The position numbers and the translations under genes were made by a program. Under the pieces are notes generated by a model. It saw nothing but the letters and a program-made list of their open reading frames with translations, had not been told where the DNA came from and ran no database searches. From positions 17,690,413 to 17,754,412 of the forward strand of contig OY804589.1 of the NCBI GenBank assembly GCA_963680875.1: DNA of 64,000 nucleotides. The letters are read 5' to 3'. Position 1 is the first letter of the stretch. Every line of letters begins with the position of its first letter. Of the stretch, positions 1 through 64,000 are shown piece after piece. The DNA comes from Bathymodiolus brooksi. Lineage: Eukaryota; Mollusca; Bivalvia; Mytilida; Modiolidae.

Positions 1-946
1 TGATCTTATTATAGTTAGATTTACAACTGCCTAAGCAATCGGTGCCCATCATCACTAACATGAGTTCAAATCCCATTCAAGGCGAGGTATACTCAATGCA
101 ACATTATGTGATAAAGTTTGTCAGTGACTTGCGGCAGGTCGGTCATTTTCTCCCCCAACAAAACTGACCGCCGCCTTGTAAATTCGTGTTAATCACTAGA
201 ACCCTCTCCCCCCAACACATAATGATATATGATTAGGTTCTAATGTCAAGATAATGTCTTACTCTATTTGCTCATTCTGTCATTTTAGAATATTTGGCAA
301 TTTCCTGGCACATCTCACAGACAGACATTTACAAGACTTGATTATTAAAACTATAGGAGTCTAATTTAGCAATTAAGATTCGTAAATAAAGCGACTACTA
401 TTTCATCAGAAAAAATACAACTAGTATAAATTCATATTAAATTGGCTCTAAAAACATATCCTTGACATTATATTGTTTATGTGAAACAGACAAAATAAAG
501 ATGGATGACGCTATAAAATATTATCCTGTTGATATAATAAAACGGAAATGTTAGGTTAGATAAGTTTTCAACAAGTGTACTTCCTTGCTATAGCACTAGA
601 AATTGTTATCAGTAAAATACACGGAACAAAGAAATATTCTTGGAATACAGTACTTAATTTAAATATTTAAGTCGTCCGTCCAGACAACAGAAATTTGAAA
701 ATTGAATTTAAACAGGGCGACAAACTCAAACCTAAATTTACATGTATCATATTTTATTATATTTTATTATTATTATTGAAATTGCATTATAATATTTCAA
801 AAGAGGCGTAAATTGTCCAAGAATTAACTAGTTTTTTTTCAGATCGATGTGAACAATTATTATACACAAGAGTAAATTTCAATCAAGGCAATTTTCTCTC
901 TTAAACTTCATTAGCAATTGCAGAAGGACAATAGACCTAATATACG
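1..946. repeat. Left copy of a duplicated flank
   Basis: Non-tandem, AT-rich sequence that reappears in the same orientation at 43301-44246, base for base at a constant offset of 43300, with only a few substitutions (for example near positions 34, 216 and 714). It leads straight into the 23-bp array, as does the right copy. No coding signature was seen. The window starts inside the duplicated segment, so its true left limit is unknown. Confidence 0.95.
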
Positions 947-3900
947 AAGTTACACTTCCGCTTGGTAATAACCCACACTTTCTCTTGGTAATAACCCACA
1001 CTTCCTCTCTGTAATGAGTTACATTTTCTCTTGGAAATAACTCACACTTCTTCTTGGTAATAACCCACACTTTCTCATGGTAATAATTCACACTTCCTCT
1101 TGGTAATGAGTTACATTTCCTCTTGGTAATAACTCACCTTTCCTCTTGGTAATGAGTTACATTTTCTCTTGGTAATAACTCAGACTTCCTCTTGGTAATG
1201 AGCTACACTTCCTCTTGGTAATGAGTTACACTTCCTCTTGGTAATAACGCACACTTCCTCTTCGTATTAACTCACATTTCGTCTTAATAATGAGTTACAT
1301 TTCGTCTTGGTAATGAGTTACATTTTTTCTTGGTAGTAACTCACACTTTCTCTTAGTAATAACCAACACTTTTCCTTGGTAATGAGTTACATTTTCTCTT
1401 GGTAATAACTCACACTTTCTCTTGGTAATGAGTTACATTTTCTCTTGGTAATAACTCCCACTTCCTCTTGGTAATGAGCTACACTTCCTCTTGGTAATGA
1501 GTTACACTTCCTCTTGGTAATAACGCACACTTCCTCTTCGTATTAACTCACATTTCGTCTTAATAATGAGTTACATTTCGTCTTGGTAATGAGTTACATT
1601 TTTTCTTGGTAATAACCCACACTTTCTCTTGGTAATAACCCACACTTCCTCTTGGTAATGAGTTACATTTTCTCTTGGTAATAACTCACACTTTCTCTTG
1701 GTAATGAGTTACATTTTCTCTTGGAAATAACCCACACTTTCTCTTGGTAATAACCCCCACTTTCTCTTGGTAATAAACCCCACTTTCTCTTGGTAATGAG
1801 CTACATTGTCTCTTGGTAATAACGCACTTTCTCTTGGTAATGAGTTACATTTTCTCTTGGTAATAACCCACACTTTCTCTTGGTAATGACTTATCTTTTA
1901 TCTTCGTAAAAATGCACTTTCTCTTTGTAATAACCCACACTTTCTCTTGGTAATGAGTTACCTTTTCTCTTGGTAATAACCCACTTTCTCTTGGTAATAA
2001 CCCACACTTTCTCTTGGTAATAACCCACACTTCCTCTTGGTAATGAGTTACATTTTCTCTTGGTAATAACTCACACTTCCTCTTTCTCTTGGTAATAACT
2101 CACACTTGCTCTTGGTAATAACCCACACTTTCTCATGGTAATAACTCACACTTCTTCTTGGTAATGAGTTACATTTCCTCTTGGTAATAGCTCACCTTTC
2201 CTCTTAGTAATGAGTTACATTTTCTCTTGGTAATAACTCACACTTCCTCCTGGTAATGAGCTACTCCTCCTCTTGGTAATGAGTTACACTTCCTCTTGGT
2301 AGTAACTCACATTTCCTCTTGGTAATAGCTCACATTTCGTCTTGGTAATGAGTTACATTTTCTCTTGGTAATAACTCACACTTCCTCTTGGTAATAACTC
2401 ACACTTCATCTTGGTAATGAGTTACATTTTCTCTTGGTAATAACTCACATTTCCTCTTGGTAATGAGTTACATTTTCTCTTGGTAATAGCTCACACTTCC
2501 TCTTGGTAATAACCCACACTTTCTCTTGGTAATAACTCACACTTCCTCTTGGTAATGAGTTACAATTTCTCTTAGTAATTAGTTACATTTCCTCTTGGTA
2601 ATAACTCAACTTTCCTCTTAGTAATGAGTTACATTTTCTCTTGGTAATAACTCACACTTCCTCTTGGTAATGAGCTACACTTCCTCTTGGTAATAACTCA
2701 CACTTCGTCTTGGTAATAACTCACATTTCGTCTTGGTAATGAGTTACATTTTTTCTTGGTAATAACTCACACTTCCTCTTGGTAATGAGTTACAGTTTCT
2801 CTTGGTAATGAGTTACACTTCCTCTTGGTAATCACTCACACTTCCTCTTGGTAATGAGTTACATTTTCTCTTGGTAATAACTCACCTTTCCTCTTGGTAA
2901 TGAGTTACATTTTCTCTTGGTAATAACTCACACTTCCTCTGGGTAATAACTCACACTTCATCTTGGTAATGAGTTACATTTTCTCTTGGTAATAACTCAC
3001 ATTTCCTCTTGGTAATGAGTTACATTTTCTCTTGGTAATAACTCACACTTCCTCTTGGTAATAACCCACACTTTCTCTTGGTAATAACTCACACGTCCTC
3101 TTAGTAATGAGTTACAATTTCTCTTAGTAATTAGTTACACTTTCTCTTGGTAATGAGTTACATTTTCTCTTGGTAATAACCCACACTTTCTCTTGGTAAT
3201 GAGTTACCTTTACTTTTGGTAATAACCCACTTTCTCTTGGTAATAACCCACATTTTGTCTTGGTAATAACCCACACTTCCTCTTGGTAATGAGTTACATT
3301 TTCTCTTGGTAATAACTCACACTTCCTCTTTCTCTTGGTAATAACTCACACTTGCTCTTGGTAATAATCCACATTTTCTCTTGATAATAACTCACACTTC
3401 CTCTTGGTAATGAGTTACATTTCCTCTTGGTAATAACTCACATTTCCTCTTAGTAATGAGTTACATTTTCTCTTGGTAATAACTCACACTTCCTCTTGGT
3501 AAGGAGCTACACCTCCTCTTGGTAATGAGTTACACTTCCTCTTGGTAGTAACTCACACTTCTTCTTGGTAATAACCCACACTTTCTCATGGTAATAATTC
3601 ACACTTACTCTTGGTAATGAGTTACATTTCCTCTTGGTAATAACTCACCTTTCCTCTTGGTAATGAGTTACATTTTCTCTTGGTAATAACTCAGACTTCC
3701 TCTTGGTAATGAGCTACACTTCCTCTTGGTAATGAGTTACACTTCCTCTTGGTAATAACGCACACTTCCTCTTCGTATTAACTCACATTTCGTCTTAATA
3801 ATGAGTTACATTTCGTCTTGGTAATGAGTTACATTTTTTCTTGGTAATAACCCACACTTTCTCTTGGTAATAACCCACACTTCCTCTTGGTAATGAGTTA

Positions 3901-6900
3901 CATTTTCTCTTGGTAATAACTCACACTTTCTCTTGGTAATGAGTTACATTTTCTCTTGGAAATAACCCACACTTTCTCTTGGTAATAACCCCCACTTTCT
4001 CTTGGTAATAAACCCCACTTTCTCTTGGTAATGAGCTACATTGTCTCTTGGTAATAACGCACTTTCTCTTGGTAATGAGTTACATTTTCTCTTGGTAATA
4101 ACCCACACTTTCTCTTGGTAATGACTTATCTTTTATCTTCGTAAAAATGCACTTTCTCTTTGTAATAACCCACACTTTCTCTTGGTAATGAGTTACCTTT
4201 TCTCTTGGTAATAACCCACTTTCTCTTGGTAATAACCCACACTTTCTCTTGGTAATAACCCACACTTCCTCTTGGTAATGAGTTACATTTTCTCTTGGTA
4301 ATAACTCACACTTCCTCTTTCTCTTGGTAATAACTCACACTTGCTCTTGGTAATAACCCACACTTTCTCATGGTAATAACTCACACTTCTTCTTGGTAAT
4401 GAGTTACATTTCCTCTTGGTAATAGCTCACCTTTCCTCTTAGTAATGAGTTACATTTTCTCTTGGTAATAACTCACACTTCCTCCTGGTAATGAGCTACT
4501 CCTCCTCTTGGTAATGAGTTACACTTCCTCTTGGTAGTAACTCACATTTCCTCTTGGTAATAGCTCACATTTCGTCTTGGTAATGAGTTACATTTTCTCT
4601 TGGTAATAACTCACACTTCCTCTTGGTAATAACTCACACTTCATCTTGGTAATGAGTTACATTTTCTCTTGGTAATAACTCACATTTCCTCTTGGTAATG
4701 AGTTACATTTTCTCTTGGTAATAGCTCACACTTCCTCTTGGTAATAACCCACACTTTCTCTTGGTAATAACTCACACTTCCTCTTGGTAATGAGTTACAA
4801 TTTCTCTTAGTAATTAGTTACATTTCCTCTTGGTAATAACTCAACTTTCCTCTTAGTAATGAGTTACATTTTCTCTTGGTAATAACTCACACTTCCTCTT
4901 GGTAATGAGCTACACTTCCTCTTGGTAATAACTCACACTTCGTCTTGGTAATAACTCACATTTCGTCTTGGTAATGAGTTACATTTTTTCTTGGTAATAA
5001 CTCACACTTCCTCTTGGTAATGAGTTACAGTTTCTCTTGGTAATGAGTTACACTTCCTCTTGGTAATCACTCACACTTCCTCTTGGTAATGAGTTACATT
5101 TTCTCTTGGTAATAACTCACCTTTCCTCTTGGTAATGAGTTACATTTTCTCTTGGTAATAACTCACACTTCCTCTGGGTAATAACTCACACTTCATCTTG
5201 GTAATGAGTTACATTTTCTCTTGGTAATAACTCACATTTCCTCTTGGTAATGAGTTACATTTTCTCTTGGTAATAACTCACACTTCCTCTTGGTAATAAC
5301 CCACACTTTCTCTTGGTAATAACTCACACGTCCTCTTAGTAATGAGTTACAATTTCTCTTAGTAATTAGTTACACTTTCTCTTGGTAATGAGTTACATTT
5401 TCTCTTGGTAATAACCCACACTTTCTCTTGGTAATGAGTTACCTTTACTTTTGGTAATAACCCACTTTCTCTTGGTAATAACCCACATTTTGTCTTGGTA
5501 ATAACCCACACTTCCTCTTGGTAATGAGTTACATTTTCTCTTGGTAATAACTCACACTTCCTCTTTCTCTTGGTAATAACTCACACTTGCTCTTGGTAAT
5601 AATCCACATTTTCTCTTGATAATAACTCACACTTCCTCTTGGTAATGAGTTACATTTCCTCTTGGTAATAACTCACATTTCCTCTTAGTAATGAGTTACA
5701 TTTTCTCTTGGTAATAACTCACACTTCCTCTTGGTAAGGAGCTACACCTCCTCTTGGTAATGAGTTACACTTCCTCTTGGTAGTAACTCACACTTCTTCT
5801 TGGTAATAACCCACACTTTCTCATGGTAATAATTCACACTTACTCTTGGTAATGAGTTACATTTCCTCTTGGTAATAACTCACCTTTCCTCTTGGTAATG
5901 AGTTACATTTTCTCTTGGTAATAACTCAGACTTCCTCTTGGTAATGAGCTACACTTCCTCTTGGTAATGAGTTACACTTCCTCTTGGTAATAACGCACAC
6001 TTCCTCTTCGTATTAACTCACATTTCGTCTTAATAATGAGTTACATTTCGTCTTGGTAATGAGTTACATTTTTTCTTGGTAATAACCCACACTTTCTCTT
6101 AGTAATAACCAACACTTTTCCTTGGTAATGAGTTACATTTTCTCTTGGTAATAACTCACACTTTCTCTTGGTAATGAGTTACATTTTCTCTTTGTAATAA
6201 CTCACACTTCCTCTTGGTAATAACTCACACTTCCTCTTTCTCTTGGTAATAACTCACACTTGCTCTTGGTAATAACCCACACTTTCTCATGGTAATAACT
6301 CACACTTCTTCTTGGTAATGAGTTACATTTCCTCTTGGTAATAACTCACCTTTCCTCTTTGTAATGAGTTACATTTTCTCTTGGTAATAACTCACACTTC
6401 CTCCTGGTAATGAGCTACTCCTCCTCTTGGTAATGAGTTACACTTCCTCTTGGTAGTAACTCACATTTCCTCTTGGTAATAGCTCACATTTCGTCTTGGT
6501 AATGAGTTACATTTTCTCTTGGTAATAACTCACACTTCCTCTTGGTAATAACTCACACTTCATCTTGGTAATGAGTTACATTTTCTCTTGGTAATAACTC
6601 ACATTTCCTCTTGGTAATGAGTTACATTTTCTCTTGGTAATAGCTCACACTTCCTCTTGGTAATAACCCACACTTTCTCTTGGTAATAACTCACACTTCC
6701 TCTTGGTAATGAGTTACAATTTCTCTTAGTAATTAGTTACATTTCCTCTTGGTAATAACTCACACTTCCTCTTGGTAATAACTCACATTTTCCCTTGGTA
6801 ATAACTCACATTTCCTCTTGGTAATGAGTTACATTTCCTCTTGGTAATAACTCAACTTTCCTCTTAGTAATGAGTTACATTTTCTCTTGGTAATAACTCA

Positions 6901-7779
6901 CACTTCCTCTTGGTAATGAGCTACACTTCCTCTTGGTAATGAGTTACACTTCCTCTTGGTAATAACTCACACTTCGTCTTGGTAATAACTCACATTTCGT
7001 CTTGGTAATGAGTTACATTTTCTCTTGGTAATAACTCACACTTCCTCTTGGTAATGAGTTACATTTTCTCTTGTTAATAATTCACACTTCCTCTTGGTAA
7101 TAACCCACATTTTCTCTTGGTAATAACTCACACTTCCTCTTGGTAATGAGTTACAGTTTCTCTTGGTAATGAGTTACACTTCCTCTTGGTAATCACTCAC
7201 ACTTCCTCTTGGTAATGAGTTACATTTTCTCTTGGTAATAACTCACCTTTCCTCTTGGTAATGAGTTACATTTTCTCTTGGTAATAACTCACACTTCCTC
7301 TTGGTAATAACTCACACTTCATCTTGGTAATGAGTTACATTTTCTCTTGGTAATAACTCACATTTCCTCTTGGTAATGAGTTACATTTTCTCTTGGTAAT
7401 AACTCACACTTCCTCTTGGTAATAACCCACACTTTCTCTTGGTAATAACTCACACGTCCTCTTAGTAATGAGTTACAATTTCTCTTAGTAATTAGTTACA
7501 CTTTCTCTTGGTAATGAGTTACATTTTCTCTTGGTAATAACCCACACTTTCTCTTGGTAATGAGTTACCTTTTCTTTTGGTAATAACCCACTTTCTCTTG
7601 GTAATAACCCACATTTTGTCTTGGTAATAACCCACACATCCTCTTGGTAATGAGTTACATTTTCTCTTGGTAATAACTCACACTTCCTCTTTCTCTTGGT
7701 AATAACTCACACTTGCTCTTGGTAATATTCCACACTTTCTCTTGATAATAACTCACCTTTCCTCTTAGTAATGAGTTAC
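947..7779. repeat. 23-bp satellite array, left block
   Basis: About 300 head-to-tail copies of a 23-bp monomer with the core CTCTTGGTAAT. Two main subtypes alternate: one continues AACTCACA and the other GAGTTACA; a third has AACCCACA. Because 23 is not a multiple of 3, minus-strand frames cycle through three readings of the same monomer (a 23-residue period with ITKRK, YYQEK and LLPRE), which explains the short open frames. Odd monomers, such as one with ATCTTCGTAAAAAT and one with a 6-bp TTTCTC insertion, recur at fixed distances and mark larger blocks. The last monomer is cut at TGAGTTAC, where the 54-bp array begins. Confidence 0.97.
1457..6100. repeat. 2235-bp higher-order tandem duplication in the 23-bp array
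   Basis: The block starting near 1457 repeats at an offset of 2235 bp, so 1845-2030 equals 4080-4265 exactly, through about 3865/6100. Nearly every sampled line matches without change. This is a recent block duplication, far younger than the divergence between neighbouring monomers. A further partial copy resumes near 6218. Confidence 0.85.
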
Positions 7780-10700
7780 GCTTGTCCCTTAATCTAGTCA
7801 AACTAAATACAGTGATAGTGTGGGTATCTCTACGCTTGTCCTTCAATCTAGTCAAACCTAATACCAGTATAGTGTGGGTATCTCTACGCTTGTCCCTAAA
7901 TCTAGTCAAACTTAATACCAGGATAGTGTGGGTATCTCTACGCTTGTCCCTAAATCTAGTCAAACTTAATACCAGGATAGTGTGGGTATCTCGACGCTTG
8001 TCCCTCAATCTAGCCAACCTTAATACCAGGATAGTGCGGGTATCTCTACGCTTGTCCTTCAATCTAGTCAAACCTAATACCAGGATAGTGCGGGTATCTC
8101 TACGCTTGTCCCTCAATCTAGTCAAACTTAATACCAGGATAGTGTGGGTATCTCTACGCTTGTCCCTAAATCTATTCAAACTAAATACCAGGATAGTGTG
8201 GGTATCTCTACGCTTGTCCCTCAACCTAGTCAAACTTAATACAAGGATAGTGCGGGTATCTCTACGCTTGTCCTTCAATCTAGTCAAACCTAATACCAGG
8301 ATAGTGCGGGTATCTCTACGCTTGTCCCTCAATCTAGTCAAACTTAATACCAGGATAGTGTGGGTATCTCTACGTTTGTCCCTCAATCTAATCAAACTTA
8401 ATACCAGGATAGTGTGGTTATCTCTATGCTTGTCCTTCAATCTAGTCAAACTTAATACCAGGATAGTGCGGGTATCTCTACGCTTGTCCTTCAAACTAGT
8501 CAAACTTAATACCAGGACAGTGCGGGTATCTCTACGCTTGTCCCTCAATCTAGTCAAACTTAATACCAGGATAATGCGGGTATCTGTACGCTTGTCCCTC
8601 AATCTAGTCAAACTTAATTCCAGGATAGTGCGGGTATCTCTACGCTTGTCCCTCAATCTAGTCAAACTAAATACCAAGATAGTGTGGGTATCTCTACGCT
8701 TGTCCCTCAATCTAGTCAAACTAAATACCAGGATAGTGTGGGTATCTCTACGCTTGTCCCTAAATCTAGTCAAACTTAATACCAAGATAGTGTGATTATC
8801 TCGACGCTTGTCCCTCAATATAGCCAATATTTAATTCCAGGATAGTGCGGGTATCTCTACGCTTGTCCTTCAATCTAGTCAAACCTAATACCAGGATAGT
8901 GCGGGTATCTCTACGATTGTCCCTCAATCTAGTCAAACTTAATACCAGGATAGTGTGGGTATCTCTACGCTTGTCCCTAAATCTATTCAAACTAAATACC
9001 AGGATAGTGTGGGTATCTCTACGCTTGTCCCTCAATCTAGTCAAACTTAATACCAAGAAAGTGCGGGTATCTCTACGCTTGTCCTTCAATCTAGTCAAAC
9101 CTAATACCAGGATAGTGCGGGTATCTCTACGCTTGTCCCTCAATCTGGTCAAACTTAATACCAGGATAATGTGGGTATCTCTACGTTTGTCCCTCAATCT
9201 AGTCAAACTTAATACCAGGATAATGTGGGTATCTCTATGCTTGTCCCTCAATCTAGTCAAACTTAATACCAGGATAGTGTGGGTATCTCTACGCTTGTCC
9301 TTCAATCTAGTCAAACTTAATACCAGGATAGTGTGGGTATCTCTGCGCTTGTCCCTAAATCTAGTCAAACTTAATACCGGGATAGTGTGGGTATCTCTAC
9401 GATTGTCCTTCAACCTAGTCAAACTTAATACCAGGATAGTGTGGGTATCTGTACGTTTGTCCCTAAATCTAGTCAAACTTAATACCGGGATAGTGGGGTA
9501 TCTCTACGCTTGTCCCTAAATCTAGTCAAACTTAATACCGGGATAGTGTGGGTATCTCTACGCCTGCCTCTCAATCTAGTCAAACTTAATTCCAGGAGAG
9601 TGTGGGTATCTCTACGCTTGTCCCTCAATCTAGTTAAACTAAATACTAGGATAGTGTGGGTATCTCTACGCTTGTCCTTCAATCTAGTCAAACCTAATAC
9701 CAGGATAGTGCAGGTGTCTCTACGCTTGTCCCTCAATCTAGTTAAACTAAACACCAGGATAATGTGGGTATCTCTACGCTTGTCCCTAAATCTAGTCAAA
9801 CTTAATACCAAGATAGTGTGAGTATCTTTACGCTTGTCCCTCAATCTAGTCAAACTTAATACCAGGATAGTGCGGGTATATCTACGCTTGTCCTTCAATC
9901 TAGTCAAACCTATTACCAGGATAGTGCGGGTATCTCTACGCTTGTCCCTCAATCTAGTCAAACTTAATATCAGGATAGTGTGGGTATCTCTACGCTTGTC
10001 CCTAAATCTATTCAAACTAAATACCAGGATGGTGTGGGTATCTCTACGCTTGTCCCTAAATCTAGTCAAACTTAATACCAGGATAGTGTGGGTATCTCTA
10101 CGTCTGTCCCTCAATCTAGTCAAACTTAATACCAGGATAGTGTGGGTATCTCTATGCTTGTCCCTCAATCTAGTGAAAATTAATACCAGGATAGTGCGGG
10201 TATCTCTACGCTTGTCCTTCAATCTAGTCAAACTTAATACCAGGATAGTGCGGGTATCTCTACGCTTGTCCCTCAATCTAGTCAAACTTAATACCAGGAT
10301 AGTGTGGGTATCTCTATGCTTGTCCCTAAATCTAGTCAAACGAAATACCAGGATAGTGCGGGTATCTCTACGCTTGTCCCTCAATCTAGTCAAACTAAAT
10401 ACCGGGATAGTGTGGGTATCTCTACGCTTGTCCTTCAATCTAGTCAAACCTAATACCAGTATAGTGTGGGTATCTCTACGCTTGTCCCTCAATCTAGTCA
10501 AACTAAATACCAGGATAGTGTGGGTATCTCTACGCTTGTCCCTAAATCTAGTCAAACTTAATACCAAGATAGTGTGAGTATCTCTACGCTTGTCCCTCAA
10601 TCTAGCCAAACTTAATACCAGGATAGTGCGGGTATCTCTACGCTTGTCCTTCAATCTAGTCAAACCTTATACCAGGATCGTGCGGGTATCTCTACGCTTG

Positions 10701-13700
10701 TCCCTCAATCTAGTCAAACTTAATACCGTGATAGTGTGGGTATCTCTACGCTTGTCCCTAAATCTATTCAAACTAAATACCAGGATAGTGTGAGTATCTC
10801 TACGCTTGTCCCTCAATCTAGTCAAACTTAATACCAGGATAGTGCGGGTATCTCTACGCTTGTCCTTCAATCTAGTCAAACCTAATACCAGGATAGTGTG
10901 GGTATCTCTACGCTTGTCCCTAAATCTATTCAAACTAAATACCAGGATAGTGTGGGTATCTCTACGCTTGTCCCTCAATCTAGTCAAACTTAATACAAGG
11001 ATAGTGCGGGTATCTCATGGCTTGTCCTTCAATCTAGTCAAACCTAATACCAGGATAGTGCGGTATCTCTACGCTTGTCCCTCAATCTAGTCAAACTTAA
11101 TACCAGGATAGTGTGGGTATCTCTACGTTTGTCTCTCAATCTAGTCAAACTTAATACCAGGATAGTGCGGGTATCTCTACGCTTGTCCTTCAAACTAGTC
11201 AAACTTAATACCAGGACAGTGCGGGTATCGCTACGCTTGTCCCTCAATCTAGTCAAACTAAATACCAGGATAGTGTGGGTATCTCTACGCTTGTCCCTCA
11301 ATCTAGTCAAACTTAATACCAGGATAGTGCGGGTGTCTGTGCGCTTGTCCCTCAATCTAGTCAAACTTAATTCCAGGATATTGCGGGTATCTCTACGCTT
11401 GTCCCTCAATCTAGTCAAACTAAATACCAGGATAGTGTGGGTATCTCTATGCTTGTCCCTCAATCTAGCCAAACTTAATACCAGGATAGTGCGGGTATCT
11501 CTACGCTTGTCCTTCAATCTAGTCAAACCTAATACCAGGATAGTGCGGTTATCTCTACGCTTGTCCCTCAATCTAATCAAACTTAATACTAGGATAGTGT
11601 GGGTATCTCTACGTTTGTCCCTCAATCTAGTCAAACTTAATACCAGGATAGTGTTGGTATCTCTATGCTTGTCCCTCAATCTAGTCAAACTTAATACCAG
11701 GATAGTGTGGGTATCTCTACGCTTGTCCTTCAAACTAGTCAAACTTAATACCAGGACAGTGTGGGTATCTCTACGCTTGTCCCTCAATCTAGTCAAACTT
11801 AATACCAAGATAGTGTGAGTATCTCGACGCTTGTCCCTCAATCTAGCCAATATTTAATACCAGGATAGTGCGGGTATCTCTACGCTTGTCCTTCAATCTA
11901 GTCAAACCTAATACCTGGATAGTGCGGGTATCTCTACGTTTGTCCCTCAATCTAGTCAAACTTAATACCAGGATAGTGTGGGTATCTCTACGCTTGTCCC
12001 TAAATCTATTCAAACTAAATACCAGGATAGTGTGGGTATCTCTACGCTTGTCCCTCAATCTAGTCAAACTTAATACCAAGAAAGTGCGGGTATCTCTACG
12101 CTTGTTCTTCAATCTAGTCAAACCTAATACCAGGATAGTGCGGGTATCTCTACGCTTGTCCCTCAATCTAGTCAAACTTAATACCAGGATAGTGTGGGTA
12201 TCTCTACGTTTGTCCCTCAATCTAGTCAAACTTAATACCAGGATAATGTGGGTATCTCTATGCTTGTCCTTCAATCTAGTCAAACTTAATACCAGGATAG
12301 TGTGGGTATCTCTACGCTTGTCCTTCAATCTAGTCAAACTTAATACCAGGACAGTGCGGGTATCTCTACACTTGTCCCTCAATCTAGTCAAACTAAATAC
12401 CAGGATAGTGTGGGTATCTCTACGCTTGTCCCTAAATCTAGTCAAACTTAATACCAGGATAGTGCGGGTATCTGTACGCTTGTCCCTCAATCTAGTCAAA
12501 CTTAATTCCAGGATATTGCGGGTATCTCTACGCTTGTCCCTCAATCTAGTCAAACTAAATACCAGGATAGTGTGGGTATCTCTATGCTTGTCCCTCAATA
12601 TAGCCAAACTTAATACCAGGATAGTGCGGGTATCTCTACGCTTGTCCTTCAATCTAGTCAAACCTAATACCAGGATAGTGCGGTTATCTCTACGCTTGTC
12701 CCTCAATATAATCAAACTTAATACTAGGATAGTGTGGGTATCTCTACGTTTGTCCCTCAATCTAGTCAAACTTAATACCAGGATAGTGTTGGTATCTCTA
12801 TGCTTGTCCCTCAATCTAGTCAAACTTAATACCAGGATAGTGTGGGTATCTCTACGCTTGTCCTTCAAACTAGTCAAACTTAATACCAGGACAGTGTGGG
12901 TATCTCTACGCTTGTCCCTCAATCTAGTCAAACTTAATACCAAGATAGTGTGAGTATCTCGACGCTTGTCCCTCAATCTAGCCAATATTTAATACCAAGA
13001 TAGTGTGAGTATCTCTACGCTTGTCCCTCAATCTAGCCAAACTTAATACCAGGATAGTGCGGGTATCTCTACGCTTGTCCTTCAATCTAGTCAAACCTTA
13101 TACCAGGATCGTGCGGGTATCTCTACGCTTGTCCCTCAATCTAGTCAAACTTAATACCGTGATAGTGTGGGTATCTCTACGCTTGTCCCTAAATCTATTC
13201 AAACTAAATACCAGGATAGTGTGAGTATGTCTACGCTTGTCCCTCAATCTAGTCAAACTTAATACCAGGATAGTGCGGGTATCTCTACGCTTGTCCTTCA
13301 ATCTAGTCAAACCTAATACCAGGATAGTGTGGGTATCTCTACGCTTGTCCCTAAATCTATTCAAACTAAATACCAGGATAGTGTGGGTATCTCTACGCTT
13401 GTCCTTCAATCTAGTCAAACCTAATACCAGGATAGTGCGGGTATCTCTACGATTGTCCCTCAATCTAGTCAAACTTAATACCAGGATAGTGTGGGTATCT
13501 CTACGCTTGTCCCTAAATCTATTCAAACTAAATACCAGGATAGTGTGGGTATCTCTACGCTTGTCCCTCAATCTAGTCAAACTTAATACCAAGAAAGTGC
13601 GGGTATCTCTACGCTTGTCCTTCAATCTAGTCAAACCTAATACCAGGATAGTGCGGGTATCTCTACGCTTGTCCCTCAATCTGGTCAAACTTAATACCAG

Positions 13701-16700
13701 GATAGTGTGGGTATCTCTACGTTTGTCCCTCAATCTAGTCAAACTTAATACCAGGATAATGTGGGTATCTCTATGCTTGTCCCTCAATCTAGTCAAACTT
13801 AATACCAGGATAGTGTGGGTATCTCTACGCTTGTCCTTCAATCTAGTCAAACTTAATACCAGGATAGTGTGGGTATCTCTGCGCTTGTCCCTAAATCTAG
13901 TCAAACTTAATACCGGGATAGTGTGGGTATCTCTACGATTGTCCTTCAACCTAGTCAAACTTAATACCAGGATAGTGTGGGTATCTGTACGTTTGTCCCT
14001 AAATCTAGTCAAACTTAATACCGGGATAGTGGGGTATCTCTACGCTTGTCCCTAAATCTAGTCAAACTTAATACCGGGATAGTGTGGGTATCTCTACGCC
14101 TGCCTCTCAATCTAGTCAAACTTAATTCCAGGAGAGTGTGGGTATCTCTACGCTTGTCCCTCAATCTAGTTAAACTAAATACTAGGATAGTGTGGGTATC
14201 TCTACGCTTGTCCTTCAATCTAGTCAAACCTAATACCAGGATAGTGCAGGTGTCTCTACGCTTGTCCCTCAATCTAGTTAAACTAAACACCAGGATAATG
14301 TGGGTATCTCTACGCTTGTCCCTAAATCTAGTCAAACTTAATACCAAGATAGTGTGAGTATCTTTACGCTTGTCCCTCAATCTAGTCAAACTTAATACCA
14401 GGATAGTGCGGGTATATCTACGCTTGTCCTTCAATCTAGTCAAACCTATTACCAGGATAGTGCGGGTATCTCTACGCTTGTCCCTCAATCTAGTCAAACT
14501 TAATATCAGGATAGTGTGGGTATCTCTACGCTTGTCCCTAAATCTATTCAAACTAAATACCAGGATGGTGTGGGTATCTCTACGCTTGTCCCTAAATCTA
14601 GTCAAACTTAATACCAGGATAGTGTGGGTATCTCTACGTCTGTCCCTCAATCTAGTCAAACTTAATACCAGGATAGTGTGGGTATCTCTATGCTTGTCCC
14701 TCAATCTAGTGAAAATTAATACCAGGATAGTGCAGGTATCTCTACGCTTGTCCTTCAATCTAGTCAAACTTAATACCAGGATAGTGCGGGTATCTCTACG
14801 CTTGTCCCTCAATCTAGTCAAACTTAATACCAGGATAGTGTGGGTATCTCTACGCTTGTCCCTAAATCTAGTCAAACGAAATACCAGGATAGTGCGGGTA
14901 TCTCTACGCTTGTCCCTCAATCTAGTCAAACTAAATACCGGGATAGTGTGGGTATCTCTACGCTTGTCCTTCAATCTAGTCAAACCTAATACCAGTATAG
15001 TGTGGGTATCTCTACGCTTGTCCCTCAATCTAGTCAAACTAAATACCAGGATAGTGTGGGTATCTCTACGCTTGTCCCTAAATCTAGTCAAACTTAATAC
15101 CAAGATAGTGTGAGTATCTCTACGCTTGTCCCTCAATCTAGCCAAACTTAATACCAGGATAGTGCGGGTATCTCTACGCTTGTCCTTCAATCTAGTCAAA
15201 CCTTATACCAGGATCGTGCGGGTATCTCTACGCTTGTCCCTCAATCTAGTCAAACTTAATACCGTGATACTGTGGGTATCTCTACGCTTGTCCCTAAATC
15301 TATTCAAACTAAATACCAGGATAGTGTGAGTATCTCTACGCTTGTCCCTCAATCTAGTCAAACTTAATACCAGGATAGTGCGGGTATCTCTACGCTTGTC
15401 CTTCAATCTAGTCAAACCTAATACCAGGATAGTGTGGGTATCTCTACGCTTGTCCCTAAATCTATTCAAACTAAATACCAGGATAGTGTGGGTATCTCTA
15501 CGCTTGTCCCTCAATCTAGTCAAACTTAATACAAGGATAGTGCGGGTATCTCATGGCTTGTCCTTCAATCTAGTCAAACCTAATACCAGGATAGTGCGGT
15601 ATCTCTACGCTTGTCCCTCAATCTAGTCAAACTTAATACCAGGATAGTGTGGGTATCTCTACGTTTGTCTCTCAATCTAGTCAAACTTAATACCAGGATA
15701 GTGCGGGTATCTCTACGCTTGTCCTTCAAACTAGTCAAACTTAATACCAGGACAGTGCGGGTATCGCTACGCTTGTCCCTCAATCTAGTCAAACTAAATA
15801 CCAGGATAGTGTGGGTATCTCTACGCTTGTCCCTCAATCTAGTCAAACTTAATACCAGGATAGTGCGGGTGTCTGTGCGCTTGTCCCTCAATCTAGTCAA
15901 ACTTAATTCCAGGATATTGCGGGTATCTCTACGCTTGTCCCTCAATCTAGTCAAACTAAATACCAGGATAGTGTGGGTATCTCTATGCTTGTCCCTCAAT
16001 CTAGCCAAACTTAATACCAGGATAGTGCGGGTATCTCTACGCTTGTCCTTCAATCTAGTCAAACCTAATACCAGGATAGTGCGGTTATCTCTACGCTTGT
16101 CCCTCAATCTAATCAAACTTAATACTAGGATAGTGTGGGTATCTCTACGTTTGTCCCTCAATCTAGTCAAACTTAATACCAGGATAGTGTTGGTATCTCT
16201 ATGCTTGTCCCTCAATCTAGTCAAACGTAATACCAGGATAGTGTGGGTATCTCTACGCTTGTCCTTCAAACTAGTCAAACTTAATACCAGGACAGTGTGG
16301 GTATCTCTACGCTTGTCCCTCAATCTAGTCAAACTTAATACCAAGATAGTGTGAGTATCTCGACGCTTGTCCCTCAATCTAGCCAATATTTAATACCAGG
16401 ATAGTGCGGGTATCTCTACGCTTGTCCTTCAATCTAGTCAAACCTAATACCTGGATAGTGCGGGTATCTCTACGTTTGTCCCTCAATCTAGTCAAACTTA
16501 ATACCAGGATAGTGTGGGTATCTCTACGCTTGTCCCTAAATCTATTCAAACTAAATACCAGGATAGTGTGGGTATCTCTACGCTTGTCCCTCAATCTAGT
16601 CAAACTTAATACCAAGAAAGTGCGGGTATCTCTACGCTTGTTCTTCAATCTAGTCAAACCTAATACCAGGATAGTGCGGGTATCTCTACGCTTGTCCCTC

Positions 16701-19700
16701 AATCTAGTCAAACTTAATACCAGGATAGTGTGGGTATCTCTACGTTTGTCACTCAATCTAGTCAAACTTAATACCAGGATAATGTGGGTATCTCTATGCT
16801 TGTCCTTCAATCTAGTCAAACTTAATACCAGGATAGTGTGGGTATCTCTACGCTTGTCCTTCAATCTAGTCAAACTTAATACCAGGACAGTGCGGGTATC
16901 TCTACGCTTGTCCCTCAATCTAGTCAAACTAAATACCAGGATAGTGTGGGTATCTCTACGCTTGTCCCTAAATCTAGTCAAACTTAATACCAGGATAGTG
17001 CGGGTATCTGTACGCTTGTCCCTCAATCTAGTCAAACTTAATTCCAGGATATTGCGGGTATCTCTACGCTTGTCCCTCAATCTAGTCAAACTAAATACCA
17101 GGATAGTGTGGGTATCTCTATGCTTGTCCCTCAATATAGCCAAACTTAATACCAGGATAGTGCGGGTATCTCTACGCTTGTCCTTCAATCTAGTCAAACC
17201 TAATACCAGGATAGTGCGGTTATCTCTACGCTTGTCCCTCAATCTAATCAAACTTAATACTAGGATAGTGTGGGTATCTCTACGTTTGTCCCTCAATCTA
17301 GTCAAACTTAATACCAGGATAGTGTTGGTATCTCTATGTTTGTCCCTCAATCTAGTCAAACTTAATACCAGGATATTGTGGGTATCTCTACGCTTGTCCT
17401 TCAAACTAGTCAAACTTAATACCAGGACAGTGTGGGTATCTCTACGCTTGTCCCTCAATCTAGTCAAACTTAATACCAAGATAGTGTGAGTATCTCGACG
17501 CTTGTCCCTCAATCTAGCCAATATTTAATACCAAGATAGTGTGAGTATCTCTACGCTTGTCCCTCAATCTAGCCAAACTTAATACCAGGATAGTGCGGGT
17601 ATCTCTACGCTTGTCCTTCAATCTAGTCAAACCTTATACCAGGATCGTGCGGGTATCTCTACGCTTGTCCCTCAATCTAGTCAAACTTAATACCGTGATA
17701 GTGTGGGTATCTCTACGCTTGTCCCTAAATCTATTCAAACTAAATACCAGGATAGTGTGAGTATGTCTACGCTTGTCCCTCAATCTAGTCAAACTTAATA
17801 CCAGGATAGTGCGGGTATCTCTACGCTTGTCCTTCAATCTAGTCAAACCTAATACCAGGATAGTGTGGGTATCTCTACGCTTGTCCCTAAATCTATTCAA
17901 ACTAAATACCAGGATAGTGTGGGTATCTCTACGCTTGTCCCTCAATCTAGTCAAACTTAATACAAGGATAGTGCGGGTATCTCATGGCTTGTCCTTCAAT
18001 CTAGTTAAACCTAATACCAGGATAGTGCGGTATCTCTACGCTTGTCCCTCAATCTAGTCAAACTTAATACCAGGATAGTGTGGGTATCTCTACGTTTGTC
18101 CCTCAATCTAGTCAAACTTAATACCAGGATAGTGCGGGTATCTCTACGCTTGTCCTTCAAACTAGTCAAACTTAATACCAGGACAGTGCGGGTATCGCTA
18201 CGCTTGTCCCTCAATCTAGTCAAACTAAATACCAGGATAGTGTGGGTATCTCTACGCTTGTCCCTCAATCTAGTCAAACTTAATACCAGGATAGTGCGGG
18301 TGTCTGTGCGCTTGTCCCTCAATCTAGTCAAACTTAATTCCAGGATATTGCGGGTATCTCTACGCTTGTCCCTCAATCTAGTCAAACTAAATACCAGGAT
18401 AGTGTGGGTATCTCTATGCTTGTCCCTCAATCTAGCCAAACTTAATACCAGGATAGTGCGGGTATCTCTACGCTTGTCCTTCAATCTAGTCAAACCTAAT
18501 ACCAGGATAGTGTGGGTATCTCTATGCTTGTCCCTCAATCTAGTGAAAATTAATACCAGGATAGTGCGGGTATCTCTACGTTTGTCCTTCAATCTAGTCA
18601 AACTTAATACCAGGACAGTGCGGGTATCTCTACGCTTGTCCCTCAATCTAGTCAAACTTTTTACCAGGATAGTGCGGGTATCTCTACGCTTGTCCTTCAA
18701 TCTAGTCAAACTTAATACCAGGATAGTGCGGGTATCTCTACGCTTGTCCCTCAATCTAGTCAAACTTAATACCAGGATAGTGTGGGTATCTCTACGCTTG
18801 TCCCTAAATCTAGTCAAACGAAATACCAGGATAGTGCGGGTATCTCTACGCTTGTCCCTCAATCTAGTCAAACTAAATACCGGGATAGTGTGGGTATCTC
18901 TACGCTTGTCCTTCAATCTAGTCAAACCTAATACCAGTATAGTGTGGGTATCTCTACGCTTGTCCCTCAATCTAGTCAAACTAAATACCAGGATAGTGTG
19001 GGTATCTCTACGCTTGTCCCTAAATCTAGTCAAACTTAATACCAAGATAGTGTGAGTATCTCTACGCTTGTCCCTCAATCTAGCCAAACTTAATACCAGG
19101 ATAGTGCGGGTATCTCTACGCTTGTCCTTCAATCTAGTCAAACCTTATACCAGGATCGTGCGGGTATCTCTACGCTTGTCCCTCAATCTAGTCAAACTTA
19201 ATACCGTGATAGTGTGGGTATCTCTACGCTTGTCCCTAAATCTATTCAAACTAAATACCAGGATAGTGTGAGTATCTCTACGCTTGTCCCTCAATCTAGT
19301 CAAACTTAATACCAGGATAGTGCGGGTATCTCTACGCTTGTCCTTCAATCTAGTCAAACCTAATACCAGGATAGTGTGGGTATCTCTACGCTTGTCCCTA
19401 AATCTATTCAAACTAAATACCAGGATAGTGTGGGTATCTCTACGCTTGTCCCTCAATCTAGTCAAACTTAATACAAGGATAGTGCGGGTATCTCATGGCT
19501 TGTCCTTCAATCTAGTCAAACCTAATACCAGGATAGTGCGGTATCTCTACGCTTGTCCCTCAATCTAGTCAAACTTAATACCAGGATAGTGTGGGTAACT
19601 CTACGTTTGTCCCTCAATCTAGTCAAACTTAATACCAGGATAGTGCGGGTATCTCTACGCTTGTCCTTCAAACTAGTCAAACTTAATACCAGGACAGTGC

Positions 19701-22700
19701 GGGTATCGCTACGCTTGTCCCTCAATCTAGTCAAACTAAATACCAGGATAGTGTGGGTATCTCTACGCTTGTCCCTCAATCTAGTCAAACTTAATTCCAG
19801 GATATTGCGGGTATCTCTACGGTTGTCCCTCAATCTAGTCAAACTAAATACCAGGATAGTGTGGGTATCTCTATGCTTGTCCCTCAATCTAGCCAAACTT
19901 AATACCAGGATAGTGCGGGTATCTCTACGCTTGTCCTTCAATCTAGTCAAACCTAATACCAGGATAGTGCGGTTATCTCTACGCTTGTCCCTCAATCTAA
20001 TCAAACTTAATACTAGGATAGTGTGGGTATCTCTACGTTTGTCCCTCAATCTAGTCAAACTTAATACCAGGATAGTGTTGGTATCTCTATGCTTGTCCCT
20101 CAATCTAGTCAAACTTAATACCAGGATAGTGTGGGTATCTCTACGCTTGTCCTTCAAACTAGTCAAACTTAATACCAGGACAGTGTGGGTATCTCTACGC
20201 TTGTCCCTCAATCTAGTCAAACTTAATACCAAGATAGTGTGAGTATCTCGACGCTTGTCCCTCAATCTAGCCAATATTTAATACCAGGATAGTGCGGGTA
20301 TCTCTACGCTTGTCCTTCAATCTAGTCAAACCTAATACCTGGATAGTGCGGGTATCTCTACGTTTGTCCCTCAATCTAGTCAAACTTAATACCAGGATAG
20401 TGTGGGTATCTCTACGCTTGTCCCTAAATCTATTCAAACTAAATACCAGGATAGTGTGGGTATCTCTACGCTTGTCCCTCAATCTAGTCAAACTTAATAC
20501 CAAGAAAGTGCGGGTATCTCTACGCTTGTTCTTCAATCTAGTCAAACCTAATACCAGGATAGTGCGGGTATCTCTACGCTTGTCCCTCAATCTAGTCAAA
20601 CTTAATACCAGGATAGTGTGGGTATCTCTACGTTTGTCCCTCAATCTAGTCAAACTTAATACCAGGATAATGTGGGTATCTCTATGCTTGTCCTTCAATC
20701 TAGTCAAACTTAATACCAGGATAGTGTGGGTATCTCTACGCTTGTCCTTCAATCTAGTCAAACTTAATACCAGGACAGTGCGGGTATCTCTACGCTTGTC
20801 CCTCAATCTAGTCAAACTAAATACCAGGATAGTGTGGGTATCTCTACGCTTGTCCCTAAATCTAGTCAAACTTAATACCAGGATAGTGCGGGTATCTGTA
20901 CGCTTGTCCCTCAATCTAGTCAAACTTAATACCAAGATAGTGTGAGTATCTCGACGCTTGTCCCTCAATCTAGCCAATATTTAATACCAAGATAGTGTGA
21001 GTATCTCTACGCTTGTCCCTCAATCTAGCCAAACTTAATACCAGGATAGTGCGGGTATCTCTACGCTTGTCCTTCAATCTAGTCAAACCTTATACCAGGA
21101 TCGTGCGGGTATCTCTACGCTTGTCCCTCAATCTAGTCAAACTTAATACCAAGATAGTGTGAGTATCTCGACGCTTGTCCCTCAATCTAGCCAATATTTA
21201 ATACCAAGATAGTGTGAGTATCTCTACGCTTGTCCCTCAATCTAGCCAAACTTAATACCAGGATAGTGCGGGTATCTCTACGCTTGTCCTTCAATCTAGT
21301 CAAACCTTATACCAGGATCGTGCGGGTATCTCTACGCTTGTCCCTCAATCTAGTCAAACTTAATACCGTGATAGTGTGGGTATCTCTACGCTTGCCCCTA
21401 AATCTATTCAAACTAAATACCAGGATAGTGTGAGTATGTCTACGCTTGTCCCTCAATCTAGTCAAACTTAATACCAGGATAGTGCGGGTATCTCTACGCT
21501 TGTCCTTCAATCTAGTCAAACCTAATACCAGGATAGTGTGGGTATCTCTACGCTTGTCCCTAAATCTATTCAAACTAAATACCAGGATAGTGTGGGTATC
21601 TCTACGCTTGTCCCTCAATCTAGTCAAACTTAATACAAGGATAGTGCGGGTATCTCATGGCTTGTCCTTCAATCTAGTCAAACCTAATACCAGGATAGTG
21701 CGGTATCTCTACGCTTGTCCCTCAATCTAGTCAAACTTAATACCAGGATAGTGTGGGTATCTCTACGTTTGTCCCTCAATCTAGTCAAACTTAATACCAG
21801 GATAGTGCGGGTATCTCTACGCTTGTCCTTCAAACTAGTCAAACTTAATACCAGGACAGTGCGGGTATCGCTACGCTTGTCCCTCAATCTAGTCAAACTA
21901 AATACCAGGATAGTGTGGGTATCTCTACGCTTGTCCCTCAATCTAGTCAAACTTAATACCAGGATAGTGCGGGTGTCTGTGCGCTTGTCCCTCAATCTAG
22001 TCAAACTTAATTCCAGGATATTGCGGGTATCTCTACGCTTGTCCCTCAATCTAGTCAAACTAAATACCAGGATAGTGTGGGTATCTCTATGCTTGTCCCT
22101 CAATCTAGCCAAACTTAATACCAGGATAGTGCGGGTATCTCTACGCTTGTCCTTCAATCTAGTCAAACCTAATACCAGGATAGTGCGGTTATCTCTACGC
22201 TTGTCCCTCAATCTAATCAAACTTAATACTAGGATAGTGTGGGTATCTCTACGTTTGTCCCTCAATCTAGTCAAACTTAATACCAGGATAGTGTTGGTAT
22301 CTCTATGCTTGTCCCTCAATCTAGTCAAACTTAATACCAGGATAGTGTGGGTATCTCTACGCTTGTCCTTCAAACTAGTCAAACTTAATACCAGGACAGT
22401 GTGGGTATCTCTACGCTTGTCCCTCAATCTAGTCAAACTTAATACCAAGATAGTGTGAGTATCTCGACGCTTGTCCCTCAATCTAGCCAATATTTAATAC
22501 CAGGATAGAGCGGGTATCTCTACGCTTGTCCTTCAATCTAGTCAAACCTAATACCTGGATAGTGCGGGTATCTCTACGTTTGTCCCTCAATCTAGTCAAA
22601 CTTAATACCAGGATAGTGTGGGTATCTCTACGCTTGTCCCTAAATCTATTCAAACTAAATACCAGGATAGTGTGGGTATCTCTACGCTTGTCCCTCAATC

Positions 22701-25019
22701 TAGTCAAACTTTATACCAAGAAAGTGCGGGTATCTCTACGCTTGTTCTTCAATCTAGTCAAACCTAATACCAGGATAGTGCGGGTATCTCTACGCTTGTC
22801 CCTCAATCTAGTCAAACTTAATACCAGGATAGTGTGGGTATCTCTACGTTTGTCCCTCAATCTAGTCAAACTTAATACCAGGATAATGTGGGTATCTCTA
22901 TGCTTGTCCCTCAATCTAGTCAAACTTAATACCAGGATAGTGTGGGTATCTCTACGCTTGTCCTTCAATCTAGTCAAACTTAATACCAGGACAGTGCGGG
23001 TATCTCTACGCTTGTCCCTCAATCTAGTCAAACTAAATACCAGGATAGTGTGGGTATCTCTACGCTTGTCCCTAAATCTAGTCAAACTTAATACCAGGAT
23101 AGTGCGGGTATCTGTACGCTTGTCCCTCAATCTAGTCAAACTTAATTCCAGGATATTGCGGGTATCTCTACGCTTGTCCCTCAATCTAGTCAAACTAAAT
23201 ACCAGGATAGTGTGGGTATCTCTATGCTTGTCCCTCAATCTAGCCAAACTTAATACCAGGATAGTGCGGGTATCTCTACGCTTGTCCTTCAATCTAGTCA
23301 AACCTAATACCAGGATAGTGCGGTTATCTCTACGCTTGTCCCTCAATCTAATCAAACTTAATACTAGGATAGTGTGGGTATCTCTACGTTTGTCCCTCAA
23401 TCTAGTCAAACTTAATACCAGGATAGTGTTGGTATCTCTATGCTTGTCCCTCAATCTAGTCAAACTTAATACCAGGATAGTGTGGGTATCTCTACGCTTG
23501 TCCTTCAAACTAGTCAAACTTAATACCAGGACAGTGTGGGTATCTCTACGCTTCTCCCTCAATCTAGTCAAACTTAATACCAAGATAGTGTGAGTATCTC
23601 GACGCTTGTCCCTCAATCTAGCCAATATTTAATACCAGGATAGTGCGGGTATCTCTACGCTTGTCCTTCAATCTAGTCAAACCTAATACCTGGATAGTGC
23701 GGGTATCTCTACGTTTGTCCCTCAATCTAGTCAAACTTAATACCAGGATAGTGTGGGTATCTCTACGCTTGTCCCTAAATCTATTCAAACTAAATACCAG
23801 GATAGTGTGGGTATCTCTACGCTTGTCCCTCAATCTAGTCAAACTTAATACCAAGAAAGTGCGGGTATCTCTACGCTTGTTCTTCAATCTAGTCAAACCT
23901 AATACCAGGATAGTGCGGGTATCTCTACGCTTGTCCCTCAATCTAGTCAAACTTAATACCAGGATAGTGTGGGTATCTCTACGTTTGTCCCTCAATCTAG
24001 TCAAACTTAATACCAGGATAATGTGGGTATCTCTATGCTTGTCCCTCAATCTAGTCAAACTTAATACCAGGATAGTGTGGGTATCTCTACGCTTGTCCTT
24101 CAATCTAGTCAAACTTAATACCAGGACAGTGCGGGTATCTCTACGCTTGTCCCTCAATCTAGTCAAACTAAATACCAGGATAGTGTGGGTATCTCTACGC
24201 TTGTCCCTAAATCTAGTCAAACTTAATACCAGGATAGTGCGGGTATCTGTACGCTTGTCCCTCAATCTAGTCAAACTTAATACCAGGATAGTGCGGGTAT
24301 CTCTACGCTTGTCCCTCAATCTAGTCAAACTAAATACCAGGATAGTGTGGGTATCTCTACGCTTGTCCCTCAATCTAGTCAAACTTAATACCATGATAGT
24401 GTGTGTATCTCTACGCTTGTCCCACAATCTAATCAAACTTAATACCAGGATAGTGCGGGTATCTCTACGCTTGTCCCTCAATCTAGTCAAACTAAATACC
24501 AGGACAGTGTGGGTATATCTACGCTTGTCCCTCAATCTAGTCAAACCTAATACCAGGATAGTGCGGGTATCTCAACGCTTGTCCCTCAACATAGTCAAAC
24601 TTAATACCAGGATAGTGCGGGTATCTCTACGCTTGTCCCTCAATCTAGTCAAACTAAATACCAGGATAGTGTGGGTATCTCTACGCTTGTCCCTCAATCT
24701 AGTCAAACTTAATACCAGGATAGTGTGGGTATCTCTATGCTTGTCCCTCAATTTAGTCAAACTTAATACCAGGATAGTGTGGTTATCCCTACGCTTGCCC
24801 CTCAATCTAGTCAAAGTTAATACCAGGATAGTAGGGGTATTTCTACATTTGTCCCTCGATCTAGTCAAACTTAATACCAGGATAGTGTGGGTATCTCTAC
24901 GCTGGTCCCTCAAACTTTGGTTAAATATAATACCGGGATAGTGTGGGTATCTACGCTGGTCCCTTAAACTTTGAGTAAATTTAATACCTGGATAGTGTGG
25001 ATATCTCTACGCTACTCCA
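7780..25019. repeat. 54-bp satellite array
   Basis: Roughly 319 head-to-tail copies of a 54-bp unit containing CTTGTCCCTCAATCTAGTC and ACCAGGATAGTG followed by GGGTATCTCTACG. Main subtypes differ together at several sites: CTTCAATCTAGTCAAACC, CTCAATCTAGTCAAACT and CTAAATCTATTCAAACT. Because 54 = 3 x 18, one frame on each strand stays open for hundreds of codons (18-residue repeats: SLNLVKLNTRIVWVSLRL forward, TRLRDKRRDTHTILVLSL reverse). The frames break only at single-base indels, lack a consistent start, and overlap each other, so they are read as non-coding satellite. Divergence rises sharply in the last few units (24780-25019). Confidence 0.97.
8845..17916. repeat. 4536-bp higher-order repeat (84 x 54 bp) in the satellite
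   Basis: Landmarks recur at exactly 4536 bp: 9479 to 14015, 10590 to 15126, 11044 to 15580, 11843 to 16379 and 13021 to 17557. The two blocks differ by only a few substitutions. Later blocks are shortened versions: 16379 to 20267 is 3888 bp (72 units) and 15126 to 19068 is 3942 bp (73 units), as expected from unequal exchange in whole 54-bp steps. Confidence 0.92.
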
Positions 25020-25057
25020 CTTAAACCACATATTACGATGCAATTAGAATCTGTAAA

Positions 25058-27482
25058 CATGGAAAAAAGTGTGAGACAAACAAGAGCGTGTATAGCAACT
25101 CAGATATATACCCCATCAAAACCTCAACAAGTTATACAAAATTAAAGGTTACATGTAAGGAAAGCAGCGGAAACACATATTGATACCACCTCTAGACCAC
25201 ATGATTGTAAAATTGATTTTAAGCATGAGAATATTATTATAGCATTCAGTGCAGGAGCTCTCTTGTTATTTATGGACTGCTTCAACAACCACTTTAACAC
25301 TAGCCCACAGTTAAAACTAGTACATACAAACAAGTTTGATGAATCTCAGGAAAAATTAGTAGAAAGATCTATATCAATGGAACTAGCCTCTAAGCCTAGG
25401 CAACAATTGTATAGAATAAACATATATCATACAACATGCAAGATCGAAGTAAATGGGCGTCACATGTACCAGTTTTTAGATGAATTGAAAGTAATAGGAG
25501 AAGCCATGAAGGACATCCCAAACTTAAAACAGATGAATGATGTCATAAGAAACAAATGCCAAGAGTTCTTAAGCAAACAGAATGTACAAACAGCAGAAAC
25601 AATACTCCCACAACCAGCAAATGAAGCAAAGGCCATACTCAATGTCTGAAATGTAAAAAACAATGCTTAACCAGTTGCATCTTTTGTACCGCAGGAAAGC
25701 ACTGGATACATTTTCATTGTGATAAACTCAAAAAAGATGAGATAGCACAAGCTATAGCTAGCCCAGTAGATAAGCCAAACTTATGTAAGATTTGTGGACA
25801 AAATCAAAGTAGAACTCCTAACAACAACAATACCCTACAAACTAACAGTATATTAGGAAACAGAAATATTCTAGCTATTACACATCCTTATTCATCAGTC
25901 TAAGATAAACCAATTCATAATAGCAACAATGCCACAATAGCTATCTTAGATGAAGGAATAGATCAGAGAGGAAATGAGGACAATGTAAATGACACAAACA
26001 ACACTGTCAACAAAGTTGTGCCCATTGTGCAACAGTCAAATGCTTGCACATCTGCCAATGTCAATAACTCAAGAGAGGTTATAACCATAGATCAAAATGC
26101 ACTGACCCCACAACAAATGGGACAATGGAAGACCCAAGAAGCACTGTTAATCCTTCTAACGACACAGAATACTCAAATAAAGAACATAGACACAAGGAAA
26201 TTAAACTAAAAAAGAAGGAAGACGAACTTAAGAAATCTAAAGCCGAAATAGAGGACTGCTCAACAGACAACTATAGACTAAAATCTTACTCCCTGAAGTT
26301 GGAAGCACAAGCAAAAGAGCTTGAAAACTCAAATAGAATACTGAGAATGATAGTAGTAGGAGGTGATGATGCAGTCTACCACAACAAGGTAAATACGAAT
26401 GATAATGTGCATACCGTACCGCATTATGGATCATGACGTGAATGAAAATGTACATTATGTACAATAAAGGCAGCAAAATAGCAGCATCCAATACCCAAAT
26501 AACTCTTTGAATGAAATGAACCATCTCACAAATACAGCAGAGGTAGGATTGTTAAAGGAGCGAATATCCCATCTGGAAGAAACAAGGCTGTTATATAGAC
26601 GTATAAATGACTTGGAAGTTAATGTGATTCATCAGAACATAGATAACCTAAAAAGAACAGTAAATAACATGAATCACATTACACAGAATCATGCTCCGGT
26701 TACCCAGCCATTTGTACCTCAACCAGTCCAGCCAGTGTACCAACAAGGACAAAACTATTATCCGCAAGCATATAGCTACACTCATATGGCCACCTATATC
26801 AGACCACCATCCCCGGCATACTACAGACCTCCAATTCATCCAACACATCCAGCAGCATAATATGCAAATTTTGGTGATGGTCACATAGTACAAGGAGTGA
26901 GAACAAACATAAACAACACTGTGATAGGTCAATGGTCACCAATAAATCACCAGCAGGGTGCTACAGCCTCACACAATAACCAACAACAACATAAAGCAAG
27001 GGTTGAATTACATAAATTGGAACCAACAGGAATGAATCACACAAGAGAGGACAAAACACCAGAAATACAAGGAGTCAATTGTAATAAGATTGAGGATAAA
27101 TCAAGCTCAAACTTACCCCATACTTATCCGGGGAACACGAATATTCAAGAAATGGCTAGATATAGTGTCACTGATAGTAATAACGATCAACTATACAAAA
27201 AACCTGAATGCCACGAGGAGAAAGGCAAAATTAATGCTCACTTGGAACAAGACAAGTTAACAGGAGCCACACATGCCTAAATTGGGACATGAAGATGTAA
27301 ATATACAGAATACTAACATTTTAGATCTTAACCAAGTAAGAGGCGAGAGAGAAAATGAAATATTAGAGTCTAGGCAGTACAAGGATAGGGAACAGCAATT
27401 ACCAGATAGTAACGGTGCAGCAGAAAAAAATACAGAAAGCTATTGTTTAGACCAGGCCAGTCATCTAATGGAAAGGGGATAG
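25058..27482 (+). pseudogene. LINE ORF1, frameshifted
   Basis: Putative nucleic-acid-binding ORF1 protein. From the ATG at 25058 the frame meets a TAA near 25147, then reads on to 25649 through a segment with RINIYHTTCKIEVNG, a type of sequence I associate with bivalve retroelement ORF1 proteins. After a shift, a PHD-like finger follows (25643-25903), with a stop at 25901. The same frame continues to 26209 as a hydrophilic linker. Another shift leads to a Lys/Glu-rich coiled coil (26125-26436), a second coiled coil with a Pro/Tyr/Gln-rich tail (26507-26860), and Asn/Gln-rich hydrophilic sequence to 27482. At least four lesions disrupt it. Assignment as ORF1 rests mainly on its position ahead of the endonuclease and on the finger plus coiled-coil design. 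Confidence 0.75.
25643..25903 (+). other. PHD-like zinc finger segment of LINE ORF1
   Basis: The frame starting at TGT 25643 encodes CLKCKKQCLTSCIFC, then GKHWIHFHC, then CKIC about 30 residues later. The pattern C-x2-C, C-x2-C, W-x-H-x2-C, C-x2-C matches the C4HC3 layout of PHD fingers, although the first spacing (7 residues) is shorter than usual. PHD fingers are known in ORF1 of some CR1-like LINEs. The ligands are intact, but the frame is offset from the N-terminal part, so the decay is by indel rather than loss of the finger itself. Confidence 0.65.
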
Positions 27483-27502
27483 TAAAGGGTGAACACAGCA
27501 AC

Positions 27503-28024
27503 ATGTACAGAAACATTGCCACATTCAACTGTAAAAATATTTTAAATAGTTCAAATTGTATTAAAGCATTGCAAAAACTGGCACATGTAATTTGTCTACA
27601 AGAACATTGGCTTTTCAACTTCGAACAGAACTTAGCAGAAAAAATTACGAGTAATCTCAAATTTAAAATAAAATCTGTAGATGATAATAATCCAATTCCA
27701 TCCACTCAAAAACCAAGAGGTTATGGGGGCACTGCAATTGCTTGGAAGAAAGAGATTGATCATCTTAATGACGACAATATAGAAGAGGAGAATGAACGTA
27801 TCGTTTGTATAAGGATAAAAGCAAAACCAAAACCAATTCTTATTGTATCAGTTTACATTCCATGCAGAGGGAATCGGTCCGGGGATGAGGAATATAAGGA
27901 ATGCCTGGATATTTTATTTGAAATAACTAGGAAATATCATATAGATCATAGAATCATTCTAAGTGGAGATTGGAATTGTGTCTTGACGGGAAATGTCTCC
28001 CCAAGACAGAAAAAAAAGATATGA
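27503..28024 (+). pseudogene. LINE ORF2: AP-endonuclease domain, N-terminal part
   Basis: From the likely ORF2 start ATG at 27503, the frame shows the landmarks of an exonuclease-endonuclease-phosphatase fold endonuclease, which nicks target DNA for target-primed reverse transcription. They are NIATFNCKN at the N-terminus, the metal-binding Glu in ICLQEHWL, the conserved RGYGGTAIAW, VSVYIPC, and GDWN with the catalytic Asp/Asn. The frame stops at 28022-28024, just before a 785-bp insertion, so the rest of the domain lies beyond it (from 28829). The open frame extends 20 codons upstream of 27503 to 27443, but the methionine at 27503 sits next to the domain start. Confidence 0.85.
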
Positions 28025-28038
28025 TTATAATCTAACGA

Positions 28039-28823
28039 TTATGAAGTCTCCCAAACCGGCCACTGATAACCGGTTAAACAAATAAATTAAAAGCTACCTT
28101 TGAAATCGAACAATGTTGAATTTTTGCGGTATTGTGGCGACAATTTTGAACATGGCGAACGGTAGACATTTTTCAATGTCGGGAATCAATTCGGGACATC
28201 ATTATCTACCCACATATTAAATTTTGATGATATCGGACAATGGTGAATTTTTGCGGTATTGTGGCAGCCATTTTGCAAATGGCGGCCGGTAGAAATTTTT
28301 CAATGTCGGGAATCAATTCGGGACATCATTATCTACCCACATATCAAATTTGGATGATATCGGACAATGTTGAATTTTTACCGCCCATTTTTTATACCGT
28401 GTTTTGGCAGCCATTTTCAAAATGGCAGACATCTGGAAAATTTTGAAAACGCAGAATTGCTCCTCTAATGGTGACCTATCACTATGTCAAATTGTATTTC
28501 TATCATTGTCCATTTAGAAGTTTTCAACATTAATGTACGAAATTTCAACTTTCCCATAGGATTCTATAGTAACCCCCACCCCATTTGAACCCCTCAAAAT
28601 ATGACTTTGACCCCATTTACCACAAAGCTGAAAATTTTAGGACCAACTCGAAACATATATCTATAAATCCACCAAGTTTCATGAAATTCTGTCCAGTTGT
28701 TCCTGAGATCTGCCGTGGACAAGTTCATGTGCCAAAGAAAGAAAGGAGAAGAAAGAGAATAATAATAAGAAACGGAGCAAAAACAATAAGTCTCCCAAAT
28801 TTTTAACTTTGTTTGGGAGACTT
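28039..28823. mobile_element. Nested non-autonomous element with hairpin 3' end (first)
   Basis: It interrupts the LINE endonuclease. Near the left end is AAGTCTCCCAAA (28044-28055); the right end is its exact reverse complement (28812-28823), and a third copy at 28788-28799 pairs with it to form a 12-bp stem with a 12-nt loop. The interior has a 127-bp tandem repeat (anchors at 28111, 28238 and 28365). TAACGA occurs just outside both ends (28033-28038 and 28823-28828) and may be a target-site duplication, though it overlaps the last element base. The 68- and 73-residue open frames inside are not convincing genes. The superfamily is not recognised. Confidence 0.7.
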
Positions 28824-28828
28824 AACGA

Positions 28829-29040
28829 GTAGCATTCCTACAAGAATGTGGATACCTCCATAAAGCAACAGAGCATACCTTCACGCATCCAAATGGTCAT
28901 GATTGTTCCACAATAGACTATAGTCATTAAACTAGATTTATTACCCGATAACACCTCGGACCACTACCCATTAATCACACAACTGGTCACTAGCCTAGAT
29001 ATTAAGGAAACTATGAAGAAAAAAACCTGGATTTACTAGA
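28829..29040 (+). pseudogene. LINE ORF2: AP-endonuclease domain, C-terminal part
   Basis: Resumes after the insertion. One frame reads EHTFTHPNGHDCSTIDY, the usual T-x-H-x-NG... (S/T)xIDY block near the end of LINE endonucleases. It is followed in another frame by NTSDHYPLITQL, whose SDH holds the catalytic His. A stop after IDY and a TAG at about 29037 show decay. Both catalytic blocks are recognisable, so the insertion did not delete the domain core. Confidence 0.75.
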
Positions 29041-29495
29041 ACAAACTGGGAAAAAGTAGACAAATATGATTATCAACAGATTTTGACAGCTAAATTAGAG
29101 AAAATCTCCTTTGAGCAAAACCATGAACATATTGACACCCAAACACTCATGGATATATTAATAGAGGCTAGCCAAGAGGTAGCTCCGAAACGTACCAAGC
29201 GTAAAGCGAAGCATATGAATATCTGGAATGACGAAATAGCGATTGCTTTAAAAAGCAACAAGAAAGCATTATATGAATGGAAAATAAATGGCAAACTGCA
29301 AGACGGACCATTGAAAGATCAGAAAAAGAGCCTACTAAAGCAAAACTTAGAGGAGCCCAGAGGCGTGACATTGCCCTCCAAAGGAACATGAATATGGAAG
29401 AAATCATGAACGCCCAATTCAGAGATAGTAAGACATTTAACAAACTCCTACAGAAAAAGACCTTCAGTTCAGATAGAAGAACTCATAGTTGGTGA
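29041..29495 (+). pseudogene. LINE ORF2: linker between endonuclease and reverse transcriptase
   Basis: Reads from TRTNWEKVDKYDYQQ through a Lys-rich helical region (29083-29391) with APKRTKRKAKHMNIWNDEI. A frameshift near 29330 then moves to the frame ending at 29495 (LQRNMNMEEIMNAQFRD, TFNKLLQKK). Such basic helical linkers, with a W-N-D/E motif and ending in F-x-KLLxK, join endonuclease and RT in many LINEs. A stop at 29495 precedes a short gap before the RT domain. Confidence 0.7.
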
Positions 29496-29586
29496 TTAGA
29501 CATATACAACACCTGAGAACATCATAGAAGGCTGGAAAAAAACACTCTGAGACACTAGCAACACCAGCAAAAAATGATACTAAAAA

Positions 29587-30957
29587 CTACACCAATACTG
29601 AATTCGACTTAGATCTTATATATGAAATATACACAGAAATGAATAATGAACTTAATTTCTCTGAAAAAGAATTAGAGGAAGCAATTAGATCCTTAAATTC
29701 AAACAAGGCCCCAGATGTATATGGCCTAACAGCAGAGCATCTTACGTATGGAGGTAGTACACTTGTCAATTACCTAACTGAGCTCCTTAATAATACTTGC
29801 AAGGCTGACAGCACCCCGGACCTTATCAAATTAGGAATATTATCACCAGTATTCAAGCGTAAAGGATAAAAAAAAATGAGGCAAAAAATTACAGAGGAAT
29901 AACAGTACTTCCGGTAATAGGCAAATGTTTAGAGTTTCTATTACATAATAGAATTAGAGAAATTGTAGATAAACTACAAAATAGGCTACAGAAAGGTTTC
30001 ACCCCTAAGGTTGCTCCATTGTACTGTGCCTTAATCTTATATGAATGTATCCTAGAAGCGTTAGACAAGAAAATTCCCATCCACGTCGCTTTCCTTGATG
30101 CAAAGGCAGTTTTTGATGTTGTAGGTCATGCAAATCTGTACAGGAAGTTATTCTTATCGGGAGTAAGAGGAAAATTGTGGCTCCTCACATACCATCTGAG
30201 TCAGGGAGCAGAAACATCAGTAAAATGGCAAGGTATTGCAATGGATCCATTCGCCGTCTCTCAAGATGTGCGCCAGGGAGGTGTTCTTAGCACCGATTTA
30301 TATAAGCTATACATAAATCCACTGCTAGACCAAATAGAGGATATAGGTATGCAGATAGGAACAATTCCCTGCTCGGCACCAACATGTGCAAATGACGTCT
30401 CATTAATAGCAGATAGCGAACAAAAACTCCAAATCTTAATTGACACGGTAGTAAACTACAGTAAACAAGAAAATTATAAATTACAACCTGCAAAGAGTGC
30501 AGTAATGTCTTTCAATACAAATATGGAAAACCCTGGTTATGACCACACTATCAACAATGAGTCCATACAAAAGCCAAATACTATAGTTCATCTAGGAATC
30601 ACTCATCACAGAAACTATTGGAAAACAACATCTACACAAATCCAAGAAAATATGGAAAAATCCAGGCACACATTGCATAGTCTCTTGGGAGCTGGGTTAC
30701 ATGGGAAGAATGGACTAAACCCAACAGCTTGTCTACATCTATTGCAAGTCTATCCTATTCAGACATATGGGCTAGAAATATTACTTCCATCTAGGACTGA
30801 GCTTCAAACTTTGGAAATATTTTATCCAAAAATACTAAAGCAGATACTTTCAATCCCAACAAATACAGCAGATCCAGCCGTTTACATCCTGGCAGGTATG
30901 ATACCGATAGAAAGCCGGATACATGTAGGACAACAAATTCAACTGAAAGGGAAATAG
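29587..30957 (+). pseudogene. LINE ORF2: reverse transcriptase domain, active site altered
   Basis: RNA-templated DNA polymerase of the LINE. Motif order: LNSNKAPDVYGLTAEHL and LGILSPVFKRKG up to a stop at 29869 in a run of A; a shift then gives YRGITVLPVIGKCLE; motif A is FLDAKAVFDVV (first catalytic Asp present); motif B is QDVRQGGVLSTDLY; motif C reads CANDVSLIADS where xADD is expected, so the first catalytic Asp of that pair is Asn; a thumb-proximal QPAKSAVM follows. It ends at a TAG at 30957. The frame from 29868 to 30957 is otherwise unbroken (over 350 codons), so this part decayed less than ORF1. Confidence 0.9.
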
Positions 30958-31132
30958 CAGAAAGACAACTAGGAATGAAAGCAATAAATGATAATAGCTG
31001 GTTTTCAAAACTTAAGCAAATATTAGCTATATACCTGTATGAACTCCCGTCAAGTCACAATATCCTGGATCTTCCACCTACAAAAAACGCCTGGAAAACA
31101 AATGGTCAACAAGGGCAACGTAAAGCGTGGCG
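30958..31132 (+). pseudogene. LINE ORF2: post-RT connector
   Basis: After a one-base shift at 30950-30960, a frame reads EREIAERQLGMKAINDN, WFSKLKQILAIYLYELP and ILDLPPTKNAWK. This is the Trp-rich helical connector found between RT and the C-terminal domain in this kind of LINE. It is interrupted at 31133 by the second nested element. Confidence 0.75.
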
Positions 31133-31654
31133 TATCCCCTCGCCTAAAAATTAGACCCTGTAACCTTGACCTTTGACCTTGAAAATCAATAGAGTTCCAG
31201 ATTCTCTTACGGTCTAAGTATGTACCAAGTTTGGTCAAAATCGATTGAAGGATGTTGATTCTAGTGTTCACAAGGATGTTACGCAGTAAAATTTTGACCC
31301 GGTGACATTGACCTTTGACCTATGACCTAGCAAATCAATAGGGATCCAGACACTCCTAAGTACTACATATGTACCAGGTTTGGTCAAAATCCGTTGAAGG
31401 ATGTTGATTATAGAGTGTTCACAAGGATGTTACGCGGTAAAAAATTTACCCGGTGACATTGACCTTTGACCTATGACCTGGAAAATCAATAGGGTTCCAG
31501 ATTCCCCTAAGGACTAAGTTTGTACCATGTCTGGTCAAAATCCATTGAAGGATGTTGATCCTAGAATGTTCACAAGGATTGTGACGGACGGACGGAAGGA
31601 CGGACGGACGGTAGCGTTACTATATCCCCTCGCAACGTGGTTGGCGAGGGGATA
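31133..31654. mobile_element. Nested non-autonomous element with hairpin 3' end (second)
   Basis: Begins TATCCCCTCGCC (31133-31144) and ends with its exact reverse complement (31643-31654). A copy of the left motif at 31623-31633 pairs with the right end as a stem of about 14 bp around a GTG loop. The interior has three tandem copies of a 142-151-bp unit, each with TGACCTTTGACCT, then a GACGGACGGACGG tract (about 31579-31610). It splits the LINE C-terminus. No clear target-site duplication was seen. It shares no sequence with the element at 28039 but has the same plan. Closely similar elements are familiar from bivalve genomes (recollection). Confidence 0.75.
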
Positions 31655-32133
31655 ACAAAGCAGTTGATGAATACTAGATTAAGCATATTAAGAAAATGTC
31701 AACCTATTTCAAAAGTTTAGGTTATTTGAATGCCTCCAATTATTCCAATTGAAAAGCGCATGCAGCCCTGGCTAGTGTCCAAACGTCATATAGATATATA
31801 GCAAGACCTCCTGTCAAACTGCGTCTCATGACAGGAACCTATTATCTGCAGAGCAACAAGGCTGCATTTAACCAAAATAGGATTGATCCAACCTGCTTGG
31901 TATGCCAGATGGAACCAGAAATATTAGAACACTTTCTACTTGATTGTAATGTCCTAGCAGAAACACGTGAGCCATATATCTCAGAGCTCGATGTTCAAAT
32001 AAATGAATGTCATTCCTGTGTTAAATGTAATACTACTAATACATCTATACTCAATCTATGTAGTATTTTAGATCCTAGCACTGTGTGTTGTGGTTTTGAC
32101 TGCAACTGCTTGAAAACCTTATATACCTTTTAG
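31655..32133 (+). pseudogene. LINE ORF2: C-terminal Cys/His region
   Basis: Resumes with KHIKKMSTYFKSLGYLNAS, then, after stops, an open frame from 31828 to 32133 with MTGTYYLQSNKAAFNQN and CLVCQMEPEILEHFLLDC. The C-x2-C...H-x4-C arrangement is the C-terminal zinc-binding motif common in LINEs and thought to aid RNA binding. TGTY-x-LQSN and DPTC-x-(L/V)C are typical of bivalve elements (recollection). The stop at 32131-32133 is the likely ORF2 end. Confidence 0.8.
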
Positions 32134-32381
32134 CATGTAACCCGTAGATTATTCTTTGCATTGAATACTAAAAAAAATAACATATTAAAGACACTACCTA
32201 ATAATAGGCGTAAAGGTCTTTAAGGGCAGCCACCCCATGCTTTTTTTACAAAAGCATTTCAGATATTAACTTATACAGCAATAATTAAGAGATATTTGAA
32301 CTGAATCCTACTCAAATTTGTGAGGTGGTCCTATATAGGACGGAAATACTATCAAGACAAAACAAGATGGGACTGTTGTAG
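32134..32381 (+). other. LINE 3' tail and adjoining AT-rich sequence
   Basis: Non-coding. AGGCGTAAAGGTCTTTAAG near 32207 looks like the 3' end of the LINE, but no poly(A) or simple tail marks a precise limit. Nothing else was recognised up to the poly-C run. Confidence 0.4.
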
Positions 32382-32399
32382 CCCCCCCCCCCCCCCCCC
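32382..32399. repeat. Poly-C run (18 C)
   Basis: Uninterrupted run of 18 C. Length is likely polymorphic and error-prone. The 243 bases that follow (32400-32642) show no gene or repeat that I recognise. Confidence 0.9.
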
Positions 32400-32642
32400 G
32401 TCAAACAACGAGGACGAACTTTATCTTAATCATGCAAACTTACCCATACGAAATAACAATATCCATTCAATAAATATTCGCGATCCCGATGCCTAAAATA
32501 TAAATAATAGTCCATTCATACACACATACGCGCTGTGCTACTCAGACGGCTGTATACGCATCACGAATGAAATAACAACTGAACAAGAAAAACTAAATCA
32601 TGAGCAGCACATAGAAAATCTAATAAATATACATACAAACAA

Positions 32643-33285
32643 CTGGTGTCTTAGGACATTAATACTAACTAGAGCCTTGTATCAGACAGTATACTGGTGT
32701 CTTAGTCATAAACACAAACAGAAGCCTTGTATCAGAGAGTACACTGGTGTCTTAGACATTAATACTAACTAGAGCCTTGTATCAGACAGTACACTGGTGT
32801 CTTAGTCATAAACACAAACTAGAGCCTTGTATCAGAGAGTACCCTGGTGTCTTACACATTAATACAAACTAGAGCCTTGTATCAGACAGTATACTGGTGT
32901 CTTAGTCATAAACACAAACTAGAGCCTTGTATCAGAGAGTACACTTGGTGTCTTAGACATTAATACAAACTAGAGCCATGTATCAGACAGTACACTGGTG
33001 TCTTAGTCATAAACACAAACTAGAGCCTTGTATCAGAGAGTACACTGGTGTCTTAGACATAAATACTAACTAGAGCCTTGTATCAGAGTACACTGGTATC
33101 TTAGTCACAAATACTAACTGGAGCATTGTATCAGACAGTACACTGATGTCTTAGTCATAAATACTAACTAGAGCCTTGTAACAGACAGTACACTGGTGTC
33201 TTAGTCATAAATACTAATTAGAGCCTTGTATCAGACAGTACACTGGTGTCTAAGTCATAGTACCAATTAAACCCTGGTACAAGAT
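32643..33285. repeat. 50-bp tandem array with 100-bp dimer structure
   Basis: About 12 copies of a 50-bp unit with CTGGTGTCTTAG and GAGCCTTGTATCAGA (spacings 51, 50, 50 at 32643, 32694, 32744 and 32794). In the left part two subtypes alternate: TCATAAACAC with CAGAGAG, and ACATTAATAC with CAGACAG, so the effective period is 100 bp. The right part loses the alternation and decays near 33240. Confidence 0.93.
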
Positions 33286-34034
33286 TTCCTAATGGGGCTT
33301 TTATACATATTCCGCATTATTCAGAGGAGGGGTAAAGACCTATTTTCGTTCAACGTGTTTGTCCTTTTTATTTAACGTGTTTTCGTGTTTCAGGTCCGTT
33401 TTTCAGTGTGTCGCGCACACAGACAAATATATTCCGTACAAGGATAAAAATTATTTTTCGTTCATCGTGAAATTCAGTTTTATTTCACTTTCTTACGTGC
33501 TCATAATATACCACCCTCTAATATTCAGGGATTGGGTTATACTGGTTTCACTGTATTTGTTTGTAAATATAGCATGCATGATAATTTATGTATAAAGAAG
33601 AAAACAACAAATAAGTTTTGAGACAGCTAAAGATATGTTTTCTATGTTCTGGTTTGTTTTCTTTTTCGTCGAGCTATGTCTTGAGCCAAATGATGTCTGG
33701 TATGACTTCTGCATAAAAACGATGTTCGGTTCATTTTTACCTTCAGTTGTTTGTAGGAGGGCTCATGTCTTGTTTACGTTATTTGGGTTCGTTTGTGTAT
33801 AGTGGTGTCCAACACATATTGATTTAGTCTTTCTTCGTCTTGTGTACGCTAGGTTGTCAGTTTCTCTGGATTGTCCATTTTTTATTGTCCCTTCGATTTT
33901 CTCTAACGTTTATTTACATACGTCTCTGGATTGTTTATTGTTGTTTATGTAATATAAAAACACAGAATATGTCATTGCAATATACATTTACATTTGTTTA
34001 TCTACACTTACTACCATCACTACATACAAGTAAT
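33286..34034. other. Non-coding AT-rich stretch
   Basis: Only short open frames without recognisable domains. A partly repeated TCTCTGGATTGT (33868 and 33923) is the only internal structure noticed. Confidence 0.5.
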
Positions 34035-34217
34035 ATTTATACCACGGTTTTCAGAGTTAAACGGTTAAACAATCGAATGCTAAGGAATGATGTTCATCAA
34101 TGCACATGTATGAATTAAAATATATCGGGAATTTTATCATGATATTATCTATATAGCCAATGGAGGACATCATGATAGAATTAACCGTTTAACTAGAAAA
34201 AAACGTAGTATAAATGA
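34035..34217. mobile_element. MITE with inverted terminal repeats of about 35 bp
   Basis: The left arm (to 34070) and the reverse complement of the right arm (34179-34217) align over ATTTATAC(C/T)ACG and AGTTAAACGGTTAA with a few mismatches. The size of about 183 bp and lack of coding sequence fit a MITE. A TA-type target duplication is possible but ambiguous because the outer bases are AT-rich. Confidence 0.7.
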
Positions 34218-34606
34218 TTTGTAACATCTAGGTCGTTGACTATTGCACGGCTCTCTGAAAGTAATAAAACTACAGACCAGATTTTAAGTGTGCAATAATA
34301 TCTCCTATCTGCGTGTATTATTTCATAGTTCTTAGCTGTTGATTACATTCTAGTCTATAAACAATAAAAAGATCAAAGGAAAAGAATCCATTCATGTTAC
34401 AAAGTTATTCAATTGAACAGGTGTTTGATATTTCTTTATCCCTTGACAAAATTGTTAGGTCAAAATATGGGCCATTCTTACTTTTTTGTCCTATTCTACT
34501 TTTTATTGTTTTGATATATTTACTAATAGTGCATTTAATGACATTCACTGTGTATTTATATTTCTTATTTAATTGTTTTGTGGTAGACATGTACGACCGG
34601 CAGATG

Positions 34607-34676
34607 TGCAAAATAATAAAATCTGAGACACGATTTAAATCTTACCCGAGGTTGTCTCAGATTTTACGATTTTGCA
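34607..34676. repeat. 24-bp inverted repeat with 22-nt spacer
   Basis: TGCAAAAT..TAAAATCTGAGACA (34607-34630) is complementary at 22 of 24 positions to 34653-34676. It may be a very short foldback element or a structured RNA. It lies within an otherwise unremarkable 99-codon open frame. Confidence 0.8.
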
Positions 34677-36446
34677 TCTTTCACAGTGTTTGACTCTTTT
34701 GCTCATTCCTTTCTACACTGTCAATGCTTGCTTACTTTTAGTAAATACAAAATTACCTCCCTTTGACCAAATTCTAAGAAAAATAGTTCCGGATGATGCG
34801 AAATGTGGGTCAAATAATTTGTTATTGAATAGGTATTTATCATTGTTGCAGTATCATTTAAGGATACGGCCTATATATTTTACTATGAAATACATTTCAA
34901 ATACTGCCATGACATGGATGTATATCAATAAATCGACAACAATTTACTTCAGAAATTGAAAACAATTATGTGGGAAAATGCTTATAGTGTAGCTTGTCTT
35001 ACCCAGGAGCCTGTGTAAGATTGAAAAATCTTTTTCCACCTAAATTAACGGACTACTTTATCCAAGGGGTGAGAAATGTTAAGTACATCTACATACAAAT
35101 CAAACTGAATATAAAATATACTCACTCAGGTATATGGAAGTAAAAAAGGATCATAAAATTTGCTTAAACTCAAGAATATTAACAAGAAGAGTTTGAAGAT
35201 ACCAAAGGGGTAATCATAATCTGTATATCGAAGAAGAACAGACAACACAATGGCCAAAAGAAAAAGAACAAAAGGACAAACATCGATCTACAAAACATAA
35301 ACTTAAAGGAAAAGACCAGTCAGTTGAACAATTGTTATAATTCAATACATTGTAACTTTTTATTTGTAAATAACTAATTATTAAACAAAAAACATCTTTA
35401 TTAACATTAATATGCCCAATTAAAAATAGGAATATTTGGAATTTCCTGTCGTAGTGTAAGCGGACATTACACCTCTTCATGTGACGTCACACAGTCCGTT
35501 CCTATTATTTGAATAAATAATCTATCTGACTCTTCCCAACATCGTGCCCTCTTGGTTATGTTTTAATATCAGATCAACTGCAATACAATGTTTACAATTG
35601 TATACCGTCCTCATTTTTTTCTTAATATTCCCATTCCATGTTACATTTTCATAAAACAAATGAGTTTATTAGTGTAGTTGGGAGGGGTATCTACGTATAA
35701 TTTCATGTTTTACGTGAATGTCCGTAGGTTAAATAACTGTCAGTTTTAACCTATTTTATGCATATACATGTTTTTTTTCTTTTTTGTTGCCAATGCTATC
35801 GTACTTTCCCGTGTTTTTCGTGGTCACTGGTCGATGTGTTGACAAGGATAGTCCTGACCGGTAATTATAAAAAAAAATCTTCTCACACTTTCCCTTTTCG
35901 TGCTTTAGTGTAATAAAATGCTTGACATGAAGCCATAATGATATTGTAAATATCAAAAGATAAATATACAACGTTATTTTACGATTTACATAATTTTTAA
36001 TGATAAAATTGCACTTGATCAATGCTGATATATTATACCATACCGATTGTACGACGTCAGAGGCAGGATAAATCTGATAATGGATTATGCATTTTGTCTC
36101 CTCCACATTGAAGAGTTTTGTAAAATGGCGGTCCCCATTATCTGGTGCTACAGGCAACTTCAATCACCAAATTCTACCTTACAGTATACTATTTTTTAAC
36201 ATGCATTAGCACAAATGTCTTTTATTTACTGTCATTTAAATTTTCACACTAACTTGTTAAGACCATGGCCTTTTCCTTTAAAACTAAAGATTGAGTAGCA
36301 CGAACCACATTAAAAACCGAGGGTGAACTCAGTTCTTGCTCCACTAGTAGCACCCGTCATGTTAATCTAGTTACAAACCCGGTGTTAAGTCGTCAATGAG
36401 GAGAAGAATAGGAAGTGTTTACGACAAGTGGAACAATATGCTTTAC
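34677..36446. other. Non-coding region downstream of MIF exon 2
   Basis: AT-rich with no recognised gene. On the minus strand this is intron 2 territory or beyond for the MIF gene. I searched it by eye for exon 3 (Tyr-Ile start, Asp-Val-Gly near the end) and did not find it. GTTTGAAGATACC at 35191 is a lone terminal motif of the MITE family at 41255. A 135-codon minus-strand open frame (35756-36163) has no recognisable domain. Confidence 0.55.
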
Positions 36447-36616
36447 CTGTCTTTAGGAATGCCTAGGTTTTTCTCAATGAATGCTGCTACTTCAACAGCA
36501 TGTTCACTTTTCTTTCCCCCTAATGCACCAATACTGTATACTTCTACACTACCACACAAATCTGTTGACCCACCAGGACTCAACATCTGATCTGGGTGTA
36601 CTCTAACTGTCACATA
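36447..36616 (-). CDS. MIF: MIF homologue, exon 2
   Basis: Minus-strand exon of a macrophage migration inhibitory factor homologue, a trimeric tautomerase-fold cytokine with innate immune roles in animals. It encodes 56 codons plus two bases: YVTVRVHPDQMLSPGGSTDL, then CGSVEVYSIGALGG and a helix ending in GIPKD(R). This aligns with human exon 2 (YIAVHVVPDQ... SIG...ISPDR). The SIG with the active-site Ile and the phase-2 exon end are kept; the human exon is 173 nt, one codon longer. The acceptor is TTTATTTCAG before TATGTG and the donor is GTAAAG after CAG. No internal stop. Exon 1 lies 3.8 kb away on the same strand; exon 3 was not found. Confidence 0.93.
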
Positions 36617-38219
36617 CTGAAATAAAAGGGGAGAAACTCATTATCTGGTACAGATGTACTCTAACTGTCACACACTGAAATACAAGAGAAACTCATTATC
36701 TGGTACAGGTGTACTCTAACTGTCACATACTGAAATACAAGAGAAACTCATTATCTGGTACAGGTGTACTCTAACTGTCACACACTGAAATACAAGAGAA
36801 ACTCATTATCTGGTACAGGTGTACTCTTATCTGTCACATACTGAAATACAAGAGAAACTCATTATCTGGTACAGGTGTACTCTAACTGTCACATACTGAA
36901 ATACTATAGGAGTAACTCATTATCTGGTACAGGTGTACTCTGTCACATACTGAAATACAACAAGAGGAGAAACTCATTATCTGGTACAAGTGTACTCTGT
37001 CACATACTGAAATAAAAGAGGAGAAACTCATTGTCTGGTACAAGTGTAGTCTGTCACATACTGAAATACCAGAGGAGTAACTCATTATCTGGTAGGTGTA
37101 CTCTGTCACATACTGAAATACAAGAGGAGAAACTCATTATCTGGTACAGGTGTACTCTGTCACATACTGAAATACAAGAGAAACTCATTATCTGGTACAA
37201 GTGTACTCTGTCACATACTGAAATAAAAAAGGAGAAACTCATAATCTGGTAGAAGTGTACTCTGTCACATACTGAAATACAAGAGGAGTAACTCATTGTC
37301 TGGTAGAAGTGTAGTCTGTCACATACTGAAATACCAGAAGAGTAACTCATTATCTGGTAGGTGTACTCTGTCACATACTGAAATACAAGAGAAACTCATT
37401 ATCTGGTACAAGTGTACTCTGTCACATACTGAAATACTAAAGGAGTAACTCATTATCTGGTACAGGTGTACTCTGTCACATACTGAAATACAAGAGGAGT
37501 AACTCATTATCTGGTACAGGTGTACACTGTCACATACTGAAATACAAGAGGAGAAACTCATTATCTGGTACAGGTGTACTCTGTCACATACTGAAATACA
37601 GGAGAAACTCATTATCTGGTACAAGTGTACTCTGTCACATACTGAAATACAAGAGGAGAAACTCATTATCTGATACAGGTGTACTCTGTCACATACTGAA
37701 AAACAAGAGGAGAAACTTATTATCTGGTACAAGTGTACTCTGTCACATACTGAAATGCAAGAGGAGTAAATCATTATCTGGTACATGTGTATTCTGTCAC
37801 ATACTGAAATACAACAAGAGGAGAAACTCAATATCTGGTACAAGTGTACCCTGTCACATACTGAAATACAAGAGGAGAAACTCATTATCTGGTACAAGTG
37901 TACTCTGTCACATACTGAAATACAAGAGGAGAAACTCATTATCTGGCATAGGTGTAGTCTGTCACATACTGAAATACAAGAGGAGTAACTCATTATCTGG
38001 TAGGTGTACTCTGTCACATACTGAAATACAAGAGGAGAAACTCCTTATCTGGTACAAGTGTACTCTGCCACATACTGAAATAAAAGAGGAGAAACTCATT
38101 ATCTGGTACAGGTGTACTCTGTCACATACTGAAAACCAACAGGAGAAACTTATTATCTGGTACAAGTGTACTCTGTCACATACTGAAATACAAAAGAAGA
38201 AACTTATTATCTGGAACAA
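36617..38219 (-). repeat. Intronic array of 54-55-bp units carrying the MIF exon-2 splice acceptor
   Basis: About 29 tandem units fill the exon-proximal part of MIF intron 1. On the minus strand each has TTCTCCTCTTGTATTTCAG followed by TATGTGACAGAGTACACC, which copies the authentic acceptor and the first bases of exon 2. Units nearest the exon keep the exon-like GACAGTTAGAG; distal units lack four of these bases and gain three in the tract, changing the length from 55 to 54. Because 54 is a multiple of 3, a minus-strand frame stays open (SSCISVCDRVHLYQIMSF). That is an 18-residue shadow and not a protein. Confidence 0.93.
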
Positions 38220-38409
38220 GTGGCGGATCCAGGATTTTAAGTTAGGGGAGGCGTATTTTTAAAAATTGCACCGAGTGGAGGGAGGCGCTAAAATTTTTGG
38301 GGTATTTCGTGTGAAAAATCACGATTTTACGCCAAAAAATCAGATTTTTTCCAATTTTAAGGGGTCGCACGCTGGGTGTTCCCCCCCCCCCCCCCTGGAT
38401 CTGCCCCTG
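38220..38409. mobile_element. MITE-like insert (GGCGGATCCAGG ends)
   Basis: Interrupts the intronic array. The left end GTGGCGGATCCAGG is matched, inverted, by CCTGGATCTGCCCC at the right end (12 of 14 positions). It contains a 15-C run at 38381-38395. No coding sequence. No target-site duplication could be fixed. Confidence 0.65.
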
Positions 38410-38491
38410 GTAACTGATTATATAGTACAATAATACTCTTACTGTTTTGTACTGCAATTACAATGGAACAAGCTCACTATCTGGTACAGAT
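38410..38491 (-). repeat. Degenerate unit of the intronic acceptor array
   Basis: TACTCTTACTG, TGTACTGCAATTACAA and CTCACTATCTGGTACAG follow the array unit in order with many changes. The array therefore extended beyond the insert at 38220, and this outer edge is the older, less homogenised part. Confidence 0.75.
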
Positions 38492-39128
38492 TAGGTACGA
38501 TAACATAACCCTCATTCCACTTGTGCTCCAGTTAGGATTATGAATCGGTCCCATTCAACGTATGGGAGCAAATTAAAATTTTAGTGGATATTTCAAATTT
38601 CTTTTTGCATATCTGGTCATAACTTATTATAAGTGTTACAATACCTGTTTCTACCTTCACGATCGATTTAGTATTCGAACATTGTTTCTTGTCCGCCATG
38701 GTATCTTACGCATACTCTCGTGATGGGTGGAGCCTATCCATATATGGATCTGAATGCAAAATATGAAAAACTTTACTACGATTGATCCAAATAAGGATAT
38801 CTCCAAAACGAGGCAAGTGCACGTGAAATAGCAACTTCGGGACTTGTAAGCAAAATGTCCGACAGAAAGAAGATTTCATGTATTCAAGTTGTCAGATGGA
38901 TGTAAGTCTACCATGGATTGATGCAGCGTTTCCTTAACACCTCAAGGTTTACCTAAATATATTTATCTTTCACCCCCGTTAATTTTTCCAACCACTTACA
39001 ACGGAATTAGGACAAAAAAACGCCTGGCGTGAATCACTCCGGGCGCTGCTCCCATACGTTGAAAGGGACCGATTGGTAACCCTCGCTGGGAGCAAAAGCG
39101 GACTGAGGGTTACGTTATCGTATCTTAA
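38492..39128. mobile_element. DNA transposon remnant with long inverted ends and 8-bp target duplication (hAT-like)
   Basis: The left end TAGGTACGATAACATAACCC and the inverted right end remain similar for about 75-80 bp, including CAACGTATGGGAGCA. GTACAGAT flanks both sides (38484-38491 and 39129-39136). Removing one copy restores a single array unit, which supports a true 8-bp duplication. An 8-bp duplication and a TAGG start fit hAT elements, but no transposase is encoded, so the superfamily is an inference. Confidence 0.75.
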
Positions 39129-39168
39129 GTACAGATGTATTCGTAGTCACATACTGAAATACAAAATG
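39129..39168 (-). repeat. Outermost remnant of the intronic acceptor array
   Basis: GTACAGATGTATTC then GTCACATACTGAAATACAA continues the unit interrupted at 38491. It still holds the minus-strand TTGTATTTCAG acceptor core. Beyond 39168 no further units are seen. Confidence 0.8.
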
Positions 39169-39246
39169 ATGCTATCAAATTTCCCCTTTTTTCTTGGATT
39201 ACCTAACAACTCATACAAGTCTATTACCAATATGGCGTTGGTGTGA

Positions 39247-39531
39247 GCCTGGCTTTGTAAATTACAAAAAGGGTGTACTCGACTCGCAACCGCAAGTAAT
39301 AAAGTTTACCAGTTTCTTGCCCATGGTCGGTGGTTCTCTTCAGAGTTTTTTAAATTCATTGGACCTATCGGACCTAGGGGGCAGAAAATCACGAGGTCTG
39401 CCAACACCGTCGGTAATGCCGGTCCCCATGTCCGCCAAACATTTTTGAATGATGTGTTTACTTTTTTAACGGAAGTCGGAAACGCAGGTCGTATTGTAAA
39501 TACCGGAACAAGTTCGGTCAACTCAGATTGA
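39247..39531 (+). other. Open frame of unknown nature overlapping a SINE fragment
   Basis: A 94-codon stop-free frame without any Met, ending in TGA at 39529. The first third overlaps a fragment resembling bivalve SINEs (TTGCCCATGGTCGGTGG near 39317). The rest reads FIGPIGPRGQKITRS and ends NTGTSSVNSD. A minus-strand frame is also open over part of it. Not recognised; either a diverged exon or chance. Confidence 0.25.
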
Positions 39532-39700
39532 ATACGTGATATTTTATCTGTTTTTGGTAAATATTATTGGTAACTGTCATGAAAATAAATATATTTGAAT
39601 ATATTGTGATGCGTAAGATGATCTTTTCCAGTGACACGACGTCCCAGATTTGTATCGTTCCCTTCACCGAATTCGTTTCTATTTAGAATTTTGTTTATAG

Positions 39701-39862
39701 TTCCGGCAACATGGCAATCTGTCGATCATAAAAATGTGGTCGTTCCTGAAACATTACGATGGAGCTCAGCCAGGCAAACATAAAACGGTCAGTGCCACCC
39801 CAGCTGAGAACATGATTGAGAGACTGCATAGTGAAATTGAACTGGAGATTGAGAGAGTCTAA
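39701..39862 (+). CDS. Candidate terminal exon, unknown protein
   Basis: After an acceptor-like TTGTTTATAG, 53 codons run in phase 0 to a TAA at 39860. The segment reads KMWSFLKHYDGAQPGKHKT and ends MIERLHSEIELEIERV. AATAAA follows at 39893-39898, about 30 bp after the stop. Acceptor, open frame and polyadenylation signal together suggest a last exon, but I do not recognise the protein and no upstream exon is certain. It lies inside MIF intron 1 on the opposite strand. It could also be the tail of an old retroelement. Confidence 0.3.
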   Translation, partial: FRQHGNLSIIKMWSFLKHYDGAQPGKHKTVSATPAENMIERLHSEIELEIERV

Positions 39863-39892
39863 TGACTTTTAGAATATTGTTATTGTAATCTC

Positions 39893-39898
39893 AATAAA
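39893..39898 (+). promoter_or_regulatory. Possible polyadenylation signal AATAAA
   Basis: Canonical hexamer about 30 bp after the stop of the candidate exon at 39701-39862. Chance occurrence is likely in AT-rich DNA. Confidence 0.3.
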
Positions 39899-40235
39899 AA
39901 TTTAAAAATTTATGTTTTAAATCTGGACAATTTTTCAAAGTTTGAGGGTATCCCTAGCTGGATTTGGCTACTCTTTTTTGGTGCATGGTTTCAACTTTTT
40001 GGTTTATTCTGGATGGTGACTGGTCATCCTATTTGTAGGCCTCTACCAGTACTAATGAAGTTAAATACAGAAATCCCTCTACTAGACTAAAATAATAATA
40101 ACGGTATGACATTGCTTGGTTTTAAAACAATTTTACATAAAAAATGTAGGTTCGGCAAAAATTCAGAGGGTCCAGCAGAAAATTCCTCGGTGCTGGACCT
40201 ATGTCCAGCAAAATGAAAACAATTTTCAAAAAGTC

Positions 40236-40334
40236 TGGGGTACCCAGGCTTCTTCCATCACTAAAATTGGTCGCCATGATATAGCTGAAATATTGCCGAT
40301 AGTGGCGTTAAACACAAAAAATCAAATAAAATCA
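40236..40334 (+). mobile_element. SINE 3' part
   Basis: GGGTACCCAGGCTTCTTCC, then GTCGCCATGATATAGCTGAA, then GTGGCGTTAAACAC with a CAAA-rich tail. I know this as the conserved tail region of tRNA-derived SINEs common in bivalves (recollection, not searched). The 5' promoter part is missing. Just upstream is a 9-bp inverted repeat, GGTCCAGCA (40169) and TGCTGGACC (40191). Confidence 0.7.
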
Positions 40335-40432
40335 ACCCCCTTTTTTCTTATAAGTTATATCAGATTATCTCCCTTTTCCCAGCAAATTTAATGTACTCTT
40401 TTTTTTTGTTCCCAGTGATTGACAACACTTAC

Positions 40433-40541
40433 AGACTCCGGCTTTCCCAATCTTTCTGCAATAAATTTTGAAGCATCAAGTACAAAATTAGGAGGAATTT
40501 TTTTCTTTAGTGAGATTTGTGTAAATTGCAAAGGTCGGCAT
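40433..40541 (-). CDS. MIF: MIF homologue, exon 1, with a one-base frameshift
   Basis: Starts with the minus-strand ATG at 40541 and reads MPTFAIYTNLTKEK. The Pro after Met is the catalytic nucleophile of MIF tautomerase and is exposed when Met is removed, so this start is preferred over the upstream in-frame Met. A run of seven A (40498-40504) then shifts the frame; one fewer A gives IPPNF... and ends ERLGKPES, with the active-site Lys in GKP. The donor is GTAAGT after TCT. The exon is 109 nt, where 36 codons (108 nt, as in human exon 1) are expected. As given, the frame stops two codons after the run. Either a homopolymer sequencing error or a true lesion; exon 2 is clean, which favours an error or a very recent lesion. 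Confidence 0.88.
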
Positions 40542-40737
40542 GCTGGTGCTGTTGTTCAAATCAGGGGATTTTATTATAGGGGAAGGAAACACGCTATACG
40601 ATCTGCGGATGATTTCCGTTCGAGGTTTTTCGCATTTTTCATTGTGTAGTATACTATAATTATTCCGTTTAGGGTGGTGCATTCGGAATATAGCTTCCAA
40701 CTGATAAATCACGCGAGAAACGGTGCTTGTAGATCTC

Positions 40738-40742
40738 ATTGG
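40738..40742 (-). promoter_or_regulatory. Possible CCAAT box of the MIF gene
   Basis: Minus-strand CCAAT about 200 bp upstream of the MIF start codon. Position and orientation are plausible, but the motif is short and no TATA box or transcription start is evident. Confidence 0.25.
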
Positions 40743-41254
40743 TCAACTACTGGGTTTGTTTTGTATGGATGACCGAATAAGAACATTAAACTGAAAATTT
40801 TTAATATGAGAAGGCGCGGCCTTCGAAGAGGACGGAAATATATTTAAAATGAAATAAAACATTAAAAATAACTTTACAGAAAGATAAATGAAGTTTTCGG
40901 AATAGCAATGAATGAAAAATTACCAACTTTTTTATTATTCAAAAATATATTAAAAAAGATACGTATCTAAATATTAATAAATTTCAGTAAAAGAAAAAAA
41001 AACGCATAATATTACATATAAGTGCTCATTTAAGCAATGCAGAAGTTTAAATTTTCTGAATAAAGATAAAAAAAAAAAATTTTGTTATCCTCATATGTGA
41101 AGAAAAGAAGTTTTCAAATGTGTGCACATTCAGATGTTTTGAACCAAGAAAACTATTCCTGTACAATAACCATTAATTATTGAAATGATACTCCCCCCGC
41201 CCTTTTTTTCTCTTTAGGACATTGTGTTCTCTGTCCTTCGATTTACGTATTGTA
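40743..41254. other. AT-rich upstream region of MIF
   Basis: No gene, repeat or regulatory site could be supported. Several poly-A and poly-T runs. Confidence 0.4.
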
Positions 41255-41499
41255 TTCTGATTACCGCTTTGGCATCTTCAAACTCTTCTTACCTATTTTA
41301 TGAATGCAATTTATTCATTATTGATGATCTTCTTTAGAAATGGGATACTTTTATATGTACACATTTTCCCCTTTATATACTGACGTAGTGCATGATAAAT
41401 TAAGAAAATAACATTTTTAAAATTGGTTTTCACAAAAAAAAGTTTATGAATTCTTTGATAGCATAATTAAGGATTTGAAGATACCAAGGGTAGTCAGAA
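41255..41499. mobile_element. MITE with inverted ends containing TTTGAAGATACC
   Basis: The left arm TTCTGATTACCGCTTTGG then CATCTTCAAA (41255-41282) is matched, inverted, by TTTGAAGATACCAAGGGTAG then TCAGAA (41474-41499) with a few changes. Size is about 245 bp, non-coding. A lone arm-like copy lies at 35191. Confidence 0.65.
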
Positions 41500-41941
41500 T
41501 CCGTTTTTGATAAGCATATGACTTAAGTGCTCATTGAATATGAATGAGTACATGGTAATACAAAGAAATGTATCCCCTGCTAACAAATATTATCAATGAA
41601 CAATAAGTTTAATACATTTTATATATTGTAATAGCCAGTCGAACAAACCGTTCTGTATCGTTTGCTCATAAATACTTTTATTATATGAAGTAGCAGAATG
41701 ATAGTACGAACAAATATCAAATGTCTCGCATTGTTTTGTTTGTTTTACTTTCTTCGTAAATGTCACTATATATACATGTGTTTTGTTTCTCTAAATCGAA
41801 AAGGTCCGTTAACTGTAAGTAGTGTCACCGACATTAAAACCACTTGTATTTCATTACACTAACAGCCTATACAGGTTTGTACAGCAGAGGTAAAAGTCAT
41901 ACCCCATAAAAGTGCCACCCGGGGCTGACCACTCCCTTAAA

Positions 41942-42017
41942 ATTAGACTTCCGAAGACAATTTCTGCTCTGTATCTAGGCTGGAGATACAGAGCAGAACA
42001 TGTCGTCGAAGTCTAAT
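41942..42017. repeat. 76-bp near-palindrome (34-bp stem, 7-nt loop)
   Basis: The arm ATTAGACTTCC...CTCTGTATCT (41942-41976) pairs with 41984-42017. The inner 15 bp (TTCTGCTCTGTATCT) are perfect and the outer part has three mismatches and one bulge. The loop is AGGCTGG. It could be a foldback element or a hairpin RNA. Confidence 0.85.
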
Positions 42018-42293
42018 CTCAACGAGAACTTTTCGTGTTCTTAAAAATAAAACAAAATAATTCTAAATAAAATTGTTATCTTCCTATGCTATCAAGTTGC
42101 TCTTTCGACACTTCGTTTATTTTTATTTTTATTAAGTTGTTAGTTAAACGTTCTTAGTTTTAATTAAAAGTGGTTTCCTTTTCAGTTAAACAATCAAAAA
42201 ACGTATTTTTATCACTTGGATTTAAGTAACTCAAATTTTCGAAATGTACCTGTAATAGTGAGGTTGTTTTTTTATGCATTAACCACTAACAAT

Positions 42294-42372
42294 GACTCCG
42301 GTTTTCTTTACCAATTAATTTGATCGCCACGATATAGCTGAAATATTGATGAAAGTGACGTTAAACACCATA
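42294..42372 (+). mobile_element. SINE 3' part, second copy
   Basis: GACTCCGGTTTTCTTTACC, then ATCGCCACGATATAGCTGAA, then GTGACGTTAAACACC. The same tail family as at 40236, more diverged. Confidence 0.65.
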
Positions 42373-42460
42373 ACCCTAACCTTATATTAATTGTTTATGA
42401 TATTCTCTTTATTTAGAAGATTGGACTTTGTTAATTTGTATTTCAAGGGGAGAAGACAGT

Positions 42461-42678
42461 GATGGCAAACCAGCTTATAAAATATATTCCAGAGCTTGTG
42501 GTTCCTATCAGGATTTCCTTGATAAAGGGTTGCTGCTAACAAGGAAGCTACTGAACCAAGGGTAAACCTTTTGGTAAAGTCATCACTTCGAAAATGTTAC
42601 GGCCGCCACCATGACTTGGTTAACATTTATGGAATATCTGTGTGGCAAATGACCACGAATATGTTCCACTTGTCGTAA
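42461..42678 (+). pseudogene. 3' end of a retroelement coding region
   Basis: Reads DGKPAYKIYSRACGSYQDFL then DKGLLLTRKLLNQG to a TAA. After a short shift it reads VKSSLRKCYGRHHDLVNIYG to a TAA at 42676. The RACGSYQ-x-FL...LLTRKLL...SLRKFYGR-(H/Y) sequence is, from memory, the C-terminus of a reverse-transcriptase-type element abundant in bivalves and other invertebrates; I cannot name the clade. Only this 3' part is present. Confidence 0.6.
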
Positions 42679-42842
42679 AAACTTCTCTGTCCTTTCTTCA
42701 CCCACGACTTATTAACGGGTTTGTAGATTAACACGACTGGTGCCACTAGTGGAGTAGGAACTGCTTAACCTTCCGGAGCACCATCATAAAGTTGAAAAAT
42801 TGCTGAATTGGCGTTAAACAGCAATCACTCACACTCATTCAC
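42679..42842 (+). mobile_element. Retroelement 3' UTR and a SINE-like tail
   Basis: The non-coding continuation of the fragment above has GTGCCACTAGTGGAGTAGG and CTTCCGGAGCACC, which I associate with the 3' UTR of the same bivalve element. It passes at about 42779 into CACCATCATAAAGTTG and TGGCGTTAAACAGC, a diverged SINE-type tail followed by a CACTCA-rich end. Confidence 0.5.
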
Positions 42843-43300
42843 TCTCTCAACTGTAGTTGCTGCAGATGTAAATCGTTACCCCTTGCACAGATGTACAAAA
42901 ACATGCCAAAGTGGTCGTTTAAATTCCAGGTTTAAGGTAGTTTTAAGTTCAGTATACATTATATATGTAGGCATAAACTGTTTTTTTGCAGATGGCACAT
43001 TCATAGGAAGTTTAAAAGATGACTCGAGTTGGACAGATGGCATATAGATGCATTAGAAGATGGCCGATATTAAGCATTTTCACTGGATTGACTTTGGTAG
43101 CCGAGTATAATATTTACTGTCTCTGCACGGAGCTCAGTTCATTGTCATGCATTCCATCATCTGATGACTTTCTGTTTATACATTGGCAATAAATGGGTAT
43201 CAAGGTAAGATGCTAAACTTTTTATAAATGTACATGTGTCTAAACGTTTTGGCGCATAACAAATGGAGTGTTGCAATTAATATAGAGGCTGTCGTGGTCT
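42843..43300. other. Unassigned sequence before the duplicated flank
   Basis: No recognised gene. TTTTTTTGCAG before ATGGCACATTCATAGG (about 42990) looks like a splice acceptor, but the frame closes at once. The duplicated flank starts at or before 43301. Confidence 0.4.
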
Positions 43301-44246
43301 TGATCTTATTATAGTTAGATTTATAACTGCCTAAGCAATCGGTGCCCATCATCACTAACATGAGTTCAAATCCCATTCAAGGCGAGGTATACTCAATGCA
43401 ACATTATGTGATAAAGTTTGTCAGTGACTTGCGGCAGGTCGGTCATTTTCTCCCCCAACAAAACTGACCGCCGCCTTGTAAATTCGTGTTAATCACTAGA
43501 ACCCTCTCCCCCCAAGACATAATGATATATGATTAGGTTCTAATGTCAAGATAATGTCTTACTCTATTTGCTCATTCTGTCATTTTAGAATATTTGGCAA
43601 TTTCCTGGCACATCTCACAGACAGACATTTACAAGACTTGATTATTAAAACTATAGGAGTCTAATTTAGCAATTAAGATTCGTAAATAAAGCGACTACTA
43701 TTTCATCAGAAAAAATACAACTAGTATAAATTCATATTAAATTGGCTCTAAAAACATATCCTTGACATTATATTGTTTATGTGAAACAGACAAAATAAAG
43801 ATGGATGACGCTATAAAATATTATCCTGTTGATATAATAAAACGGAAATGTTAGGTTAGATAAGTTTTCAACAAGTGTACTTCCTTGCTATAGCACTAGA
43901 AATTGTTATCAGTAAAATACACGGAACAAAGAAATATTCTTGGAATACAGTACTTAATTTAAATATTTAAGTCTTCCGTCCAGACAACAGAAATTTGAAA
44001 ATTGAATTTAAACAGGGCGACAAACTCAAACCTAAATTTACATGTATCATATTTTATTATATTTTATTATTATTATTGAAATTGCATTATAATATTTCAA
44101 AAGAGGCGTAAATTGTCCAAGAATTAACTAGTTTTTTTTCAGATCGATGTGAACAATTATTATACACAAGAGTAAATTTCAATCAAGGCAATTTTCTCTC
44201 TTAAACTTCATTAGCAATTGCAGAAGGACAATAGACCTAATATACG
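43301..44246. repeat. Right copy of the duplicated flank
   Basis: Matches 1-946 at a constant offset of 43300 with only a few substitutions and no indels noticed, and runs into the 23-bp array at the same base. Same orientation as the left copy. Confidence 0.95.
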
Positions 44247-44399
44247 AAGTTACACTTCCGCTTGGTAATAACCCACACTTTCTCTTGGTAATAACCCACA
44301 CTTCCTCTCTGTAATGAGTTACATTTTCTCTTGGAAATAACTCACACTTCTTCTTGGTAATAACCCACACTTTCTCATGGTAGTAATTCACACTTCCTC

Positions 44400-46540
44400 T
44401 TGGTAATGAGTTACATTTCCTCTTGGTAATAACTCACCTTTCCTCTTGGTAATGAGTTACATTTTCTCTTGGTAATAACTCAGACTTCCTCTTGGTAATG
44501 AGCTACACTTCCTCTTGGTAATGAGTTACACTTCCTCTTGGTAATAACGCACACTTCCTCTTCGTATTAACTCACATTTCGTCTTAATAATGAGTTACAT
44601 TTCGTCTTGGTAATGAGTTACATTTTTTCTTGGTAGTAACTCACACTTTCTCTTAGTAATAACCAACACTTTTCCTTGGTAATGAGTTACATTTTCTCTT
44701 GGTAATAACTCACACTTTCTCTTGGTAATGAGTTACATTTTCTCTTGGTAATAACTCCCACTTCCTCTTGGTAATGAGCTACACTTCCTCTTGGTAATGA
44801 GTTACACTTCCTCTTGGTAATAACGCACACTTCCTCTTCGTATTAACTCACATTTCGTCTTAATAATGAGTTACATTTCGTCTTGGTAATGAGTTACATT
44901 TTTTCTTGGTAATAACCCACACTTTCTCTTGGTAATAACCCACACTTCCTCTTGGTAATGAGTTACATTTTCTCTTGGTAATAACTCACACTTTCTCTTG
45001 GTAATGAGTTACATTTTCTCTTGGAAATAACCCACACTTTCTCTTGGTAATAACCCCCACTTTCTCTTGGTAATAAACCCCACTTTCTCTTGGTAATGAG
45101 CTACATTGTCTCTTGGTAATAACGCACTTTCTCTTGGTAATGAGTTACATTTTCTCTTGGTAATAACCCACACTTTCTCTTGGTAATGACTTACCTTTTA
45201 TCTTCGTAAAAATCCACTTTCTCTTTGTAATAACCCACACTTTCTCTTGGTAATGAGTTACCTTTTCTCTTGGTAATAACCCACTTTCTCTTGGTAATAA
45301 CCCACACTTTCTCTTGGTAATAACCCACACTTCCTCTTGGTAATGAGTTACATTTTCTCTTGGTAATAACTCACACTTCCTCTTTCTCTTGGTAATAACT
45401 CACACTTGCTCTTGGTAATAACCCACACTTTCTCATGGTAATAACTCACACTTCTTCTTGGTAATGAGTTACATTTCCTCTTGGTAATAGCTCACCTTTC
45501 CTCTTGGTAATGAGTTACATTTTCTCTTGTTAATAACTCAGACTTCCTCTTGGTAATGAGCTACACTTCCTCTTGGTAATGAGTTACACTTCCTCTTGGT
45601 AATAACGCACACTTCCTCTTCGTATTAACTCACATTTCGTCTTAATAATGAGTTACATTTCGTCTTGGTAATGAGTTACATTTTTTCTTGGTAGTAACTC
45701 ACACTTTCTCTTAGTAATAACCAACACTTTTCCTTGGTAATGAGTTACATTTTCTCTTGGTAATAACTCACACTTTCTCTTGGTAATGAGTTACATTTTC
45801 TCTTGGTAATAACTCCCACTTCCTCTTGGTAATGAGCTACACTTCCTCTTGGTAATGAGTTACACTTCCTCTTGGTAATAACGCACACTTCCTCTTCGTA
45901 TTAACTCACATTTCGTCTTAATAATGAGTTACATTTCGTCTTGGTAATGAGTTACATTTTTTCTTGGTAATAACCCACACTTTCTCTTGGTAATAACCCA
46001 CACTTCCTCTTGGTAATGAGTTACATTTTCTCTTGGTAATAACTCACACTTTCTCTTGGTAATGAGTTACATTTTCTCTTGGAAATAACCCACACTTTCT
46101 CTTGGTAATAACCCCCACTTTCTCTTGGTAATAAACCCCACTTTCTCTTGGTAATGAGCTACATTGTCTCTTGGTAATAACGCACTTTCTCTTGGTAATG
46201 AGTTACATTTTCTCTTGGTAATAACCCACCCTTTCTCTTGGTAATGACTTACCTTTTATCTTCGTAAAAATCCACTTTCTCTTTGTAATAACCCACACTT
46301 TCTCTTGGTAATGAGTTACCTTTTCTCTTGGTAATAACCCACTTTCTCTTGGTAATAACCCACACTTTCTCTTGGTAATAACCCACACTTCCTCTTGGTA
46401 ATGAGTTACATTTTCTCTTGGTAATAAATCACACTTCCTCTTTCTCTTGGTAATAACTCACACTTGCTCTTGGTAATAACCCACACTTTCTCATGGTAAT
46501 AACTCACACTTCTTCTTGGTAATGAGTTACATTTCCTCTT
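44400..46540. repeat. 1058-bp tandem duplication (46 x 23 bp)
   Basis: Positions 44483 and 45541, and 45145 and 46203, are 1058 bp apart, exactly 46 monomers. The copies differ by few bases, for example a C/A change near 46230. The left array has no equivalent, so this arose after the flank and array were duplicated. Confidence 0.85.
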
Positions 46541-49500
46541 GGTAATAGCTCACCTTTCCTCTTAGTAATGAGTTACATTTTCTCTTGGTAATAACTCACA
46601 CTTCCTCCTGGTAATGAGCTACTCCTCCTCTTGGTAATGAGTTACACTTCCTCTTGGTAGTAACTCACATTTCCTCTTGGTAATAGCTCACATTTCGTCT
46701 TGGTAATGAGTTACATTTTCTCTTGGTAATAACTCACACTTCCTCTTGGTAATAACTCACACTTCATCTTGGTAATGAGTTACATTTTCTCTTGGTAATA
46801 ACTCACATTTCCTCTTGGTAATGAGTTACATTTTCTCTTGGTAATAGCACACACTTCCTCTTGGTAATAACCCACACTTTCTCTTGGTAATAACTCACAC
46901 TTCCTCTTGGTAATGAGTTACAATTTCTCTTAGTAATTAGTTACATTTCCTCTTGGTAATAACTCAACTTTCCTCTTAGTAATGAGTTACATTTTCTCTT
47001 GGTAATAACTCACACTTCCTCTTGGTAATGAGCTACACTTCCTCTTGGTAATGAGTTACACTTCCTCTTGGTAATAACTCACACTTCGTCTTGGTAATAA
47101 CTCACATTTCGTCTTGGTAATGAGTTACATTTTCTCTTGGTAATAACTCACACTTCCTCTTGGTAATGAGTTACATTTTCTCTTGTTAATAATTCACACT
47201 TCCTCTTGGTAATAACCCACATTTTCTCTTGGTAATAACTCACACTTCCTCTTGGTAATGAGTTACAGTTTCTCTTGGTAATGAGTTACACTTCCTCTTG
47301 GTAATCACTCACACTTCCTCTTGGTAATGAGTTACATTTTCTCTTGGTAATAACTCACCTTTCCTCTTGGTAATGAGTTACATTTTCTCTTGGTAATAAC
47401 TCACACTTCCTCTTGGTAATAACTCACACTTCATCTTGGTAATGAGTTACATTTTCTCTTGGTAATAACTCACATTTCCTCTTGGTAATGAGTTACATTT
47501 TCTCTTGGTAATAATTCACACTTCCTCTTGGTAATAACCCACACTTTCTCTTGGTAATAACTCACACGTCCTCTTAGTAATGAGTTACAATTTCTCTTAG
47601 TAATTAGTTACACTTTCTCTTGGTAATGAGTTACATTTTCTCTTGGTAATAACCCACACTTTCTCTTGGTAATGAGTTACCTTTTCTTTTGGTAATAACC
47701 CACTTTCTCTTGGTAATAACCCACATTTTGTCTTGGTAATAACCCACACTTCCTCTTGGTAATGAGTTACATTTTCTCTTGGTAATAACTCACACTTCCT
47801 CTTTCTCTTGGTAATAACTCACACTTGCTCTTGGTAATAATCCACATTTTCTCTTGATAATAACTCACACTTCCTCTTGGTAATGAGTTACATTTCCTCT
47901 TGGTAATAACTCACCTTTCCTCTTAGTAATGAGTTACATTTTCTCTTGGTAATAACTCACACTTCCTCTTGGTAAGGAGCTACACCTCCTCTTGGTAATG
48001 AGTTACAATTCCTCTTGGTAGTAACTCACACTTCTTCTTGGTAATAACCCACACTTTCTCATGGTAATAATTCACACTTACTCTTGGTAATGAGTTACAT
48101 TTCCTCTTGGTAATAACTCACCTTTCCTCTTGGTAATGAGTTACATTTTCTCTTGGTAATAACTCAGACTTCCTCTTGGTAATGAGCTACACTTCCTCTT
48201 GGTAATGAGTTACACTTCCTCTTGGTAATAACGCACACTTCCTCTTCGTATTAACTCACATTTCGTCTTAATAATGAGTTACATTTCGTCTTGGTAATGA
48301 GTTACATTTTTTCTTGGTAATAACCCACACTTTTCCTTGGTAATGAGTTACATATTCTCTTGGTAATAACTCACACTTTCTCTTGGTAATGAGTTACATT
48401 TTCTCTTGGTAATAACTCACACTTCCTCTTGGTAATAACTCACACTTCCTCTTTCTCTTGGTAATAACTCACACTTGCTCTTGGTAATAACCCACACTTT
48501 CTCATGGTAATAACTCACACTTCTTCTTGGTAATGAGTTACATTTCCTCTTGGTAATAACTCACCTTTCCTCTTAGTAATGAGTTACATTTTCTCTTGGT
48601 AATAACTCACACTTCCTCCTGGTAATGAGCTACTCCTCCACTTGGTAATGAGTTACACTTCCTCTTGGTAGTAACTCACATTTCCTCTTGGTAATAGCTC
48701 ACATTTCGTCTTGGTAATGAGTTACATTTTCTCTTGGTAATAACTCACACTTCCTCTTGGTAATAACTCACACTTCATCTTGGTAATGAGTTACATTTTC
48801 TCTTGGTAATAACTCACATTTCCTCTTGGTAATGAGTTACATTTTCTCTTGGTAATAGCTCACACTTCCTCTTGGTAATAACCCACACTTTCTCTTGGTA
48901 ATAACTCACACTTCCTCTTGGTAATGAGTTACAATTTCTCTTAGTAATTAGTTACATTTCCTCTTGGTAATAACTCACACTTCCTCTTGGTAATAACTCA
49001 CATTTTCTCTTGGTAATAACTCACATTTCCTCTTGGTAATGAGTTACATTTCCTCTTGGTAATAACTCAACTTTCCTCTTAGTAATGAGTTACATTTTCT
49101 CTTGGTAATAACTCACACTTCCTCTTGGTAATGAGCTACACTTCCTCTTGGTAATGGGTTACACTTCCTCTTGGTAATAACTCACACTTCGTCTTGGTAA
49201 TAACTCACATTTCGTCTTGGTAATGAGTTACATTTTCTCTTGGTAATAACTCACACTTCCTCTTGGTAATGAGTTACATTTTCTCTTGTTAATAATTCAC
49301 ACTTCCTCTTGGTAATAACCCACATTTTCTCTTGGTAATAACTCACACTTCCTCTTGGTAATGAGTTACAGTTTCTCTTGGTAATGAGTTACACTTCCTC
49401 TTGGTAATCACTCACACTTCCTCTTGGTAATGAGTTACATTTTCTCTTGGTAATAACTCACCTTTCCTCTTGGTAATGAGTTACATTTTCTCTTGGTAAT

Positions 49501-52500
49501 AACTCACACTTCCTCTTGGTAATAACTCACACTTCATCTTGGTAATGAGTTACATTTTCTCTTGGTAATAACTCACATTTCCTCTTGGTAATGAGTTACA
49601 TTTTCTCTTGGTAATAACCCACACTTTCTCTTGGTAATGAGTTACCTTTTCTTTTGGTAATAACCCACTTTCTCTTGGTAATAACCCACATTTTGTCTTG
49701 GTAATAACCCACACTTCCTCTTGGTAATGAGTTACATTTTCCCTTGGTAATAACTCACACTTCCTCTTTCTCTTGGTAATAACTCACACTTGCTCTTGGT
49801 AATAATCCACACTTTCTCTTGATAATAACTCACACTTCCTCTTGGTAATGAGTTAAATTTACTCTTGGTAATAACTCACCTTTCCTCTTAGTAATGAGTT
49901 ACATTTTCTCTTGGTAATAACTCACACTTCCTCTTGGTAAGGAGCTACACCTCCTCTTGGTAATGAGTTACACTTCCTCTTGGTAGTAACTCACACTTCT
50001 TCTTGGTAATAACCCACACTTTCTCATGGTAATAATTCACACTTCCTCTTGGTAATGAGTTACATTTCCTCTTGGTAATAACTCACCTTTCCTCTTGGTA
50101 ATGAGTTACATTTTCTCTTGGTAATAACTCAGACTTCCTCTTGGTAATGAGCTACACTTCCTCTTGGTAATGAGTTACACTTCCTCTTGGTAATGACGCA
50201 CACTTCCTCTTCGTATTAACTCACATTTCGTCTTAATAATGAGTTACATTTCGTCTTGGTAATGAGTTACATTTTTTCTTGGTAATAACCAACACTTTCT
50301 CTTAGTAATAACCAACACTTTTCCTTGGTAATGAGTTACATTTTCTCTTGGTAATAACTCACACTTTCTCTTGGTAATGAGTTACATTTTCTCTTGGTAA
50401 TAACTCACACTTCCTCTTGGTAATGAGCTATACTTCCTCTTGGTAATGAGTTACACTTCCTCTTGGTAATAACGCACACTTCCTCTTCGTATTAACTCAC
50501 ATTTCGTCTTAATAATGAGTTACATTTCGTCTTGGTAATGAGTTACATTTTTTCTTGGTAATAACCAACACTTTCTCTTAGTAATAACCAACACTTTTCC
50601 TTGGTAATGAGTTACATTTTCTCTTGGTAATAACTCACACTTTCTCTTGGTAATGAGTTACATTTTCTCTTGGTAATAACTCACACTTCCTCTTGGTAAT
50701 GAGCTATACTTCCTCTTGGTAATGAGTTACACTTCCTCTTGGTAATAACGCACACTTCCTCTTCGTATTAACTCACATTTCGTCTTAATAATGAGTTACA
50801 TTTCCTCTTGGTAATGAGTTACATTTTCTCTTGGTAATAGCTCACACTTCCTCTTGGTAATAACCCACACTTTCTCTTGGTAATAACTCACACTTCCTCT
50901 TGGTAATGAGTTACAATTTCTCTTAGTAATTAGTTACATTTCCTCTTGGTAATAACTCACACTTCCTCTTGGTAATAACTCACATTTTCCCTTGGTAATA
51001 ACTCACATTTCCTCTTGGTAATGAGTTACATTTCCTCTTGGTAATAACTCAACTTTCCTCTTAGTAATGAGTTACATTTTCTCTTGGTAATAACTCACAC
51101 TTCCTCTTGGTAATGAGCTACACTTCCTCTTGGTAATGAGTTACACTTCCTCTTGGTAATAACTCACACTTCGTCTTGGTAATAACTCACATTTCGTCTT
51201 GGTAATGAGTTACATTTTCTCTTGGTAATAACTCACACTTCCTCTTGGTAATGAGTTACATTTTCTCTTGTTAATAATTCACACTTCCTCTTGGTAATAA
51301 CCCACATTTTCTCTTGGTAATAACTCACACTTCCTCTTGGTAATGAGTTACAGTTTCTCTTGGTAATGAGTTACACTTCCTCTTGGTAATCACTCACACT
51401 TCCTCTTGGTAATGAGTTACATTTTCTCTTGGTAATAACTCACCTTTCCTCTTGGTAATGAGTTACATTTTCTCTTGGTAATAACTCACACTTCCTCTTG
51501 GTAATAACTCACACTTCATCTTGGTAATGAGTTACATTTTCTCTTGGTAATAACTCACATTTCCTCTTGGTAATGAGTTACATTTTCTCTTGGTAATAAC
51601 TCACACTTCCTCTTGGTAATAACCCACACTTTCTCTTGGTAATAACTCACACGTCCTCTTAGTAATGAGTTACAATTTCTCTTAGTAATTAGTTACACTT
51701 TCTCTTGGTAATGAGTTACATTTTCTCTTGGTAATAACCCACACTTTCTCTTGGTAATGAGTTACCTTTTCTTTTGGTAATAACCCACTTTCTCTTGGTA
51801 ATAACCCACATTTTGTCTTGGTAATAACCCACACTTCCTCTTGGTAATGAGTTACATTTTCTCTTGGTAATAACTCACACTTCCTCTTTCTCTTGGTAAT
51901 AACTCACACTTGCTCTTGGTAATAATCCACACTTTCTCTTGATAATAACTCACACTTCCTCTTGGTAATGAGTTACATTTTCTCTTGGTAATAACTCACC
52001 TTTCCTCTTAGTAATGAGTTACATTTTCTCTTGGTAATAACTCACACTTCCTCTTGGTAAGGAGCTACACATCCTCTTGGTAATGAGTTACACTTCCTCT
52101 TGGTAGTAACTCACACTTCTTCTTGGTAATAACCCACACTTTCTCATGGTAATAATTCACACTTCCTCTTGGTAATGAGTTACATTTCCTCTTGGTAATA
52201 ACTCACCTTTCCTCTTGGTAATGAGTTACATTTTCTCTTGGTAATAACTCAGACTTCCTCTTGGTAATGAGCTACACTTCCTCTTGGTAATGAGTTACAC
52301 TTCCTCTTGGTAATGACGCACACTTCCTCTTCGTATTAACTCACATTTCGTCTTAATAATGAGTTACATTTCGTCTTGGTAATGAGTTACATTTTTTCTT
52401 GGTAATAACCAACACTTTCTCTTAGTAATAACCAACACTTTTCCTTGGTAATGAGTTACATTTTCTCTTGGTAATAACTCACACTTTCTCTTGGTAATGA

Positions 52501-55500
52501 GTTACATTTTCTCTTGGTAATAACTCACACTTCCTCTTGGTAATGAGCTATACTTCCTCTTGGTAATGAGTTACACTTCCTCTTGGTAATAACGCACACT
52601 TCCTCTTCGTATTAACTCACATTTCGTCTTAATAATGTGTTACATTTCGTCTTGGTAATGAGTTAAATTTTTTCTTGGTAATAACCCACACTTTCTCTTG
52701 GTAATAACCCATACTTCCTCTTGGTAATGAGTTACATTTTCTCTTGGTAATAACTCACACTTTCTCTTGGTAATGAGTTACATTTTCTCTTGGAAATAAC
52801 CCACACTTTCTCTTGGTAATAACCCACACTTTCTCTTGGTAATAACCCCCACTTTCTCTTGGCAATGAGTTACATTTTCTCTTGGTAATAACCCACACTT
52901 TCTCTTGGTAATGACTTACCTTTTATCTTCGTAAAAATCCACTTTCTCTTTGTAATAACCCACACTTTCTTTTGGTAATGAGTTACCTTTTCTCTTGGTA
53001 ATAACCCACTTTCTCTTGGTAATAACCCACACTTTCTCTTGGTAATAACCCACACTTCCTCTTGGTAAGGAGCTACACCTCCTCTTGGTAATGAGATACA
53101 CTTCCTCTTGGTAGTAACTCACACTTCTTCTTGGTAATAACCCACACTTTCTCATGGTAATAATTCACACTTCCTCTTGGTAATGAGTTACATTTCCTCT
53201 TGGTAATAAATCACCTTTCCTCTTGGTAATGAGTTACATTTTCTCTTGGTAATAACTCAGACTTCCTCTTGGTAATGAGCTACACTTCCTCTTGGTAATG
53301 AGTTACACTTCCTCTTGGTAATAACGCACACTTCCTCTTCGTATTAACTCACATTTCGTCTTAATAATGAGTTACATTTCGTCTTGGTAATGAGTTACAT
53401 TTTTTCTTGGTAATAACCAACACTTTCTCTTAGTAATAACCAACACCTTTCTTGGTAATGAGTTACATTTTCTCTTGGTAATAACTCACACTTTCTCTTG
53501 GTAATGAGTTACATTTTCTCTTGGTAATAACTCACACTTCCTCTTGGTAATGAGCTATACTTCCTCTTGGTAATGAGTTACACTTCCTCTTGGTAATAAC
53601 GAACACTTCCTCTTCGTATTAACTCACATTTCGTCTTAATAATGAGTTACATTTCGTCTTGGTAATGAGTTAAATTTTTTCTTGGTAATAACCCACACTT
53701 TCTCTTGGTAATAACCCATACTTCCTCTTGGTAATGAGTTACATTTTCTCTTGGTAATAACTCACACTTTCTCTTGGTAATGAGTTACATTTTCTCTTGG
53801 AAATAACCCACACTTCTCTTGGTAATAACCCACACTTTCTCTTGGTAATAACCCCCACTTTCTCTTGGTAATGAGCTACATTGTCTCTTGGTAATAACGC
53901 ACTTTCTCTTGGCAATGAGTTACATTTTCTCTTGGTAATAACCCACACTTTCTCTTGGTAATGACTTACCTTTTATCTTCGTAAAAATCCACTTTCTCTT
54001 TGTAATAACCCACACTTTCTTTTGGTAATGAGTTACCTTTTTTCTTGATAATAACCCACTTTATCTTGGTAATAACCCACACTTTCTCTTGGTAATAACC
54101 CAAACTTCCTCTTGGTAATGAGTTACATTTTATCTTGGTAATAACTCACACTTCCTCTTTCTCTTGGTAATAACGCACACTTGCTCTTGGTAATAACCCA
54201 CACTTTCTCATGGTAATAACTCACACTTCCTCGTGGTAATGAGTTACATTTCCTCTTGGTAATAACTCACCTTTCCTCTTGGTAATGAGTTACATTTTCT
54301 CTTGGAAATAACCCACACTTTCTCTTGGTAATAACCCACACTACCTCTTGGTAATGAGTTACATTTTCTCTTGGTAATGAGTTACATTTTCTCTTGGAAA
54401 TAACCCACACTTTCTCTTGGTAATAACCAACACTTTCTCTTGGTAATAACCCTCACTTCATCTTTGTAATGAGTTACATTTTCTCTTGGTAATGAGTTAC
54501 ATTTTCTCTTGGTAATGAGTTACATTTTCTCTTGGTAATAACCCACACTTTCTCTTGGTAATAACCAACACTTTCTCTTGGTAATAACCCTCACTTCATC
54601 TTTGTAATGAGTTACATTTTTTCTTGGTAATAACTCACACTTCTTCTTGGTAATAACCCACACTTTCTCATGGTAATAATTCACACTTCCTCTTGATAAT
54701 GAGTTACATTTCGTCTTGGTAATAACTCGCCTTTCCTCTTGGTAAAGAGTTACATTTTCTCTTGGTAATAACTCAGACCTCCTCTTGGTAATGAGCTACA
54801 CTTACTCTTGGTAATGAGTTACACTTCCTCTTGGTAATAACGCACACTTCCTCTTCGTATTAGCTCACATTTCGTCTTAATAATGAGTTACATTTCGTCT
54901 TGGTAATGAGTTACATTTTTTCTTGGTAATAGCCCACACTTTCTCTTAGTAATAACCAACACTTTTCCTTGGTAATGAGTTACATTTTCTCTTGGTAATA
55001 ACTCAGACTTCCTCTTGGTAATGAGCTACACTTCCTCTTGGTAATGAGTTACACTTCCTCTTGGTAATAACGCACACTTCCTCTTCGTATTAACTCACAT
55101 TTCGTCTTAATAATGAGTTACATTTCGTCTTGGTAATGAGTTACATTTTTTCTTGGTAGTAACTCACACTTTCTCTTAGTAATAACCAACACTTTTCCTT
55201 GGTAATGAGTTACATTTTCTCTTGGTAATAACTCACACTTTCTCTTGGTAATGAGTTACATTTTCTCTTGGTAATAACTCCCACTTCCTCTTGGTAATGA
55301 GCTACACTTCCTCTTGGTAATGAGTTACACTTCCTCTTGGTAATAACGCACACTTCCTCTTCGTATTAACTCACATTTCGTCTTAATAATGAGTTACATT
55401 TCGTCTTGGTAATGAGTTACATTTTTTCTTGGTAATAACCCACACTTTCTCTTGGTAATAACCCACACTTCCTCTTGGTAATGAGTTACATTTTCTCTTG

Positions 55501-58500
55501 GTAATAACTCACACTTTCTCTTGGTAATGAGTTACATTTTCTCTTGGAAATAACCCACACTTTCTCTAGGTAATAACCCCCACTTTCTCTTGGTAATAAA
55601 CCCCACTTTCTCTTGGTAATGAGCTACATTGTCTCTTGGTAATAACGCACTTTCTCTTGGTAATGAGTTACATTTTCTCTTGGTAATAACCCACCCTTTC
55701 TCTTGGTAATGACTTACCTTTTATCTTCGTAAAAATCCACTTTCTCTTTGTAATAACCCACACTTTCTCTTGGTAATGAGTTACCTTTTCTCTTGGTAAT
55801 AACCCACTTTCTCTTGGTAATAACCCACACTTTCTCTTGGTAATAACCCACACTTCCTCTTGGTAATGAGTTACATTTTCTCTTGGTAATAACTCACACT
55901 TCCTCTTTCTCTTGGTAATAACTCACACTTCCTCTTTCTCTTGGTAATAACTCACACTTGCTCTTGGTAATAACCCACACTTTCTCATGGTAATAACTCA
56001 CACTTCTTCTTGGTAATGAGTTACATTTCCTCTTGGTAATAGCTCACCTTTCCTCTTAGTAATGAGTTACATTTTCTCTTGGTAATAACTCACACTTCCT
56101 CCTGGTAATGAGCTACTCCTCCTCTTGGTAATGAGTTACACTTCCTCTTGGTAGTAACTCACATTTCCTCTTGGTAATAGCTCACATTTCGTCTTGGTAA
56201 TGAGTTACATTTTCTCTTGGTAATAACTCACACTTCCTCTTGGTAATAACTCACACTTCATCTTGGTAATGAGTTACATTTTCTCTTGGTAATAACTCAC
56301 ATTTCCTCTTGGTAATGAGTTACATTTTCTCTTGGTAATAGCTCACACTTCCTCTTGGTAATAACCCACACTTTCTCTTGGTAATAACTCACACTTCCTC
56401 TTGGTAATGAGTTACAATTTCTCTTAGTAATTAGTTACATTTCCTCTTGGTAATAACTCAACTTTCCTCTTAGTAATGAGTTACATTTTCTCTTGGTAAT
56501 AACTCACACTTCCTCTTGGTAATGAGCTACACTTCCTCTTGGTAATGAGTTACACTTCCTCTTGGTAATAACTCACACTTCGTCTTGGTAATAACTCACA
56601 TTTCGTCTTGGTAATGAGTTACATTTTCTCTTGGTAATAACTCACACTTCCTCTTGGTAATGAGTTACATTTTCTTTTGTTAATAATTCACACTTCCTCT
56701 TGGTAATAACCCACATTTTCTCTTGGTAATAACTCACACTTCCTCTTGGTAATGAGTTACAGTTTCTCTTGGTAATGAGTTACACTTCCTCTTGGTAATC
56801 ACTCACACTTCCTCTTGGTAATGAGTTACATTTTCTCTTGGTAATAACTCACCTTTCCTCTTGGTAATGAGTTACATTTTCTCTTGGTAATAACTCACAC
56901 TTCCTCTTGGTAATAACTCACACTTCATCTTGGTAATGAGTTACATTTTCTCTTGGTAATAACTCACATTTCCTCTTGGTAATGAGTTACATTTTCTCTT
57001 GGTAATAATTCACACTTCCTCTTGGTAATAACCCACACTTTCTCTTGGTAATAACTCACACGTCCTCTTAGTAATGAGTTACAATTTCTCTTAGTAATTA
57101 GTTACACTTTCTCTTGGTAATGAGTTACATTTTCTCTTGGTAATAACCCACACTTTCTCTTGGTAATGAGTTACCTTTTCTTTTGGTAATAACCCACTTT
57201 CTCTTGGTAATAACCCACATTTTGTCTTGGTAATAACCCACACTTCCTCTTGGTAATGAGTTACATTTTCTCTTGGTAATAACTCACACTTCCTCTTTCT
57301 CTTGGTAATAACTCACACTTGCTCTTGGTAATAATCCACATTTTCTCTTGATAATAACTCACACTTCCTCTTGGTAATGAGTTACATTTCCTCTTGGTAA
57401 TAACTCACCTTTCCTCTTAGTAATGAGTTACATTTTCTCTTGGTAATAACTCACACTTCCTCTTGGTAAGGAGCTACACCTCCTCTTGGTAATGAGTTAC
57501 AATTCCTCTTGGTAGTAACTCACACTTCTTCTTGGTAATAACCCACACTTTCTCATGGTAATAATTCACACTTACTCTTGGTAATGAGTTACATTTCCTC
57601 TTGGTAATAACTCACCTTTCCTCTTGGTAATGAGTTACATTTTCTCTTGGTAATAACTCAGACTTCCTCTTGGTAATGAGCTACACTTCCTCTTGGTAAT
57701 GAGTTACACTTCCTCTTGGTAATAACGCACACTTCCTCTTCGTATTAACTCACATTTCGTCTTAATAATGAGTTACATTTCGTCTTGGTAATGAGTTACA
57801 TTTTTTCTTGGTAATAACCCACACTTTCTCTTAGTAATAACCAACACTTTTCCTTGGTAATGAGTTACATATTCTCTTGGTAATAACTCACACTTTCTCT
57901 TGGTAATGAGTTACATTTTCTCTTGGTAATAACTCACACTTCCTCTTGGTAATAACTCACACTTCCTCTTTCTCTTGGTAATAACTCACACTTGCTCTTG
58001 GTAATAACCCACACTTTCTTATGGTAATAACTCACACTTCTTCTTGGTAATGAGTTACATTTCCTCTTGGTAATAACTCACCTTTCCTCTTAGTAATGAG
58101 TTACATTTTCTCTTGGTAATAACTCACACTTCCTCTTGGTAATAACTCACACTTCATCTTGGTAATGAGTTACATTTTCTCTTGGTAATAACTCACATTT
58201 CCTCTTGGTAATGAGTTACATTTTCTCTTGGTAATAGCTCACACTTCCTCTTGGTAATAACCCACACTTTCTCTTAGTAATAACCAACACTTTTCCTTGG
58301 TAATGAGTTACATATTCTCTTGGTAATAACTCACACTTTCTCTTGGTAATGAGTTACATTTTCTCTTGGTAATAACTCACACTTCCTCTTGGTAATGAGC
58401 TATACTTCCTCTTGGTAATGAGTTACACTTCCTCTTGGTAATAACGCACACTTCCTCTTCGTATTAATTCACATTTCGTCTTAATAATGAGTTACATTTC

Positions 58501-61500
58501 CTCTTGGTAATGAGTTACATTTTCTCTTGGTAATAGCTCACACTTCCTCTTGGTAATAACCCACACTTTCTCTTGGTAATAACTCACACTTCCTCTTGGT
58601 AATGAGTTACAATTTCTCTTAGTAATTAGTTACATTTCCTCTTGGTAATAACTCACACTTCCTCTTGGTAATAACTCACATTTTCCCTTGGTAATAACTC
58701 ACATTTCCTCTTGGTAATGAGTTACATTTCCTCTTGGTAATAACTCAACTTTCCTCTTAGTAATGAGTTACATTTTCTCTTGGTAATAACTCACACTTCC
58801 TCTTGGTAATGAGCTACACTTCCTCTTGGTAATGAGTTACACTTCCTCTTGGTAATAACTCAAACTTCGTCTTGGTAATAACTCACATTTCGTCTTGGTA
58901 ATGAGTTACATTTTCTCTTGGTAATAACTCACACTTCCTCTTGGTAATGAGTTACATTTTCTCTTGTTAATAATTCACACTTCCTCTTGGTAATAACCCA
59001 CATTTTCTCTTGGTAATAACTCACACTTCCTCTTGGTAATGAGTTACAGTTTCTCTTGGTAATGAGTTACACTTCCTCTTGGTAATCACTCACACTTCCT
59101 CTTGGTAATGAGTTACATTTTTTCTTGGTAATAACTCACCTTTCCTCTTGGTAATGAGTTACATTTTCTCTTGGTAATAACTCACACTTCCTCTTGGTAA
59201 TAACTCACACTTCATCTTGGTAATGAGTTACATTTTCTCTTGGTAATAACTCACATTTCCTCTTGGTAATGAGTTACATTTTCTCTTGGTAATAACTCAC
59301 ACTTCCTCTTGGTAATAACCCACACTTTCTCTTGGTAATAACTCACACGTCCTCTTAGTAATGAGTTACAATTTCTCTTAGTAATTAGTTACACTTTCTC
59401 TTGGTAATGAGTTACATTTTCTCTTGGTAATAACCCACACTTTCTCTTGGTAATGAGTTACCTTTTCTTTTGGTAATAACCCACTTTCTCTTGGTAATAA
59501 CCCACATTTTGTCTTGGTAATAACCCACACTTCCTCTTGGTAATGAGTTACATTTTCTCTTGGTAATAACTCACACTTCCTCTTTCTCTTGGTAATAACT
59601 CACACTTGCTCTTGGTAATAATCCACACTTTCTCTTGATAATAACTCACACTTCCTCTTGGTAATGAGTTACATTTTCTCTTGGTAATAACTCACCTTTC
59701 CTCTTAGTAATGAGTTACATTTTCTCTTGGTAATAACTCACACTTCCTCTTGGTAAGGAGCTACACATCCTCTTGGTAATGAGTTACACTTCCTCTTGGT
59801 AGTAACTCACACTTCTTCTTGGTAATAACCCACACTTTCTCATGGTAATAATTCACACTTCCTCTTGGTAATGAGTTACATTTCCTCTTGGTAATAACTC
59901 ACCTTTCCTCTTGGTAATGAGTTACATTTTCTCTTGGTAATAACTCAGACTTCCTCTTGGTAATGAGCTACACTTCCTCTTGGTAATGAGTTACACTTCC
60001 TCTTGGTAATGACGCACACTTCCTCTTCGTATTAACTCACATTTCGTCTTAATAATGAGTTACATTTCGTATTGGTAATGAGTTACATTTTTTCTTGGTA
60101 ATAACCAACACTTTCTCTTAGTAATAACCAACACTTTTCCTTGGTAATGAGTTACATTTTCTCTTGGTAATAACTCACACTTTCTCTTGGTAATGAGTTA
60201 CATTTTCTCTTGGTAATAACTCACACTTCCTCTTGGTAATGAGCTATACTTCCTCTTGGTAATGAGTTACACTTCCTCTTGGTAATAACGCACACTTCCT
60301 CTTCGTATTAACTCACATTTCGTCTTAATAATGTGTTACATTTCGTCTTGGTAATGAGTTAAATTTTTTCTTGGTAATAACCCACACTTTCTCTTGGTAA
60401 TAACCCATACTTCCTCTTGGTAATGAGTTACATTTTCTCTTGGTAATAACTCACACTTTCTCTTGGTAATGAGTTACATTTTCTCTTGGAAATAACCCAC
60501 ACTTTCTCTTGGTAATAACCCACACTTTCTCTTGGTAATAACCCCCACTTTCTCTTGGCAATGAGTTACATTTTCTCTTGGTAATAACCCACACTTTCTC
60601 TTGGTAATGACTTACCTTTTATCTTCGTAAAAATCCACTTTCTCTTTGTAATAACCCACACTTTCTTTTGGTAATGAGTTACCTTTTCTCTTGGTAATAA
60701 CCCACTTTCTCTTGGTAATAACCCACACTTTCTCTTGGTAATAACCCACACTTCCTCTTGGTAAGGAGCTACACCTCCTCTTGGTAATGAGATACACTTC
60801 CTCTTGGTAGTAACTCACACTTCTTCTTGGTAATAACCCACACTTTCTCATGGTAATAATTCACACTTCCTCTTGGTAATGAGTTACATTTCCTCTTGGT
60901 AATAAATCACCTTTCCTCTTGGTAATGAGTTACATTTTCTCTTGGTAATAACTCAAACTTCCTCTTGGTAATGAGCTACACTTCCTCTTGGTAATGAGTT
61001 ACACTTCCTCTTGGTAATAACGCACACTTCCTCTTCGTATTAACTCACATTTCGTCTTAATAATGAGTTACATTTCGTCTTGGTAATGAGTTACATTTTT
61101 TCTTGGTAATAACCAACACTTTCTCTTAGTAATAATCAACACCTTTCCTTGGTAATGAGTTACATTTTCTCTTGGTAATAACTCACACTTTCTCTTGGTA
61201 ATGAGTTACATTTTCTCTTGGTAATAACTCACACTTCCTCTTGGTAATGAGCTATACTTCCTCTTGGTAATGAGTTACACTTCCTCTTGGTAATAACGAA
61301 CACTTCCTCTTCGTATTAACTCACATTTCGTCTTAATAATGAGTTACATTTCGTCTTGGTAATGAGTTAAATTTTTTCTTGGTAATAACCCACACTTTCT
61401 CTTGGTAATAACCCATACTTCCTCTTGGTAATGAGTTACATTTTCTCTTGGTAATAACTCACACTTTCTCTTGGTAATGAGTTACATTTTCTCTTGGAAA

Positions 61501-62626
61501 TAACCCACACTTCTCTTGGTAATAACCCACACTTTCTCTTGGTAATAACCCCCACTTTCTCTTGGTAATGAGCTACATTGTCTCTTGGTAATAACGCACT
61601 TTCTCTTGGCAATGAGTTACATTTTCTCTTGGTAATAACCCACACTTTCTCTTGGTAATGACTTACCTTTTATCTTCGTAAAAATCCACTTTCTCTTTGT
61701 AATAACCCACACTTTCTTTTGGTAATGAGTTACCTTTTCTCTTGGTAATAACCCACTTTATCTTGGTAATAACCCACACTTTCTCTTGGTAATAACCCAA
61801 ACTTCCTCTTGGTAATGAGTTACATTTTATCTTGGTAATAACTCACACTTCCTCTTTCTCTTGGTAATAACGCACACTTGCTCTTGGTAATAACCCACAC
61901 TTTCTCATGGTAATAACTCACACTTCCTCGTGGTAATGAGTTACATTTCCTCTTGGTAATAACTCACCTTTCCTCTTGGTAATGAGTTACATTTTCTCTT
62001 GGAAATAACCCACACTTTCTCTTGGTAATAACCCACACTTCCTCTTGGTAATGAGTTACATTTTCTCTTGGTAATGAGTTACATATTCTCTTGGAAATAA
62101 CCCACACTTTCTCTTGGTAATAACCAACACTTTCTCTTGGTAATAACCCTCACTTCATCTTTGTAATGAGTTACATTTTCTCTTGGTAATGAGTTACATT
62201 TTCTCTTGGTAATGAGTTACATTTTCTCTTGGTAATGAGTTACATATTCTCTTGGAAATAACCCACACTTTCTCTTGGTAATAACCAACACTTTCTCTTG
62301 GTAATAACCCTCACTTCATCTTTGTAATGAGTTACATTTTTTCTTGGTAATAACTCACACTTCTTCTTGGTAATAACTCACACTTTCTCATGGTAATAAT
62401 TCACACTTCCTCTTGATAATGAGTTACATTTCGTCTTGGTAATAACTCGCCTTTCCTCTTGGTAATGAGTTACATTTTCTCTTGGTAATAACTCAGACCT
62501 CCTCTTGGTAATGAGCTACACTTACTCTTGGTAATGAGTTACACTTCCTCTTGGTAATAACGCACACTTCCTCTTCGTATTAGCTCACATTTCGTCTTAA
62601 TAATGAGTTACATTTCGTCTTGGTAA
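45510..62626. repeat. Two-block super-repeat X-Y-X'-Y' in the right array
   Basis: Block X (about 45510-48610) recurs at about 54975-58130 at an offset of 9465, becoming 9494 after a 29-bp insertion near 55910. Block Y (about 50565-54928) recurs at about 58261-62626 at an offset of 7696-7697. The 1.95 kb between X and Y is missing between X' and Y'. Identity is very high, with most sampled lines unchanged. Confidence 0.8.
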
Positions 62627-64000
62627 TAACTCACACTTTCTCTTGGTAATGAGTTACATTTTCTCCTGGTAATAACTCACACTTCCTCTTGGTAATGAGC
62701 TACACTTCCTATTGGTAATGAGTTACACTTCTTCTTCGTATTAACTCACATTTCGTCTTAATAATGAGTTACATTTCGTCTTGGTAATGAGTTACATTTT
62801 TTCTTGGTAATAACCCACACTTTCTCTTGGTAATAACCCACATTTCCTCTTGGTAATGAGTTACATTTTCTCTTTGTAATAACTCACACTTTCTCTTGGT
62901 AATGAGTTACATTTTCTCTTGGAAATAACCCACACTTTCTATTGGTAATAACCCACACTTTCTCTTGGTAATAACCCCCACTTTCTCTTGGTAATGAGCT
63001 ACATTGTCTCTTGGTAATAACGCACTTTCTCTTGGTAATGAGTTACATTTTCTCTTGGTAATAACCCACACTTTCTCTTGGTAACGACTTACCTTTTATC
63101 TTCGTAAAAATCCACTTTCTCTTTGTAATAACCCACACTTTCTCTTGGTAATGAGTTACCTTTTCTCTTGGTAATAACCCACTTTCTCTTGGTAATAACC
63201 CACACTTCCTCTTGGTAATGAGTTACATTTTCTCTTGGTAATAACTCACACTTCCTCTTTCTCTTGGTAATAACTCACACTTGCTCTTGGTAATAACCCA
63301 CACTTTCTCATGGTAATAACTCACACTTCCTCTTGGTAATGAGTTACATTTCCTCTTGGTAATAACTCACCTTTCCTCTTAGTAATGAGTTACATTTTCT
63401 CTTGGTAATAACTCACACTTCCTTCTGGTAATGAGCTACACCTCCTCTTGGTAATGAGTTACACTTCCTCTTGGTAGTAACTCACATTTCCTCTTGGTAA
63501 TAGCTCACATTTCGTCTTGGTAATCAGTTACATTTTCTCTTGGTAATAACTCACACTTCCTCTTGGCAATAACTCACACTTCATCTTGGTAATGAGTTAC
63601 ATTTTCTCTTGGTAATAACTCACATTTCCTCTTGGTAATGAGTTACATTTTTGTTGGTAATAGCTCACACTTCCTCTTGGTAATAACCCACACTTTCTCT
63701 TGGTAATAACTCACACTTCCTCTTGGTAATGAGTTACAATTTCTCTTAGTAATTAGTTACATTTCCTCTTGATAATAACTCACACTTCCTCTTGGTAATA
63801 ACTCACATTTTCCCATGGTAATAGCTCACATTTCCTCTTGGTAATGAGTTACATTTCCTCTTGGTAATAACTCACCTTTCCTCTTAGTAATGAGTTACAT
63901 TTTCTCTTGGTAATAACTCACACTTCCTCTTGGTAATGAGCTACACTTCCTCTTGGTAATCAGTTACACTTCCTCTTGGTAATAACGCACACTTCCTCTT

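Follow-up and report, generated by a model that had tools for sequence, protein, structure and literature searches.

Splice-site choice has been studied mostly with two competing sites. Acceptors are also multiplied in tandem exon arrays with mutually exclusive splicing, where it is the entire exon, acceptor and donor included, that is repeated and used, and the internal repeat 1 of the Epstein-Barr virus contains repeated spliced exons. In work of Reed and Maniatis from 1986, cited in PMC5389562, 3' splice sites were reportedly duplicated experimentally and found to compete.

The closest described counterparts lie on the donor side. In the excerpted account of PMC5954066, the intron 18 VNTR of human ABCA7 takes its start at the exon 18 GT, and its 25-bp unit is present in about 12 to about 427 copies. 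Retention of one unit is found there at around 2%, gives a frameshift and a stop, and does not change with length, and longer VNTRs go with lower expression and more exon 19 skipping. For the IFI6 (6-16) minisatellite (Turri 1995), multiple splice donors are mentioned in an extract of a citing paper, PMC4526556. Here we describe an array located at an acceptor, in intron 1 of a MIF gene, and compare it with these systems.

Results

A tandem array of acceptors in MIF intron 1

The window, that is, the whole stretch of DNA analysed (64 kb, positions 17690413-17754412 of its contig), carries a MIF copy and its array as follows:

36446..36616, minus strand: MIF exon 2, 171 bp, followed by the donor GTAAAG (MIF match, comparison with paralogues)
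36617..36622, minus strand: true exon-2 acceptor TTTCAG (exon boundary)
36617..36895, minus strand: the five exon-nearest units, with four extra exon bases (unit alignment)
36617..38222, minus strand: acceptor array made up of 29 complete units (36617-38182) plus one partial unit (38183-38222) (tandem-repeat analysis, junction cutting)
38223..38411, minus strand: insertion of ~190 bp with approximate limits, found at a corresponding position in each of the four gene copies (comparison of copies)
38412..38498, minus strand: worn unit copies beside the insertion, common to all four gene copies (shuffle-tested score)
39121..39169, minus strand: most distal worn acceptor unit, common to all four gene copies (shuffle-tested score)
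40433..40541, minus strand: MIF exon 1, with seven A against six in copies A and D, 17 residues and then a stop, followed by the donor GTAAGT (comparison with paralogues)

Tandem Repeats Finder detected a direct array of period 54 on the minus strand (36607-38222, 29.9 copies, 90% matches), a unit length within the ~10-100 bp of minisatellites and VNTRs. When the array was cut at the splice junction, 29 complete decoy units were obtained, followed by the real exon-2 start at 36616. This agrees with a sequence-only reading of the same DNA, which had proposed that the exon-2 acceptor, along with adjoining exon sequence, is repeated in about 29 tandem copies, although the units measure 51-58 bp and not the 54-55 bp given there. 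TTTCAG, which that reading placed in every unit, precedes the junction in 30 of 30 cases, the real acceptor included. With at most one mismatch, TTTCAGTATGTG occurs 31 times in the window against 0.78 expected and a largest value of 4 in the shuffles; the 31st match is a lone older copy apart from the array (39148-39159). The worn copies at 38412-38498 and 39121-39169 scored 62 and 54 against the unit, the maxima of 300 base shuffles being 31 and 34, and three further stretches of the window did not score above their own shuffles. Between the array and the worn copies lies the ~190-bp insertion, which has imperfect inverted ends and is probably mobile-element-like.

Other repeats surround the MIF copy. 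The same 23-bp repeat forms flanking arrays at 952-7772 and 44252-64000 (~296 and ~858 copies, with a strong compositional strand bias), the second of which reaches the window end, and a 17-kb satellite at 7777-25013 has a 54-bp unit unlike the acceptor unit (~319 copies, 90% matches). Parts of a non-LTR retroelement were detected on the plus strand downstream of exon 2 (27413-30954), with an endonuclease/phosphatase domain at 27413-28021 and a reverse transcriptase at 29863-30954, and 32642-33259 contains 12.4 copies of a 50-bp unit with a higher period of 201 bp. Rfam gave no match in the window.

The MIF gene in the window and its linked copies

The peptide encoded by exon 1 (past its frameshift) and exon 2 of the window copy matches the Pfam MIF family (E=1.7e-16). 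The frameshift is of one base, and the seven A responsible for it are also present in copy C and in the database protein P0011, read in the same shifted frame, which makes a chance assembly error improbable. Within the 64-kb window no exon 3 turned up, and none was seen between the window exon 2 and exon 1 of copy A, where all but 12 bases were covered. With a frameshifted exon 1 and no exon 3 found, the window copy looks dead, and it lacks the intact three-exon frame that is present in copy D. Its exon 2 encodes DQMLSPGG and GALGGKK. At these places, copy D and the relatives P0002-P0004 show DQMMSHGG as well as a GALG that continues with E, D or K and then KN; the more distant P0005-P0007 are variable at some of those residues.

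A search of the genome (2.00 Gb) for MIF gave 12 listed matches, all of them on the minus strand of the window's contig, which we read as four gene copies named A, B (the window copy), C and D. In copy A, exon 1 is free of the frameshift and exon 2 lies near 17.682 Mb; the 111 kb downstream of the latter yielded no exon 3, the best DNA match being of 22 bp (E=0.008) and outside the coding part. In copy C, exon 1 is frameshifted, exon 2 lies near 18.411 Mb and exon 3 around 75 kb beyond. Copy D has three intact exons near 18.591, 18.586 and 18.579 Mb, separated by introns of 5.07 and 6.6 kb. Only two exon 3 matches are among those listed, and they were given to C and D by position. Among named relatives, the highest identity was found with Mytilus californianus (78%), followed by Pinctada (73%) and Dreissena (66%), which places the animal among the bivalves. 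The 5' flank and exon 1 of D are ~15% divergent from the other three copies, which are 1-2% apart there, while elsewhere D is much closer to them, pointing to a different history of that flank.

In all four copies the true acceptor is in register with the units. As expected of a VNTR, the number of decoys changes between close copies, here paralogues within one assembly: 52 in A, 29 in B, 342 in C (18.2 kb) and 40 in D, 463 in total, with 149 distinct sequences. The array of copy C shows in addition a higher-order period of ~12-13 units and carries units without AG.

Composition and history of the units

A unit with the four extra bases, compared with exon 2 of copy D, agrees with it at all of the first 22 positions, at 12 of the next 17 (positions 23-39) and at 5 of the 16 that follow. 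At least 12 matches to that 17-mer are found at 46 of 18,984 places in the region of D, 41 of them inside the array limits used, and the five outside include exon 2 itself. As identity to exon 2 drops to background after position 39, a unit consists of about 39 bp of the exon-2 start and about 16 bp of the intron end. The TAATGAG of the units, which corresponds to GATGAG within the exon's ATGATGAGT, falls inside this exon-like part and is thus exon-derived; it had been proposed as a possible branch point, a role that it may still have, ~25 nt ahead of each AG. Exon 2 reads ATGTTGAGT in the window copy and ATGATGAGT in the other three, whereas most window units read ATAATGAGT, so that the units preserve an older state of the exon. 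The junction is overlapped by GTATGT, which resembles a donor, in 27 of the 29 units of B and in 39 of the 40 of D, in such a way that the window units could in principle be read as chains of 54-nt mini-introns.

The order of distal unit, worn unit and insertion is identical in the four copies, and the array is therefore older than the gene duplication. Its length changes fast, as unit numbers are far apart between copies of small divergence. Between A and B, with 52 against 29 units, three stretches outside exon 2 diverge by 0.8%, 1.6% and 2.0%, and exon 2 by 2.9%; between B and C, with 29 against 342 units, the divergences are 1.0%, 3.0% and 5.3%.

It had also been claimed that the units next to the exon share its four extra bases, the array having grown outward from there. 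Counting from the exon, these bases are present in units 1-5 of B (once as ATAA), which agrees with the first part of the claim for the window. The order is loose in the other copies, with the bases in units 1-7, 23, 25, 26 and 41 of A, in units 4-8 and 338 of C, and in units 1, 3, 6, 8, 11, 15, 17 and 20 of D. There is thus a lean of the extra-base units towards the exon, but a strict outward growth is unsupported, since units of the exon type are interspersed in A and D and the three exon-adjoining units of C are without the bases. In the likeliest account, a piece made up of ~16 bp from the end of MIF intron 1 and the ~39 bp that open exon 2 would have been duplicated in tandem. The array would then have gained and lost units through unequal exchange or slippage, both before and after the duplication into four linked genes.

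Predicted outcome of decoy use and choice of the real acceptor

In copy D, 16 of the 40 decoys equal the real acceptor over positions -20 to +10, the best being identical over 59 nt, and 21 of the 40 have a pyrimidine tract at least as rich as that of the real site. The local signal therefore could not decide in D. The same identity over -20 to +10 was found in 10 of 52 decoys of A, 31 of 342 of C and none of the 29 of B, where only 4 of 29 have a pyrimidine tract as rich as the real one; in B, the local strength of the real site might decide.

Reading frames of the decoys were counted from the exon junction. With any of the 463 decoys of the four copies, splicing to it would place an in-frame stop 157 nt or more ahead of the exon-2 end and so upstream of the exon junction, as do the poison sites of regulated unproductive splicing. 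In the window, this stop comes after 9-10 codons in 21 of the 29 decoys, close to the nine or so codons first proposed, and later in the other 8, but in all 29 ahead of the exon-2 end. The arrays do not behave as mutually exclusive exons, since none of the 463 unit starts is open to the exon-2 end and the exon-2 donor is absent from the unit.

As for the products, the database protein P0001 (115 residues, on a 597-bp contig, in a cluster of 24 sequences) has exons 1-2-3 joined directly and differs from copy D at two residues. Because no intronless MIF copy is among the 12 genome matches listed, we read P0001 as the cDNA of an allele or species near D, and thus as the only sign, an indirect one, that the real site is used. 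No decoy-joined protein was found in 12 of the 13 matches of the MIF search (P0009 was left out) nor in the five matches to array peptides, where such products, being short, would be easily missed.

Discussion

Probable exon definition and tolerance of the array

We consider it fairly likely that the array is an unstable minisatellite of the exon edge, tolerated because exon definition favours the acceptor nearest the donor of exon 2. In the pre-mRNA of copy D, the real acceptor would stand next to 40 decoys, of which 16 are locally the same, and it would be chosen because it alone leads directly into the whole exon of 171 nt, with that exon's 5' splice site at a normal distance. Splicing to a decoy would bring a premature stop and, probably, decay of the RNA, so that the array would at most lower the yield and could be close to neutral. 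The available part of PMC9225289 reports that in long-intron settings, which by its introns of 5.07 and 6.6 kb would apply to D, the sites closest across the exon are favoured. The overall preference in that excerpt is for upstream 3' sites, long introns merely reducing it, and by analogy this counts against the exon-definition reading. In its favour, the accessible portion of PMC5389562 describes duplicated globin 3' sites that are spliced, inefficiently, to the distal one only. Near-neutrality has in turn against it that variability in the acceptor block is lower than elsewhere in the unit, a difference that would not be expected from neutrality alone.

The sequence-only reading had left two options, an array that tunes productive MIF mRNA or one tolerated by strict choice of the proximal site. 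Proximal choice fits better; tuning is unsupported in the window copy, as its exon 1 is frameshifted and its exon 3 was not found, and it can be asked in copy D, which is intact and has its own array of 40 decoys.

Alternative explanations

The array could act as a governor of splicing, in which decoys compete for the spliceosome and divert MIF pre-mRNA to nonsense-mediated decay, array length setting the MIF dose; we regard this as improbable. The stop in all 463 decoys is what it would require, but this follows from the repetition of one unit. None of the 121 decoys of A, B and D has lost its AG, against 56 of 342 in the frameshifted C, 52 of them reading TTTCAA; the losses of C look like one amplified change. 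Moreover, in 91 of these 121 units (the 30 with other gap placement were left out), substitutions of 7 kinds fall in the 16 columns of the acceptor block and of 42 kinds in the remaining 38. Such a low value is equalled by 3 of 54 circular windows, and 20 of the 54 columns have no substitution, so selection on the acceptor block is suggested as a hint only, and a weak one for a governor, given that it is shared by B, which is broken, and by A, which apparently is too. The lower expression of ABCA7 with longer VNTRs agrees with control by length, whereas its unit retention, unchanged by VNTR length, does not (both in the excerpt of PMC5954066), nor does the lack of decoy-joined proteins among the 12 of 13 and five database matches, though these would be short. 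In its extreme form, with decay in proportion to decoy number, MIF output would evolve rapidly and the 342 decoys of copy C would be a silenced state, an outcome that we think has little chance of being true.

Equally doubtful is that all arrays, that of D included, are decaying by-products of a dying gene family whose working MIF lies elsewhere. Three of the four copies do look broken, B and C by frameshift and A and B by an exon 3 that was not found, but D is intact in its three exons, P0001 equals D save for two residues, and the 12 MIF matches listed are all on one contig.

We find it very hard to maintain that a dispersed satellite entered MIF intron 1 and resembles the exon by chance, as the ~39-bp match is to the coding start of a conserved gene and in register with the true acceptor. 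Two genome searches with the unit gave at least 35 and at least 56 matches, all those listed lying at copies A, B and D. Each search scored three of its four first-look candidates; as common words were skipped, these searches undercount, which leaves some room for the satellite, and the array of copy C was unlisted, its 342 units being located only by way of its MIF exon. A repeat dispersed independently of the exon, which the sequence-only reading had named as evidence against itself, was not seen in these searches, where unit matches were listed at MIF copies only. Five database proteins (P0014-P0018) contain array-like peptides, two of them on 54.5-kb contigs. In P0016, units adjoin a repeated peptide that is unrelated to them and was not found in the four gene copies, as could be expected of a dispersed satellite, but the sense part of this protein fits window units 22-24 best. 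P0014 and P0018 seem to be mixtures of sense and antisense units, and the arrangements in P0014, P0016 and P0018 could be either chimaeric assembly or real rearrangement. An array search with the antisense frame gave no match. The unit pattern matched one viral contig over 20 bp, which was judged to be chance, and a scan of bacterial and archaeal contigs for MIF gave 72 pattern matches and no relatives.

An assembly artefact, at least in the array lengths, is the least credible explanation, since the 463 units comprise 149 distinct sequences, the internal period differs between arrays and array peptides occur on other contigs (P0014-P0018), even if there is a single assembly and the 342-unit length depends on it.

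Comparison with known systems

One gene family in one genome offers series of 29, 40, 52 and 342 acceptors that are almost alike in pyrimidine tract, AG and first exon bases, a natural test of site choice. In copy D, where many decoys are locally indistinguishable from the real site, the discriminating factor would have to lie further off, in the downstream donor, the length of the exon, enhancers or kinetics. An exon edge can also seed a satellite, seemingly without killing the gene, and the array might conceivably control MIF dosage.

Tandem multiplication of acceptors is shared with mutually exclusive exon arrays and with the internal repeat 1 of the Epstein-Barr virus; unlike in both, only the first ~39 bp of the exon are repeated here, without its donor. 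As in the duplicated 3'-site experiments, identical 3' splice sites with different exon lengths attached would compete, with 30 to 343 natural sites per MIF copy instead of two man-made ones. The IFI6 minisatellite also has units carrying splice sites of the adjoining exon, which act there as alternative sites; in the extract of PMC4526556, however, these are donors downstream of the exon and are retained in the mRNA, whereas the MIF units carry acceptors and so fall outside the donor-side kind to which IFI6 and ABCA7 belong. The closest likeness is with ABCA7, in which an intronic tandem repeat adjoins an exon, includes its splice site and has a strongly variable length, and the use of a unit site brings a stop. 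According to the excerpt of PMC5954066, the ABCA7 array is on the donor side, its effect on splicing has been measured, and its unit is described without exon sequence; the MIF array is on the acceptor side, with exon sequence in ~39 of 54 bp, occurs in four paralogues and is known from sequence alone. The claim that no acceptor amplified to this scale had been described holds for the open-licence literature searched, where no acceptor-side array of splice sites was among the papers listed, but it has to be qualified by the donor-side counterparts ABCA7 and IFI6. The MIF array therefore extends donor-side VNTRs such as that of ABCA7 to the acceptor side: the donor-side kind was already known, and what is new here is the acceptor side, the inclusion of exon sequence, the presence in four paralogues and a number of sites of up to 342.
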